64,000 bases of DNA from Aurantiochytrium sp. KH105. Taxonomy: Eukaryota; Sar; Bigyra; Thraustochytrida; Thraustochytriidae. The DNA lies in contig BGKB01000044.1 of the NCBI GenBank assembly GCA_003116975.1, positions 384,940 to 448,939 on the forward strand, written 5' to 3'. Each line of letters starts with the position of its first letter. The first letter of the stretch is position 1. Positions 1 to 64,000 of the stretch are shown piece by piece. The notes beneath the pieces are model-generated. The model was given only the letters and a program-made list of their open reading frames with translations. It was not told the origin of the DNA and made no database searches. The position numbers were made by a program, and so were the translations under genes.

Positions 1-2
1 AG

Positions 3-3000
3 TGGACCAAGCTCGGCCCGGATGGGATGGTCAACCGCCCCATGCAAGAGGTCCTTCCCGAGGGCATCTGCGAGCTCGTGGAGGAGGCCGTCAACTTTGA
101 CCTGCTCCCCATTGAGTGCAGCACCAACCTGCCCGCGCGCTTCAAGGAGCAGGTCCTGGGCCAGGACATGTGCGACTGGTGGAAGGACATTTACACCATG
201 GACGAGGCCCAACGCTTCCTCAAGTCCAACTCTACCGTGCCTCCACTCGCCGCAAGAGACATGACGCGTCGCCTCGCAATTGGTGACAAACCTCACGTCC
301 ACGTCTCGGCAGCAGCCTCGCGCCGGCCCGCAGAGGGAAACCAAGCAAAGAACATGCCCGGGGAGGACTTTCGCCCCGTCTGGTCCGTCATCATTACGCT
401 CGAGGAATCCGATGCCGATACCGATACCTTCTCGAATGACTACGCTGCCGTGGAGAAGCTCGATCGGCAAAATTGGCAGCTTGAGCTCGCCCGCGACGAG
501 CAAGAACTAGCCACCCTCCTCACCGAGTATGTGGCCGACTTTTGCAAGTTCGACCGCGTCATGTACGTCAACTTTCTCCCCGGCGGTCACTGCGAGGTCG
601 TTGCGGAAAAGGCAACACCGGGAACCCCGACATTTATGAACTTTCGTTTCCCTGCCACCGACATTCCCATGCAGGCTCGTGCTTTGCTCAAACGAAACCG
701 CGTGCGCCACATCATGGACACCGGCTCTCCTGGCGCTGAGCTTGTTCCATGCCATGTCGACGGCAAGCTCACCGATCTCAGCAACTGTCATCTGCGTCAG
801 TGCGGACCCATCCATCGACAGTATCTCAACAACATGAAGGTTTTCTCGAGCTGCACGGCTGGTGTCATGGTCGACGACATGCTCGTCGGTATGCTTTCCT
901 GCCACCACAAGGCCAAGCCCCTGACCATGGGGCCTGCCAAGCGCATGCTGCTTCGCCAGCTCTGCAAGTCAGCCAGTTCCGTGCTGCAGGGCATCCGTGC
1001 TCGCCGTGGCCGGCGCCTTGCGGCCAAGATCCAGCGCGTACTCCTCCCTCGCTTCGAGTCCGTCACTCAGGCCGTCGAGTGTCTCTCCGAGTCCGAGGGC
1101 ATTCTTCGCGACACGGCCGAGGCCGATGCGCTCGTAATCGTCAGCTACGACTTGGACGCAGAGGAGAACGTGCGCACCGTGCGGCAGGCCCTCACCTTCG
1201 GAGCGAGCGTCGATAGCGACGCCATCATCGCTGCCACACATGAGCTCTCCGATGCCCAGGACAAGGAACTCATCCCGAACACGCCCTGCCTGCGCACAGA
1301 GTGCCCTAACGCCTACGAGGCCCACAAAGCGGCCTTCGAGCGCGATCGCGCCTCTGGTCTCGCCGTCATCCGTCTCGTGCTGTGTGACATTGTTCTCGTG
1401 CGTCTGGGCGTCAAGCAGAACGTTCGCTGGGCAGGCAAGAAGGCCACTACGGGCGCAGATCTCACCACGAATTCCCGGCTCGGGCCACGCGGCTCTTTTC
1501 AGGCCTTTGACGAGCGCCTCGAAGGCGTTGCCTTCGACTGGAGCGACGTCCAGCTCGACGCGCTCAGCTCCTTCCGTGCTCACGCTCACGTGTCGTTCTG
1601 CGATGTTCTCGCCGCGGACGAACGCAGGCGCACGACCAAGCTCACCAAGCGCTTCCTTGCCAGCGTCAGCCACGAGCTGCGTACACCTTTCAACGGTATC
1701 GTCGGTCTTCTCTCTGCCCTGCAAGAGGAGAGCATGCCTGATAGCGCCAAGGATCTTGTTGGCACCGCCGGCCGCTCTGCGGACGCCATGCTTGGCATTC
1801 TCGACGACCTGCTCACCGCTGCCAAGCTTGACGAGCACAAGGTGGAGCTCATGTCCAACCCGGTCGACATTCCGCTGCTGGTCAACTCCGTTTGCCTTCT
1901 CTTCGAGCGCGCCGTGTCCAAGGCGGATCTTTCCCTCGTAGAAAAGGTGTCTGACCATGCCAATCTTGTCAACAAGAACATGCTTGGTGATACCGGACGC
2001 ATCCGCCAGATTCTTCTCAATCTTCTCGGAAACGCGCTCAAATTCTCCTCTCAGGGCGATGGCAAGGCCACCAAGATCAAGGTCGAGGCTAGTATCTACA
2101 AAGACCCCGCTGCCCTTCACGAAGGCATCATGCGTGTCGTGGAACAGTATGATGGTCTGAGCCAACCTCTGGAAAACCTCGAGCTGTCGCTGCCAGTGGA
2201 TACTGAGACAAAGAGCGTCGACGAGTCGAAGGCCTCGCAGAATAGCACCAAGGAGGCTACGAACGCCGGTACTACGGCCGGTTCGGGCAGCGAAGATGAA
2301 AAGTCTGTTTCCCTCGATCCCAGCGAAGCCGTCTATGCGCTCTTCACCGTCACCGACGAAGGTATCGGCATTGAGGAGGCTGCGATGCGCTCCAAGCTCT
2401 TCCAAAAGTTTGCCCAGCTCCACTCTTCCGGTATCCGCAAGAAGTACCAAGGCACGGGTCTTGGGCTTTCCATCTGCGCAGACCTTGCTGAGCTCATGGG
2501 CGGCAATATCTGGTGCGCATCTACTCCTGGCAAGGGTTCGGCGTTCCAATTTTTCGTCCCGCTCCAAATCGTCGAAAAGGAAGAGGACGAGCTTGATGAA
2601 GCATCCTCTCCCGAGGAGGAGGAGACCTCGACCTTTCGCATGCTTGCCAGCCGCTGTGGTGCTCTCGGCTCGTGCTCCGCGTCCGCCGACAGCCCTCGCT
2701 CGCTGTCGAGCCTGGTCACGGAGGAGGACGAGGACCTCGACGCTTTCGTCCGCGAAGTTGCTGCTTCGCAGCGGGCCGTCATCATCGCCGCCGATGACAA
2801 TGACGTGAATAGGCTCGTCATCAACCGCACGCTCAAGAGCGCCTTTCCTCAGTTCCCCAATAAGGTGGTGGATGGTGGCGTACCTCTCGTCACTCTTGCC
2901 AAGAAGCTCACGCTGGCCTCGTGCCCGATCTTTGCCGTTGTCGTCGACTTCCACATGCCGGACCAGGATGGCCTTAGCGCCTCGACTGAGATCCTCAAAG

Positions 3001-3215
3001 CGGACCCAACCATCGGCATTTGGCTTTACACAGCTGACACATCGCCGGATCTTCAGAAGCAGATCGAGGGTATTGGACTCGAGGGCGTCATCATCAAGCC
3101 GAGCAACCTCAAGACATTTAAGACTCTGCTTTCTGCGCCTCGCAAGAATCTAGACATGGACGGCGCCACCACCGCTGCCTCTCCTCCCGAGAGTCCTGCC
3201 ATTCCAACCAAGTAA
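3..3215 (+). CDS. Phytochrome-type hybrid sensor histidine kinase (5' partial)
   Basis: The reading frame is open from base 3, so the N-terminus, including the usual bilin-attachment Cys of bacterial/fungal phytochromes, lies upstream. Residues are counted from the Met at base 27. A PAS-like stretch (about 30-65) precedes a phytochrome GAF domain (about 155-320) with the bilin-pocket motif FPATDIPMQAR (208-218) and PIHRQYLNNM (261-270). Ile precedes the His where plant phytochromes carry Cys. A PHY domain follows, with the tongue motifs RWAG (467-470) and PRGSF (487-491). The transmitter has H-box SHELRTP (phospho-acceptor His549, codon at 1671), N-box near 659-674, G1 DEGIGIE, and G2 GTGLGLS, with an acidic, low-complexity insert of about 60 residues before G1. 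The receiver (about 915-1035) keeps DDND, phospho-acceptor Asp974 in VVVDFHMPD, and Lys1024. Expected role: red/far-red light sensing feeding a His-Asp phosphorelay in the cytosol. Family assignment is strong; spectral type and chromophore are unproven. Confidence 0.93.
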   Translation, partial: WTKLGPDGMVNRPMQEVLPEGICELVEEAVNFDLLPIECSTNLPARFKEQVLGQDMCDWWKDIYTMDEAQRFLKSNSTVPPLAARDMTRRLAIGDKPHVHVSAAASRRPAEGNQAKNMPGEDFRPVWSVIITLEESDADTDTFSNDYAAVEKLDRQNWQLELARDEQELATLLTEYVADFCKFDRVMYVNFLPGGHCEVVAEKATPGTPTFMNFRFPATDIPMQARALLKRNRVRHIMDTGSPGAELVPCHVDGKLTDLSNCHLRQCGPIHRQYLNNMKVFSSCTAGVMVDDMLVGMLSCHHKAKPLTMGPAKRMLLRQLCKSASSVLQGIRARRGRRLAAKIQRVLLPRFESVTQAVECLSESEGILRDTAEADALVIVSYDLDAEENVRTVRQALTFGASVDSDAIIAATHELSDAQDKELIPNTPCLRTECPNAYEAHKAAFERDRASGLAVIRLVLCDIVLVRLGVKQNVRWAGKKATTGADLTTNSRLGPRGSFQAFDERLEGVAFDWSDVQLDALSSFRAHAHVSFCDVLAADERRRTTKLTKRFLASVSHELRTPFNGIVGLLSALQEESMPDSAKDLVGTAGRSADAMLGILDDLLTAAKLDEHKVELMSNPVDIPLLVNSVCLLFERAVSKADLSLVEKVSDHANLVNKNMLGDTGRIRQILLNLLGNALKFSSQGDGKATKIKVEASIYKDPAALHEGIMRVVEQYDGLSQPLENLELSLPVDTETKSVDESKASQNSTKEATNAGTTAGSGSEDEKSVSLDPSEAVYALFTVTDEGIGIEEAAMRSKLFQKFAQLHSSGIRKKYQGTGLGLSICADLAELMGGNIWCASTPGKGSAFQFFVPLQIVEKEEDELDEASSPEEEETSTFRMLASRCGALGSCSASADSPRSLSSLVTEEDEDLDAFVREVAASQRAVIIAADDNDVNRLVINRTLKSAFPQFPNKVVDGGVPLVTLAKKLTLASCPIFAVVVDFHMPDQDGLSASTEILKADPTIGIWLYTADTSPDLQKQIEGIGLEGVIIKPSNLKTFKTLLSAPRKNLDMDGATTAASPPESPAIPTK

Positions 3216-3886
3216 AGGCAAGACAGAGACAGCTCTCGAAAACCTCGTAATCTAAGCTAGAGAGAAAAGAATCAGGGATGTGCTCAGAGCAAGATCAAGC
3301 AGCAAAACAAGCCAAGACAGATTGTCTTCCACACCCCAGCTTCAAAAAATATAAACAAAGAATCATCCTCTATCCTTTATTTTCAATTTCGATCATACCC
3401 TCGCGCTGAGTTTGGCAAACCTGACGATACCTTTGATCCTCTCTGTCCTCTCTTTTTCTCTCTCTTGCGCATGCGTGATTATTTGCTAGCGTCTGCTTCT
3501 GCGCGGATCACGAAGACTGGCAGCAAGATTTTGCAGACAGGCATTGCAAATAATCAGCTCTCGAGTGGGGAGAGTTGCAATTTAATTGCATGCATGCTGG
3601 CTGACCGATCATGCGCCTTTTTTTGGAAACAAACGAGTCACCATAACTTCCTTCTCTTGGCAGGTGGATGAGGAAAGCGGGGAAGAATTTCTGACAAGAA
3701 AAAGAAAAGGAAAAAAAGTGAGCCTCTTCGCACGATCTACACAACTATGTATACACCTGTAGGCCTCTGGAACGAAGGCTAGGCCTTCACACACACAAAA
3801 GAAAAGAAAAGAAAAGAAAAAGAAGAACGGGCTTCATCCTAGCGAAAAAAAAAATAATGGGCTTAACTTGGCGCGGAAGTGCAGCC
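3216..3886. other. Convergent 3' spacer
   Basis: This spacer lies between the phytochrome gene (+) and the GTPase gene (-), so it holds both 3' ends. It is clearly AT-richer than the coding DNA, with A- and T-runs around 3345-3390 and an (AAAAG)n microsatellite at about 3797-3826. No ORF here resembles a protein. Confidence 0.6.
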
Positions 3887-5537
3887 TTATGAAATTTTCA
3901 CCTCATCGCCATTCTCGCGAAAGAGACGCGTGATGCGGCCGCAGCCCTTAGCATTTCCCTCACGGAAGATCAAAGGCCGTCCAATCTCAAGGTACTCGGC
4001 ACAATGCAAAAACCGAAAGCGAACAAACACCTGCGAACCTGTACGCGCCAGCACTTCTTCGCCCTTGTCAGAAAGAATCTGTACAATGCGCGCCGACTGG
4101 CGCACGCCCGCAAGGTGAATGAAGGGGGAGTATCCGCGATCGATGGTGGTCGAGTGATGCAATACCTTGACATCCGCTTCGAACTCCCAGACCGTTTGTG
4201 CTAGGGCCGCGGCATGGTCGGGCTCGCCGACGCCCACCATGCCCTTGCGAAAAGAGTCGCGCTTGAGCGTAGTACGCCCCACCGACTTGACCGCAAGCGT
4301 GGCGTGCTGGCCCTCAAAGGCAGCCTGCGAAGGCACACACTGTCGATGGATCGAACGAATCACAACCTGCCGAAAACCACCCGCCTTGTCAGGCCCAATC
4401 CAGATGCGTTGGCCCAAATGCGCCTCGCCGCGCGCCACTGTGCCGCCGACAACGATGCCAACGCCGGGAACGTTGAAAACATCGTCGAGCATAAAGTTAA
4501 GCGAGGTCGCCGCCGACTGCGCCGCCGAGATAGCTACACCATTTGCCGCAGCCGGGGTCTGGGGGGTCATGGCAACGCCATCGTCGCCAAGCGGAGACAC
4601 AACAATGGCGTCGCCCTCGCCGTCGGCAGGGCCAGCTTTGGCCTCCTCGTCATCGTCGTCGGCATTTCGGGCAAGATCATCCTTCTTTTCAGTCGTCTTC
4701 GTCTCCCCGTCACCCTCGAGTGAGGGCGTTGGCTTCCCCAAAGAAGGGGATGTTCGAGACTTGCGAAGAGCCATACGTTTGATGAACTCGCGCAAAAGGT
4801 CCATGTGTTGGCCCGTTACGCTCGAGACCTCGAACACCGGGGCCAGAGCGACCTGATTGGTGTCCATGCACTTGATGGCACCGTCCAAGTCACTCTCTTC
4901 ACGGACGTAGAACCCCCGTCGTCCGGCACGCTTCAGTATGCGTCTAATTCGCATCTGCGTCTCGCGAAGAACATTCTCCGGGACCATATCAATCTTGGTC
5001 TCGACAATGAAGAAGGGAATACGAAGTGCGCAGCAAAGGCCAACGTGTTCGCGAGTCATGCGCTGAATGCCGCGCTCCGCGCCGATAACGACCATGGCAC
5101 AGTCCGGATTCATGGCTGTAAGCCCGTAGATCGACGACTTGAGGTACTTTTCGTGTCCGCACAGGTCTACGAGCGTCACGCGATGGGTTGCCTTGGAGGC
5201 CACCTCGTAAAATCCTTATTATGGCTCTTGCGCGCGGCTTCGACGGACTGGCTCGCCGGCATGATCTGTTCACCCTCACGGTATCCAAGCAAGGCCAACG
5301 CTACTGACGATGTCTGGCCTCGCTTCAGCTCATGCTGATGGCGGAGCACAAAGGACCGCGCTTTGCCGCGTCCATCGTCAAGCATGCCTCGCGTCAGGCA
5401 CCCCACGAGCGTCGACTTGCCCGCATCTACGTTGCCGAGCATCGCCGCACGAAAGTCCCTCGTTTCCGCAAAACCCCGCTGCGCAGCCGCTCCTCCCGCC
5501 GCCGTTTTGCCCGCTGCTGCCTTCGCCGCCGCCGCCT

Positions 5538-5574
<37 letters not shown>

Positions 5575-5616
5575 AGCCTCGCCACTCTCGGCCGCCGCCG
5601 CCGCGAGCGACGCCAT
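3887..5616 (-). CDS. GTPBP1/GTPBP2-like translational GTPase, interrupted by a one-base frameshift
   Basis: Two overlapping minus-strand frames together encode one EF-Tu-superfamily GTPase of the GTPBP1/2 group. The first, from the ATG at 5616 (A at -3, G at +4), carries the P-loop GNVDAGKST and the family-typical DDGRGKAR...[11 protein letters not shown] switch region. The second carries G3 DLCGHEKY, G4 TKIDM, an SSVTGQ G5-like segment and the beta-barrel domains to the stop at 3887-3889. They meet at an A4 run on the + strand (5209-5212, T4 in the gene). One extra T there would run KDF straight into [11 protein letters not shown], as expected for the family. This looks like a homopolymer sequencing or assembly error or a very recent lesion, because both halves are otherwise intact. 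The N-terminus is an Ala/Thr-rich hexamer repeat (5540-5575). The frame stays open up to 5850 but has no further ATG. Relatives act in ribosome quality control and mRNA decay; that role is inferred. Confidence 0.85.
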
Positions 5617-6562
5617 GCTCGACGGCCTCGCGGTCTCCTGCGCTCGCGCCGCTCGCGCTCTGCCTCGCGCTGTGCTCTTTTCCCGCGCTGCTGTGCTCTT
5701 TTCTGCTCTTTTCTGCTCTGCCTCGATGTTGCCGCGCTCGAAGATCCGCTCCGAGTCCTCCTCCGGATCGGGGTTTGCAATTCCGCGCACGCACCTCGCC
5801 GCGCGCGCCGCTCCCACCCGACGCGGGGTCGCGTCCACTGGTATCCACAAGCTGACGACCCTGGGTCCGGTACCGCTGGCGACGACGGCCTCCGGTTCCG
5901 GAACGGTTCTGGAACGGGTCCGGGAGTTTTATGCCGTGGTTCTTCGACACTTCTTCGCTGCGTGTGTGGCGCGGATGTGGGGGGCTTTGGCCGTGGCGGC
6001 GAGGCGAGGAGTTGCGGGAATGGGGAGAGGGGGGGAGAGAGAGAACTGGCCAGAGGCAGGATGACTGGTGGCTGGCAGAGACCTCGGTCGCGGAACTGTT
6101 CCCTCTGCCTGGCAGACTGGACTGCGAATGGCTGGCAGGTCTGTTTCGTTGAATCAAAAACTGCAATTCTGATTTAGGGCCTAACGTTGTTCTACATCGC
6201 CCCTGCCATTTGCCAGCGTTGGTGAGAGGACATAACAGGTATGATGGTCCTACTGTGACAAACTATACGCCAAAAGAAAGGCGTCGCGCGGCGCGTGTTC
6301 GGTTGAAGACGCCTCCCGTTTTCCAACTCGTGCTAACAGTGACTTGGCGACTTGTTTCGGTGATGCTTTGGAAGGAACCAAAGATTTTGCGACATGGAAC
6401 AAAGCAGTACCACGATCCATTGTTGCATGGACAGATCAGCGCGGCACCGAGCTTGCCTTCTGGAAGAATTTTCCGGCCAAGTAAAAAGCTTCTGAGACAC
6501 GGCCAATATTTACTCCTTTCTTCCTTCGTTGCCAGCCCGAGGGCGAACTTTGACGTATGTGC
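5617..6562. other. Spacer: GTPase 5' region and COG1 3' region
   Basis: Nearly 950 bases with no supportable gene. The proximal part (to 5850) is an open extension of the GTPase frame starting only with TTG. It is Arg/Ala/Lys-rich and most likely untranslated leader. A G-rich stretch lies at 6000-6060, and an AT-richer stretch up to 6560 probably carries the COG1 3' UTR. Confidence 0.45.
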
Positions 6563-9500
6563 TCAACGGTTCAGCCACGAAGAGGCCTGCGAGAAGAGAT
6601 TGCTGCCGACCTGCCCGATGGACTTGAGCGCAGCGGCAGCTTCCACAGAAGCTGTCGTGGATGAACCTGGAGAAGAGCCCGACGATGAAGTCCCCGAGCC
6701 CTGTGCGGTCGGAGAAGCCAGCGTACGAGACGATGTTCGCTTGCGATGCGACGCTAGACGGCTGTGCATGGAGCGGATGTTCGAGGGGATCGGAAGCAGC
6801 GGAATGCGCGGCAGTGTTTGCGTTGGAAGATAACCGAGATGCAGCAAGTTGTTGGTGTCGTACACAGAGGTGGCCGGGGAATCCTGCGGATCGCCAGCAC
6901 TCTCAAAGGCATACTCTGAAGTCGCAGTCCATGTCTTCGCAGCCCGCGCCTTCACCATGAGACTCGGTCCAAAGAGAAGCGCATTGCGTTCCCGATACAC
7001 CTTGATGCGCGCCAAGAGTTGTGATTCCTGCAAGGTCCAATTCACCGTGTCCACATGGATATCCACCAGCCGCTCCATGAGACTTGGAAGCGCGTTGGAT
7101 TCTTCCTGGGTCTGGTCGACGAGAAGGAGCCACTCGAACCAGTGAAGGTCAAAGATTGTCTGGAGAGCCGCCGGCTCGTTCTCGCTGCTCGCCGTGCGAT
7201 CGACATGCGCCTCATAAGCCTCCTGAACAAGCTTCAGAGCACCATGCGCAAGTCGAAGCACAGCGCGCTCACTCGACGCGCAAAACTTTTCCGCCGCCGC
7301 ATCAAGGTACTCCCGTCGGGGCGAGACCATTTCCAAGAGACCCACAAGGTCGTCAATGCTCTGTGCCAGCACCGAGCCCGACGAGACGAAGCGCGAATCG
7401 CCAACAAGCCGGATTTGTTTCGACAGTAGGAACGAAAAGAGGGCCACGCCAGGCGAAACGGCGCCAGGAAGGTCGATGGTGTCTTCGTCGTCCAAATCGA
7501 AGTCATCGTCCCCCACGCCATCCTCTTCCTCTTCGTCGTCGTCCTTGAAGTGCACGGGAATGCGCTCCCAGCCACTGTGCAGCACGGCCCAGTCGCGAGC
7601 GTTGCTCCAATCCTGCGCGTCGAGGGAAGCACGGAGCACTCCACAGCTCATTGACAGGGAAGCGTCTGCCCATACCTGGTGCACATTCGACGTCAGCGTG
7701 GCCAGCTCCTCTGCTAGCCGCGTTTGTGCGTCTACATCGAGCAAGCCTGCCAAAGCATCGCCCACGAGTAGACCCTCTGCGATACGAGCGAGAAAGAGTG
7801 TGCGTTTGAGAGCGGCAAAGACGGCCTCATTGTGTGAGTCCTGGGCGTTGTTCTCTCCCAAAGCGCTCACTGACGTGCCAAACACGTTCACGGAGTCAGC
7901 CAATTCCTTGCGCAGACCATCGATCAGCCCCGCGAGAGTTAGCTTGGCGAGGCCATTCAGCTTGGTTCCAATTTTGGTCGTGTCTACGACCAGCGCCGCC
8001 CGACGTTCGAGCAGTTCGGTCACACTCGAGCTGAAAACGTGGAGGAGGACAACAGCAGCGCCAGCTCGATCCACAGCATTTTCTGACATAATGCGTTCGC
8101 CGAGTTTTTGATACAGCCTCTCATCCTCATCAAGGTCATCTTCGTCATCGACAGTCTCGCCATCACCGTCGCCCATCTCATTTGACTCTGGTCCCGAGAT
8201 GTACTGCTTCGACCCCGATCGAACGTAGGTGCCTTCCGGACCTTGGTCCGAAGTGACGCGAACGTCCGTGATGAGGTTGTTTTCTGCAGAGGCGAGGAGT
8301 GTCCGGTGCGTCCCGCGCTCAAGCGTAGCGCATATGGATGAGAACTCATTTTCGAGGAGATCCGCGGCCCGATCAACAATGGCTTCGCCGAACATCATGG
8401 GGTACAGAAAGAGGTCCTTTGATGCATCAGACCATAGCGAGGCGTCAATGCAAGCGCGTGCAGCGGCGCGCCAGGTGTCCACATCGAGCTCCGACGCAGC
8501 GTCCGTGGAGGCCCCACCGCTCACTTCAATGTCAATAAGGCGCTTCTGCACCTGTGCCAGAGCCTGAATGTCGTGCACACGCGCGAGAATCTTGCCAGCG
8601 GCACGCGCCACCTCCTCGCCTCTTGCCTGAACCCACGCCGTTACGGATTTCTGCACGAGTTCCGGGTCCACTTGACCCACCAAGCGCGATCCAGAAATGT
8701 AAAGGTCTGCCATGTCTACGATTGTTTGCTGCATGATGGTGAGGCTGCGCTCCAACGACGCAGGCGCCTTGTCTTGGAGCGTACGCAGGAGAACCCTCTT
8801 TCTTGCATCGAGAAGGCGGCCCACGCTCTGCGCAGCCGTTGCATCTCCAAGAACGATTACAGCACGAATTGCACCACATGTCGTGTCCAAGTTTAGATCC
8901 TCGCTCTCGAGAAGTGCACGTGCCTCGAGGAGGATGCGCTGACGCGCCTCTTGCACGAGTGACCAATGCGAGCGCAGAAAGGGGTAAATCTCCCAGACGG
9001 ATCGAAGCGCTCCGTTTGCCACAGTTTCGCTTCCTCGGGCTTGCGCTGCTGTGGAGCGAAGATCTGAAAACTGAGCGGGGTCGAGACCAAGGGCAGCAAA
9101 TGCATTGTCGTCTGCGGCGTGATTGAGCGCATGCGACGCTGCCGCGTCGTCCGCCGCAGGGGGATTGGGAAGGCTGTGATATGCTTGTTCCGCCGCGACG
9201 AAGGTATCGCAGGCTTTCCAGAGATGCTGAGAGTCGATCGACTCCCAGATATTTACAGCAGCCAGAGTCAGGATGTCGGCGGCCGCAAGTTGTGCATCGA
9301 GCGCGTCACCTTCCTCTGGTCCCGTTTCCCCCTCGCTTGCGCCTTGCTCTGATGCGCCGTGATTTGCTGCTGGGGTCGACGCGCCTACCTGGTCGGCTCC
9401 CGCGGACTCGAGCATGCTGCCCTGCACGAGGGCCCGGCTTGTGTCTTCGACATGGGCGACGATGCTCTTGAACTCTTCGACGGTCCTGTCCATGCCCACG

Positions 9501-9685
9501 ATGGCGTCAGCAGAGTCGATCAGGTCATGGTACCTGTCGCTGATCAGGCTGCGCAGCTCGCCTCGTTTTTCGTCCACGCGGCTCTGCACATCCTCGAGCG
9601 CGACCCACACGCGGTCTGCGCCCCAGTTTTCGTACAGGTAGCCCACGCCGCGGTATTCGTGCACGGTCGTGCCCGACGACGCCAT
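6563..9685 (-). CDS. COG1: Conserved oligomeric Golgi complex subunit 1 (COG1-like)
   Basis: This 1,040-residue protein starts at an ATG at 9685. The N-terminal 20-95 segment carries the COG1/Vps51-type heptad helix, with KRGELRSLISDRYHDLIDSAD followed by a second helix (VGMDRTVEEFKSIVAHVE). That matches the family pattern of a tethering subunit that starts with a coiled coil and continues as a helical rod. The remainder is helical, with acidic low-complexity loops at about residues 500-520 and 705-730. COG1 is part of lobe A of the COG tether in retrograde intra-Golgi vesicle traffic. Length is close to animal COG1 (about 980). The C-terminal 80 residues are Ser/Thr/Gly-rich. It shares a short divergent promoter region with the V-ATPase c gene. 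Assignment rests on the N-terminal motif; another Vps51-superfamily subunit is possible but less likely. Confidence 0.75.
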   Translation of the reverse strand: MASSGTTVHEYRGVGYLYENWGADRVWVALEDVQSRVDEKRGELRSLISDRYHDLIDSADAIVGMDRTVEEFKSIVAHVEDTSRALVQGSMLESAGADQVGASTPAANHGASEQGASEGETGPEEGDALDAQLAAADILTLAAVNIWESIDSQHLWKACDTFVAAEQAYHSLPNPPAADDAAASHALNHAADDNAFAALGLDPAQFSDLRSTAAQARGSETVANGALRSVWEIYPFLRSHWSLVQEARQRILLEARALLESEDLNLDTTCGAIRAVIVLGDATAAQSVGRLLDARKRVLLRTLQDKAPASLERSLTIMQQTIVDMADLYISGSRLVGQVDPELVQKSVTAWVQARGEEVARAAGKILARVHDIQALAQVQKRLIDIEVSGGASTDAASELDVDTWRAAARACIDASLWSDASKDLFLYPMMFGEAIVDRAADLLENEFSSICATLERGTHRTLLASAENNLITDVRVTSDQGPEGTYVRSGSKQYISGPESNEMGDGDGETVDDEDDLDEDERLYQKLGERIMSENAVDRAGAAVVLLHVFSSSVTELLERRAALVVDTTKIGTKLNGLAKLTLAGLIDGLRKELADSVNVFGTSVSALGENNAQDSHNEAVFAALKRTLFLARIAEGLLVGDALAGLLDVDAQTRLAEELATLTSNVHQVWADASLSMSCGVLRASLDAQDWSNARDWAVLHSGWERIPVHFKDDDEEEEDGVGDDDFDLDDEDTIDLPGAVSPGVALFSFLLSKQIRLVGDSRFVSSGSVLAQSIDDLVGLLEMVSPRREYLDAAAEKFCASSERAVLRLAHGALKLVQEAYEAHVDRTASSENEPAALQTIFDLHWFEWLLLVDQTQEESNALPSLMERLVDIHVDTVNWTLQESQLLARIKVYRERNALLFGPSLMVKARAAKTWTATSEYAFESAGDPQDSPATSVYDTNNLLHLGYLPTQTLPRIPLLPIPSNIRSMHSRLASHRKRTSSRTLASPTAQGSGTSSSGSSPGSSTTASVEAAAALKSIGQVGSNLFSQASSWLNR

Positions 9686-10156
9686 CTCGCCGCGCCCGCC
9701 GCCCGCCTGCCGCGCCTGCCGCGCCTGCCGCGTCTCGAGCTCCTTGGTTTCTTCTTCTTCGTTTGCTTTGCTCGTGCCAGCCTGCCTCCTATTCCTGCTC
9801 GCTCGAAACGTGCAAAACGTCTAACTTCTCGTAACCGATAGATCCTGGCTGGCTGGGTCGATCGAGGAGATCTTTCTTGCAAGACGCGAACGCGAGGGCT
9901 GACTTGGGTCGTGCGTATTGAGACGCGGCGTCCAGCTTCGCGCATCCTGCGCCAGGCTCGCGCGAGGTTTGGCGAGGAGGAAGCAGAACAGAGCAGCTGA
10001 AGCTGCTTCGCTCGACTCGCGGTGACGACCCGCGGGAGACTCGACTCGACTCGACTCGGAACTTGCACGCACAACACAAAAGCGAAACCAAGGTCTGCTT
10101 CTTCGGAACCTCGTCTGCTACGGGCAGTAGGTGTGTTGGAAAAGGATAACGGAATC
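9686..10156. promoter_or_regulatory. Divergent promoter region, COG1 / V-ATPase c
   Basis: The 471 bases between two divergent ATGs must hold both 5' regions. They contain a short (CTCGA)n tract at about 10038-10058. No canonical TATA element was identified. Confidence 0.45.
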
Positions 10157-10696
10157 ATGAGTGCGGCGATCGGAGCAGCGTTGGCCATTGCGCTTTCAGC
10201 GACAGGTTCCGCGGTGGGCTCCGCTTTTGGAGGCCAGGTTGCCATTGTGCAGAGATCAAGCGGAGGTTCCATGAGTGCTTTTATTCCCATCGTCATGGCA
10301 GGCGTAGTTGGCATCTACGGGCTCATCACCTCCGTTTGCATTGCTGCACAAGCTGCCTGCACAACGCACGATGAGGAAGCCGGGAGCCGTCTCTTGGGTG
10401 CTGGGCTGGCCATGGGAATTCCAGGACTCGTCTCGGGATGTGCTATTGGTCTCTTTTGCCGCTATCTGCTTGCAAATATCAACACTGGCGCGGGAGGCCC
10501 CACTCCGCCGGGCTATGCTCGAGTTCAAGACTCGGATGAGGGCGTCGAAAGTTCAAGCACGATTCGCAAGCCACAGATTGGACTTGACCCTCAAGCTCTT
10601 GTAAGCACGCCTGTGATTCTCGTGCTTATTTTCATCGAGGCTCTTGCCTTGTATGGCCTCATCGCATCGCTCGTCCTTACAGGCAAAAGCTGCTAA
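10157..10696 (+). CDS. V-type H+-ATPase proteolipid subunit c
   Basis: A 179-residue, four-helix proteolipid. The start is the ATG at 10157; the frame extends upstream only with non-ATG codons. Helix 1 carries the small-residue face SATGSAVGSAFGG, helix 2 is AFIPIVMAGVVGIYGLITSV, helix 3 LGAGLAMGIPGLVSGCAIGLF, and helix 4 VILVLIFIEALALYGLIASL with the proton-carrying Glu161. These match subunit c of the V0 rotor in vacuolar/endosomal membranes. The unusual point is a polar insert of roughly 30 residues between helices 3 and 4 (about 107-148), where usual c subunits of 155-165 residues have a tight loop. The next gene, on the opposite strand, is a proton-pumping pyrophosphatase. Subunit c' is an alternative; c'' is unlikely from the Glu position. 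Confidence 0.9.
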   Translation: MSAAIGAALAIALSATGSAVGSAFGGQVAIVQRSSGGSMSAFIPIVMAGVVGIYGLITSVCIAAQAACTTHDEEAGSRLLGAGLAMGIPGLVSGCAIGLFCRYLLANINTGAGGPTPPGYARVQDSDEGVESSSTIRKPQIGLDPQALVSTPVILVLIFIEALALYGLIASLVLTGKSC

Positions 10697-11050
10697 GATG
10701 TCTCGCGTGCAGACAGAAACCCGTCGTGCGATCAGATGTCCATCGCTGCAACTGCTTTTCCTTTGCAGCTCGCACAATTTGACAGACACAATGCCCGAAA
10801 TTTTCGTACAAATCATTTTCAGTTTCTCACTCGAACGTCTACATACCGTCGACACAACTTCTGCCAAAACAAAAAAGGACAAGAGAAAGAGGAAGATGAA
10901 AAAAAGGAACAACACCTTCATTGCGATTGAGAGCTTCTTTCATGTCGTCTGCCAGTCATCGCTGCTTACATCAAATGATGATTGATATCAGCCCAAGCAC
11001 AAAAGCTCTACAACTAGGCTACTACACTGTGAAGGTTTGAATTACTGTCT
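10697..11050. other. Convergent 3' spacer, V-ATPase c / H+-PPase
   Basis: AT-rich spacer with A-runs at 10868-10912 holding the 3' ends of two convergent genes. No coding signal seen. Confidence 0.5.
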
Positions 11051-13624
11051 TTAGCCGGTAAAAAGAGGAATGAGAACGAGCGTGATCGTAGAGACCAACT
11101 TGATGAGCACGTGCAGAGCAGGTCCAGCCGTATCTTTGCAGGGATCGCCAACGGTATCGCCCGTGACAGCAGCCTTGTGAGCCTCGGAACCCTTGGAGTG
11201 CTGGAGCTCCAAAAGCTTCTTTGTGTTGTCCCAGGCACCACCTCCATTGTTGAGAAAGAGGGCCATGACAATCCCCACAATGGTTGTGATCATGAGAAAG
11301 CCACCGAGCGCCTGGGCACCAAGCAAAGGCCTATCCATGTATCCTCCAACGATACGAAAGCCGACACCAACGCCAATGGGCATGAGCGTCGTGAGCAAGC
11401 CGGGCTTGATCATCTTGCTAAGAGCCGCCTTGGACACGACATCAACGCAGACGCCATACTGCGGCTTCTCAGTTCCGTCCAAAATGCCAGGGCGATCGCG
11501 GAACTGGCGACGGACCTCCTCCACAACCGTCTGCGCAGCAGAGCCCACAGCAGACATGGCCATGGCGGAGAAGCGAAAGACCATGGCTGCGCCAAGAAAG
11601 CCTCCACAAAAGACCTCCGGTGTGGCAATGTCGACCACCTTGAACTCCAGACCGGTGTAGATTTCAACCTCATCCATAAAGGCTCGGAAGAGCAAAAAGG
11701 ATGCCAGGGCAGCAGAGCCAACGGCAAAGCCCTTGGTCGTTGCCTTGGTGGTGTTGCCCGCCGAATCGAGGCGATCTGTGACGTCGCGCACACTCTCCGG
11801 CTGCCCACTCATCTCCACGATGCCGCCAGCATTATCGGCAATGGGTCCAAAGATATCCATGGCGAGAATGTACACTGCCGAAGAAAGCATGCCCATGGTC
11901 GCGACGGCGCTGCCAAAGAGACCGCCAATCGGCTCTCCCGCAGAGTTGACGAGACCCGAGGTGCTGCCGAGCCAAAAGGAAGCCAGAATGCTGGCGCACA
12001 TGACGAGGGTGGGGAACATGACCGATTCCATACCGATGGCAAGTCCCGCAATCACATTCGTGGCGTGCCCTGCGTTGCTGGCAGCCGCAATGGACTTGAC
12101 TGGACGGTATTCAAAATCCGTGTAGTACTGCGTGATGAGCACTTGCAAGTAGGCGCTCAGCATGCCCACGAGGCCGCAGAGAAAGAAGGAGAACCATGCC
12201 GAGGGCGCGGCCGCCGTGTAGAGCATCCAGCGCGTCGCGACAAAGAAACCAATCACGGCGAACGCCATGGCCACGTGGTAGCCCCTCTTCAAGATGGCGA
12301 TGGGGTCTTCGAGGTTTCGCGCCGAGGTCACCATCGTGTCTCCTTGGTCCGAAATGGTAAGAACGCCCAAGGTGCTAACGATGAGGTCAAAGGCGTGAAT
12401 GAGCAGCGGGAAAAGCACAAAGCCACGCGTCTCCGTGGCCGTCATGTCGCAGTCCATGGCAAGCGTGCCGCCCAGAACCATGGCCGAAATGATCTCGGCA
12501 GAGATACTCTCAAAGAGGTCAGCACCGCGGGCCGAGCAATCGCCAACGTTGTCACCGACCAAATCAGCAATGACGGCAGGGTTACGTGGGTCATCCTCCG
12601 GGATGCCCTGCTCCACCTTGCCGACCAGATCGGCACCAACATCCGCAGCCTTTGTGAAGATACCACCGCCCAGCTGCGAGAAGATTGCGACAAAGGAGCC
12701 GCCAAAACCAAAACCAATGAGCAAAACGGGCAGACGCGCAAAGGGAATGGCGCCGGGTTCGCCATCGACACCCTCATACACTGACGAGAGCATGATGAAG
12801 AGAAGAGAAATGCCGAGAACGACCAAAAGCACCACAATGAGGGCTGCGACGGCGCCAGAACGCAAGGCGAGCTGAATGGTGGCGTGGTACGAGCGCATTG
12901 CTGCGGCGGAGACACGCACATTGGCGCGCACAGAGGTCCAAAGGCCGACGTAGCCGGCGCAAGCCGAGCACGCGGCGCCCAGCAAAAAGGAAACGCCCGT
13001 GAGCACCGCCAGAAGGCTCTGGTTCAGGGACTCCTGTCCCTTGGCAGGCCTGCGAAAGGCGTAGACGCCGAAAAGTAAAAAGGCCATGGGAAAGGCAAGC
13101 TTGAAAATGGTGCCATAGACGCGCGCAAAGAAGCTGTCAGAGCCCTCGCGGATTGCCGAGGCGATGGAGCGCATTTCGGCCGGGCCCTCGTCCTGCAGCA
13201 TCATCCAGTGAATCAGACTCCACACAACCACGATGGCACCAAGGCAGATGATCAAAATGGATCCCATGACCATACCCTGAAAGAGTGCCACAAAGACAAG
13301 CGCGAAGCCGAGGACGCCCACGATGCTCCTGAGCAAGCCGGAGCGGGGCACCATGTCGAGGTTCAGGAGGATGCTCTGGAGCGACTTGCGGCTTCGCGTC
13401 GATCCGCCGGACCTCCGCAAGTGCATGTGGGGCGCGAACTGCGCAGCGGCGGCATTGTTCGCCGAGGGTCCTCTGCTGCTCAGGCTGTTGCTGTTGCTCC
13501 CGCTGGAGCCGGCCGCGCCGGTGGGCGGCATCATGACCTCCACGTCATCGCCCACGGCCGAGCCTCCCGCGCCGGCGGGCCCGCCGGCGCCCTGCGCAGG
13601 TTTGCCGCCTCCGCCGGACAGCAT
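11051..13624 (-). CDS. Membrane H+-translocating pyrophosphatase, K+-independent (type II)
   Basis: An 857-residue polytopic protein from the ATG at 13624. All H+-PPase hallmarks are present: substrate motif DVGADLVGKVE (328-338), DDPRNPAVIADLVGDNVGD (344-362), FGPIADNAGGIVEM (592-605) and the C-terminal GDTVGDPCKDTAGP segment. GNTTKATTKG at 623-632 has Lys and Thr where K+-dependent enzymes have Ala and Gly, which marks the type II class (Arabidopsis AVP2-like). Known reaction: PPi hydrolysis coupled to H+ pumping into vacuole, acidocalcisome or Golgi lumen. The N-terminus is about 90 residues longer than usual, rich in Gly/Ser/Asn, ending in a basic RRSGGSTRSRKS patch before the first helix. 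This may carry sorting information (inference). The 5' region is shared divergently with the BRCT-kinase gene. Confidence 0.95.
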   Translation of the reverse strand: MLSGGGGKPAQGAGGPAGAGGSAVGDDVEVMMPPTGAAGSSGSNSNSLSSRGPSANNAAAAQFAPHMHLRRSGGSTRSRKSLQSILLNLDMVPRSGLLRSIVGVLGFALVFVALFQGMVMGSILIICLGAIVVVWSLIHWMMLQDEGPAEMRSIASAIREGSDSFFARVYGTIFKLAFPMAFLLFGVYAFRRPAKGQESLNQSLLAVLTGVSFLLGAACSACAGYVGLWTSVRANVRVSAAAMRSYHATIQLALRSGAVAALIVVLLVVLGISLLFIMLSSVYEGVDGEPGAIPFARLPVLLIGFGFGGSFVAIFSQLGGGIFTKAADVGADLVGKVEQGIPEDDPRNPAVIADLVGDNVGDCSARGADLFESISAEIISAMVLGGTLAMDCDMTATETRGFVLFPLLIHAFDLIVSTLGVLTISDQGDTMVTSARNLEDPIAILKRGYHVAMAFAVIGFFVATRWMLYTAAAPSAWFSFFLCGLVGMLSAYLQVLITQYYTDFEYRPVKSIAAASNAGHATNVIAGLAIGMESVMFPTLVMCASILASFWLGSTSGLVNSAGEPIGGLFGSAVATMGMLSSAVYILAMDIFGPIADNAGGIVEMSGQPESVRDVTDRLDSAGNTTKATTKGFAVGSAALASFLLFRAFMDEVEIYTGLEFKVVDIATPEVFCGGFLGAAMVFRFSAMAMSAVGSAAQTVVEEVRRQFRDRPGILDGTEKPQYGVCVDVVSKAALSKMIKPGLLTTLMPIGVGVGFRIVGGYMDRPLLGAQALGGFLMITTIVGIVMALFLNNGGGAWDNTKKLLELQHSKGSEAHKAAVTGDTVGDPCKDTAGPALHVLIKLVSTITLVLIPLFTG

Positions 13625-14670
13625 CTTCCGCTCCCTCTCTTCTCCCGCGCCGGAGCTCCTCGCCCCGCGCGCGCACGAGCGCCGCGCTTACGTGCTCCCG
13701 CGTCGCCGCTCGCGGGGCCACGTCAGGTCGCGCGGGATTTTCAAATCCCGGGATGCAGATCGGCTCGGATTCCGCGCCCCCGGGCTGCCCGCGCGCCCGC
13801 CTGCCGGCGGCCGCCGCGAAGGAGTGCGCGCGCGCGCGCGAGCGGACCCGGCGCTCGCTCGCGCTCTCGCTCGCGCTCCCGCTCGCTCGCTCGCTGCCGG
13901 CGCCGTAGTCTCTCTGCTGCCCGCCGCGGCGCCGTAGTCTCTGGGGATCTGGCTTCTGCGCTCGCTGCTTGGGCCGCCTTCTAACCGCCCTAGCCGCCCG
14001 CTACCGCTTCCGCTAGCACCCGCGGCGCCGGCTCGATGAGCTGGCGTTAGGATATCCTGAGTTACAGAGGATATCCGCGTCTGTAACAGGCAAATGGGCG
14101 GCCATAGCGGCGCGCTAGCGGAGGCCTAGCGGGCGCGGTGTGTGAAACGGCTGGGCTTTTTTTTATTTGATTTTTTTTTTTTCTGTCACGGGTCCGCTGC
14201 GATGCGGAGTAGGCGTGGTGCATGCGATCGATGCACGTGCGCGCATCTTGCGAGCGGGGACGAAGGCCTCGAGGCTTTGTTGGTCTATGACGTCGATCTT
14301 CATCCGTCCGTTCGTCCATCCATCTATCCATCCATCCATCCAAAGGAGGCTTCGATTCGGGTTTGTTTTCGGGCGGGGAGCTAGCTAGCTGCCTGCCTGC
14401 CTGCCTTCAAGCTGCTTTTGTGGGCCACGAAACACGAAAACGTGAAGAATTTGATAAGCACTGCGCAGCAAATCAAAACCGCTAAAGATCGTCGACGCCC
14501 GGCGCAGGACGAGCTCGGGCCAGGAGCGAGTGTGTGCAGGCAGCTGCTGCCCGCTGCGAGGAGCGCCGAGACCGCGTCGCCGCGCTGCAGCTGCCGCGCG
14601 AACCCACGCCTAACTAGCAACCGTCGCCAAGGCGCGCCTGGCCACCCCGCCGGTTTTCCGAGGAGGAAAG
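13625..14670. promoter_or_regulatory. Divergent promoter region, H+-PPase / BRCT-kinase
   Basis: About 1 kb without a supportable gene. It contains alternating CG and CTCG tracts (13820-13900), a T-rich stretch (14155-14190), an (ATCC)n microsatellite (about 14305-14341), a (CTGC)n tract (14388-14405), and the nested inverted motif listed separately at 14050-14087. Confidence 0.45.
14050..14087. repeat. Paired GGATATCC palindromes with nested inverted repeat
   Basis: The palindrome GGATATCC occurs at 14050-14057 and 14069-14076. In addition, GTTACAGA (14061-14068) is inverted as TCTGTAAC (14080-14087), bracketing the second palindrome. It lies in the divergent intergenic region, so an operator-like site is possible, but this is inference. 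Confidence 0.4.
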
Positions 14671-17415
14671 ATGTCATGGGCGGCGGCGACGGGACTTAAG
14701 GACTCGCGACCCAAAGCCAAGCCCGTCAAGGCATACGGGCGCAAAAACCGCGTGGGCGGCGCGACGGGCCGGCTACGCAAAGACACCGAAAAGTGGACCG
14801 AGGCGCTACGCGCAGGCTCTGTGGATGTAATCGAAAACGACGCCCAGGTCGCCGCCGCGAGGAAGAACCGAACATCTGTCGTCGATGCCGCGCAAGGAAC
14901 GGGCAAGTCGTCCCATGTATTGGCATCTCGCGACGTGAACACGGAGGCCGCCCACCCAGCCTCCTCCTTCTCTACAAAACGAAAGGAGCCGAAGAAACCC
15001 AAGGCACGTTCAAATGCCCAAAGACAGAATGAAACTTTCGTGGAGCCCGCCGCACCGACCAAACCAACAGCTCTAGTGACGACCTCCCGGCTAGGACACA
15101 AGGCACGCCAGAGCGTGAAGCGAACCGTCGCCAAACTTGGCCCAAATCTTGCATGGGCAGCAGATTCAAACGATGCGACCCACGTTATTGTTTCAAACGA
15201 AGACGACGCCCCAGCCGGCCTGACGGTCCTGCTCGCGCTCGCACGCGGAGCCTACATTGTTGGCGAATCCTGGCTCGACGCTTGTAAATCCGAACAAAAT
15301 GTAGCCAGCCCCGAAGGTCATGAGGCCGAGCAACAGTGTCCTGGAGCAAGCAAGCTGCGCATTGCCAAGGCAGAAGGTAAACTTGAGCAGTGCCTCTTGG
15401 CAGGGCTCTCGTGCTTTTGCGAGGACCGTTGCGGCACGAGCAACGACAAGGATTGCGAGTCTAATGTGGTTGCTGATTCAAAACTTACCCTTCTCGTCAA
15501 GGCTTGCAACGGAACAATCGCTTCGACAAGGGCCAAAGCAGATCTCTGCATCTGCGCTGATGAGACCATTGACGACGATCTTTGGGACGCTCGCGGCGCA
15601 CTTCAGTGTTCTCGAGCTTGGCTTGCGGAGCGCCTACGCCACGGAGATCTAGTGCGTGATCACCTCGGTGACCTCCGAGAGAAGCAAGATGAGCGGTGGC
15701 GATCAAGACTGCGGACGCGCACCTTTGCGTCGGATTCCATCCTCGAAAACGTGCTGTCGTATCTCTCTGAAAGTCAGTTGCTTTGCGACACTGTTGCGGT
15801 GAGTAAACGATGGGCACGAGCATCGCGCGTTTGCGCAATGCGGACAAGCGTGCGTGCGGTGCGGCGCATGTGCGAGCTTCTTGACTCCAACGACGAAATT
15901 CTCGATCTTGTGGGCCGTGCGGATCGCAAAAAGACGAACGAGTTGCCGATTTGGCAATGCGCTGCGGGCCTCGCTCGCAATTTCCCAAGGGGCAAGTTTC
16001 TATCGCAAGGAAGCTACAAAAAGGTGTTCAAGGTGTGGTGCGCGTCTGCCCAGCGCGAAGAAGCCCTAAGCGTGATGGAGTATGGCTCAATTCTGAGAAA
16101 CGCCAGCGTCGCCGTCGTGGCGCAAGAAGTTGACGTTGCCGTGCAGGTATCGGAACTCGTGTCGCGCGGAATTTGTGCCAACTTTATCGAGACATATCAG
16201 GTGTTTCAGACGGAGACACCGCCACTTGAAACAATCTGGGGCAGCTCAACGAGTCGTGATGATGCCACAGATGACGTCAAGAGCGTCGCTTCCCTGGAGA
16301 GCGAGAGTGAAGGTCGCCATTGCATCTTTCAGTACATTCGTATGGAGCTTTGCGCTCACGGCGACTGCGAGGAGTACTTGAAGACCTGCCCCGATGCACT
16401 TTTGGCCGTGGACGCAACGCTTGGTCTTTTTTCACAGATGGTGTTTGCCTTGCTGATCGGTCATCGCGAGCTTGGACTCAGGCACTATGATATCAAACTG
16501 CTCAACTACTTTATTTCGGATGGAGCCACTGATAACACATCGTATTGCATGCGTGTGAATGACGGCTTGACGCTGGAAGATGCTAGCTCGGGTCTGGTGG
16601 CAAAGCTCGCTGACTACGGCACGGCGTACACGGGTCCGAGCGCCGCGCAGACGCTCTGTGTCGATCATTTTACCACCTTGGAGAATGCCCCACCAGAGTT
16701 TATGATGCTTGGGGATGCTGCGTCTCCCGAATGCGCCGATGCCTTTGCGCTAGGTCTGTGCATGCTTCATCTATTTACGGGCGCTTGTCCATATGAAGAA
16801 ATATTGGCTTCAGTGCGCTGTCCAATCGGCGTGAAGCGCGTTCTCAAGCGTATCTGGGCAAATTCACCAGCAGTCGAAGAGGCTGAGAGCGAATCTGGGG
16901 AGACGATCTCGAAGGTCTCAAGATCAGCCAATGGCACTCATGAGGAGTCCGAAGAAGAGGAGGCAGAAAAGGAAACGAAGAAAGAGGACGAGGAGGACAA
17001 TGAAACAAACACAAGGGCGAGTTGGTCGATTCTGCAACAGGTCTGCAGTGACGACCCAGAGGACACCCTTCACGACACGCTGTACAGATATGTCGTTCTC
17101 CTTGGCTTGCCGGAGCAAGACTCAACTCTTGGTTCATCCGAGGTAGGCCAGGCACTCCACAGTCTTCTTGCGCCCAAGGGATCCAAGCGAGCAACCAAGG
17201 CTATGGAGCAGTTTGAGCTGGACCGCGCGCAGTTTGCGCTCGAGTCTGGGGAGCATCCGCTCATTGCTCGAGCTGCATCGCGACTGGCATCTGTCCCAGG
17301 CAGTTTGAAGCTTTTGCAAGGTTTGATGGCATGGAACCCTGAGGATCGATTTGCAGACTACGAGCAAGTCCTCAAACACGAGGCACTTGAAAGGCTTGAA
17401 CTTCAAGTCCAATGA
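14671..17415 (+). CDS. Tandem BRCT / F-box-like / degenerate protein kinase fusion
   Basis: A 914-residue single-exon protein from the ATG at 14671. The basic N-terminus (1-115) is followed by two BRCT-like modules, about 132-206 (ending GESWLDAC) and 233-328 (ending SRAWLAERLRHG). An F-box-like helix pair follows (352-390, ILENVLSYLSESQLLCDTVAVSKRW), then a kinase-fold domain (about 440-910). The kinase has a Gly-loop-like LSQGSYKKVFKVW, HYDIKLLN at 605-612 for HRDxxxxN, DYG at 648-650 for DFG, and APPEF for APE. The usual VAIK Lys is not evident: the equivalent strand reads EALSVMEYG. An acidic Glu-rich insert lies at about 735-785. BRCT modules bind phosphopeptides in DNA-damage signalling and F-boxes dock SCF ligases, so a nuclear signalling role is plausible but unproven. 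I know no named orthologue. Confidence 0.7.
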   Translation: MSWAAATGLKDSRPKAKPVKAYGRKNRVGGATGRLRKDTEKWTEALRAGSVDVIENDAQVAAARKNRTSVVDAAQGTGKSSHVLASRDVNTEAAHPASSFSTKRKEPKKPKARSNAQRQNETFVEPAAPTKPTALVTTSRLGHKARQSVKRTVAKLGPNLAWAADSNDATHVIVSNEDDAPAGLTVLLALARGAYIVGESWLDACKSEQNVASPEGHEAEQQCPGASKLRIAKAEGKLEQCLLAGLSCFCEDRCGTSNDKDCESNVVADSKLTLLVKACNGTIASTRAKADLCICADETIDDDLWDARGALQCSRAWLAERLRHGDLVRDHLGDLREKQDERWRSRLRTRTFASDSILENVLSYLSESQLLCDTVAVSKRWARASRVCAMRTSVRAVRRMCELLDSNDEILDLVGRADRKKTNELPIWQCAAGLARNFPRGKFLSQGSYKKVFKVWCASAQREEALSVMEYGSILRNASVAVVAQEVDVAVQVSELVSRGICANFIETYQVFQTETPPLETIWGSSTSRDDATDDVKSVASLESESEGRHCIFQYIRMELCAHGDCEEYLKTCPDALLAVDATLGLFSQMVFALLIGHRELGLRHYDIKLLNYFISDGATDNTSYCMRVNDGLTLEDASSGLVAKLADYGTAYTGPSAAQTLCVDHFTTLENAPPEFMMLGDAASPECADAFALGLCMLHLFTGACPYEEILASVRCPIGVKRVLKRIWANSPAVEEAESESGETISKVSRSANGTHEESEEEEAEKETKKEDEEDNETNTRASWSILQQVCSDDPEDTLHDTLYRYVVLLGLPEQDSTLGSSEVGQALHSLLAPKGSKRATKAMEQFELDRAQFALESGEHPLIARAASRLASVPGSLKLLQGLMAWNPEDRFADYEQVLKHEALERLELQVQ

Positions 17416-17741
17416 AACGGGAAAAGAAACGAACTTGAAGCTTTTTTACTTCTCAAATCGATTGGGGATTAGGCAAACACGCAAGAAATTGAATCGGAAA
17501 CGAGCAAATGAATATTCACGTGAAATGACAGACTTGCTTTGCATTGCTTCATTCTTTACACTCATTCTTGTTCTTTTCTGTAATTCCCTTTCCCTTCCCC
17601 CCTCACCCCCCTTTCGCCTTCCCCACGAAGCAATGTGTGAGGCCAAATCTCGGGAGGCAAAAGACACGTGTAGCTGCACACGTGTCCTCGAATTACCTCT
17701 TCAGCAGCCTGCTGTTACTCCACGGAGATCTTGCTTGCAAA
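17416..17741. other. Convergent 3' spacer
   Basis: Contains a C/T-rich tract at about 17560-17630 and the imperfect inverted repeat ACACGTGTAGCTGCACACGTGT near 17665-17686, which could form a hairpin in the 3' region of either gene. No coding signal. Confidence 0.45.
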
Positions 17742-19985
17742 CTACATGGAGCTTGTCTTGCGCAGACGCGTTTTTGACTGCGAGTGATCGTCTTGATCAT
17801 CATCGGGACCCTCCGAACCGCTGTGGAGACCTGGCGTGGATCCGCGATCTGGAAGATGAATGCGGCGAAGCTTGTCGGCGATGATCTCCTGGCGAGCATG
17901 CAAGTAGCGAGCTGATGGTTTCCAGTACTTCATGTAGCCATCCCAGTTGACGTTTTTGAGCCCGGACTTGTCGGCAATGGACTTCTTCACACGAGCAGCA
18001 AACTGTGTGGAAGATTCGCCCGGACGGCGGACGTGCGGTTTCAAATACCATACGTCGCAGATAAGGCAAAATGACGTCATGAGCTCGACGAGATGCATAG
18101 GAAAGGACTGCTGGCGAGAATTCCAAAATGGATCGACAAAGAGCTTGTTGTACTTGATGGCGACGGGCACGACGGGGACGCCAATCTCAAAGATGCCCTT
18201 TTTGAACTGGATAATGTACTCGTTGTTGACGCATGTTCCCTCGGGGAAGACGAGAAGAGGATTTTGGTCCGGGTCAAGGGCGTGTTCCTTGAGCTTTTGT
18301 GCAACGACAGCCCGATCCTTGATTTCGCCACGGTCAAACCACACGCACTGAAGCGTGCCGAGAACGACTTCTTGCAAAAAACGCACAATACCTTTGTGGC
18401 GCTGACCAACAAGGGAAAAGCAGCGCATCTGCTGCAAAATGATGACGTCGATCATTGATGTATGGTTCGCGACGTAGACCGGATGGCACTGTCCGGGCTT
18501 TGGCTTGACGTACGAGCCGTGGTAACGGATGACGGCGCCCCATGTGATACAGAAGATGCCGCACATCATCATGATGAGGCGGTGCTCGAGGTTTGTGCGC
18601 TGTTCGCCTTTGCTGAAGAACGTCTGCACGACGAACATACCAATGCCAAAGAGCACCCAGCCAAGCACGAAGATTACAATGCGCAGAGGGAAGAGCAGAA
18701 AGTAGCGCACCAGGACACCGAGGCCCCACATGGGCCAAAGATACGCGTTCCAGTTCCAAGGACGCGGCTTTTTGCTTTCGAAACACTTCCAAAAGTTGTC
18801 GTCAACAATGGAGGTGATGCCCTCCATGTAGACATCAGCAGCGGCGCCAAAGATTTCAGCAGCCAGCTTGGATTCAGGTTTCCTGTGTCGCGGCGTGGAC
18901 GGCGCAGACTCGGCGGGCTGTTCTGGAGTTGCAGAGGCGCCGCCAATGACTTTGGTCTTCATATCCGGAGAGGCGACAGAGTCATGGAAAACGGGCGATG
19001 CAGACGAGGCCGCAGTAGGGGATGTGGGCGGGCTCGTGCCGGCGCCACTCTTGGACTCATGACCGAATTGGCCCGCCGCCCCGCGTCCCGGGGAAGCAGC
19101 GGCGTCTTCGGTGTCGCTCATATCCTCGTCGCCCTCGGGGACGGAATCAGCACCGGTTTCGTGAACGCGACGGCGACGACGACGTGCGGTCAGGCTCTCG
19201 TTGGCAATGACTGAGAGACGACCGGGAAAGTTTCGTCGCGCCATTTCGTCGTCAATGTACGAGAGGAGAAAATCTTGGGTGGATTGACTCTTTTTCAAGT
19301 CGTAGTCGCCAAAGACTGCGTTCTCCATGCCGACGCGACGCGGGTCGAAGCCAGCATTGTCGTCTTCGTCGGTGCCCAGACTCATGAGCGAAGCGAAGGA
19401 GGACTGCGTGTCTCTGCGCGCCTTGCTAAGGAACGCGTGGTTGGCGCCGCTCAAAGGTGACTTCAGCTCATTTTCGCCGCTGTCGTCGTCATCGTCATTT
19501 TCATCGTCGACATGGTCGACATTGTATCCGGTCGCATAGTGGCCATCGTCCCCGTCTTGGTCGCGGTCGCCGTCGCCACCGATATCGACATCGTAGCCGA
19601 CTTCTTCGCTGGTTGTGCGGCTGAGGGCTTCGCGAAAGTCGTGTTGGCCTTCGTCTCCCTCGGCTCCTTCAGAGGAGGACGCGGTGCTGCCGGCCGAGCT
19701 CCTGGCAGCAGGGAGGCTTCGCGGGTCCGAGGGCAGCCCAGGGCGCGAGAAAAGGTAGGCTGCTGTGAGCGGCGATACGGTGTCTCCGTTTTCATCTTCT
19801 TCCGCAACAGCATCTTCATCTTCGGCTTCGGCTTTGGCTTTTGCATCTGCCTCGGCTTCTGCATTCTGGTCGGTCTCGGCGGCGTTGGCATCAAGCTTGA
19901 TCTCGGCATTTTCGTCTTGGTCGACAGCGGCGTCCACTGCGCCGTTCACCTTGGGAATGTCGTCGTTGTTGTCTTGGTCGCTCAT
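17742..19985 (-). CDS. Glycerol-3-phosphate acyltransferase, GPAT3/4/GPAT9-like, with long acidic N-terminus
   Basis: The ATG at 19985 gives 747 residues. The C-terminal half is a PlsC-type acyltransferase of the GPAT3/4 (plant GPAT9) group: catalytic block I NHTSMID (507-513), block II FDRGE (550-554), block III VFPEGTCVNN (579-588) and block IV VPVVPVAIKY (603-612), then the family-typical DPFWNS and SFCLICDVWYL stretches. Two hydrophobic segments (about 415-455 and 470-488) suggest ER membrane insertion. Known reaction: acyl-CoA plus glycerol-3-phosphate to lysophosphatidate, the first step of glycerolipid and storage-oil synthesis. Human GPAT3 is about 435 residues. The extra roughly 370 residues here are acidic, Asp/Glu/Ser/Ala-rich and probably disordered, with possible phosphorylation sites. 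An LPAAT-type activity cannot be excluded from motifs alone. Confidence 0.88.
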   Translation of the reverse strand: MSDQDNNDDIPKVNGAVDAAVDQDENAEIKLDANAAETDQNAEAEADAKAKAEAEDEDAVAEEDENGDTVSPLTAAYLFSRPGLPSDPRSLPAARSSAGSTASSSEGAEGDEGQHDFREALSRTTSEEVGYDVDIGGDGDRDQDGDDGHYATGYNVDHVDDENDDDDDSGENELKSPLSGANHAFLSKARRDTQSSFASLMSLGTDEDDNAGFDPRRVGMENAVFGDYDLKKSQSTQDFLLSYIDDEMARRNFPGRLSVIANESLTARRRRRRVHETGADSVPEGDEDMSDTEDAAASPGRGAAGQFGHESKSGAGTSPPTSPTAASSASPVFHDSVASPDMKTKVIGGASATPEQPAESAPSTPRHRKPESKLAAEIFGAAADVYMEGITSIVDDNFWKCFESKKPRPWNWNAYLWPMWGLGVLVRYFLLFPLRIVIFVLGWVLFGIGMFVVQTFFSKGEQRTNLEHRLIMMMCGIFCITWGAVIRYHGSYVKPKPGQCHPVYVANHTSMIDVIILQQMRCFSLVGQRHKGIVRFLQEVVLGTLQCVWFDRGEIKDRAVVAQKLKEHALDPDQNPLLVFPEGTCVNNEYIIQFKKGIFEIGVPVVPVAIKYNKLFVDPFWNSRQQSFPMHLVELMTSFCLICDVWYLKPHVRRPGESSTQFAARVKKSIADKSGLKNVNWDGYMKYWKPSARYLHARQEIIADKLRRIHLPDRGSTPGLHSGSEGPDDDQDDHSQSKTRLRKTSSM

Positions 19986-21915
19986 CTTCGTTCTCTCCTA
20001 TTCTTTTCAAGGGATTCGCCGCGAAACAATCTAGATTCTCTCCCCGCGTGCGTGTAATAAAAACCGCACGAGACTTTTGCGCACCGCGCCGGCGCCGCAG
20101 CTTCGCTCGCTCGCTCGTTCGTTCGCTCGCTCGTTCGCCTTCTCCGCTCGAGAGAGCGAGAGGGAGGGAGGGAGCGAGGAAAGGACGGGCTCGCTCTCTT
20201 GCTTGTTTGCTCGAGCCCTTGCGCGCAGGAATTCTCGATCTCCGCCTGGACGCCTTCTTTCGGCCACGCGACTCCGCAGCACGCTCTCGCGCACGAAACC
20301 TCGCAGCAGGCCGTGTCTCTCCGCGTCCCCGCGCCGCGTCCTCGCGCCGCCCCGCGCCGCGCCGCGCCCGAGCCCTCTGCACGCGCGCCGCCGCGCCCGC
20401 TTCTGGATTCGCTTTTCCGCTTTTGGCCCGAAGCCGCCCCATCCGGCCTTCGTAGACTCTATCGTATACACACGCGCCCCGTTACATTATCTATGCGATC
20501 TCTCGATCGAGTGATCGATCGACCGTCGGTCCTCGCCTTCGATCGATCACGAAGTCATCGTCGTCATCCGCCCCAGCACGCACGGCGGCTTGGCCTCACT
20601 TTCTCGCTTTCTTGCCTGCAGCGGCGTGCCGCCCCTGCCACGGCTCACGAGCTCCTGGAGCTCGTTCGCTGGCGGCGACTTGCCGGGGGACCTCGGGGAG
20701 AATTTCTCGCGAGGCAGGAGGAAGGGAGGGAGCAGCAGTTGGCAGCTGCAGCTGCCGCAGTCCAGTCCTGGCAGGTGCCGTGCCACTGCTGGCTGCAGCT
20801 GCAGTGTTTGTTCACGAGATGATCAAGGATGATTGACAATGATGATGATGATGCAGTGCAGGAGCAGAAGAAGATGTCGATGGCGCTGGCGGCGACGACG
20901 ACGAGCAGGAAACCCTTTACATCATCCACCATCCAGCACACTGCACTGCAGTGGCCAGCCCGGCGACTTTCAGGAAGACCGCCACCCGAGCGAACGAAGC
21001 TCTATGCCGACCGCGATGAACATCTTCGGTCCCGATCTTGCCTCCGCCATCGGCCACGGCACGGCCGCCTCCAGCCAAGTGGGGCTGGCTACCAATGGCA
21101 AAAAAGCTCGCCAAACAAAGCTTCCTCCCTCGTGCGTCACCGTCCTCGCAGTTCCGCTGCTTTCTCTTTCGCCCTAACCAATACTAGACTACGTATCATT
21201 TCGTCGTCAGCTCTTGCGCGGATGCGCGCAGCGTCTGTCTGCTCCGGCCGGAGCCGGGTGGACACGACACGCCGTGACACATCTTACTCGGCGCACCCGA
21301 GGCCGCGGGCGAGACTGGAGCCGCGCTAGGGCCCCTACTCCGCCGGCGGCTGCGGCTGTGGCATGCACGAGCTGCTGCTGCTGCTGCTCTTGCTCTTGCT
21401 CTTGGCCGAGCCACAGAAACCAATTCTCGGCCGCCTTCTCGATCCGTCCCCGCCCTCTGACAACAGCAACAGCAACAGCAACCGACCATCTTGGGAGCGC
21501 GGCGCGGCTGCGGCTGGATGCCGGCATGGCTCGTGGTGACGTAGCCCGCGACGACGGACGCGCAGGATGACGGAGGCGCTCTCGCGCGATGACGAAGTGA
21601 TGGGACATGCTGATGCGTGCACAAGCACAGGCGGGGTGTGTGCGCGCATGCGTGGAGGGGTGCGCGCGCGCCCCTCGACCAATTTCGCCTCACCGAAACT
21701 GTGTCGATCAGCGGGGGCCAGTCCAGGCTCGTAATAATGAGATATCTCCGGCTGATTGACTGACAGAGGTTGATTTGGCTCAGCTGGCTGCTCAAAAAGA
21801 AATGGATTCTGCATTTGTGTACCTTACCGAGAGCGAACGAGGGAGAGGGAAAGCCAAGTGGCGACGGCGGCGACGATCGCAAAGTTGGAAATGCTTATAC
21901 TTGGGCTAGGAATTT
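19986..21915. other. Low-complexity spacer, no supportable gene
   Basis: About 1.9 kb between the GPAT 5' end and the sulfotransferase relic. It contains (CGCT/CGTT)n tracts at 20103-20140, a cluster of GATC/CGATCG palindromes at 20500-20550, poly-GATGAT near 20838-20856, and (CTG)n and (CTCTTG)n tracts at 21370-21400. Open frames here are Arg/Ser/Pro/Ala-rich and change frame freely, as expected of GC-rich non-coding DNA. Confidence 0.5.
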
Positions 21916-22122
21916 TTTGACGACGATGGTGCAAGATTCCAAGCGCTCCGTAAGCAATCAACCGGTCGGCCTCCTTGCAGAGTGCGACATCATTGTGACG
22001 ATCTTGTCGAGCACGGCCTGGGCCTCGGGCGAGAGCTTGAGACCGTACTTAGTGTTGCCTTCGTTCTCCCTGCTTGGCGGCTATCTCTTCAAGCTCGAAA
22101 CGGAAACGCCCTCGTAATAGGT
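21916..22122 (-). pseudogene. Decayed partial copy of the sulfotransferase 3' end
   Basis: This stretch aligns by eye with 22192-22386, the last 60 or so codons of the adjacent sulfotransferase gene. Shared blocks include GACGATCTTGTCGAGCACGG against GACGATTTCGTCGAGCACGG, and a long CCTGGGCCTCGGGCGA run. The copy carries a 4-base insertion after GTAAGC relative to the gene, has lost the stop codon, and has several small length differences, so it cannot encode the same C-terminus. It is a tandem partial duplication in direct orientation lying about 275 bp downstream of the parent gene's end. Confidence 0.8.
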
Positions 22123-22191
22123 GGCGTGCACCCCTCTTTCTCTGTGAAATGCTTAGGTACTTACGTTTTGGCAAAAGTTTTGACTATTTGT

Positions 22192-23424
22192 TTAGACAGC
22201 AATGGCGCATGATTCGAGGCGCTCCGTGAGCAACCGGTCGGCCTCCTTGTAGAGTGTGGCATCGTTAGTGACGATTTCGTCGAGCACGGCCTGGGCCTCG
22301 GGCGAAAGTTTGAGACCGCGCTTGGTATCGTCATAGTTCTTCCTGTGAGGCATCTCTTCAAGCGCGGAAACACCCTCGAAGTAGGTCGGGAGGAGCTTCT
22401 CGAGGACCAAAAGGCTCTCGCGAAGACGCTCAAGTGTGCCAACAAAGAGAATCTTCTCGCGGAGGTTCGCGAGGGCCTTCTCGAGCGCGGCAGGGCCATA
22501 CGTATAGCACTCGTCCGCATAGCCACAGAGAAAGGTAGTCTGCAGAGATCCGAAACGGCGCAACTCGTTGAGCTCCACGCACTCTGGGCTGAGCAGGCAG
22601 TCCTCAAAGGAGAGATCTCCCTTTTCCCTGATGTAGTTTGCCCGCCATTTATCGTTTCGGGCATGGGTGCGCACATAGTAATACATGGAACGCATGCGCT
22701 CCGACGGCTTGCGCAGAATGGAAAACTCAATGACATCCTGCATATCCTCCTTGGTCGGGCGATCGATGTGGAGAAACTCGAGAATGAACTTGGGGATCCT
22801 GTGCTCGTAGCCCGGTCTGGGCAATTCGAGCGCGTGCTCCCAGTTGAGGTGAAACACATGGCCGTAAAAAAAGGTGCGGTTGCGGCCTTGGTAGGGCGGG
22901 TAGACGACAGAGTTGCCTACCTTGTACAGAAATTCGCCCTTGCGCTTGGCGGTCCGGCGCGGATCGTCGTCATTGTAGCCCGCAGTGGCGTCAACAGACC
23001 ACGACGTCTTGATGTTATGCACAGCGTCCTCGGACTCGCCAACATCGACCCTGTTGTAGTTCTTCTTTTGGTTTAGTTGGCGTACAATGGCCTCCACGGT
23101 GGTGCTGCCCGTCTTGGGAATGCGCACGTAGACGAGGCGCTTGGTATCCACTGGCCCGCAATGAGGGTCTCTTTCTTCCGGGCTCACGTAGCATTTACCC
23201 TCGCATGGGGAGGTCATGAGTCCAAAGTGGCCAATGGTCATCGGGTTGAGCACGAGCGTAGCTCCGAAGAGCAGAAAGGCGCCCAAGATTTGGAGCTTCG
23301 AGTACTCCTCCTTGCGGGCGCGAGGACGGGGAGCGGTTTGGCTGGCGCCCGGCTTTGCGTCCGACTTGTTCGCCGCGTCAGCAGTCGGCTTGCGCCGCTG
23401 CTTGAGCCCTTGGTCGGAGCTCAT
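22192..23424 (-). CDS. Golgi 2-O-sulfotransferase-like protein (Sulfotransfer_2 family)
   Basis: The ATG at 23424 gives 410 residues; the frame runs slightly further upstream only with TTG. It is a type II membrane protein: basic N-terminus, one hydrophobic anchor at about 46-66, then a luminal catalytic domain. The PAPS 5'-phosphosulfate loop is RIPKTGSTT (101-109). The 3'-phosphate site is SILRKPSERMRSMYYY (235-250). Together they match heparan/uronyl 2-O-sulfotransferases. HVFHLNW (189-195) is a candidate for the catalytic-His region. Paired Cys and NRT sequons fit a secretory protein. Known reaction of relatives: transfer of sulfate from PAPS to a sugar hydroxyl of an extracellular polysaccharide. 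That suits a thraustochytrid wall or ectoplasmic net rich in sulfated galactans (inference). The substrate is not readable from sequence. A degenerate copy of its 3' end lies just downstream. Confidence 0.82.
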   Translation of the reverse strand: MSSDQGLKQRRKPTADAANKSDAKPGASQTAPRPRARKEEYSKLQILGAFLLFGATLVLNPMTIGHFGLMTSPCEGKCYVSPEERDPHCGPVDTKRLVYVRIPKTGSTTVEAIVRQLNQKKNYNRVDVGESEDAVHNIKTSWSVDATAGYNDDDPRRTAKRKGEFLYKVGNSVVYPPYQGRNRTFFYGHVFHLNWEHALELPRPGYEHRIPKFILEFLHIDRPTKEDMQDVIEFSILRKPSERMRSMYYYVRTHARNDKWRANYIREKGDLSFEDCLLSPECVELNELRRFGSLQTTFLCGYADECYTYGPAALEKALANLREKILFVGTLERLRESLLVLEKLLPTYFEGVSALEEMPHRKNYDDTKRGLKLSPEAQAVLDEIVTNDATLYKEADRLLTERLESCAIAV

Positions 23425-24068
23425 CTTTCCAAAGCGCAAACTTTGCGCTCTCTTGCTGCTCTTGCACCTGCTCTTGCTCTTGCTTGCTGCTCCTGCTACT
23501 CCTGCTGCTTCTCGTAGACTCTGCGCGCGGACAGTCTCCCGCTCGCGGCCTCCTGCCCGCGGCCTCTGCTCGCGGCTGCTGCCTAGCAGTAATGTGGACT
23601 GCTTGTTTTGCGTTTGCCAACGTGGTGCGTGCGTGCATGCCTTGTCTCCTTCTTGTTGTTGCTGCTCGTCTAGTTGTGCAAAAGTGTGTGTGCACTGCGG
23701 CGCGTGCTCGAGGGTGACGAAGTCCGGGCGACTCCCCGCTGCAGCTGCATGGCAGGCTTAACAAGCGCGAGCTAGCGAGCGAGCGAGCGAGCGCGCCCAC
23801 GAGCGTGCGAGCAGGCGCAGCGGGGCCCGCGCAAGGTATTCAAGGAGGCCGGACTTTTGCGCGAAAGGTAAAGATTTTTTTTTTTTCTCTCTGGCCATAG
23901 TAGCTAGCTGGTGCTTCTGCCTGAACAATGCTGCTACTGATGGATGAACGAATGATACAATGCTCGGTGACTACTCGATCGTGAGCCCGTTTCTGCATGC
24001 GTGTAGACATTATAGAGACGTGAGAAAAACTCTTGCTGAACAAAAGGAAAACGCGTTGCGAGGGTTAA
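23425..24068. other. Sulfotransferase 5' region and phosphatase 3' region
   Basis: No supportable gene. It holds CTCTTGCTG-type repeats at 23450-23520 and (GCGA)n at 23771-23792. The stretch from about 23865 onward is AT-richer, with a T-run at 23875-23887, and probably belongs to the phosphatase 3' UTR. Confidence 0.45.
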
Positions 24069-24786
24069 TCAAGGCTTGAACCAATCTGGTGGATTTGGTG
24101 GGACGTCAACGAGGTCTGTGTCAAAAAGTTCGATGAACTGCTCATTGGCGGGTCGAACTTTGCTTCCAGCATATCTGTGCTTACGCAGTTCGCATCATCA
24201 GCGTTAGTCTCTCTATACTCTTTGTTTGCCCTCGGTTCGTTCGTGTCTATGGCTCCAATCGGAGCTGCAACAGATTGAAAAAATCGCAAGGACAACAGCT
24301 CACACGGGACCTCTAACATCATGCACAAAGTATTCGTCCGAGGTGATTCACCTGGTAGATTGCCAGGCCTGAGCGCACCACTTACCGTCTGTACTCGTCC
24401 CAAATCGACGTGAGCGACCAGCGCAGGGACTTTCGCAGAGCTCCGATGACGACACCTGTGCGATGCGAGCCTTGATGGTCGCAGACAAGCATAGGGTGGT
24501 TGGCACGGTCGAGAATGATTCGAAGCGCCTCTAGTACAGTTTCCTCGCCAATGGGCGCGTAGAGGGCACGCACCGATTCGCTCGTACCAAGATGCACAAG
24601 ATTCACGTTGTGGTCCTCGAGAAATCTCGTAAACGAAACGTCGAGAAGGTCGTCACCACCCAAGTATACCACGGTCTTGAGCTGGAGCTGTTCCAAGAAG
24701 CGCAAATTGAGCTCGTTGGGCAGGCCCGAGCGATGCAAGTCGACCTCGACCATGCCATAGTTGAGCGGGGGAATGAGCCCTGCCAT
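24069..24786 (-). CDS. Siw14/PFA-DSP-like dual-specificity phosphatase, two exons, catalytic Cys replaced by Asp
   Basis: Exon 1 runs from the ATG at 24786 to 24386 and exon 2 from 24174 to the TGA at 24069-24071. Spliced length is 507 bases, giving 168 residues. Exon 1 alone would stop just after DEYRR; splicing restores the family C-terminus RYAGSKVRPANEQFIELFD. The start IPPLNYGMVEVDLHRSGLPNELN, ALRKSLRWSLTSIWDEYRR and the spacing match atypical plant/fungal DSPs (PFA-DSP, Siw14/OCA group), which hydrolyse inositol pyrophosphates or phosphoproteins. The P-loop reads LVCDHQGSHRTG where the family has (I/V)HCxxGKHRTG. The catalytic Cys position is therefore Asp, while the Arg is kept. This predicts an inactive or substrate-binding pseudophosphatase, as in some yeast OCA paralogues. 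It shares a divergent 5' region with the GT31 gene. Confidence 0.85.
24175..24385 (-). other. Spliceosomal intron in the phosphatase gene
   Basis: A 211-base intron with donor GTAAGT (24385-24380) and acceptor GCACAG (24180-24175). Its removal keeps frame and reconstitutes conserved family residues on both sides. It is the only intron in the window I can support by protein homology. Confidence 0.88.
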
Positions 24787-25263
24787 GGAAACGTTGTTTG
24801 ATCCCGAGTGATCAAACGTAGCTACACCCGCTCAATGTGCTCGCGCAGAGCGACAGACACGCGTGCCCTGTGCGTGCACGCCCTGCGAGGGCAGCAAAAG
24901 AGGGCTTCTTTTCCTCTCTTTGCGCAGCGGCAAGGAACGCTCGCGTTTGCAGGGCGAGACAAACTTGGCGCTCTGGAATCCCGTCTTTCCGCGTGCCCGT
25001 CTCGCGCACGCTGACGGACGGTCTGAGCGCGTTCGCGCCGGTCTTGGCGCGAAACGGCTTGGTCCAAGGTACTTGCGCGCGCGCGCGCGCGCTTCCGCTT
25101 CCGCGCCCGCTGTCGCTGGCGGCTTTTCAATGGTTGCTCTTGTCCCCGTCGGCCAGGCGCCGCTTCGCAGTGTTCAATCAACGAACTGGAGCAGACACCA
25201 TGGCGCAGTCACCCGCTCGCAGCAGACCTGCAAGCCAGCCTCCTGTACGGCGGGGCCCCGAAG
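24787..25263. promoter_or_regulatory. Divergent promoter region, phosphatase / GT31
   Basis: The 477 bases between divergent ATGs. A perfect 8-bp inverted repeat, GTTTGATC (24796-24803) and GATCAAAC (24810-24817) with a 6-base loop, sits 10 bases upstream of the phosphatase ATG. In its mRNA this would be a hairpin next to the start codon. A (GC)n alternating tract lies at 25077-25091. Confidence 0.45.
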
Positions 25264-25311
25264 ATGCACAGCGGCATCTGGCCGCGACGCGGAGGTCGCC
25301 ATGGCGATAAT

Positions 25312-25348
<37 letters not shown>

Positions 25349-26397
25349 GCCGCAGCCGCAGGCAAAGAAGTAGGGTTGCCAACGTAGGAGCCGTGATCTT
25401 GTGGCTTTCGTTGGGGCTGTTTGCGCTGTGGACGTACTACTCGTTCTGGCGCTTCATGCTGGGCGAGGACGTCATGCCCAGGGCTGCACGCAGTCCAGAG
25501 GTCGACAAAGATGCGGACAAGGGGTTTGTTGTTCTCGTGCTTGTGATGCAAGCTCCTTTTGAAGCGGATCGTGTGCTGGAACGTCGAGAAGCGATCGAAG
25601 AAACATGGGCGACCTGGTTTGGATCCGGACGCTTTACTTTTCAGGTTCGCCATGTGGGCAAAGACTTGGATTCCACGAATACGAACATGTACAACTGTTT
25701 TAGCGAGCACAAGTCAGAATGTCTTGTTGAGGGCTACGCTGCTGCAGCTGGTGAATTTGGCATTGAGGCGCTCGCACATGTGGTCAAAGTCGACGACGTG
25801 ACCTTTGTGATGCCCTCGCGACTACTCGCGTATCTCTCCACAATCAATCCCGCAGATGCACGTGCGGGTGGCAGCTTACTGTGCACTAGTGCTCGACAAC
25901 AAGACTGTTTTTTGTCGGGCGGGGCGGGTTTCTTTTTGACGCGCGAGGCTGTTCGACAACTGCTTGTGCACTGGCCAACGTGTAGCACGCAACTTAATAC
26001 CCCTTTTCATCTGCGCGCAGAAGACGTCTCAATTGCATCCTGTCTACGGACCGAAGTTGGCATAGAGGTGTTTCCAGCCTTGGACTTCAAGGGCGACGAG
26101 TTGTTTCACGTGTTCGAGCCAGCAACGCTTTTGTTCAAGAACGTGGCTTCCTGGTATGAAGAGTACAAGAAGAATGCTGGATTGGCTGTTCCCCAGCAAT
26201 GCTGCTCCATGCAGACCATTACCTTTCATTATGCTGAGCCCCCATTGATGAAGCTGTTGTGGCGATGCCATTTGGACCGAGCTGCGTGCCCGTCACATCC
26301 GACTGATTGGCCAAGAGGGTTGGGCGGCCACGCGCGGCGGCCTCGATCTGATACAGAAGTGAAGATTATTTCCTATTTGATCAAGAGTCCCACTTGA
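25264..26397 (+). CDS. GT31-family glycosyltransferase (beta-1,3-galactosyltransferase / C1GALT1-like)
   Basis: A 377-residue type II membrane protein from the ATG at 25264. A basic N-terminus with a 12-Ser run (residues 17-28, AGC repeat) precedes a membrane anchor at about 40-60. The luminal domain carries the GT31 landmarks in order: RREAIEETWATWF (107-119), the metal-site region VVKVDDVTFV (173-182, last position Val rather than Asp), FLSGGAGFFLT (216-226), EDVSIASCLR (253-262) and FHYAEP (321-326). Relatives transfer galactose or a related sugar from UDP-sugars in the Golgi; C1GALT1 makes core-1 O-glycans on Ser/Thr. That would fit the Thr/Pro-rich CRP proteins further along, but the link is speculative. 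Acceptor specificity cannot be read from sequence. Confidence 0.8.
25312..25347 (+). repeat. (AGC)12 microsatellite inside the GT31 coding region
   Basis: Twelve AGC units encode a Ser run in the cytosolic tail of the GT31 protein. Length is likely polymorphic, but changes by whole units keep the frame. Confidence 0.9.
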
Positions 26398-27113
26398 ATG
26401 TGTGACGCCTCTGCAAGGGAAGGAAGGGAGTTTATCGGTAATCGCACAATGGCGAAGAAAAGCGAGCATGACATGACATCGCTTCGTACGTTCTGCTTTC
26501 ACTCTACGTCTTTATGCGCTGTGCTATGGCGTTCAAGATTGCGTGTCTTGCTGCATGGCGCGAAAGGGCATTGGCAAGAATATAGTTTGGTGCTGACATC
26601 GCAGAGCTTTGTGTGTAATTTGGTGGTGCGAGAGGCGAAAATGCGAACACTCAAGATCCATTGGAGAAAAGGAAAACAAGTTAGAAATGGGATGACGCTG
26701 CTGGAACGGTCTGATATGCGTTTGCACATTTTGTTTTCCTCGCTTTTGTTCGATACTATTTCCTGACTAGATCTGGGTGAGGCGAGTAAAAAATAAAATC
26801 CCCCAAAACTGAGAGATTCATCGTTTTCTCTGGAAAGATTCATCGTGTTTTCTGAAAAAAGTACGTCTCTTTACGAAAAGGTGCCCTTGAAACCCTTCTC
26901 CGCCTAAAAAAGCTTCTCGTTTGCTCGTTTGTTCGTTCGTTCGTTCAATAGTTCGTTCGTTCAGTCAAAACCTTTGTCCAGACTATTTCTTTCTTTCGTG
27001 GAAGATGATGGTGGCAGGACAAAGCACGACCCAGATTCATGGCAAGCCAAGCACCTTTTCTCACAGGTTTAGTGAAAAAATCGTCTCCCGGTCTCGATGA
27101 TGGTCACAACTTG
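26398..27113. other. Convergent 3' spacer, GT31 / EMC6
   Basis: AT-richer than the flanks, with a (GTTC)n tract at about 26925-26962 and a TTCATCG / GAAAGATTCATCGT direct repeat at 26817-26850. A 122-codon frame begins immediately after the GT31 stop but has no recognisable features, so I treat it as 3' UTR. Confidence 0.5.
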
Positions 27114-27455
27114 TTAGTAAATGTGGACGAGCGCGTACATGAGAGTCCAGTAAAGCACAAAAGCAAGGGCCTCGTTGCCCATGCCTGAGACGAGGAAGGC
27201 AAGATTTGAGGTCTGGGCCACGTAGATCTTTGTGCGGCCGCCAAAGTTGAAGGCAACGATGGCCATCGAGGTGAGCAAATATTGGATGACAAAGAGCGCG
27301 AATCCCTTGAAGCCCGTGAAGCCGAAGATGCCTGCCGAGAAGCCGCCAACAATGGTGGAGATCGTGCGGATGTAGCCGATTGCTTTCATGTTGCTCGTCA
27401 CGCTAGCCTTGTCGAAGAGCTCGGGCTCGTCGCTTGGTTGCTGCTGCGGCTGCAT
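27114..27455 (-). CDS. EMC6: ER membrane protein complex subunit 6 (EMC6)
   Basis: A 113-residue protein from the ATG at 27455. After a polar Gln/Glu-rich N-terminus, three hydrophobic segments follow at about 30-50 (STIVGGFSAGIFGFTGFKGF), 52-70 and 88-110. The glycine-rich first helix pair and the ending ALAFVLYWTLMYALVHIY match EMC6/TMEM93, which is normally about 110 residues. EMC6 is a core membrane subunit of the EMC insertase, which places tail-anchored and multipass helices in the ER. Size, helix spacing and C-terminal WTLxYxLVHxY make the call firm. Confidence 0.88.
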   Translation of the reverse strand: MQPQQQPSDEPELFDKASVTSNMKAIGYIRTISTIVGGFSAGIFGFTGFKGFALFVIQYLLTSMAIVAFNFGGRTKIYVAQTSNLAFLVSGMGNEALAFVLYWTLMYALVHIY

Positions 27456-27856
27456 GGTCTCAAAGTCTTGTCACGTAAAGGTGGCCTTTCCTCTGCGCCG
27501 TTGAGCGTTGAACGTGCGGTGGCCTGCTCGCTTGCTTGCTTGCTGGTTCACGAGCTGCTGCTGGCTGCTCTTTACCGTCCCTGGCGACGTGGCAACCCTG
27601 CCAGCGTCTCCTTGCGCAAGCGGACTGCAGCTCGTGCGGCGTGCCGCGTGGCGTTGTATCTCTCCTCGAACAGTTTCGGAAACTAGCTTTGGTGTCCACT
27701 ACTCAAAAGGTTTCCCGATGTGGAACTAGTTTTGTACTACCACTTTGTTCTCATCACCTGCCGCCGTCGCCCTCAAGGATTCTCGCACGCATGCAAACGT
27801 GAGAAGCCAAGACGCGCGGCGAGCAGGGCGCTGGCGTCACGTTTCCGCAGGTGACG
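27456..27856. promoter_or_regulatory. Divergent promoter region, EMC6 / ARM-like gene
   Basis: About 400 bases between divergent ATGs, with a short (GCTT)n tract at 27528-27543. No recognisable core elements were identified. Confidence 0.4.
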
Positions 27857-29956
27857 ATGGCGGAGAGCGAGAATGGAGCTGACTTGACTTCTGTGGAGGG
27901 CCTCGCGGCCGCCGCGTTGACGATGTCAGACGCAGCAGATGCGGCAGCAGGCGTCTCGGCATCAACGGCGGGCCCGGCAACAACAGCGACGACGGTGACG
28001 ACGACGACAACGAGCTGGGCGACCTGGGTGGACGCTGTGCGGGTGCTCGCGCGCGATGCGAGCAAGCGGAAAGAGATGCGGCAGCGTGAAGAGATTTGCG
28101 CGGGTGTTGCGCGCGCGATTGAGACGACAGTGACAGCTGGAGCGGCTGCTCTTGCAAATCTCGTTGTCGACGACGACGAAAGCATGCAAGCCTGCACCGC
28201 GCTGGAGACTGCAATTGTGAACCTTGCAAAAGCGTGTGTGGCGCGCATGGGGGACGATAGCGGCACGGAGGATGCGAGCAAGTTCGAGATGATTAGCACG
28301 ATTGCCTTGCGCAACATTTCGCAACAAGTATCGAGCTCAAAGGAAGCGAGTTTGCTGATTCGGCGCTTGGCGGACACGGGTCTGCGCACGGCGTGCTTTG
28401 CGGCCTGTTGCCGTGCATCGTCCTCCTCGACACGCGAGAATGCTCTGGGCGCAGTGGACGCCTTTTGCGAGGGCAGCGCCGAGACGAGAGAGGCATTTTT
28501 GGGTGTCGACGTCGAAAGCCAGTCGAAAGCGCAGTCCCTAGATATCGTGAGCGAGGCCCTGGAGCGTGCTAATGATGAACGCGGAAGTCGCGAGGCCCTC
28601 GAGCTTGTACAGCGTATCTGTGAGCATTGCGGAGCGCTGGAGCGCGAAAGCAAAGGAAACGCGACGGCGGCGATGCCAGCGAGCGCCGTTCGAGTCCTTT
28701 GCAAGCGCGGTATGGGTCGGCACTTGGGGTTGCTCGTTCGTGATGCGATCTTTCGTGGGCGAGCAGCAGGCGTGCTGGCGGAGATGGCCAAGTTGGCATT
28801 AACGCCGCAAGGCGCGCCGCAGCAGGATGAGGACTTTGAAGAACGAATTGCGCTTCTCCAGAAGGAGGGAGTGACGACCTGTGTGTTGGAAGCGCTTGAA
28901 TCGGCTCGCGCGCCATTTGGAGAGGCTGAGATTTGCTTGGCGCAGCTCTTGGCAGCTCTGGTGATGCCTCTTTCGGCAGATGGAGAATCGAGCGGAATGT
29001 TTGCGGCAGCGCGGGACGCACTCGCAGCTGCCGTGCGGAATGCAAGCGACGCGCTCGGCCCAATGGTGGGGCTTTTGCGGAGCAATGCCTCGGGGAGTCC
29101 TGACACGGAGGTGCGCATTCGCGGCGAGATTCTCCCTCTGGCCCGGTTCCGCCTGTTTTGTCTTGGAGGTCTAAACTCTCTGTCTGGGTCGCCAGCCAAC
29201 GCTGCGGGGTTTCTGGCGGAAGGTTCGCAGGTCTGCGCTGCTTGTGCAGAGGTCATTGCGGTGACCTTTGATTTCGATATCGAAGCGACGCGTTTCGCGC
29301 TCAACGTCCTCCGAAATCTTTGTCTCGAGGAAGCGAATCGTGTCAAGGTTTTGGATGCCGTGGCAGACGCCCAGGCGCTTGGCGCAATGCTGGCGCGCGT
29401 GGCAACGCTGAGCAAGGACCCGAACTCTGCGGGGCTTGCGGCGGCTGTGGTGCGATTGGTGGCATCTTCTCGAGACGCTGCGCTTCTCGAACGTGTTCTC
29501 TCGCCCAAGTCGTGTGACTCTCTAGTGCTTGCGGCTCGTGGGCGGACGCTTGCGTTTGCGCATGTTGAGATTGGGCGCGCCTTGGCTCACGCTGCCGTCG
29601 CACTGAAAGATTCGCTGCAGCAAGAGGGTCTGGGTCGGCACGTGGGTGTGACGGCTGCCATGAACAAGGTGTGTTTCCTTTTGCAGTCAGACCAAGACGT
29701 TCTTCACGTCGAGGCGCTCGAAGCCCTCTCGGTGTGTCCCGTGGCCCTCCTTGCGAGTTTGCAAAGCACAGTGAGCCTTGAGGTGCGGGACGCTAGCAAG
29801 GGAGATGGGGCCGGTATGCCGGGTGTCGTCAGCGGGGATGGGAGCAGCACGTCTGGGCAGAAGCTTTCGCTTCGTGAGCGACTCGAGCAGCTTGTTTCGG
29901 TTTCGGAGGAGGGCCAGGCGGCTGTTTTGGCCAAGTCTGTACTTGACAACATCTAG
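27857..29956 (+). CDS. ARM/HEAT-like helical repeat protein, function unknown
   Basis: The start is the ATG at 27857 (an in-frame GTG precedes it by two codons); 699 residues. The N-terminal 55 residues are Ala/Thr/Ser-rich, with a Thr run (about 49-56) before TSWATWVDAVRVLA. The rest is a long series of amphipathic helices of about 15 residues, Leu/Ala-rich, with ARM-like phrases such as AAALANLVVDDDESMQACT, TIALRNISQQ, RFALNVLRNLCLEEANRVKVL and HVEALEALSVCP. This suggests a superhelical protein-binding scaffold, possibly a smgGDS- or ataxin-10-like ARM protein, but no diagnostic motif fixes the family. There is no signal peptide or membrane segment, so it is probably cytosolic or nuclear. 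The divergent neighbour is EMC6 and the convergent neighbour is an ammonium transporter; neither suggests a function. Confidence 0.6.
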   Translation: MAESENGADLTSVEGLAAAALTMSDAADAAAGVSASTAGPATTATTVTTTTTSWATWVDAVRVLARDASKRKEMRQREEICAGVARAIETTVTAGAAALANLVVDDDESMQACTALETAIVNLAKACVARMGDDSGTEDASKFEMISTIALRNISQQVSSSKEASLLIRRLADTGLRTACFAACCRASSSSTRENALGAVDAFCEGSAETREAFLGVDVESQSKAQSLDIVSEALERANDERGSREALELVQRICEHCGALERESKGNATAAMPASAVRVLCKRGMGRHLGLLVRDAIFRGRAAGVLAEMAKLALTPQGAPQQDEDFEERIALLQKEGVTTCVLEALESARAPFGEAEICLAQLLAALVMPLSADGESSGMFAAARDALAAAVRNASDALGPMVGLLRSNASGSPDTEVRIRGEILPLARFRLFCLGGLNSLSGSPANAAGFLAEGSQVCAACAEVIAVTFDFDIEATRFALNVLRNLCLEEANRVKVLDAVADAQALGAMLARVATLSKDPNSAGLAAAVVRLVASSRDAALLERVLSPKSCDSLVLAARGRTLAFAHVEIGRALAHAAVALKDSLQQEGLGRHVGVTAAMNKVCFLLQSDQDVLHVEALEALSVCPVALLASLQSTVSLEVRDASKGDGAGMPGVVSGDGSSTSGQKLSLRERLEQLVSVSEEGQAAVLAKSVLDNI

Positions 29957-30446
29957 GCCTAGCCTTTGCTTGGGAGACAGACGTGGCAGTCGATTGATTC
30001 ATTGATTGATTCATTGATTGATTCGTTGATTCAATCGATTGATTGATTCATTGATTGATTCATTGATTCATTGATTCATTGATTCATTGATTCATTGATT
30101 GATTTGACTAACTTCTCTGCTGCAGCTGCGCAAGGAAGGGTCCGCATTGCCGCGGCACGGTGCCGCCCGCCCACGACGACTGGTCAAAAGCTATAAACGC
30201 CGCAATTCTCTCATACGTTCCTTTTCTGCGGGTGACAATACTAAGGCGGTAACTTTGATATTTTTTTTACTTGGCATCGTTTCCACCGATCGAGGCAAGA
30301 TCAGTGGGTAAGTAGCAACTAGCAACTCGATCCAAGGTCAAGGCAAGACATACGAAAGAGGATAAGGACAATTAACATGGAGACACAAATGTTTTTTGAA
30401 GAAGTTACGCAGGCACTGGGCGTGAGATGAACACATGGGCGCGCAT
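29957..30446. other. Convergent 3' spacer with TGATTGATTCAT microsatellite
   Basis: Holds the 3' ends of the ARM-like and AMT-A genes. About 115 bases (29991-30105) are an imperfect (TTGA/TTCA)n tetranucleotide array. The remaining sequence has no coding signal. Confidence 0.6.
29991..30105. repeat. (ATTG/ATTC)n tetranucleotide microsatellite
   Basis: Alternating GATT and CATT tetramers over about 115 bases, strictly AT-rich in a GC-rich neighbourhood. Confidence 0.9.
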
Positions 30447-31796
30447 TTAGAGGGCCTTGTCGTCCTCCGGAATGTAGGAGAAGACCTTGCCGCCGTGCTC
30501 AGAGGCATCGAGACCGGCGGTCTCCATCTCCTCAGAGACGCGGAGCTTGCCGGTGACCTTGAGGACAATGGCGAGGGGGGCGGTCGTGGCCGCGACCCAG
30601 GCAATGATGGCGGCAGCGCCAGCGAGCTGGGTGGCGATCTGGGTGCCCGAGGCGCCGTTGCACTCGAGGCTCGAGTAGGCGAGGAAGATGCGATCCTCCG
30701 AGGCGAAGCAGCCGACAGCGAGGAGACCCCAGACACCGGCAGCGCCGTGGACCGAGATGGCGTCAACCGGGTCATCAACGCCGATGATCTTCATGAGCTT
30801 GGAGGAGCCCATGTAGACGAGGGCGCCGATGCCGCCGGCGACGATCGCGAAGCCGGGCTCGAGGGTGGAGCAGCCGGCAGTGATAGAGACGAGACCGGCG
30901 AGGGTGCAGTTGAGCACGTTGCCGAGCTGGTACTTGCCGGTGACAAGGCGGTTGACGATCATGCCGACGATGGCGGCGGCGGCGGGGGCGAGCGTGGTGG
31001 TGACAGCGACATGACCGGCGTTGTCGCCATCGAAGGCGAGCGTGGAGCCGCAGTTGAAACCGTACCAGCCGAACCAAAGGATGAAGGTACCGAGGGTGCA
31101 GAGGCTGAGGTTGTTGGCGGCGAACTCCTCCTCGTCACCGGACCAGCGGCCGAGGCGGGGTCCAAGGATGAGGGCGACAACGAAGGCGGCGACACCACCG
31201 GTGAGGTGGACAACACCAGAGCCAGCGTAGTCAATGACACCGCAGCCGCCGTCTTCAACGAAGAGGGGGGTGTAGCCTTCGTCGGGGGCCTGGAAGGCGC
31301 TAGCCCAGCCGCCGGTGGCCCAGATCCAGTGGACGACGACAGGGTAGACGAAGGCGGTGAGCCACGAGGCAATCAGGAAGTAGGCGGGGAGGGCGACACG
31401 GCCGGCGACGGCACCAGAGACGATGGTGGCGGCGGTGGCGGCGAACATGGCCTGGAAGAAGAATCCGGCCATGCCACTGATGCTGTCGGCGGAGAGAGCG
31501 TAGTTGCCGTTGCCGATAAAGTCGAAGGTGGCGGTGTACTTGTTGTCTTCGCCGTAGGCGAAGCCGTAGCCGAGCAGGTAAAACCAGAAGGAGCCGAGGG
31601 AGATGGTGGCCAAGTTCTTGTACAGGATGTTCACGGCGTTACGGTGGCGCACGGAGCCAGCCTCAAGCATGGTGAAGCCGGCGTGCATCCAGAAGACGAG
31701 GAAGCCGGTGATGAGCATCCACATGTTGTTGTAGCTGTCCTTCATGGCGCCCCATTCCTCAGCAACTCCCTTAAGGAACTCTTCGGGGGTTGACAT
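30447..31796 (-). CDS. Ammonium transporter, AMT/MEP family (AMT-A)
   Basis: The ATG at 31796 (A at -3) gives 449 residues with eleven predicted membrane spans. Family landmarks are WMHAGFTMLEAGSVRHRNAVN (36-56), the pore-lining twin histidines in VVVHWIWATGG (His156) and DAISVHGAAGVWG (His350), and DYAGSGVVHLTGG (189-201). The cytosolic tail has GLDASEHGG, matching the plant AMT1 element GxDxTRHGG but with Ser in place of the gating phospho-Thr. This suggests trimer gating by phosphorylation could be conserved (inference). Role: NH4+ uptake across the plasma membrane. It lies head to head with AMT-B across a 5-kb spacer, and glutamine synthetase lies about 29 kb further along. Confidence 0.96.
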   Translation of the reverse strand: MSTPEEFLKGVAEEWGAMKDSYNNMWMLITGFLVFWMHAGFTMLEAGSVRHRNAVNILYKNLATISLGSFWFYLLGYGFAYGEDNKYTATFDFIGNGNYALSADSISGMAGFFFQAMFAATAATIVSGAVAGRVALPAYFLIASWLTAFVYPVVVHWIWATGGWASAFQAPDEGYTPLFVEDGGCGVIDYAGSGVVHLTGGVAAFVVALILGPRLGRWSGDEEEFAANNLSLCTLGTFILWFGWYGFNCGSTLAFDGDNAGHVAVTTTLAPAAAAIVGMIVNRLVTGKYQLGNVLNCTLAGLVSITAGCSTLEPGFAIVAGGIGALVYMGSSKLMKIIGVDDPVDAISVHGAAGVWGLLAVGCFASEDRIFLAYSSLECNGASGTQIATQLAGAAAIIAWVAATTAPLAIVLKVTGKLRVSEEMETAGLDASEHGGKVFSYIPEDDKAL

Positions 31797-34477
31797 GGTT
31801 GCTGCTTTTTGCTTGTTCTGTGCTTGCTGGGTGCTAAGCGGTGCTTCTCGATTGACGGCGCGGAGCGCGGCCGAGTATAGGTTTTGCTGCCGGCAAGCCC
31901 GCGCTTTCCTTTTTTACCAACCCGCGCCCTTTTACGCCCTTTAAAAAACCTTTCTCTTGCCGCGTGCAGCCTCACTCGCCGTCGCGTGCGAACAGGCCCG
32001 CACAGTGCGCAGCTGGGGTGGAAGCGAGGCGCGCGACTCGGGGCGCCGCCCGGGCCCGCGCCTGCTTGCGCGCCTTTGTTGATGCACTTCCCGCGGTCCG
32101 TGTGCAAAAGAAAAAAAAATGTGTGAGAGGGGAAAAAAGAAAAATTTTCTTCCACTCTTTCCATTTTCTTGGACGCGCAGAGGAGGACGAGGGAGCGGAT
32201 AGTGACGGAAGGAGGGTGGCCGCGCAGCGCCAGCACGGCAGCCCCAGGACGCGAGTGTCCATGTCCGTGTGCGAACAAGCAAGCGAGCAAGCGAGCAAGC
32301 GTGTGCAGACGCAGCGCCTCGCCTGACGAGCGAGCAACGGCGAGAGCCAGAGGAAAACAAGACACCAAGAAAAAAACAGCAATCGACGCGTGTGCACGCA
32401 CACCAGGCGCAGACTCGCACGGTGCCCCCTCCGCCAGCCGCCCCGCTCGCCGGGCTCCCCACAGTCGGGCAGGGTGCGCGCCGCGCTCCAGATTATTGCT
32501 CCGGGCGCCTCCCAGGGGCACGCGCCGGCTCCGCGCGTGCTCGCGGGCGCACTCCGCGCGGAGCTAGGCAGAGGGAGAGGGGGGACGCAGGGCGCAAGTC
32601 CCAAGGGCAAGCTGCAGGGTGCCCGCCCCGCGCTCCGAGCAGCACCGCGTCGACCGCTGCCTGCAGCGCGTGCACGCGCTGCGCGCCTCCCTTTTGCGTG
32701 GCGTTTTGGCGACGACTGCGTCTCGCTGGCTGGCTGCTGCTGCTGCACAGCGCGTGCACGCGCGAGAGTCGGAATAGTAGGCTGTTGAAGAGCGTCACGG
32801 TGCGAGAGAGAGAGTGCAACGGAACGGCGATTGCCAGAAAATGGGATTGCAAGATTGTGCAAGGTGTGTAAGATGGGATTGCAATGTATTGGCAAGAGCT
32901 ATAGTTTCGATCTTTCGCGCTGGAGGCGCAGGCGCTCGCCGTCGATCGTTGCGCAGGGTAGCTGGCCAGTTGCCATGGAGGATGGCTGGCCGAGCACTGC
33001 GAGGCGCAGCCGCTGGTGTCGCTGGTGTCGTTGGTGTCGCTTGCGCGTGCGCTCGCACGCGTTTGCTCGAAATGGAGGGGGAGCGAGCCAGGAAGAATGA
33101 AAAAAATTGAACGACCCGACGGTCACCGTGCAGTAGTGGCAGCCACGGCAGCAGAGGGCGCGCGAGGGACGCGACGCGGGAGGCGCCCGCGTATCGCCGT
33201 AGTCCTCAAGGACCGCGCAGTGACGATGGGCCGGGCGAGCAGCAGCAGCAGCAGCAGCAGCAGCGTCGATTGCCTGCCTGGCTGGTTGATCGGCGACTCG
33301 ACGGTGATCTTGCGAGCGATCTTGGAGGGTGGCGCCCAAGCCGGCCGCCGATCAGGATCAGCCGGTCAGTCCAGCCCAAGACGGGCCGGCCGGCCGACCG
33401 GTCGTGTCAGCCATGGTCGTGGCAGGGGCCGGCCTCTGGCAATGGAAACCCTTTTACAATGGCAGCTTCTCCTGGGCTGTCTTGATGTGAGGCCTGGCCA
33501 TTGTTTTGCTCCTGTCCTTCCTTTGTTTTGCGTGTTTTCGCTCCCTACTGTGAGCGCACACCCGCCGCAGCCGGCCGCCACTCGCTCTCGCCGCGCATGC
33601 CGGCCAGCAGCGGCGCGGTGCAGCGGCTCCGCTCCCTGCCTTGAAGCGTGGCGGGCCTCCGCCGCTGGATTTTTTTCACCCTTCGCAGTTGGTCGTGCGC
33701 TCGCTCGCCACTCCACTCGCGGGCCGATCGAGATCTTCTCCTGCTCCCGCGCAAGCCGCCCCGCGCTGGAACGACGCCGGCGCGGGCGGCCCAAAAAAAA
33801 CGCCCGCAGCCGCCAAGATTGATGATGTGAGCCATGCATTCTTTTGCCAGCTTGAGAAATGACCAAGACAAGATTAGCCCAGCCCGGCCCAGCCAAGCCG
33901 AAAGCCGCAGCAGCAGCAGCGGCGGCAGCGTCCACGCCGCACCTGCTGCGCTGCAGCCGCCCAGCCGCTTCCAGGTCGGTGTCGCGTCGTCGTCGCAGGC
34001 GTGTCGCCGCCGCGCTGCGCGCTCGCCGCGCGTGCTGCTCGGAGCTCGTCTCGGCCGCCTAGCCGACGCCTAGCACACCCTACTTGTGGACCGGCCGGTG
34101 CACGCGCTGCGCCTCCCGACCCGACCCTCGCAGGGCAGCGAGCGCAGTCGCCACAACGCTGCCGCTGCTGCTGCTGCTGCTGCTCGCGGCCGCGAGTAGC
34201 GGCAGGCCAGCCGGCATGTGCCTGGATGGGCTGGCAGGTGGCATGGACGAATGGATGGCCGCGAGGGCTGGTTGGGCCAGGGGCCGCGAGAAGTGCAGGA
34301 GGGCGGGCGGTTATGTAGTGCTAGGAGCTGGCCGGGTGGCTCCCTCCCGAGATCAACACTTCCTGGTCTCCCTCTGGAACTTGAGCGTGCTTGCTCTGTT
34401 TTGCGGTTATGTGCATTAGTGCCAGCCAGGCAAGGCTGGCTGTCCAGGCTCGTGCGCGCGAGCAAACGGAGCCGGCG

Positions 34478-34501
34478 GCGCTGCGCTGCGCAGCGCAGCG
34501 C
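34478..34501. repeat. 24-bp perfect palindrome
   Basis: GCGCTGCGCTGC is followed directly by its exact reverse complement, then by more GCTGC units to about 34531. It can extrude as a cruciform. Confidence 0.85.
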
Positions 34502-34560
34502 TGCGCTGCTGCGCTGCGCTGTGCGAGGCTGCTCGCAAGTGAGTCACTGCGCGCGAGGGC

Positions 34561-34612
34561 CGCGCGTGCATGATGCGTCCATGCACCGCGCGTGCATGAT
34601 GCGTCCATGCAC
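34561..34612. repeat. Two perfect tandem copies of a 26-bp hairpin unit
   Basis: Copies at 34561-34586 and 34587-34612 are identical. Each contains TGCATG and its inverse CATGCA separated by ATGCGTC, so each unit can fold on itself. Confidence 0.9.
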
Positions 34613-36120
34613 CGCGACGGCGAGAGTTACGATCGATCGACAGCGATAAGCTCGCTCAAGCCAAGCCAAGCCATGCCGAGGCGAGGCGAGGCGAGGCGAG
34701 GCGACTCGACTCGACCCGACTCGGATTCGTTCCATTCACACGTTCTTGATTGATCCAGGGCGCCGCCATGGAAGCAAGCAACGCAAAAGCTGCAGCACAG
34801 GTTGCGATCTTTGGCTTCCATGCCAGCCTCTTCCGAGCGCACGCTTCCAGGGACAGCGCCTCGGCGCGGCACGGCGACGGACCGGCGCTGCGGCCTTGGC
34901 TCTTTGGCCAGTGAGCTGCTGTCCTTGCCTGCTCGGCCCTCTAGGGCGTGCATTTCTTGCTTGCTATTGCTTTCTTTCTTTCTTCCCCTTTCTTCGCGTG
35001 ACCGCGCCCCGTCATCCATGGCGCGAGCACTTTTTTTCTTTCTCTCTCCCTCACTCCGCCTCTGGCATTGCACACGGGACTTGACTTGTGCAGCGCGATG
35101 ACACTGCGGTCCAGCCGCACGGAGTCCGCTCGGCGCGTTGCTGAGGGCACTGCAAGCAAATGGATGGGTGCAAGGTGTTCACACCGCACTGCATTGCATC
35201 GCATCGCATCGCATCGCGTGCACATGGACCAAAGATCGCGGATCTTAATCGATCGAACGCGATCGTCTTGGCCGCACCGACGAACGAATGAAGGAACGAT
35301 CAAACGGTAGGCCGGCCGGCCGGCCGGTAGGGCTTAGAGAGAGGCGGAGGGAGGGCCTCCGCGCCGTTGCTCCAGCGAATCATGCGCCAGGTCTCGATCC
35401 GCGAGGCTCCGACCGGACTGCACCGCGCACCGCGCTGCAGCCGGCTGCCACTGCCGCTGCCGATGCTCGCATTCGCCTCGCCTGGCTAGCTCTAGCTACT
35501 TTTACGGGAGCTCTTGGGCGGGAGAAAGGGACGCACTTTTCACCATGATCCATGTGTTCCATCGCAATCATCGACGACGGGGTGTGCACGCACGGCGCAG
35601 AGGAGGCTGAGGGGAGAAGGGATGGTGGTTAGACGGCTCCGTCGAGCAGTTAGACTGCGGGTAGTTAGAGGGTCGCGCAGGAGGCTCCCGCGCTGCACGC
35701 GCTGCGCGCGCCGCGCGGTCCGAGCAGTCACCCACAGTGCGCGAGCCGCGCCATAAGCGCCTATCGCGCGAAAGAAAGAAGCGTGGGAGAGAAAGAGCAA
35801 GAAAGATCGCTGGGCAAGGCAAGGCAAGGCAAGTCAAGGCAAGGCAAGGCTGGCGATGAGCGGGCGCCGCGCGCAAGAGACAGGACACGAGCGAGTAGCC
35901 TCGTGGATTGGGCTGGCGTGCGTCCAGGCAGGCTGGCTCGCGGGTACGCGCTCATCTATCTTGGATAGAGTAAGAGACTAAAGGAATGAAATGCCAAAGA
36001 GGTGCACCCTTTATTCCTTGTGCTTGACCGCTCGCTCCCGCGCTCGACCCTGCTCGGTCGTTCGCCGTCGCTCGATCCGTCCACCCTGGGTAGGCCTGGT
36101 TGGCCTGCCTCGCCTGCACA

Positions 36121-36182
36121 GCTGGCTGGCTGGATAACTGGCTGGCTGGATGGCTGGCTGGCTGGTTGGCTGGCTGGCTGGC
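36121..36182. repeat. GGCT/GGAT/GGTT tetranucleotide array
   Basis: About 15 units of TGGC with interspersed variants, some 670 bases upstream of the AMT-B start. Confidence 0.85.
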
Positions 36183-36855
36183 CTGCGCAGCCCGCGCCGA
36201 TGAAAAGGGCTCGTCGATCGTGCACCCGGGCGACGCCCTGCCCACGCCTCGGGCCTTGCTTCGCAAGCAAGCTCTTCCTCCGCCTCGCCTCTTCCAGCGC
36301 GTCGGCTCCGGCCGTCCGGGCGGCGCCGGGTGCACGCCCGCCCTGGCGGCGGCCCACCCTCCCTCCCGCTCACACTGCTCGACATCGCCCAGGCACGCAG
36401 GCACGCGACGGCTCCGCTGCGACTGCGACATGGAGGAAGGAGAGAAGAAAGGAAGGGAAAACAATCAAAACGCGGCGGCGTGTGCACGCGCGGCGTCGAA
36501 GCGGGCACTTTGTTTTTAGGCGCTCCGGGCAGGTTTTCCTTCTTTCCTAGCCCGTCGCTGCTTCCAAAAAATCCACTCCTCGCCTCGACGCGGCGCGACT
36601 CGTGCGACGCCCCCCCCCCCCAGCGCCCACTGGGGGGCGCGCAGAAGGGAGGGCATGCGGCGAGAAAAAGGAAAAACTATGGTGGAAGCACGCGGCGCAA
36701 GGAGTGGAAGCAGGGCCGGCCTGCTTGTGCGTGCCCGCGCGGCGGCGGCCCGGCAGCAGCAAACCAGCAACTTGGCTTGACCCAAAGCAAAACCAAAACA
36801 ACCCAACCCGACAAGCCAAGTCACCAACACTCCCGCAAGCAACAAGCAAGACACA

Positions 36856-38238
36856 ATGTCCTTCAACGCCTCGACCTTCAACATCTCGACCATTCCGGAC
36901 CTCGTCGCTGCGGCTGAGGCCGTCGAGTACGTTGGCGCTTCCGCTGACAACCTCTGGATGCTCATCGCGGGCTTCCTCGTCTTCTGGATGCATGCTGGCT
37001 TCTGCATGCTCGAGGCCGGCTCCGTCCAGCACAAGAACTCCGTGAACATCTGCTTCAAGAACCTTGGTACTGTCACCATCTCCGCCATCATGTACTACCT
37101 TATCGGCTGGGGCTTCGCCTACGGCCCCACTGGTGGCCCCGGCGATGACGGCGCCAACACCTCCGCCTCGTACGGCTTCATCGGCACCGGCGCCTTCACC
37201 CTCGAGGGTCTTGGCGCGTCCGACATGGCCCTCTTCTTCTTCCAGTTCGCCTTCTGCGCCACCGCCGCCACCATCGTCTCTGGTGCCGTCGCCGGCCGCA
37301 TCAACCTCATTGCCTACTTCATCATCGCCGTCTACCTGACCGGCTTTGTCTACCCCGTCGTCTCCCACTGGATCTGGGCCACCGGCGGCTTCATCTCCGG
37401 CTTCAACGACCCCGCCCACAAGCTCTTCGGCAGCTGCGGCATGGTTGACTTCGCTGGCTCCGGTGTCGTCCACATGACCGGCGGTGTCTCTGCCCTCATC
37501 TTCGCCAAGGTCCTCGGCCCCCGCAAGGGCCGCTTCGACGCCGACGGCAGCGTGCTCGAGATCCCCCCCCACAACATTGCCCTCCAGACCCTCGGTGTGT
37601 TCATCCTCTGGTTCGGATGGTACGGATTCAACTGCGGCTCCACCCTCGCCTGGAGCGGCGACCTTGCCGGCCACGTCGCCGTCACCACCACCCTCGCCCC
37701 CTCGGCTGCCGTCATCACCTGCATGATCGTCCAGCGCTTCCTCACCGGCACCTTCGACATCGGCTCGGCCCTTAACGGCGCCCTCGCTGGCCTCGTCTCC
37801 ATCACCGCCCCCTGCGCCGTCGCCCCCGTCTGGGGCGCCATCATCATCGGCATCCTCGGTGGCCTCATCTACATTGGCGCCTCCAAGCTCGTCGTCAAGG
37901 TCTTCAAGGTCGATGACCCCGTTGACGCCATCGCCGTCCACGGTATCTGCGGTGCCTGGGGTGTTGTCGCCGCCGCCCTCTTCGGCGCTGAGGCCTCCAT
38001 CGAGTCCTCGTACTCGTGCCCCGACTTCGACCGCGGCATGCAGCTCGGCGTGCAGCTTGTTGGCATCTTCACGATCGTCGCCTGGTGCACCCTCACCTGC
38101 CTTCCCCTCGCTCTCCTCCTCAAGGTCACCGGCATTCTCCGCGTGTCTGAGGCCGACGAGGAGATGGGTCTCGATGCCTCCGAGCACGGCGCTCAGGCCT
38201 ACGTCTCGGGCAAGTCTGCCAAGCTGTCCCCCGCCTAA
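36856..38238 (+). CDS. Ammonium transporter, AMT/MEP family (AMT-B)
   Basis: The ATG at 36856 (A at -3) gives 460 residues with eleven predicted spans and a short extracellular N-terminus bearing two N-glycosylation sequons. Landmarks: FWMHAGFCMLEAGSVQHKNS, pore histidines His171 (VVSHWIWATGG) and His362 (DAIAVHGICGAWG), FAGSGVVHMTGG, and the tail element GLDASEHGA. It is clearly related to AMT-A but well diverged, especially in the loop after span 2 and the C-terminal half, so this is an old duplication and not a recent one. Third codon positions are almost uniformly C or G, a sign of high expression. Role: ammonium uptake. The 3' flank is AT-richer and leads into a minisatellite. Confidence 0.96.
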   Translation: MSFNASTFNISTIPDLVAAAEAVEYVGASADNLWMLIAGFLVFWMHAGFCMLEAGSVQHKNSVNICFKNLGTVTISAIMYYLIGWGFAYGPTGGPGDDGANTSASYGFIGTGAFTLEGLGASDMALFFFQFAFCATAATIVSGAVAGRINLIAYFIIAVYLTGFVYPVVSHWIWATGGFISGFNDPAHKLFGSCGMVDFAGSGVVHMTGGVSALIFAKVLGPRKGRFDADGSVLEIPPHNIALQTLGVFILWFGWYGFNCGSTLAWSGDLAGHVAVTTTLAPSAAVITCMIVQRFLTGTFDIGSALNGALAGLVSITAPCAVAPVWGAIIIGILGGLIYIGASKLVVKVFKVDDPVDAIAVHGICGAWGVVAAALFGAEASIESSYSCPDFDRGMQLGVQLVGIFTIVAWCTLTCLPLALLLKVTGILRVSEADEEMGLDASEHGAQAYVSGKSAKLSPA

Positions 38239-38461
38239 ACAGCGGTCACTCAAATCGTGTTCCCGCGCTGGGCTCTCACCCTAAAAGCGTTGAGATCTTC
38301 GTAAATCATCAACTCTGTGTCCAATTGTTTCCACTTCATTGACTCCTTTTCTTGCCTCTCTCATTTCTTTGTTCTTGTCCAATTCAAGGCACGCTCACTA
38401 GACATTTGACATCATCTCAGATGGTCACTGTGGGAATGGACTGAGGGCTAAAGTACGTGCC

Positions 38462-38826
38462 AAGCTTCTGCAAGCACATGACCAACCATGTGCAGTCTCT
38501 GCTTTGAGCTTCCGCAAGCACGAGACTTCGCCCAGACTCCACCTCGAGCTTTTGCAAGCAAAAGACTTTGTCCAGACTCTACCTCGAGCTTTTGCAAGCA
38601 CCTGACTATGTGCAGTCTCTACTTTGAGCTTTTGCAAGCACCTGACTATGTGCAGTCTTTACTTTGAGCTTTCGCAAGTACGAGACTTCGTCCAGACTTC
38701 ACCTCGAGCTTTCGCAAGCACAAGACTTTGTCCAGACTCCCTCTTGAGCTTTCGCAAACAAAAGACTTTGTCCAGACTCCGCCTTGAGCTTTTGCAAACA
38801 AAAGACTCTGCCTCCACCTTTTGCTT
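38462..38826. repeat. 40-bp minisatellite with two alternating unit types
   Basis: Units begin GAGCTTTTGCAAGCA and recur exactly every 40 bp, at 38506, 38546, 38586, 38626, 38666, 38706, 38746 and 38786, with a longer 44-bp variant at the left edge. The second half of the unit is either type A (CTGACTATGTGCAGTCTCTA) or type B (GAGACTTCGTCCAGACTCCA), in the order A', B, B, A, A, B, B, B. There are no unique spacers, so it is a satellite and not a CRISPR array. Confidence 0.92.
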
Positions 38827-40608
38827 GAGGGCTACGCTTTGAGACTCGATTCGCCCCTAAAGCATGTTGAGCGCTTTATTGCAAGGATGGCTGTGCACAA
38901 TGTTTAATCGATTCTTCATATTTTCATCATCACGCAAGCCATTTCCATCCCGGCCAAGAACGGCACGTAGGTGCCAACGATCAAAGTTCGAACGTTGCCT
39001 ACAATAATGGCATGAAATATGGCCGCAAGCGTCGATTGAAGCCTGCACCATGCTGTAGGCGATGCGGATGTGATCACCACGGCAGCCGCTGCACTGAAAA
39101 GAACCTCTACCGCAAATATTGCCGAGCCCAACGCAAGAAACTCACGTCTGCTACTCAAAGGGCAAGAGACGCACGCACCGGACTGGCATGAATTACGGGA
39201 ATTCCTTGCAATAAAGACTAATTATTCGCTTCCTGCAGGGAGAGGACAGAAATCCTACAGAGAATGGCTTATTGCCTCGGTCCGCGTTCCATTGCGCTTT
39301 GCCTATGTGCATTCGACCAGCGTGAGCGTTGTCGTTCTGGCCGGCGCGATCTGCGTCGCCGGGGTTCACGATGATGCAGCTACCGATGTTGGCGCATAAG
39401 ACGGCGCGCGTCTTCTCGCTCACGAAAGTGGAGCGGAGCAACGATGGACACGATGTTGCAATAGTCGCGCAGCACAACCTTTCGGTCCGTTGATAATGAA
39501 ATTGTTTTGGTGCATCTAGAAGATCGAAACGCTCAACAAGATCCCCGTACGCTGAGATATGAGCTGGAAGAGTGCCTAACTGATCCGTGCAACCGGCTAC
39601 AGCCTAGCCTGAGCGTCAAAAGCGCGTCTGCGCCTGCGCTTGCTGGAAAGGACCTCCAGTTCTTTGAGGCCGAGGTTGAGATGTACAAGAGGCCCGCGGA
39701 GGCCGCCTCGGCGCAGGAAGAGCACGCAAAGCACGAGATGAAAGAACTTCTGCTTCTATCTCAACTTTGCGGAGTCAAAGACCCCGCGAGTCAAAGTGCG
39801 TTTCAAGTACGAGCTGAAGGTAAACCAGAGAATTATCAGATGTGCGTCTATTCGTCCGCGTTATAGCCGGTCTTACGGAATGTGGCTTTGTAGTAGAAGC
39901 GCGGTTTTGGAAATGCCGAGGCGAAAGTACTTCCTCTTTCATAGTTGTGGCCTGATATGCTTGTAACGGGATGGCCTTTCGACTTTGCTGAAAGAAGCTT
40001 CACCATAGTAATAGCACAAGAGCGATTTTGCCTTCTTCTGGAGCTTAGGAAGGTTTTCCTGTCTTAGCAAAGGCTGCTTCGAGCAACTAGAAAAGGCTGC
40101 AGCCGCACGTGCGTGGGACTTTCCCGTCCACATCGTCATTGGCATCAAAGTATAGTGCCTTGATGTCGCGGGTCTCTTTGCCAGATCTAGAAAGCGTGCT
40201 CCTCGTCAGACAAGCCCGGGTCAGTGAAACATTGCACGACCACGGCATGACTCTTTGCTCCGCGGCCCACTGAATCTTCTTCTCCGCCCTTGAACCTGCC
40301 GCTGCCCTGCCGCGCTCGCGCTCCATGATTCCTTCGCCAATCCTGACTCTGCGATGGCAGCGTCATTTGCGTGTAACACGCTCTTCGTCTGCTCGCAGCA
40401 CATGCAGCGAAGAGACGCGCGACCGACGCCTAGGCTTATCTTATGCTAGTCTAATTTGGGCACGGGTCCAGGCTCCGGCGTGGACTTATGGTGCTGCCTT
40501 ATGCTGGTCACCAACTCCACGTGATATCACGGCGTGGGTCCGATGCAGAACCCGTTGTTCCTGCATCGTGTGTCTTCGAGGTCGCTAACTCTCTAGAGCA
40601 GCTTGCCT
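38827..40608. other. AT-balanced spacer with repeat remnants, no supportable gene
   Basis: Base composition drops relative to the flanking genes. Frames of 60-120 codons on both strands are broken, and some look like remnants of real proteins (for example hydrophobic minus-strand runs at 38916-39158 and a Lys/Glu-rich plus-strand run at 39507-39866). I cannot assign any of them. A copy of the dispersed hairpin repeat lies at 39769-39816, and related blocks continue to about 40110. Confidence 0.45.
39769..39816 (+). repeat. Dispersed hairpin repeat, copy A
   Basis: A stem-loop at 39769-39787 (GCGGAGTC, AAA, GACCCCGC, one mismatch) is followed by a conserved GAGTCAAAGTGCGTTTCAAG-type flank. 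Further blocks shared with copy B (AAAGTACTTCC near 39921 and GCTGCTTCGAGCA near 40075) suggest a longer element to about 40110. Confidence 0.65.
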
Positions 40609-40668
40609 CCTAGTTGACGATATTTTGGTGCCTAAAAGCTTGGAAAAGAAGGAATATTGTCAACTAGG
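40609..40668. repeat. 60-bp inverted repeat (16-bp arms)
   Basis: CCTAGTTGACGATATT (40609-40624) and AATATTGTCAACTAGG (40653-40668) are inverted copies with one mismatch, which is a G-U pair in RNA. The loop is 28 bases. The arms start and end in CCTAG/CTAGG. The hairpin directly precedes the decayed element at 40723-41850 and could be its terminal structure or an independent MITE-like unit. Confidence 0.8.
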
Positions 40669-40722
40669 TTCTGGGCCTCGAACCGATCACCTGAAAGTAC
40701 AATAGAATCCGTTCCTGGCACA

Positions 40723-41850
40723 ATGGCTTCTATAAACGATGAAGGAAAGGATCTTTTCGAAGAGACTGACCGAGGATTTATGATTATTCATAATGGACAG
40801 GATCAAGCGCCGACAGACACGACCAACGGCAACTTTGCCCAAGATCAAGGATGACCTTGAATTGAAATGGCCGAAGTTCGTGCCAAAGACGCTCAGATAC
40901 AGGAACGATCATTACCTCACGGAGGAAGACATCATCGCAATTTCGGGCCCAGTCATGAAGCGCCGGATTGATTCCAAACTCCACGAGAAACTCACGGGAG
41001 CGCCCAAAGACTTCTCGGATCTGCTCGAGGACTACGGAATCGATGGATCTGGCCTCAAAGCATGAGAAGTACTCAAAAAATCTCAATCAAAAGCAAGCAT
41101 CAGTCAAGAGTAACGCCGAGCTCAGTTGAGTACTTGTTGACCACACCTCCGGTACGGCAAGCAGGAAGGCATGCCAGGAGACCCTTCGTGATGCCATACG
41201 CTATCTCGCGGAGGTACGACGGATAACACAACAGATCCAGGCCCGAAACATCACCGTCGCCGACATAGGATCATTGTTGGTACTGAGTGACTTCAAGCGG
41301 ATCGCTCCAACACGATCGCTTGCCTCTATCAACGATCTCCTCACAAAAGAGACGCTAAATCCTTTTCAAGTACGACAGGGGCTAATGGACACGCACAAGT
41401 CGATCCACGAAGAGGGAGGTGCCACATCGAACCCACCTGAACCTGAACCTAACACCGAATGCCCAGGTACGACAGCGTATGCGGCACGAGGACGCGAAGT
41501 CAAGTTCCAGGCGGCACCAGCGAATCATGAAAACTACAGATGCTGTAATTGGTGCTTGCAGGCCCCTCTGTTGCGAGTATAAAGGTGACGTATTCTGCCC
41601 GGAATGTCGTTCCAACTCGCACAATGCCGCAGCATGCCGAAGGGGTTCCGCTAACGGCCGTGAGAAGAAAAGGAAACGTTTCTCCTCGCACCAAAAGCGG
41701 AACGAGAAGGCGAATCGTCAACTACCTCCTGACATTAGATCTTTGGAAAGGTTTCCACTTTTTTATCGTGGTCCAACGCCAAGGTACGGAAACGCGGTAT
41801 CTTCCAGAGACAGTAGGGATTGCGCAGCAATTTTGCGGCCGTGAAGAACG
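40723..41850 (+). mobile_element. Decayed retroelement-like relic with a CCHC zinc knuckle
   Basis: Several short plus-strand frames follow one another with frameshifts: ATG frames at 40723 and 40793-41065, then a helical frame ending at 41582, overlapped in another phase by a frame that encodes CPECRSNSHNAAAC (41596-41637). The latter is an exact CX2CX4HX4C zinc knuckle followed by a basic RKRFSSHQKR run, as at the end of a gag nucleocapsid. The preceding helical stretch (ITVADIGSLLVLSDF...SINDLLTKETLNPFQVRQGL) has a gag-like look. No protease, integrase or reverse transcriptase is seen, and no LTR pair was found, so it is a relic at best. A cellular CCHC protein pseudogene is an alternative. 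Confidence 0.4.
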
Positions 41851-42907
41851 AGAGCACGATCGATCGCCTCACCTTTAAATCCGCTTTGCGATTGGCGAGA
41901 TGCCCAGGACAACCAAGTACCTCATACGATCGAGGATAAACAATGGCGCCACCACGGCTGGACGGCATGGACAAGATGACGTCATTCTTTCGCCCAAGGG
42001 AAGTCTCATCTAAAGCCCTTGCAGCGGTCAGTGTACTAGGTGAGGGCAGACTACAAGGTCACGGCAGTGGACATCTCCTAGCTGGTAAGTCTCAGAACGG
42101 GCCCGTGCTCCTCACCAGCTCCTCGGAACATCATTTATCCAAGTCTCGGGCCTGGCGCCGAGGCAAGGAAGTCCCGTCACGAGCAGACCCAAATCATCCG
42201 TAGCCAATCAGCGTTAAACAGAATCCATCTTACAGTCCGTTTCCTCAATACATACATGCGGGGACTTACTCGAAAGAAATGCGCAATCTGGCGATGAATT
42301 GACTGCCAGAGAGTCTCGTGTTTGTTTCTTTTTTCGCACTCGCCGTAAAGTTGTCCTCACATGCTTTCACGGATGACTCCGGATTCTAGTTTCTCTGTGA
42401 CAAGAGAAAGAAGGCAAGCAAAAGACGTCTCGCTGAAGCTCGTTCCAACCTTCCTGTTTCATTCGGGAGCGCGCAGATTGCCATGTAATGAGACCTTCCT
42501 CCACTCTTATTACTATCGCATGGGGATTGAAGACCAGGATTTTTTTTAGATCACAAGACGCTTGTTCGCCTTGGCAAGAAAAAGCCCTCTCCTCTTTTGC
42601 TGGTACTGGCAGATCAATTGATTCCGAGGGAGAGCAAAAGGACTGGGCATCAGCGTTTACCAGGGTTTGTCTCCGCAGCTGTTGCGTTCAGCCAGGTCAA
42701 ACGACCCAGACTCAGGACCTAATCCCAAGAGTAAAGTAGATACACTTGGCCAGGTGTTCTGAGCCATTCAGGCTTTTCCCGATTCAGTCTGCAGCTTGAT
42801 TGCAGAGAGTCGCAGCGTGAAGCGTCTTAGTTGTGCTTCGACGTAGACGCTGGCCTGAGCTCCGACCGGCGCTACAACAATAGCATAAACGCTGAGGTCA
42901 CAGATTC

Positions 42908-42964
<57 letters not shown>

Positions 42965-44020
42965 ACTGCTGCTGCTGCTGCTGCTGCTTGACCAAGAAAT
43001 TATCAAGGTCATCTAAAGATAAACGTTATTCCGTCATCGAGAAAAGTCATTCCATTCGCCGTGATCTGTTCATCGAAGATTGTCAATTTCATTGGTTGAC
43101 TTTGTTTTTTCCAACTCGATGTGGTGGGTCCAGAGGCCGGCCTCACAAAGCATAACAAACTCAAGCAAGCCGTCTCTGGCGAGCGCTCCTCCGACCACCT
43201 TCCTTCCGTCGTCAACCTCTGCAGGAGCTCCACATCTGGGCCTCGAGCAAACCGGCACAACCCCTGCCTCCTCCCCCCGCCAAACCCGTCGCCGCAGATG
43301 CACGCCACTTCGCTCTCGCCCTCATCTCCCCCTCCTCGGCCCGCATACGAAGCCCTCCGGCCGCGCTCTCCACCCCGACGCCGCTCTCCACGTCCTCCTC
43401 CACGTCCTCGTCCTCCGGCCCGTCGCCGTTGGACCGGCTCGAGCCCTAGCCCGCGCCTACGCCCTCCTACGGCGCCCGCCATCTTGCCACCTCGGCGTTC
43501 GTGCGGACTTCCTGCTCCCTACTACGTATATACTACCTAACCATGCCTACGGGCCGGTCGCAAAAACATGGCGGCCCCCAAAAGCTCTTTTCGGGTCTCC
43601 CTCCTCTTTCCTTCTCTCTCTCCTTCTTTCTCTCCTTCTTTCCTTCTTTCTCTCCTTCTTTCTTTCTTTTCCCCCTTTCCGGCCGGCCTCCTCCTCGCCG
43701 CGCCGCCGCCGCCGCTCGCCGCAGCCGCTTCCCGCTCTCCGCTCTGCGCGCCCGCGCGCTGGCGCGGGCTGCGCGGGCTGCGGACGCCGGGCGGGCGCAG
43801 GTACGGGCGGACGGCTCGCCGTCGGGGATGATGAAGACGATGATGAAGATGATGGGATGATGACGATGTCGATGGCCACGGAGAATGCGCGCACGCGGCG
43901 AGCAAAAACCGAACGAGGCCGCCGGCGGCCACGCGCGCGCGGTCGGGGGCGCGCAGGCAGGCAGGCAGGCAGGCGGGCGCGCGGGCGGCGGCGAGCAGCG
44001 CGGGCGGCGGCGCGGCGAGG
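41851..44020. other. Spacer upstream of CRP1: microsatellite and pyrimidine tract
   Basis: No supportable gene. Composition shifts from AT-balanced (to about 43080) to very GC-rich. Contains a (CTG)n tract at 42909-42988, a C/T-only tract at about 43586-43681 that is a candidate for triplex-forming DNA, and (GCAG)n at 43950-43973 close to the CRP1 start. The CRP1 promoter must lie near the right end. Confidence 0.5.
42909..42988. repeat. (CTG)n microsatellite, about 26 units
   Basis: An 80-base CTG/CAG tract with two CTA interruptions. Read as protein it gives only a poly-Leu frame, which I do not consider a gene. Confidence 0.92.
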
Positions 44021-45799
44021 ATGATGCAGGCCGGCGGCATGGCCGCGGCATCGCAGATGGGCGGCGCCAACGCTTGCAGGCGGATCAGCCGCCGCCGCGG
44101 CCGGCGCGGGGAGCGGCGCGGCGCGTGGGCGCTGGCGCTGGGCGCGGTGGCGGTGGCGGTCGGCGCGCTGGCGGCGAGCGCCGCAGCGGAGACGGCCTCG
44201 TGCGACGGCCAGGCCAAGGGCGTCTCGTGCCTGCGCAAGCCCGAAAAGTGCCTCACATGGCGCAAGGCGCAGTTCATCGAAAGCTTCCCGGCCTTCGATG
44301 ACAACTACTTCATCCGCAAGCTGTACAAGTGCAACAGAGACCCGCGCAAGTCGCGCTGCTGCTGGGCCGACGCCGGCATGAACTATATTGGCGTCGATGA
44401 GTCGGCCGCCGAGAGCACCGTGAGTAGCGAGGACGCTGAGGCTCTCCCCGGCATTACCTGCGAAAATCCGCAGCGCCTGGCCAATGGCTCCTGGACCGAT
44501 CTCAAGCTCAACGTGGTCGGCGACTTTGAAGAGGTCGACCTCTACGAGGGCAACTACTCGTTTCCCATTTACGGAGACGCTGATCCGCCCGCAGCCTGCA
44601 CCTTTCTCATCTCCAACATTCGCTACCAGCTCGACGACGAGCAAGGCTCGTCCACACTTCCCTCCATGGGCGTGGTCGATCTTTCGAGCCCACGAAAGGG
44701 TCGCTGCAACCGCTACCCCAACAAGGACACGTGCGCGTGTAACACCGACGACGGTTCGTGTCCGGGCGTCTGCCTCCAGCTCAAGCGCCACTTTGAATGT
44801 CAGCACTGCACACGCCAGGAGTGCGCAGCCTTTTGCGACGGAGACTTTAGCTGTGCAGCCATGGAATACCAAAACAGCACGGAAATGTGCTGGATGCTCT
44901 ACCGACCGGGCTACATCCAAAATGTAGACCTGACTGACCTCGGGGCGGGCGTCAGCGAGAATGTCCCTTCCTTTACCTACGCGCAGCCCCTCTCGGTCCC
45001 GCCTCCCATTGAATCTGGATCCGCCCGAAGCGGCATCGACTGCTACGGCCGCTCACCGGACGCCGCACTCGACACAAAGTCTGTCGAGGTCGTCGACGAT
45101 GACGGTAATGGCGGCCGTTGCGCCATCTCGGACGCTTCCCAGCGCGTGCAGCGATGTGGGTCCTATTTTCCGCACATGGGCCAGTGCGGACCTGCCGAAT
45201 GCGCCTCGCTTTGCCGACAGGACCCGCTCTGCAGGGCGCACGAGTACAACGAGAACTTCAACCGCGGCCAGTGCTTTAGCATTTACGAGGAGCCTTCTGG
45301 CGTTGTCGAAGGCACGACCGGCACCTATCGCTGTTTCGCTGTGGATCGTTCTGTCGACACATATGATAGCGACTGGTTCCACGACTATCGTAACCACGGC
45401 TTTAGGGATCTCTCGACCGAGCCAGGCGGTGTCCCCATCGATCTGTACGACATTGTCGGTGGCAATCCTGGCGCGACCACGCAGCTCGCCTCGAGGCCAA
45501 CCGCCAGCCCGACGGAGAGCCCAACGGCAAAGAAGGCTGGCCGAGGACCGTGTTCCCTCAACTCGAAGCGCGGTCGTTGTTGCCACGCCATCAGTTCCTC
45601 CAGACGCCGCTGCTGCAAGGGCAAGATCGAGACCACGGAGGGACGTCAATGCTGCACCATCGTGTCACACCCCAACTATGACAAAATCGCCAAGTGCTGC
45701 AGCAAGTACACCATCAATGGCGAGACGTACCGTGATTGCGTCAGCAACCCTTCAACGAGCTCTGGGGAATACGCTGCCATCATCCGCACCTTTACATGA
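44021..45799 (+). CDS. CRP1: secreted multi-module cysteine-rich protein
   Basis: 592 residues from the ATG at 44021 (A at -3). The leader is long and basic: signal peptide or type II anchor at about 35-57 after an Arg-rich start; ATGs at codons 2, 7 and 13 are alternatives. Modules: N-terminal six-Cys domain ending YKCNRDPRKSRCCW (60-115); CENPQRLANGSWTDL module (147-225); PAN/apple-like module 1 with HFECQHCTRQECAAFCDGDFSC (229-295); PAN-like module 2 with CYGRS...RVQRCG...ECASLC...YRCF (341-438); DSDWFHDYRNHGFRDL (449-464); a short Pro/Thr/Ser linker (about 485-508); and the ten-Cys module (511-573) with CC at 520, 531, 544 and 559. Unlike its paralogues it lacks the Asp-rich tail. It is the most diverged intact member. 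Function unknown; likely extracellular or cell surface. Confidence 0.85.
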   Translation: MMQAGGMAAASQMGGANACRRISRRRGRRGERRGAWALALGAVAVAVGALAASAAAETASCDGQAKGVSCLRKPEKCLTWRKAQFIESFPAFDDNYFIRKLYKCNRDPRKSRCCWADAGMNYIGVDESAAESTVSSEDAEALPGITCENPQRLANGSWTDLKLNVVGDFEEVDLYEGNYSFPIYGDADPPAACTFLISNIRYQLDDEQGSSTLPSMGVVDLSSPRKGRCNRYPNKDTCACNTDDGSCPGVCLQLKRHFECQHCTRQECAAFCDGDFSCAAMEYQNSTEMCWMLYRPGYIQNVDLTDLGAGVSENVPSFTYAQPLSVPPPIESGSARSGIDCYGRSPDAALDTKSVEVVDDDGNGGRCAISDASQRVQRCGSYFPHMGQCGPAECASLCRQDPLCRAHEYNENFNRGQCFSIYEEPSGVVEGTTGTYRCFAVDRSVDTYDSDWFHDYRNHGFRDLSTEPGGVPIDLYDIVGGNPGATTQLASRPTASPTESPTAKKAGRGPCSLNSKRGRCCHAISSSRRRCCKGKIETTEGRQCCTIVSHPNYDKIAKCCSKYTINGETYRDCVSNPSTSSGEYAAIIRTFT

Positions 45800-45896
45800 G
45801 CACGTGCACGCGTGCTGAAGCCTGCTACTACTACTACTACTACCTACAACTCTGGTGTTGATTGACAGTGATTGAATAAAGAAACTTGGATTGTCG

Positions 45897-45928
<32 letters not shown>

Positions 45929-47193
45929 CACGTTGCAGTGCTGGATGCTTGAACTGACCGAAGTCCCTGGACGGACCCCATGCACTCCCTATGCACTCTA
46001 TTTTTCCAGAGGAAGACTATACGCAATGTCTTCAGAAGCCTTTCCTCCTCATGCAGCCACGAGGCTTAGACGCCCATGACAGACCCGCCCTCAAAGATCC
46101 CTCCCGTCGCCAAAAACAAAACTTCCTCGCGCGTCGCCGCTCGTTCGCGCTTTGCCTGCAGCCTGGCGGCTCGCGCCCGACTCCTTTCGCCCCCCAGCCA
46201 TTTATGGCTGCGCTAGGACGGGTCTCCATCTTGCGGGGCGCATACCACCGCCGCGGCCGCGACGCTCGCCTCGCCGGTGGCATGTGGCCGCCTCGCTTCG
46301 GATGGCCTCGCGGCGAGGGCAGCTAGCAGACTTGCCGCGGTTTGCCCGCTCGCGCGCTCTAAGGGACCTCGAGGAGGTCCCCGAAGCGCAACGGAAGGAG
46401 AAGAAGAGACTCGTCCGCAGCCGCGCGTGCTCAGCTGCAGCTGCAACTGCCAGTGGAAGAAGGAGAAGACGAAGAAGAAGGAGAAGAAGAAAAAGAAGGA
46501 GAAGGAAAAAGTGGAGAAGATGAGATGACCGCCGACCAACCAATCTTGGCGGCCCAGCCCAGGCCAGCCCAGCCCAGGCCTGACCTCTCAGCCCAGCCCA
46601 GCCCAGCCCGAGCCCGAGCCCGCGCGGATCGGGCGCCAAGAAGCTCCCTCCGAGCCAGCTAGCTAGCTGCAGCTGACTTGAGGCAAAAGAGCGAGCGAGG
46701 GGCTGGTTTTCTCTTTCCAGCGAGCTGCCATCGCTGCCTGCCTGAGACAGTGAGGACAGAGGCAGAGCCGCGCAGCCCGCACCGCTGCCGCCTGCAGCTG
46801 CCTGCGCGCGACCGGCCTCCGCAGCCGCGCCCGCGCAAGGACGCCGCGCCGTGCCGAGGCGCCGTCGTCGCGCGCAGCCGGCCGGTAGGAGTGTAAAAGC
46901 CGTCGCACGTGCTGCGCCCCTCAGGTTTTCCTCCTCTTTCCACCTCTTTCCACCTTTTACCAAGTTCACGTTCGCGTTTACTTTACTACTACATTCGCAT
47001 CTCTCAGCAACCTAACAGGAAACACGCGGGCGAGGGTCGCGTGCCCTGCCCCTCGCGCGCGCTACGCGGCAGAGCAAACCGGAAACCCAAGGCTTCTGGC
47101 GAAGAGTCGCGCGGAGAGCGAGGCCCTCTCGAGGGACGAAAGGCCGCGGTCCAACGAGCGCCGAGGCGAGGCGAAGCGAGGCGAGACAAGACG
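45800..47193. other. CRP1 3' flank and CRP2 5' flank
   Basis: Contains (CTA)n at 45826-45843, a probable polyadenylation signal at 45875, (TTGC)n at 45897-45928, an A/G-rich tract at 46450-46525, CAGCC-type tandem units at 46555-46615 and purely GC-rich DNA up to the CRP2 start. The CRP2 frame stays open for 95 codons upstream of its ATG but is Arg-rich with no other ATG, so I regard it as leader. Confidence 0.5.
45875..45880 (+). promoter_or_regulatory. Probable polyadenylation signal AATAAA of CRP1
   Basis: Canonical hexamer 76 bases after the CRP1 stop codon, in an AT-richer patch. Confidence 0.5.
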
Positions 47194-49035
47194 ATGGTGA
47201 GGGCCGTGGCGCGGACGCTCGCCCTCGTGGCGCTCGCGGTGGCGCTCGGCGGACTGGGCGAGGTCGAGGCGCTGTCCAAATGCGGAGCCAAGAGATATGG
47301 CCACATTGCGGACACGTGCAACTACAAGCCGAGGCCGCAGCAGGACAACTGCAAGCGGTGGGCGAGCAGAAACCTCATCAGAAGCATCGCGCCCTTCACG
47401 AGCGAAGATCAGCTGTACATGGTGCGCAAGTACGAAAGGTGCTCCAGACAAAACTTTCAAAAGGTGCGTTGCTGCTGGCAGCAAGTCGGCGACTCGTACA
47501 GACGACAAGTGGCATCCCGCCGGACGCTCCAGGACCTTTCCGAGGATGATGAACCCGTCGAGTTTGCCTGCGCCAATCCCGTCCAGCTGGAGAATGGAAC
47601 CTGGACGGATATTGAGTTTTACGTAGCCGGAGACGTCGCAGCACGAATCCCTCTGCCCGATGGAAACTACTCGATCCCCTTCTTTCCTCTCGTTTCAGAC
47701 ATTGATCCGCCCTCTGTCTGCAGTTTCATTCTCTTCTACCTCAAGTACAATTCCCCATCAGACGAATTCGTCTCCCAGCCTCAGCCAAAGCCCGACGTCG
47801 TTGATCTCTCGCAGCCATCCTCTGGCTCTTGCTCCCTCACCCCCAACGCTGATATCTGCTCTTGCTCATCTCGGGACGAGGATCCCGACTGCCCCGACTA
47901 CTGTCTCGAGCTCGAACGCTATCACCGCTGCAGGCACTGCTCTCATCAAGAGTGCGCAGCCATCTGTGACAGCATTGCAACCTGCGCAGGAATCGAGTAC
48001 CACAACAAGTCAGAGACCTGCAAGCTCATGCTCCATCCAGAATTTTCGACCACTGCTGACCTTCGGCTTTTGGGCGGAACCAACAACGAGTCCTTCCCCA
48101 GCTTTACCATTGGCCTTTCCTTGGAGGCGCCCCCTCTTGTTGAGGACGGGTCTGCTGACGGGTCGACTACCTGCTACGGACGATCCGAGAGTGCCGCGCT
48201 CAATGCCAAGGCTGTCGAGCTCAAGACGTCCTCTGGCCAGGGCGGCATGTGCGCGGTTTCGGACCCCTCGTATCGCGTGCAACGCTGTGGCCCTTCAGGG
48301 TTCAACAACGTCGGACTTTGTGGAGCTGCCGCCTGCTCGATCATGTGCGCGCAGGATCCTTCGTGCCAAGCGTATGATATCAACCTCGACGTGGACGAGG
48401 GTCTCTGCTTTCTCATTTACGAGGAGCTCCCTACCGAGGTGGTCGAAGGAACCTCGGACTCGTTTCGCTGCTATGTGATTGACCGCGATGTGACAGACGT
48501 GGAAAGTGACTGGTACAACCTCTTTGTGCACGTCGGCTATCGCGATGTGGCGAGCGAGCCCAACGGGACTGGTCTGAATCTTGCCAACCTCTTGGACAAC
48601 AACGTGATCGGGTTTGCAGAGACGGCAGCCCCTACACCAAGCCCGGTATCAACGTGCAAGACGGGTGGCTGCTCGTTGAACTGCAAGAAGAGTTCTTGCT
48701 GCAAGAGTGTTGGACTCCACGCGGAACGCTGTTGTGAGGGCGACAGATTCTCCGATACCGGACGCACATGCTGCACCTATGGAGGTTATTACTCCTCGGA
48801 TGAGTTCACGTGCTGTACTAAGATCAGAAACAAGAAGAAGGTCTGTGCGGTCGCCTCGGCGAAATCTTCCTTTGACGACCTGCTTGCAAGCGACGGCAGC
48901 TTCAATGCCAGCGACGTGGACCTTGCAGCACGAATTACGCACAATGCAGCATCTTCTGCACCATACGGAGATGATGCCAGCGATGACGATGACGATGGCG
49001 ATGATGATGTCGACGACGACGACGATTATTCTTAA
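47194..49035 (+). CDS. CRP2: secreted multi-module cysteine-rich protein with Asp-rich tail
   Basis: 613 residues from the ATG at 47194 (G at +4). Signal peptide about 1-26 (hydrophobic LALVALAVALGGLG, small residues before the cut). Modules: N-terminal six-Cys domain (30-95) with HIADTC, CKRW, YMVRKYERC and VRCCW; ACANPVQLENGTWTDI (125-140); PAN-like module 1 (213-285) with RYHRCRHCSHQECAAICDS and CAGIEY; PAN-like module 2 (327-427) with CYGRS, RVQRCG and CSIMC; DWYNLFVHVGYRDV (439-452); a very short linker (TAAPTPSPVST); the ten-Cys module (493-551) with CC at 502, 513, 526 and 540; and a tail of 19 residues that are mostly Asp (593-613). Several N-glycosylation sequons. The 3' flank carries a dispersed hairpin repeat 26 bases after the stop. 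Function unknown; secretion is a firm prediction, calcium or polycation binding by the tail is inference. Confidence 0.87.
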   Translation: MVRAVARTLALVALAVALGGLGEVEALSKCGAKRYGHIADTCNYKPRPQQDNCKRWASRNLIRSIAPFTSEDQLYMVRKYERCSRQNFQKVRCCWQQVGDSYRRQVASRRTLQDLSEDDEPVEFACANPVQLENGTWTDIEFYVAGDVAARIPLPDGNYSIPFFPLVSDIDPPSVCSFILFYLKYNSPSDEFVSQPQPKPDVVDLSQPSSGSCSLTPNADICSCSSRDEDPDCPDYCLELERYHRCRHCSHQECAAICDSIATCAGIEYHNKSETCKLMLHPEFSTTADLRLLGGTNNESFPSFTIGLSLEAPPLVEDGSADGSTTCYGRSESAALNAKAVELKTSSGQGGMCAVSDPSYRVQRCGPSGFNNVGLCGAAACSIMCAQDPSCQAYDINLDVDEGLCFLIYEELPTEVVEGTSDSFRCYVIDRDVTDVESDWYNLFVHVGYRDVASEPNGTGLNLANLLDNNVIGFAETAAPTPSPVSTCKTGGCSLNCKKSSCCKSVGLHAERCCEGDRFSDTGRTCCTYGGYYSSDEFTCCTKIRNKKKVCAVASAKSSFDDLLASDGSFNASDVDLAARITHNAASSAPYGDDASDDDDDGDDDVDDDDDYS

Positions 49036-49060
49036 GCAATCTTTTTCTAGATGATACCTT

Positions 49061-49109
49061 GCGGGGCTGAAGACCCCGCGATCTGAAGTGCGTTTCTAGT
49101 CCGAGCTGC
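49061..49109 (+). repeat. Dispersed hairpin repeat, copy B
   Basis: GCGGGG and CCCCGC arms around CTGAAGA at 49061-49079, followed by GATCTGAAGTGCGTTTCTAG. More blocks shared with copy A continue to about 49250. It begins 26 bases after the CRP2 stop, so it probably lies in the CRP2 3' UTR. Confidence 0.65.
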
Positions 49110-49724
49110 ATGGAACCTTCGTCAAAAAAAAATGTTGGCATAGAAGTCACGCAAGAGGAAATGTGCTTTCTCTTTGAGTGCGGAAGTACTTTCCGTTTTG
49201 AGAAAAAGCTGCTTCGAGCAAAAACTTAGCTGCCGCCACTCGTGCATGCATATATTCTCGGACTTCGCCGCTGCCCTTGTTTCTCTTATCAAAAACAAAT
49301 CGTCATGATCTCAGGGGGCACCTTGCGGAGAGACCCCACCCCCCCCCCCCCCCCCCCCTCGTCTGAGCCATAGGCATTCGAAATGGTGGCTGCCGCGATC
49401 TTTATTTGCTTCAAGCTGTCGGGCGAATGGGCGAACACCTCGCGTCTCTTCTTCGCGGGGGCGAACGGATCAAGTCGGAAGAACGGCTCGCGTCTCTTCA
49501 TTCATGACATTGCATTGCGAAGGGAGCCCACGTCTCAGAAAGTTCATTTTCGCACCCAAACGAGGCAGCGCGTGGCTGATTGAACATTTGAACGATGGAA
49601 TGGCTGCCTGCAGCGGGTTGCGGGTAGTCGCGAGCGGACAGTTCGCCCGTCGTCACCTGGCTGCAATGTGAGGTTAAGACACGACAAGACAAGCGAGCGC
49701 TCGCCGTTTCTTTCTCGTGTTTAG
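49110..49724. other. Spacer between CRP2 and the CRP5 relic, with C20 homopolymer
   Basis: No supportable gene. A run of about 20 C at 49339-49358 (preceded by ACCCCA) would give a G-run on the other strand. GACATTGCATTGCG at about 49506 resembles the pentamer found just upstream of CRP3 and CRP4 and may be what remains of the CRP5 leader. Confidence 0.45.
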
Positions 49725-50312
49725 ACCTCGACCACGTATCGTTGCTTTGTTGCGGATCGTGAAAATGTCACCGCCGATGACAACGACTGGCGGCATCCGT
49801 ATCACAACGATGGCTTTCGCGACATCGTGACCGAGGACGGTTTGAGCTTAAACCTCGAAGTGCTTGCAGAAAATCCTGGCACAAACATTCGGGACGATAT
49901 CGATGATACATCGCTGCCCAACAGTGAGTCGCCAACTCCAAATTCCACGCGAAAGTCGCGTAACAGAAAGTGCAGTCCCTCAAGGGGAGAGAAGAATGGT
50001 TGCTGTACGCGTGTTGGCACGGGAAGAAAATTCCGTTGCTGTAAGACCGACAACGAGGGTATTCGCCGCTGCTGCACGGGCAAAACCAGGTATTACCCGG
50101 AAGAAAACGAATATCTCTACAACCCGGATTACGAGTGCTGCGTGAAGTACGACAACGGAGAAGAACAGTGTATCGTGGCGCACAAGTCTGTGTTTGAGCA
50201 TGCGAAGGCGGCTGGTGAGCCCTATGCAAACGAGACATCAGACGTGCTTAGTCTTTGCAAGTTGCTCTCTCAATCCTCGAGCGAGGACGACGATGAGGAG
50301 AGTACATCATGA
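49725..50312 (+). pseudogene. CRP5: 5'-truncated CRP family relic
   Basis: The open frame runs from 49725 to the stop at 50310-50312 and encodes only the C-terminal third of a CRP protein. It starts inside the end of PAN-like module 2 (TYRCFVADRENV), passes through DNDWRHPYHNDGFRDI, a short linker, a full ten-Cys module (RKCSPSRGEKNGCC...FRCC...RRCC...YECC...EEQC) and an acidic SSSEDDDEESTS end. The frame meets a TAG immediately upstream, and no signal peptide or N-terminal modules are found in the preceding 600 bases. The boundary TTTCTTTCTCGTGTTTAG looks like a 3' splice site, so an unseen upstream exon is possible, but the intact paralogues have no intron here. Truncated pseudogene is the simplest reading; the ten-Cys module is undamaged. 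Confidence 0.75.
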
Positions 50313-50389
50313 GATCAAGTTAAAACAGATAATTCAATGAACACGTTGGGATTGAAGATAGATCATTGTGGCGTCGAGATGCGACCGAC

Positions 50390-50640
50390 CTGCAGATGTC
50401 AAGCAGAGTTTAGCCAACCCGGATCGGAGTTAAGTGAACAAAGTTTGCCCCTCGGGCCTTCTACTATGGCTGATGAGGAGGTCTTAACGTTAAACAGGGT
50501 CTTACCAAATCGGATTCGACTTTCTAAAAAATAAACACCTTCGGGCCTGTTACTACGACTAATGAAGAGGTCCAAACGTCGAGCAGAGCCCACTCAAGTC
50601 TGATCAGAGTCAAGGTGAAGAAAGAAGGAGGTGGATCTCA
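50390..50640. repeat. Three diverged tandem units of about 90 bp
   Basis: Equivalent points fall at 50403, 50494 and 50583. Shared text includes CAGAG/CAGGG...GATC/GATT...GGAGT and CGGGCCT(T/G)(C/T)TACTA, with about 30 percent divergence by eye. Confidence 0.6.
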
Positions 50641-51077
50641 GTTTCCATTTGAATGTACTGAGTCGAACTGATTATTGGTAGGACTATGTGCGCTCGGATC
50701 GCCAAGGCAGATTCGGGTCTGCCCTTATGAGAAGCATTTGTCTTGAGACTGAAAATTCGGTTTCACCTTGGCCCGCCTCGAAGTGAAGACACAGTTGGCA
50801 CTTCTTGCCGAGTCACCGAGCCTCTGCTTGTCCACGCCACCTGCAGAGTTTGACTTACCTCAGAGTTAGCGTGAGAAGAAAAAATACGCGACCCAGAAAC
50901 TATGGATTCATAGGAAACTCCCCATGGGTGCAAAGTTGACCTCATTGCTCTTGTGGCGCTGATGTCTGTTCACGTTCTTTACATTTTCCAAGAGTATGCT
51001 AATGAAGCATGGGTTTTGTTTGGATCTTCTCTCATGTACTGCCGGTTCCTTTTATCGTTCTTGTCGCTGCCCCTCGC

Positions 51078-51117
51078 AAAAGCGTACTTCAGGTCGCGAG
51101 GATCTTTGGAGATCCAG
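51078..51117 (-). repeat. Dispersed hairpin repeat, copy C
   Basis: On the minus strand a GGATCT/AGATCC stem with a 4-base loop is followed by CTCGCGACCTGAAGTACGCTTTTG, matching the flank of copy B with a few substitutions. The stem sequence differs from copies A and B but is still self-complementary. Confidence 0.5.
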
Positions 51118-51810
51118 ATAGACTAGAATTTATTGCCCACTTTAGTTGCGAAACTTCGTTGTAGCATGTTGCGACACATTTTATTGGTCTTAAAAATGGA
51201 CAACGTAGACCACTCCTGAAACGAAAAGTTCTCAATGGCATTCGTGTCACCGCCCGTTCTCTGCTCGCGCAAGTTCCAGAGGCCTTATGCAACGCGCTTG
51301 AACCAAATTGTTGTGTTGTTCAGCGTCAATGTCGGGCGGCGCTAAATCTGTTTTCCCTATGGATCTTGTTTTTATCGGCAATTCCCTGGAGTACCGCGAA
51401 GATGTTGACGATCTTTCAGAAGATAATTTGCGCACAACATTGACCACCCCTGACCGGCTGGTTGACAAGTCGGCCGAACGGTCTCGGCATTTACTTGCTG
51501 AGATTTGCGGCACGAGCCGTCGATCGACCCGTGGAGTCAGCCAGCCTTGGGCATGCATCCTCAGCGAGACTGGCAGCCCTTTGCTGCGTGCCAGACACCA
51601 ACGCGCTTGCTGGTAGAAGATTGCGCCTCGATCTTCCCGTCGCAAATCAAACAAGCTCTCACATCACCGTCTTTCCCGTCGTTCGTCGTTTGTCGCTGGT
51701 CTCCGCGCAGATCTTCGAATCTCCTTTCTTTACCTCGTGTCACGAATCCGTCCGGCCGCCAGGCAGCGATCATGCCAGATGACGTGACAGTGAGGACCAA
51801 CTCGCCCAGC

Positions 51811-51857
51811 CCGCTGTGAGCCAGTCGGCGAGACCCGCTGTGAGCCAGTCGGCGAGA
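51811..51857. repeat. 24-bp perfect tandem duplication
   Basis: CCGCTGTGAGCCAGTCGGCG plus four bases is repeated at 51811 and 51835. Confidence 0.9.
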
Positions 51858-53149
51858 TTAGGATTCTCTGCCTCAGAGTGACATGCCAAGTCCACCAACC
51901 AACTCCAAGTTGAAGCCGGTGCGCCGAATCTCCCAGATCTCTTCGAAAAAAAAGGAAGCAAAGAAAGGAGCAGCTCGATTGCTGCGAGCCGCTCGCTCCG
52001 CGTCAATGAACCGCGTCAAGCGAGTAAGCCCCCCTCAAAGACCTGGCTGGTTCGTCCCGGCGGGCTCGGCGCTCGCTCCCTCCCTCGCTCTCCGCGTCTC
52101 TCTCGCGCGACGGCCCGCGCCTCGCCTCGCCCCGCCTCGCCCCGACGCACGCGCTCGCGAGTACCCTCCAAAAGGGGCGCGGCATCTTATCTTCACCGTC
52201 GTCCGCACCAACCATCCCCTCAAACGCGGCGGCCTTCGCGCCGGCCCGCCGCCCAGTCACGGGCGGCTCGTGCTGGCCGCGGCGTGCCCTCGTCGCGCAG
52301 GGTCTTGCCGCCCCGGGCTGCGCGGCGACGTCTCGAGAGACGGTCGTCGCGACGCCATGCGCCATGCCATGCCATGCCCTACCATGCCATGCCATGCCAG
52401 GCCGCGCCACGCCACGCCGAGCCGAGCCCGCGTCAAGCCGCGCCGAGCCGGCGTCAAGCCGCGCTGGCCAGGCTAGGGTGCGGCAGGGGAGCCGCGCGCA
52501 GGCAGCAGGCAGCCGCCCGGGGTCCGCGTCCCCGCGGCGGCTTGACGAAGACTTTCTCGCCGCGGCGCACACCGCCGGGGCACGCGCGTGCACAACTTGG
52601 AGGACGAGACGAGCGCGCACCTTCGAAGAGCTTCCGGACCGCACCAACGGCCGGACTTTGCGCGTTTCCACGAATACAAACTGGACCTGCTCCGAGAGAA
52701 GATCGCGACGGCCGGCGGCCGGTCGAGGATCCCGGGGAGGGAGCTCGGGCTGAGCTGGAAACCTCGGGCTGGGCACGGCGCCGTCCGTCGCGCGACCCTC
52801 CATCATTGCGCTGTGGCAGGCACGACGGACCTTGGCGATCTTCATCCCCATCAATACTTGGTGATGGCGCCGCGCGTACCATCCCGAGCCTTCGCGGCGC
52901 TGCTGCGCGGCCTACGCCTCCCGAGCAAGTCGCCCTTCGCGGAGGACGCAGACGACCTGGCCGAGCTACGCCGCGGCCTCAGCTCGCGCCGGAGCGAGCG
53001 GGAGCGAGCCGCCATCATGCCGCGGGGTTTGGGGGGTGGGGTCCCCGGCCCGGAGACGATCCGAAGAGCCGCTTGTCTCGGATTGATTGCCTCTGAGAAA
53101 CGCGGCCCGCGTTGCTCGGCAGGGACCGAGGAGGAGGAAGCCAACATGC

Positions 53150-53311
53150 GCAGCAAACCCGCAACTGAGACGGCCGCGATCAGGGCGGCCAAGAGAAGCG
53201 TGCAGGCGAGCGAGTGGACGAGTGGACGAGCAAGGCGAAGGTGCGAGGCAAGGGCGACTGCATAACATTGCATTGCATTGCATTGTGTGGCAGACGGCAC
53301 GCGCGGCAACA
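53150..53311 (+). promoter_or_regulatory. CRP3 5' leader, duplicated in CRP4, with (CATTG)4
   Basis: This block is almost identical to 57390-57549 upstream of CRP4. Both end in a CATTG pentamer array (four units here, 53266-53285), the shared stretch GTGTGGCAGACGGCACGCGC and then the ATG. The near-identity of non-coding sequence argues for a recent duplication that copied the promoter. Confidence 0.7.
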
Positions 53312-55462
53312 ATGCGATTCGCGGTGGGCATCCTGCTCGTGGTGGTCCTGCTGGGGCTGCTGCGAGACGGCGAAGCGGCGAGCCAGTGCTCTGGAAAAAG
53401 AGAGGGCCACATCGCGACAACATGCAACAAGAAAAACTCTGATGAAGGGAAAGAAAAATGCAAAGGTTGGGCGAAGAAGCACCTCATCAACTCGATAAGT
53501 CCTTTTACTGGCAGAAACCAAGAGTACATGGTTCGTAAATATGATCGGTGCTCAAAAAATGGGTTTACCAAGGCACGTTGCTGCTGGAAAAAGTCAGGTG
53601 ACACTTGGAAAAGGGAAGTTAAGAAAGGAAGACGACTTCAAAGTGATGATGACGAGAGTGTCTTTGAGTGTGCAAACCCGGTGTTCAAAGAGAGCGCCAA
53701 CACCTGGACCAACCTGACATTCTACGTTTCGGGAAACATTGCCAATCTAACAGGTCTAGAGGATGGATTTCATTCCATCCCGTTTGAGCCGGTGCCTGGT
53801 GCTGATGTCAATCCTCCCTCGGCCTGCAAGTTCATCCGTACCAACATCCAACGTCTCGTTGCGGAGAGTTCTGATCAAGAAGAAATTCCCACGATCGATG
53901 TTGTGAATCTTGAAAAACCTGCCACGGGCATGTGCTCATTGACTCCCTTCAGCGGGGCGTGTCAGCAGTCCGACGACCCGGCTTACTGCAACGACCTCGA
54001 AAGCGAACACAGGTGCAGCGAGTGCTCGGTCGAGGATTGCGCTGCGGTCTGTAATGGTCTTGCGCCGTGTGCTGGCATCGAGTACTACACCGGGGACAAC
54101 AGCTGCAAGCTCATGATGCATCCAGAGTATGATGGTTCTGCGCAATTTAATTTCGTCACACCAGAGTCCGAGGAGGGTGAGGATCCTCCAACATCGGATG
54201 CAGAATTTCCGGCCTTCACCGTCGGGTACTCTCTGGAGGCGCCTCCTTCCATCATCAAGGGCTCGAAAAACTCTGGTGCCACATGCTATGGTCGTTCCAG
54301 CGAGACCGCGATCAATTCCAAGGCGGTCGAGGTGAAGACTGATGGAGGCTTGGGCGGAAGATGCAAGGTATCTGAGTCTGCGAACCGCGTTCAAAAGTGT
54401 GGTCCTGGGTTCGTCGGTCTTGGTCTTTGCGGGATCCCGACTTGCGCGTCCCTCTGTACGCAGAACGCACTTTGTAACGCCTACGAATACTTTTTGGACG
54501 GGGATGAGGGTCTCTGCTATCTGATCTTCAACGAAACTGTAACCACCGTCGAGCAAGATACGTCCTCCTTGTATCGGTGCTTTCATGTGGAGCGTGATGG
54601 TGTGCGTGTCGAGGATAGCGACTGGATGAATCCCTATCGAAACTTGGGCTACCGCGACATCAAGGGCAAGGATGGTGGGATAGGTCTGAATCTATTTAAC
54701 TTGACGGACAACCCTGGTGTCAGGATTCGCCCACCCACATCTCCCCCGGTCCTCACACCAGGTCCTACGGAAGTGCCAACGTCTGCACCCGCGACGTCTG
54801 GACCCACGTTGGGTCCTGCCACATCGACGACTCCCACGGAAATGCCAACGACTGCGCCCGCGTTTGTTGATCCTACGTTGAGTCCCGCCACGACGATGAG
54901 TCCCAGTACCATTACATTACCAACTGATGCACCAACTACTGCACCAACGACATTTACGCCATCGAGTGCCCCAGCCGAAACTGGCAGCAACTTTACATTG
55001 GCGCCGACAACCCTCGAACCAACCCCTATCCCCACACAGTCTCCAACACCTGCTCCAAAGGAGGATGTCGACATAGTACCAACACAAAACCCTACACGGT
55101 ACAAGCGATGCAGTCTGAGGAGGGGCCCTGATAAGGGTTGCTGCATTAAGCTTGGCAAGAGAAAGTTCCGCTGCTGCAAAACTTACGAGGACGTCCGCTA
55201 CTGCTGCACGGGTCGGAGTAAGAACATCCCAGAGGCTGACCAGGGATACGAGGAAAAGTTTACGTGCTGTGTGCGATATGAAGATGATACGGTCGAGTGC
55301 ATTGAGGAAGAGAGCGCGAAGACTGCGGATGATTCGGAACCAACCTCTGAGGCTATGAGTCTCTTGCAGGTCGCCCTTTCTGAGGACGATGGTGACGATA
55401 CGTACTACAACGCTTACTACAGTGACGACGATTACGAAGAGGGCAGCGATGCTGATGACTAG
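53312..55462 (+). CDS. CRP3: secreted cysteine-rich protein with long Pro/Thr linker and Asp/Tyr tail
   Basis: 716 residues from the ATG at 53312. Signal peptide about 1-23 (FAVGILLVVVLLGLL, GEAAS cut region). Modules: N-terminal six-Cys domain (26-92; HIATTC, EYMVRKYDRC, ARCCW); ECANPVFKESANTWTNL (119-135); PAN-like module 1 (208-267) with RCSECSVEDCAAVC and CAGIEYY; PAN-like module 2 (325-424) with CYGRSSETA, RVQKCG, CASLC and LYRCF; DSDWMNPYRNLGYRDI (435-450). A Pro/Thr/Ser/Ala linker of about 120 residues (473-596) is built from repeated PT/APTT phrases and is a likely target of dense O-glycosylation. The ten-Cys module (600-663) has CC at 610, 621, 631 and 652. The end is an Asp/Tyr tail with TYYNAYYSDDDYEE (697-711). 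Nearly identical to CRP4 over the central and C-terminal modules. Extracellular; function unknown. Confidence 0.88.
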   Translation: MRFAVGILLVVVLLGLLRDGEAASQCSGKREGHIATTCNKKNSDEGKEKCKGWAKKHLINSISPFTGRNQEYMVRKYDRCSKNGFTKARCCWKKSGDTWKREVKKGRRLQSDDDESVFECANPVFKESANTWTNLTFYVSGNIANLTGLEDGFHSIPFEPVPGADVNPPSACKFIRTNIQRLVAESSDQEEIPTIDVVNLEKPATGMCSLTPFSGACQQSDDPAYCNDLESEHRCSECSVEDCAAVCNGLAPCAGIEYYTGDNSCKLMMHPEYDGSAQFNFVTPESEEGEDPPTSDAEFPAFTVGYSLEAPPSIIKGSKNSGATCYGRSSETAINSKAVEVKTDGGLGGRCKVSESANRVQKCGPGFVGLGLCGIPTCASLCTQNALCNAYEYFLDGDEGLCYLIFNETVTTVEQDTSSLYRCFHVERDGVRVEDSDWMNPYRNLGYRDIKGKDGGIGLNLFNLTDNPGVRIRPPTSPPVLTPGPTEVPTSAPATSGPTLGPATSTTPTEMPTTAPAFVDPTLSPATTMSPSTITLPTDAPTTAPTTFTPSSAPAETGSNFTLAPTTLEPTPIPTQSPTPAPKEDVDIVPTQNPTRYKRCSLRRGPDKGCCIKLGKRKFRCCKTYEDVRYCCTGRSKNIPEADQGYEEKFTCCVRYEDDTVECIEEESAKTADDSEPTSEAMSLLQVALSEDDGDDTYYNAYYSDDDYEEGSDADD

Positions 55463-57389
55463 GGTGCGTAGGCCTCTAAACTTTTAAAAAGGATCCCACA
55501 AAGTACAGCGCAAAATTTCTCTCGAGTGGGGAATTTGATTTATTCAAAAAGCAGCATCGCTCAACGCGACGCTTTTGCGGAGCCTTGAGAACGGAAGCTG
55601 CAGCACAGCTTGCAAGGCTATGAGATGCTATGGCCTCGTTTGTTTTCAAGGAAAAAAGTTTGATTCGTTTTGCTGGGCAGTCTACATTTCCTTTGGTTTT
55701 ACGTTGGTGTCGACTCTTGCTCATTCCACCTGCGCGTTCCAAGTACATATCCTCGAGTTTTCGCCCGATAAAGATTGATTTATAGAGCAGGAACATGCTG
55801 CATTGACCCTATTACACCGCGTACGGCTTGGGTAAGCCGAACAGAAGAGTTCTTGTCGATCGATTCTTCACAATGGATAAGCGTGCACAAGACTGCCAAA
55901 GCCACTTAATTCGAGGCAGTCGGAGCTCACCACAACGCCCGAAAGGCCTGCAGGCAGGAGCCGCTTTAAAAAAGGACTGCTTAGAGTCCATTTCCGACCG
56001 CCACGCATGCAGTGCGGGAAGCTTGCCTCCGAAAGCCCGAAAAGGCGTTAGCGATTCCTCTCGTGTGGATTCCACTTGCGGCCAGAGAGCGAAAGGCTCT
56101 AGCTTCTATAGCTACGAGGAACCTCTCGCCTTTCTCTGCAATTCCGGTGCTGTGCAAACGAGAGGCCTCATTTGCTCGAGTCCCGAACGAGACAACCCCT
56201 TTTGAAACTGCAATCCTTTTCAGTACGCGGGTTCACTTGCAGCCCCGAAGTCTTAGCCATGCATGCGGTCTCGCTCTGCTCCAACAGACAGTCTGCTTGA
56301 ACATATTCGTTATCAGCAGCTGAGCAGAAGCTTGTGGCAAGAATCATCTTTCCGTGGTGTCCAAACAAAGACCGAGCTGCTCCTTCAATTATTCCTTTGA
56401 AGGCGTGGACTTTGTTGGCGTCGAGGCGGCCACCGGTGCCAACGTTGCTTGTCCTTGGCATACGCCAAAGCTGGGTTCTTCAGGAAAGTCCTTGACGCGA
56501 AGAGCGACTCCGATAAGTCTCAGTATTTTCAAAGTCAAACCGAACTTCCAGTTGCGGGGTCTTCAGCCCCGCAGAGTATTTATGTCCCGCCAATGACATG
56601 ACTAAACCGCGCGCATCGCTCGCGCTCGCCCGTCCGCCCCGCACGCGCGCGCGTCGGTCTGGCAGGCGTGACGACACGCTCGCCCTCACGCAGCTGCCAC
56701 CGAGCGTCGCCGCCCCGAGGCGACTTGACGAAGATCTCCTGACCGACGCACAAGCGCGTAGGTGGGCATTACATGAGGTGCCCGGACAGTGTACAGGGCT
56801 TTTTACCACATAACAATGTAAGGCTTGGCTCGGCCTTGACGGGCGAAGTAGAACTTGACGAGGAGGCGAAGCGCCAGCAATGCGGCAGGGCTGCTCCCGC
56901 GCGCACACCTGCACCAAGATCGCGACAGTCGCGGTCGGCGGCCGGTCGAGAACGCGAAAGGAGCGCGAGCAGAGCCAGGAAAAACGTGACGACCCGACGC
57001 CGTCCGTAGCGCTCCATCATGAATTTGAGGGCCGCGCCATTTATGACGGCACGGCGCCATCCTTGGCGCTCCATCATGTAATGGAGGTCCGCGCCAGCCT
57101 CTGGCACCGCGTCGCCAGATCGGACTTTCCCGAGCCCGCAGGGTGCCGTCCGTTGAGCTGCTGCGCGATCTGCGCCAACGCGCCACGGAGGTCGCAGGCG
57201 GCCTGGCGACGGCGGCCCGGCGGAGGCGGCCTGGGCTGACAGCGAGGAGGCCTGCGGGATCGCGGCGAAGAGTGTGCGAGCCCGCTTGCTTCCATCACGC
57301 CCTCCAGGACGCAGACGATCCGAAGAGACGCTTCTGGAGAAACGCGGCGCTGCGTTGCTCGGCGGGGACCGCGAAGGGCGGAGCAAACA
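55463..57389. other. CRP3 3' flank and CRP4 5' flank
   Basis: The CRP3 3' flank to about 55600 has counterparts after CRP4 (AATTTGAT...GCAGCAT.GCT.AA.GCGACG), so the duplicated block includes some 3' DNA. Bases 55800-56500 are AT-balanced with short frames; one minus-strand ATG frame at 56168-56461 looks protein-like but matches nothing I know. Dispersed hairpin copy D lies at 56535-56576. From about 56600 GC-rich DNA resembles in patches the region upstream of CRP3. Confidence 0.5.
56535..56576 (-). repeat. Dispersed hairpin repeat, copy D
   Basis: The stem-loop at 56554-56572 is the exact reverse complement of copy B's 19-base hairpin, here on the minus strand and followed by AACTGGAAGTTCGGTTTGAC. 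Confidence 0.65.
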
Positions 57390-57549
57390 AGCGCAGCAAA
57401 CCCGCAACTGAGACGGCCGCGATCAGGGCGGCCAAGAGAAGCGTGCAGGCGAGCGAGTGGACGAGTGGACGAGCAAGGCGGAGGTGCGAGGCAAGGGCGA
57501 CTGAATAACATTGCATTGCATTGTGTGGCAGACGGCACGCGCGGTAACG
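57390..57549 (+). promoter_or_regulatory. CRP4 5' leader, duplicated from CRP3, with (CATTG)3
   Basis: Near-identical to the CRP3 leader, with three CATTG units (57509-57523) instead of four and only a few substitutions up to the ATG. Confidence 0.7.
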
Positions 57550-59607
57550 ATGCAATTCGCGGTGGGCCTCCTGCTCGGGGTGGTCCTGTTGGGGCTGCTG
57601 CGAGACAGCGAAGCGGTAGAGACGTGCGGTGGTATCCGAAAGGGCCACATCGCTAAAACATGCAAGAAGAAATTTGGCGAAAAGAAAGAAAAATGCAAAC
57701 GTTGGGCGCAGAATAATCTGATCCAATGGATAGGTCAATTTAAACCAGATATGGAGATGAATGTTCAGGAATACATGGTTCGCAAATATTCTAGATGCGA
57801 GAGAAATGGGTTTAACAAGACGCGCTGCTGCTGGCAAAAGAAAGGTGAAGTTGCCTATGGCACTTCATCGGTTCAAGATGTCTTTGAGTGTGCAAACCCG
57901 GTGTTCAAAGAGAGCGCCAACACCTGGACCAACCTGACATTCTACGTCTCGGGAAGCATTGCCAATCTAACAGGCCTAGCGGACGGATTTCATTTCATCC
58001 CGTTTGAGCCGGTGCCTGGTGCTAATATCATCCCTCCCTCGGCCTGCAAGTTCATCCGTACCAACATCCAACGTCTCGTTGCGGAGAGTTCTGATCAAGA
58101 AGAAATTCCCACGATCGATGTTGTGAATCTTGAAAAACCTGCCACGGGCACGTGCTCTTTGACTCCCTTTAGCGGGGCATGTCAGCAGTTCTTCGACCCG
58201 GCTTACTGCAACGACCTCGAAAGCGAACACAGGTGCAGCGAGTGCTCGGTCGAGGATTGCGCTGCCGCTTGTAATGGTCTTGCGCCGTGCGCTGGCATCG
58301 AGTACTACACGGGGGACAACAGCTGCAAGCTCATGATGCATCCAGAGTATGATGGTTTCGCGCAATTTCATTTCATCACACCTGAGTATGAGGAAGGTGA
58401 GGATCCGCCTATATCAGCCATCGCAGCCGAGGAAGGTGAGGTGTCTGCAACATTGACAGTGACAGTGAATGCAACATTTCCGGCTTTCACCGTCGGGTAC
58501 TCTCTGAAGGCGCCTCCTTCCATCATCGAGGGCTCGGAAAACTCTGGTGCCACATGCTATGGCCGTTCCAGCGAGACCGCGATCCATTCCAAGGCGGTCG
58601 AGGTGAAGACTGATAGAGGCTTGGGCGGAAGATGCAAGGTATCTGAGTCTGCGAACCGCGTTCAAAAGTGTGGTCCTGGGTTCGTCGGTCTTGGTCTTTG
58701 CGGGATCCCGACTTGCGCGTCCCTCTGTACGCAGAACGCACTTTGTAACGCCTACGAATACTTTTTGGACGGCGATGAGGGTCTCTGCTATCTGATCTTC
58801 AACGAAATTGTAACCACCGTCGAGCAAGATACGTCCTCCTTGTATCGGTGCTTTCATGTAGAGCGTGATGGCGTGCGTGCCGAGGACAGCGACTGGATGA
58901 ATCCCTATCGAAACTTGGGCTTCCGCGACATCAAGGGCAAGGATGGTGGGATAGGTCTGAATCTATTTAACTTGACGGACAACCCTGGTGTCATAATTCG
59001 CACGCCCACACCTCCCCCGGTTCTCACACCAGGTCCTACGGAAATACCGACGACGAGTCCCGTTGAACTACCGGTAACGGCGGCCCCTTTCATGGGTGAA
59101 GGCGATCAGCCAGATGCACCGACAACCCTCGAACCAGCCCCAATCCCCACACAATCTCCAACACCAATTGACGGGGAAACAACAGTTCCATCAAATGCAC
59201 CGACACAATATCCTTCGATTGTACCGACACAAAACCCTACACGGTACAAGCGGTGTAGTCTGAGGAGAGGCCCTGATAAGGGTTGCTGCATTAAGCTTGG
59301 GAAGAGAAAGTTCCGCTGCTGCAAAACTTACGAGGACGTCCGCTACTGCTGCACAGGTCGGAGGAAAAACATCCCGGAGGCCAACCAGGGATACGAGGAA
59401 AAGTTCACGTGCTGCGTGCGATATGAAGATGATACGGTCGAGTGCATCGAGGAAGAGAGCGCGAAGACTGCGGATGATTCGGAACCAACCTCTGAGGCTA
59501 TGAGTCTCTTGCAGGTTGCCCTTTCTGAGGACGATGATGACGAAACGTACTACAATGCTTACTACAGTGACGACGATTACGATGAGGGCAGCGATGCTGA
59601 TGACTAG
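57550..59607 (+). CDS. CRP4: secreted cysteine-rich protein, recent duplicate of CRP3
   Basis: 685 residues from the ATG at 57550. The signal peptide (1-22) is almost the same as in CRP3. The N-terminal six-Cys domain (26-95) has diverged strongly from CRP3 (TCGGIRKGHIAKTCKKK against QCSGKREGHIATTCNKK, plus a longer KPDMEMNVQ loop). From the CANPVFKESANTWT module onward the two proteins are close to identical. Differences are a 19-residue insert at about 289-308 (AIAAEEGEVSATLTVTVNA), a shorter Pro/Thr linker (about 485-565 against 473-596), and scattered substitutions. The ten-Cys module (569-632, CC at 579, 590, 600 and 621) and Asp/Tyr tail (658-685) are conserved. No disabling lesion. Secreted or surface protein of unknown function. 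Confidence 0.88.
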   Translation: MQFAVGLLLGVVLLGLLRDSEAVETCGGIRKGHIAKTCKKKFGEKKEKCKRWAQNNLIQWIGQFKPDMEMNVQEYMVRKYSRCERNGFNKTRCCWQKKGEVAYGTSSVQDVFECANPVFKESANTWTNLTFYVSGSIANLTGLADGFHFIPFEPVPGANIIPPSACKFIRTNIQRLVAESSDQEEIPTIDVVNLEKPATGTCSLTPFSGACQQFFDPAYCNDLESEHRCSECSVEDCAAACNGLAPCAGIEYYTGDNSCKLMMHPEYDGFAQFHFITPEYEEGEDPPISAIAAEEGEVSATLTVTVNATFPAFTVGYSLKAPPSIIEGSENSGATCYGRSSETAIHSKAVEVKTDRGLGGRCKVSESANRVQKCGPGFVGLGLCGIPTCASLCTQNALCNAYEYFLDGDEGLCYLIFNEIVTTVEQDTSSLYRCFHVERDGVRAEDSDWMNPYRNLGFRDIKGKDGGIGLNLFNLTDNPGVIIRTPTPPPVLTPGPTEIPTTSPVELPVTAAPFMGEGDQPDAPTTLEPAPIPTQSPTPIDGETTVPSNAPTQYPSIVPTQNPTRYKRCSLRRGPDKGCCIKLGKRKFRCCKTYEDVRYCCTGRRKNIPEANQGYEEKFTCCVRYEDDTVECIEEESAKTADDSEPTSEAMSLLQVALSEDDDDETYYNAYYSDDDYDEGSDADD

Positions 59608-60556
59608 GGTGCCTAGGTCTTCGAGAACTCTAAAAATAAGTCTCTAGAATACAGATTCTCTTGCGTGGGAAATTTGATCAATTTGAAGCAGCATAGCTAA
59701 ATGCGACGATTTCGCTCCGGAATACCTTGATCTGTAGAGCATGGATAAAGGCTACATGGTTGCTCTTGCATCGCGTCGAGCGATTTTTCCATGAAAGTCT
59801 TTTGCATGGGCGAAGAGAAAGCCGAATTTGGTTCGAGAAGTAGATGAAAGGTTTTGTTCGTCTCTTTGCTTTGGAAAGTTCGAACAAAGCAAATGCAGAA
59901 GAGGCTGTCTTGTAGAGATGCTGTACTTGGCACTCAAGATGCAAGAGGTTTTTTTGGCAGTGCTTTGGAAGCGAAGAAGACCCAAGAGTCTCAAACCTCA
60001 AACCTACGTCAAACTTGACAAGAGTCGCCAGACAGCATCGTGTTGGACGACATACGGCGGTAAGATCTCGTAGTAGAGCATCTGCTAAAGTTGCCATTTG
60101 GGAGGGAAAGCGGAGATGTGTATACAAGGGGGAAGGAAGAAACACACATAAATTTGTTTTGTTTGTTGTTGTTTTTGGTTTTCATGGTCTGGCTGTGTAC
60201 ACCGACTATATAATATATGAAGCGGCGTGCACGATTTTGTCACGAACGAGGAAGGGGAGAGGGGAGAGAGATAAGGGTCGGCACACTTCGAATAGGTCAA
60301 GCAAGCTGGCCAAAGAAAGACGCGACGTGTATCGTTTGCTCAAAACAAAACAAGAGACGCGCGTCGAGCACACGTCGACGAAATTGAGCTGTTATACGTC
60401 AAGATCGCGAGCAAGCGACTGCACAACACAGATCCATCCTCAGCGGCGCTGGTCAGACAGAGTCCTCGACTTGGGATGGTCGATGGGTTGAGTGGGTCCT
60501 CCCCTCCTCAGATTTGCTCAAAAGTTCATGTCACATCGAGAGTTCAACGACACTTT
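59608..60556. other. Convergent 3' spacer, CRP4 / glutamine synthetase
   Basis: The CRP4 3' flank (to about 59740) is homologous to the CRP3 3' flank. The middle is AT-rich, with G/T-rich runs (60150-60180) and AT-rich TATATAATATATG at 60207-60219. Holds both 3' UTRs; no coding signal. Confidence 0.5.
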
Positions 60557-61708
60557 TTAGCGGCCGAGGGAGGCGCGCTTGAGCTTGCTACCAAGGCCAA
60601 CAATGGACTTGCGCGGGCCCTTGGTGAGGTGGATGCCGAGGAAGGACTGGCGGCGAGGCGCGTCGAGCACGGCAGTGTGGAAGAGCTTGGCCGTGACGAG
60701 GTACGGGTCCATGTTGGAGGCCGGGCGGCGGTCCTCAAGGTAGCCGCGGCCCTTCTCCCGGGTCTCGTTGCCGACACGAACCGAGGCGCCACGATCGGCG
60801 AAGCCCCACTTGAAGGTGTCAATGGAGGCGGTCTCGTGGGCACCGGTGAGACGGAGCTCGTTGTCAGTACCGTAGATGGCAATGTGCTCTGCGTGCTTCT
60901 TGCCGAGGCGCTCGATGGCGGGGATGATGACCTTGTCGAGAGCGTTCTTGCCCTCGCGCATCTTCTTGGTGGAGAAGTTGGTGTGGCAGCCGGCACCGTT
61001 CCAGTCGCCGGGGATAGGCTTGGGGTCGAGGGATGCGATGATGCCGTACTTTTCGGCGAGGCGGTTGAGGATGTAGCGGGCGACCCAGAGCTGATCGGCG
61101 CCGTCAATGCCGACGCAAGGGCCAACCTGGAACTCCCACTGTCCAGGCATGACCTCGGCGTTGATGCCAGAGACGTTGAGGCCAGCGTAGAGGCACATGG
61201 CGAGGTGCTCCTCGACGATGTCGCGACCAAAGGCGACGTCAGCGCCGGCTCCGCAGTAGTACGGGCCCTGGGGTCCGGGGTAGCCGAGGGTCTTTGTGGG
61301 TCCGCCGAAGGCGCGGGCCTTGGAATGCGGCCAGCCGAGAGGAGTGCCGTCCTTGAACATGGTGTACTCCTGCTCGATGCCGAACCAGGGGATCTCCTTC
61401 TTGCCGGCCTCGAAGATGGCGGCGGCGGCGGCGCGGGTGTTGGTGGGGATGGGCTCGCCTTGCGGGGTGTAGGTGTCGGTGAGCACGAGGACGTGGTTGC
61501 CGTTCTTGCGGAAGGGGTCCGGGTAGATGACGCGGGGGACGATCATCACCTCGGAGTCCTCGCCGGGAGCCTGGCCTGTGCTGGACCCGTCATAGTTCCA
61601 GTTGGGCAGGTCCTTGAGCTTGATCGTGTCCTTGTTGTGGAAGACGCGGGTCTTGCTTCGGAGGCCGCCGTAGGCGTCAATCCAGATGTACTCCGCGAGC
61701 ACGACCAT
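60557..61708 (-). CDS. Glutamine synthetase, eukaryotic type II (GSII)
   Basis: The ATG at 61708 gives 383 residues. The beta-grasp N-terminus ([18 protein letters not shown]) is followed by [19 protein letters not shown] (37-55), the ATP/Glu-site strand WFGIEQEYT (108-116), [10 protein letters not shown] (146-155), [17 protein letters not shown] (181-197), [20 protein letters not shown] (234-253), [11 protein letters not shown] (289-299) and [23 protein letters not shown] (314-336). These include the metal-binding Glu/His residues and the adenine-site Arg. It is an octadecameric/decameric-type cytosolic enzyme that makes glutamine from glutamate, NH4+ and ATP, and would assimilate the ammonium brought in by AMT-A and AMT-B. 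No obvious transit peptide follows this ATG. The upstream leader stays in frame for 87 codons (Gln-rich CTG/CAG repeat) but has no ATG. Length is slightly above the usual 355-370. Confidence 0.96.
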
Positions 61709-64000
61709 GGTTCCTCTGCTTCTGCTCCTTCGAGGGTAAACCTGCTGCTGCTGCTGCTGCTGCTCTTGCTCTTGCTCTTGCTGCTGCGGCTGCTCCTGGC
61801 AACGCAATGCAAGGCGAAAGCACGGCCGGTCTCGTTCTGCACGGGACTGCCTGCTGGCCCTCGAATGGTGTTTGCTGCGTGCAGAGGCCGCCTCTCTCTC
61901 TGGCTCCGGAGGCGAGAAACAGCCGAGGTGAGCGGGAAATGGGTGCAAAGGAAACAAAGAAACAGCCACCTAACTAAAAAGAATTAACCAAAGCAGACAG
62001 AGGGGGAGAGGAGAGGAGAGAGAGCGCGGGCCGCGCGAGCACTGCTCCCTCCCTTCCTGCGGCGCAGAGGGAGCCTCCCTGAGGGCGGCGCCAGAGAAGA
62101 CGGAGCCGCGCCCGGGGCCGCGTGCTGCGCCGCGTGCGCCGGTGGACACGGCGAAACCCGAGAGAGGAGAGAGCGCAGAGTCGAGCGGACTGGAGAGCAG
62201 CTGGGCGGAGTGGAGAGTAGTCGTGGCGTGGCGTGGCGTGGCGTGGAGTGGAGTGGAGTGGAATGGAATGGACGGAGGGGAGAGGACTTCTTTTACCAAT
62301 CTTTATTTTGTTTTCTTTCTTTCCTTCTTTTTTTGTTTCTTTCTCTCTCTCTGCCCCCCTCTCCCTCCTTGTCTCTAGCTGTCCGCGCGCGCGCCGGAGC
62401 GGGTGTGGGGAGAGAGTGTGGGTGTGCAAGAGGACTGGAGTGTGCGCCTTCTGAAAGGTAAGAAGAATGAATGACTGGATGTAAGAAAAAATCAAAGAAA
62501 GAAAGAAAGAAAGAAGGAAAACTGTGCTTTCCGCTTACTACATTTCTTTGTCGAGTCAATGAAAAACCTCGATCGGCGATCGGAGCGCGCGCGCGCAGTG
62601 CAGGCACCAGCCGCGCTCTCTCGGCCATCCCTTCCCATCCATGCTTGCTTCCTTCCTCACCCTGGAGCCTCCGGAAGCGGGCGGGCGCGAGCGAGCGCGA
62701 GCGAGCGCGAGCAGGAAGGAGCAGGAGCAGCAGCAAGGCGAAGAATCGAATACAAAATGTGCACCGCATTGTAGAGCAGGACAAAAGCCAGGCGAGCGAA
62801 AGCTTGCAAGCTGGCTTTCGGCCGCCATCGATCGGCCTTGGCCACCCATTTTCGATTCTTTCAAAGAAGCTGCCTGGCCCGCCCCGCGAGCTTGCGTTGC
62901 TGATGGCAGTGAGTTCAAGAAGAAGTAGAAGAAGAAGAAGAAAAAGGAGACGGAGAAGAAACCTGAAAGAAATTGTCATCCGTACACTCGCCGGAGCCGC
63001 CAGGGCGCGAGTGTGCACGCGCTGCCAAGCCAGCGTCGGTCAGTCAGTCAGTCAGTCAGACAGTCAGTCAGCAGCATGCTGGGCTGAGCAGGCACGCAAA
63101 TGTGTGTGTGTGTGTGTGCAGGCGTGCACACGTCTCCGAGCAGCAATCGTTGTCATTCTCAGCACCGCTCGCTTCCGCGCGCTTCCGCGCCTCGCGTTTC
63201 GACCGAAGAAAAGAAAGAAAGCCCTGGTCGATCAATCCATCCGACGGAAACTCGCCAAGGCGGGCGAGTCTCTGTCTGCAGCTGCGACCAGCCAGGCCCG
63301 TTGATTGCAGCTGCAGCAGCAGGTCTCTTGCCTTGCTTTGCTTTGACCTGAGGCATTGCAATGCACTTGCACAACTCCTCGCTCCCCTTTCTTCCATGCG
63401 CCAATGATGCACAGTGCATGCATTGCAAATTCTCTTCCCAGTGTGCACTTTTTTACGGGCGCCTCCCGCCCTCAATTTCTGCTCCGCGGACCCTGCACGT
63501 GCTGCGGCGCGAGCCTGCCCAACCGCGCTCTCCTTCCCGACCCTTTCCTCCTTTCACCTCGCCTCGCGCTGCCGCGGCCTCAGCGGCAGCCGCCCGCGAG
63601 CGCCTGTCACGCAGGACCGTCCCGCGCGCGCGGCGCTGCGTCCACCCATCCAGCCTCGCCGGCCCGCCAAAAAGGCCGGCGTCGCCGGGAGCGCGCCGCT
63701 CGGCCTGTGCTGCTCGCGCCTGCTCGCGTCCATTGTCCCGCGAAGAAAGCGAAGAAAGAGGGAGAGAGGGAGGCGGAGGAGGAAAGAGGCCGGCCGCGGC
63801 GACCCCCATCGCCTGTCCCGGGGCATTCACGCTCTTTTCGAGATTCACTGGTGAGCCTTTTTCACGTGCTTGCAGCTGCTTGCTTGCATTCTTGGCTGGT
63901 TGGGTTGGGTTGCCATGGTCGAGGGACTTGACAGGCCAGTGCTGCGAGAGCCGCAGATGATGCGACAGATGCCGCAGATTCTGCGCTTGGTGCTCATTTT
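61709..64000. other. Glutamine synthetase 5' region and GC-rich tail, no supportable gene
   Basis: Contains (CTG)n at 61742-61764 in the GS leader, GTGGC/GTGGA tandem units at 62222-62265, CT- and GA-rich tracts (62320-62370, 62495-62520, 62915-62965), (GTCA)n near 63040-63068 and (TG)n at 63100-63118. Long open frames on both strands are low-complexity Arg/Ser/Ala/Lys and are not credible genes. A gene beginning beyond 64000 could have its 5' region here. Confidence 0.5.
61742..61764. repeat. (CTG)n tract in the glutamine synthetase leader
   Basis: Seven to eight CTG units followed by CTCTTG hexamers, 34 bases upstream of the GS ATG. In the GS mRNA this is a CAG tract. Confidence 0.85.

Follow-up and report, generated by a model that had tools for sequence, protein, structure and literature searches.

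We describe a tandem array of genes for secreted cysteine-rich proteins (CRPs) in which a PAN/apple-like core is near-constant while, in some pairs of copies, an end module forms a divergence island with its cysteines kept. This near-constant middle, combined with cysteine-rich ends that differ sharply in some copies and even between the two parental versions of one gene, is suggestive of adhesion proteins of the surface or matrix whose partners change. Arguing from sequence and from analogy with characterized proteins, we put at about 50% the probability that CRPs are secreted, disulfide-bonded, non-enzymatic glycan-binding adhesion or matrix proteins, whose end modules would set partner specificity.

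Gene array and shared architecture

Within the window, meaning the whole 64,000-nucleotide stretch of DNA analysed here, positions 44021-59607 hold four intact genes and one 5'-truncated relic of a single secreted cysteine-rich family, all on the + strand. The genes and the modules discussed below are the following:

44021-45799, + strand: CRP1, open frame of 592 aa, 38 Cys past the signal region, without acidic tail
47194-49035, + strand: CRP2, open frame of 613 aa, 40 Cys, acidic tail
47824-48075, + strand: first PAN/apple module of CRP2, C-x3-C-x5-C-x11-C, the published TgMIC4 spacing
48169-48504, + strand: second PAN/apple-like module of CRP2, C-x3-C-x5-C-x13-C
48664-48858, + strand: CC-doublet module of CRP2, which differs between its two alleles
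49725-50312, + strand: CRP3 relic, C-terminal 195 codons only
53312-55462, + strand: CRP4, open frame of 716 aa, 36 Cys, long P/T-rich linker, acidic Tyr-rich tail
57550-59607, + strand: CRP5, open frame of 685 aa, near-duplicate of CRP4 save for the N-terminal module and linker
57617-57878, + strand: CRP5 divergence island, comprising the N-terminal six-Cys module and the following link

The open frames bear out the gene count and common strand given in the original prediction. The relic is open from 49725 to 50309 (stop at 50310-50312), is directly preceded by a TAG at 49722-49724, and retains the end of the second PAN module, the DW motif, the linker, a ten-Cys CC module and a short acidic tail. 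That no other gene lies between the CRPs needs qualification: three ORFs of at least 250 aa intervene (46205-46969 on the - strand, 52006-52854 on the - strand and 52284-53093 on the + strand), none of them with a Pfam match at E 0.01.

CRP1, CRP2, CRP4 and CRP5 can be aligned along their whole length, which upholds the proposed common order of signal peptide, N-terminal six-Cys module, WT module, two Cys modules, DW...G(F/Y)RD motif, P/T linker and CC module. Some particulars had been drawn too narrowly. The R of the predicted DWxxxxRxxGxRD motif is V in CRP2 and H in the relic; ten cysteines in the CC module hold for CRP1, CRP4, CRP5 and the relic but CRP2 has 12; and CRP1 lacks the acidic tail said to be usual. 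The assignment to a secreted cysteine-rich family is supported. Past the signal region, the 12 intact copies contain 36, 38 or 40 cysteines, always an even number, and no 19-residue stretch after residue 70 exceeds a hydropathy of 1.53, so that no membrane span is predicted there. CRP1 carries a long basic stretch ahead of its signal sequence, and the P/T linker ranges from about 15 to more than 110 residues among copies.

The N modules are basic throughout (+4 to +12) and are followed directly by RRxLQ or RRLQ in 10/13 full-length copies, a motif that we take to resemble S1P, kexin or PEXEL-type sites. Cleavage at this point would free a basic six-Cys peptide, for example an antimicrobial or signalling one, and CRPs would then be peptide precursors. 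We consider this very improbable, as the motif is missing in both CRP1 alleles and in CRP5.

The 76 Mb genome contains six CRP loci, seven on the window haplotype, and 13 full-length copies. That the family is not a chance assemblage follows from this number and from the comparison of CRP2 with its C35 paralogue (dN 0.18, dS 1.21, dN/dS 0.15); CRP genes are under purifying selection. The array differs between haplotypes, a point overlooked in the original prediction. On contig C116 lie an allele of CRP2 and a CRP1 allele that is 98% identical, no second copy of CRP5 and no CRP3 relic were found, and a further copy is a mosaic of CRP4-like and CRP5-like sequence. The array had also been called expanded; the expansion is modest beside the at least 97 PAN_1 and at least 87 PAN_4 matches genome-wide (overlapping sets, with both haplotypes counted). 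The organism is likely a thraustochytrid, as predicted, since long ORFs of the same genome include two loci of the PfaD family, both of them present on two contigs; this family is linked to the thraustochytrid PUFA synthase.

The PAN/apple-like core and its neighbouring modules

The core likely consists of two PAN/apple-like modules, a type that often binds sugars, in support of the original prediction. PAN_1 (PF00024) matches all 12 open copies weakly at E up to 1, with a best E of 1.6e-4. Measured against the Pfam gathering score of 21.4 bits, CRP4 (21.9) and CRP5 (21.6) lie just over the cut-off and CRP1 (18.1) and CRP2 (15.2) below it. When a profile of PAN module 1 was compared with the PDB, three matches were obtained at E up to 0.1, namely TgMIC4 (4e-4), plasminogen (0.033) and SML-2 (0.039), while the whole 12-copy profile matched TgMIC4 alone up to E 10 (E 0.036). 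By itself, the profile of PAN module 2 gave no PDB match. Two of the three module 1 matches, Toxoplasma gondii MIC4 and Sarcocystis SML-2, are secreted apple-domain proteins like the CRPs; MIC4 is a galactose-binding adhesin, and SML-2 binds galactose. In all 13 full-length copies, module 1 has the spacing CX3CX5CX11C and module 2 has x13 in the last interval. The former is the spacing published for TgMIC4 (PMC3261864), and the likeness was judged by profile and spacing. Further, MIC4 is described as having six apple domains, whereas CRPs have two together with other modules.

For the N-terminal six-Cys, WT and CC modules, neither Pfam nor the PDB offers a credible match. The same is true of the whole architecture, in line with the earlier statement that it fits no named family; the WT module has no Pfam match of any kind. 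We rejected as chance-level the PDB matches of the N and WT modules (a designed protein, ribosomal S14, NELF-E and others) and a DENR_N Pfam match to the N module in 1/12 copies. In case of the CC module, a relation to galaxins was considered. These coral proteins are reported to contain di-cysteine repeats and, in some cases, an acidic domain (PMC2726143), and they share with CRPs the combination of secretion, CC doublets and an acidic stretch. The galaxin profile PF24748 matched 4/13 bare CC modules (best E 0.017) and 3/10 CC modules with tails (E 0.007-0.033, under the 28-bit cut-off). Since 8/10 shuffles with fixed cysteines matched as well (best E 4.8e-4), only the spacing is alike and homology was rejected. 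The single genome match to PF24748, on contig C182, was taken as an artefact: it falls in a 215-aa frame in a tandem-repeat stretch with zero CC doublets, out of frame with a 772-aa frame that appears helicase-like to us. To our eye the CC-module spacing is also reminiscent of granulin, for which Pfam searches with 13 members, run within HMMER's filters, gave nothing up to E 10. Two short conserved peptide patterns searched in each of viral contigs and GTDB genomes revealed no relatives. At the level of titles and abstract openings, the literature yielded no description of this CRP architecture, and no paper was found that combines 'thraustochytrid' and 'PAN domain'.

Divergence islands in the end modules

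Amino-acid differences between the CRP2 alleles are concentrated in the CC module (18/61 versus 9/314 in the core, Fisher p 9e-10). The same holds for the C44up/C130 alleles (16/68 versus 12/312, Fisher p 1.2e-6) and, between loci, for C44up/C39 (26/68 versus 10/312, p 3e-14). The remaining allele pairs differ at 0/60 (CRP1), 1/58 (C35/C9) and 6/79 (C39/C29, p 0.11; with the tail 13/109, p 0.002) CC-module positions, so that this module stands out in 2/5 allele pairs. CRP4, CRP5 and the C116 copy differ there at 1-2 of 68 positions with a dN/dS of 0.02-0.04. In CRP5 it is instead the N module that diverges: in this island the aligned codon windows share 65-79% identity with CRP4, and the repeats on either side of it 94% and 96%.

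No cysteine column of the CC module has changed (0/11) in any of five pairs checked. The hypergeometric chance of this is 0.014 for the CRP2 alleles, 0.039 for C44up/C130, 0.003 for C44up/C39, 0.002 for C130/C29 and 0.39 for C39/C29, the five pairs not all being independent. Simple relaxation leaves this retention unexplained, which weighs against a purely structural reading in which disulfides and P/T linkers form an insoluble wall, scale or net coat, PAN modules assemble protein to protein, and variation of the end modules results from relaxed constraint and gene conversion. The many cysteines, the variable linkers and the mosaic C116 copy would fit such a coat, and we regard it as unlikely.

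Unchanged cysteines amid differences exceeding those of the core speak for a recognition or conflict system. In this reading the PAN core would be a constant anchor and the CC module (and the N module of CRP5) a variable domain on a cysteine scaffold, shaped by diversifying or balancing selection and serving to recognise self/non-self, mates, prey or microbes. Also in favour, identity in the four C44up/C130 windows with CC module and tail is 86-90%, against 99-100% in the three non-coding windows that follow on the 3' side. However, one non-coding window further on drops to 87%, the 3' flank of the CRP2 alleles has diverged too (83-87%), dN/dS in the divergent CC pairs (0.8-1.3) is not clearly above 1 with dS raised as well, and the pattern is not general. 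We therefore judge this explanation improbable. The raised synonymous divergence in several islands suggests module exchange or long-kept alleles. With CRP2 N and CC modules as queries, a search of the genome for donors found only the known family copies and a second relic, plus two weak further N-module matches (E 0.047 and 0.28). A combined reading is quite doubtful in our estimate: a lectin-anchored family whose PAN core is constant and whose end modules, built on cysteine scaffolds, can be exchanged and in some cases persist as divergent alleles of a heterozygous diploid, possibly serving self/non-self, mating or partner recognition in Labyrinthulea. As the islands are limited to one disulfide module, sometimes between alleles, partner or self-recognition becomes directly testable.

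A candidate role in glycan binding

If CRPs are glycan-binding adhesion or matrix proteins, the ligands of the two PAN modules would be galactose-containing or sulfated polysaccharides that belong to the cell's own wall, to matrix or to a substrate, in the way that galactose is bound by MIC4 and by oomycete CBEL. For MIC4, K469 is reported to matter (PMC6608980). CBEL, a secreted wall protein of a fellow stramenopile, is described as binding Gal/GalNAc by SPR and, like CRPs, has two PAN/apple domains and a P/T-rich hinge or linker (PMC3532174). It joins CBM1 to PAN/apple, whereas Pfam finds no CBM1 in CRPs, where the PAN modules are instead accompanied by the six-Cys, WT and CC modules and, in most cases, the acidic tail. 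Further, a fragment from the N-terminus of Toxoplasma P104 that includes two apple domains reportedly adheres via chondroitin sulfate (PMC3261864), and thraustochytrid walls are described as consisting of polysaccharides that are sulfated and contain galactose and xylose (PMC11642839). Against glycan binding stand the modest E-values, the scores of CRP1 and CRP2 under the Pfam cut-off and the second PAN module with its lack of a PDB match. Since proteins too are ligands of PAN domains, the fold by itself does not imply lectin activity.

A second contact may be made by the basic N-terminal module together with the CC module and acidic tail; the protein would then link matrix with matrix, or the cell with a surface. 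Tail charge is -17 to -23 in CRP2, CRP4/5 and the C35/C9 copies, -8 to -10 in C44up, C130, C39 and C29, and 0 in CRP1. The CC module is basic in most copies, but not in C44up and C130 (-3), C29 (0) and C39 (+1), which speaks against a second contact. Exchange of end modules between copies and haplotypes would change the partner and leave the lectin-like core in place.

Little is known of the molecules with which labyrinthulids, by way of their walls and ectoplasmic nets, attach to surfaces and sense them. A proteome study of Aurantiochytrium limacinum proposes such candidates, among them A0A6S8AHQ2, a settlement-induced candidate ectoplasmic-net protein predicted to be extracellular and MIC4- and SML-2-like by Phyre2/HHpred (PMC12221091). 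This protein, compared here by its published description, shares the MIC4 likeness with the CRPs, which thus form a second pointer to apple proteins of the MIC4 type and add three modules (N, WT and CC) outside the recognised Pfam and PDB families.

Gene copies and haplotypes

The four genes and one truncated relic of the original prediction were recovered in the window as open reading frames for CRP1 (44021-45799), CRP2 (47194-49035), CRP4 (53312-55462) and CRP5 (57550-59607) and the relic CRP3 (49725-50312), all on the + strand. A search of the genome (76 Mb, 367 contigs; the window is C44:384940-448939) yielded further copies, namely a set on contig C116, genes on contigs C130, C35, C9, C39 and C29, and a gene at C44:359505, ca. 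24 kb upstream of the window (C44up). Apart from the relic, 13 full-length reading frames were found, 12 open and one (C29) with an internal TGA. Flank alignment identified C44up/C130, C39/C29 and C35/C9 as allele pairs, and the window array pairs with C116, giving six loci, or seven on the window haplotype. We infer allelism and diploidy from collinearity and from the likewise paired PfaD-family genes:

C72, C155, C17 and C58: PfaD-family (TIGR02814) matches at two loci, each present on a pair of contigs, in open frames 1845-2152 aa long

Such matches fit a thraustochytrid PUFA synthase and make a thraustochytrid the likely source of the DNA.

C116 carries CRP1, CRP2 and a single CRP4/5-type gene; neither the relic nor a second CRP4/5-type copy was found on this contig, where window 49331-50631, which holds the relic, corresponds to ca. 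315 bases. The single gene is a mosaic. At sites distinguishing CRP4 from CRP5, it is CRP4-like in the signal (12/12), N module (48/55), N link (21/22), WT (7/10) and PAN1 (25/31), changes from CRP4-like to CRP5-like within the linker (36, then 18, among 57 sites) and is CRP5-like in PAN2 (7/9), the DW region (5/7) and the tail (4/5), with a CC module of mixed origin (8 and 5 among 13 sites). The array has two gene neighbours:

Window 36856-38235, + strand: ammonium transporter gene (PF00909)
Window 60560-61969, - strand: glutamine synthetase-like gene (PF00120)

C116:51790-52816 is an inverted 82% match to window 60674-61703, and C116:18595-28720 (ca. 10 kb) is missing from the window haplotype at window ca. 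40428.

Module relationships

PAN_1 was the sole Pfam family matching all 12 CRP copies scanned, and DUF3089 matched one of the 12. In a PDB profile search, TgMIC4 was the closest solved structure to PAN module 1; PAN module 2 alone gave no PDB match, and the N, WT and CC modules had no credible relative in Pfam or PDB. A galaxin-like signal of the CC module was discarded, as CC spacing by itself accounts for the match. With the CRP2 N and CC modules as queries, matches in the genome were confined to the CRP family and a second relic, aside from two weak N-module matches (E 0.047 and 0.28). PAN_1 and PAN_4 gave at least 97 and at least 87 matches, respectively, at E 0.001, counts which overlap and include both haplotypes. 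The CRP family is thus a small branch within a PAN-rich genome.

L015:1496-1861; L016:8482-8847 (- strand), two extracted stretches: second C-terminal relic with DW region, linker and CC module, frame interrupted

This relic is more decayed than CRP3 and lies upstream of both the C39 and C29 genes. Many overlapping matches mark repeated DNA upstream of the C44up, C130, C39 and C29 genes, at L011:1600-3800 and in the corresponding parts of L014, L015 and L016.

Near-constant core and islands of divergence

Comparison of CRP2 with its C35 paralogue gave a dN/dS of 0.15, and CRP proteins are therefore real and constrained. Taking WT, PAN1 and PAN2 as the PAN core, some close pairs had a near-invariant core and one changed end module. 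The CC module diverged in this way between CRP2 alleles, between C44up and C130, and between either of these and C39 or C29, while the N module of CRP5 differed from CRP4 at 25/66 residues (p 3e-9) and from the C116 copy at 27/66 (p 2e-10). CC differences among CRP4, CRP5 and the C116 copy were 1-2/68. A CC island is clear in only two of five allele pairs, since CRP1 (0/60), C35/C9 (1/58) and C39/C29 lacked a clear CC excess (C39/C29: CC alone 6/79, p 0.11, not significant; CC plus tail 13/109, p 0.002).

Within islands, dS was mostly raised as well, reaching 0.30 for the C44up/C39 CC module and 0.72 for the CRP4/CRP5 N module versus 0.07 for WT. The synonymous excess over the core reached significance in these two (p 0.002 and 0.004) and in C44up/C130 (p 0.04); neither the CRP2 alleles (p 0.18) nor C39/C29 (p 0.63) showed a significant one. 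Selection on amino acids alone would leave dS unraised and is thus the poorer fit; sequence comparison better fits an origin of the islands by exchange with a diverged copy, or as long-kept alleles around a homogenised core. Among 29 windows of 100 bases scanned for C44up/C130 identity, the five lowest include all four that cover the CC module and the tail (86-90%). Identity is 99-100% in the next three windows 3', and the fifth low window (87%) lay 300 bases further along.

Proposed role and other PAN genes

The most likely model predicts that the CRPs are secreted bridges, in which the near-constant PAN core would bind glycan and the end modules a second, variable partner. This model is supported by similarity to MIC4 and SML-2 and by published work on MIC4, CBEL and P104 and on the sugars of thraustochytrid walls. 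An A. limacinum proteomics study names a settlement-induced MIC4-like protein, a possible CRP relative, among its ectoplasmic-net candidates (PMC12221091).

PAN-domain ORFs of up to ca. 2,300 aa form long runs, apparently paired, at C1:569000-650000 and C26:1028000-1109000; the one read, in the extracted stretch L017, has PTDSPT-type linkers.
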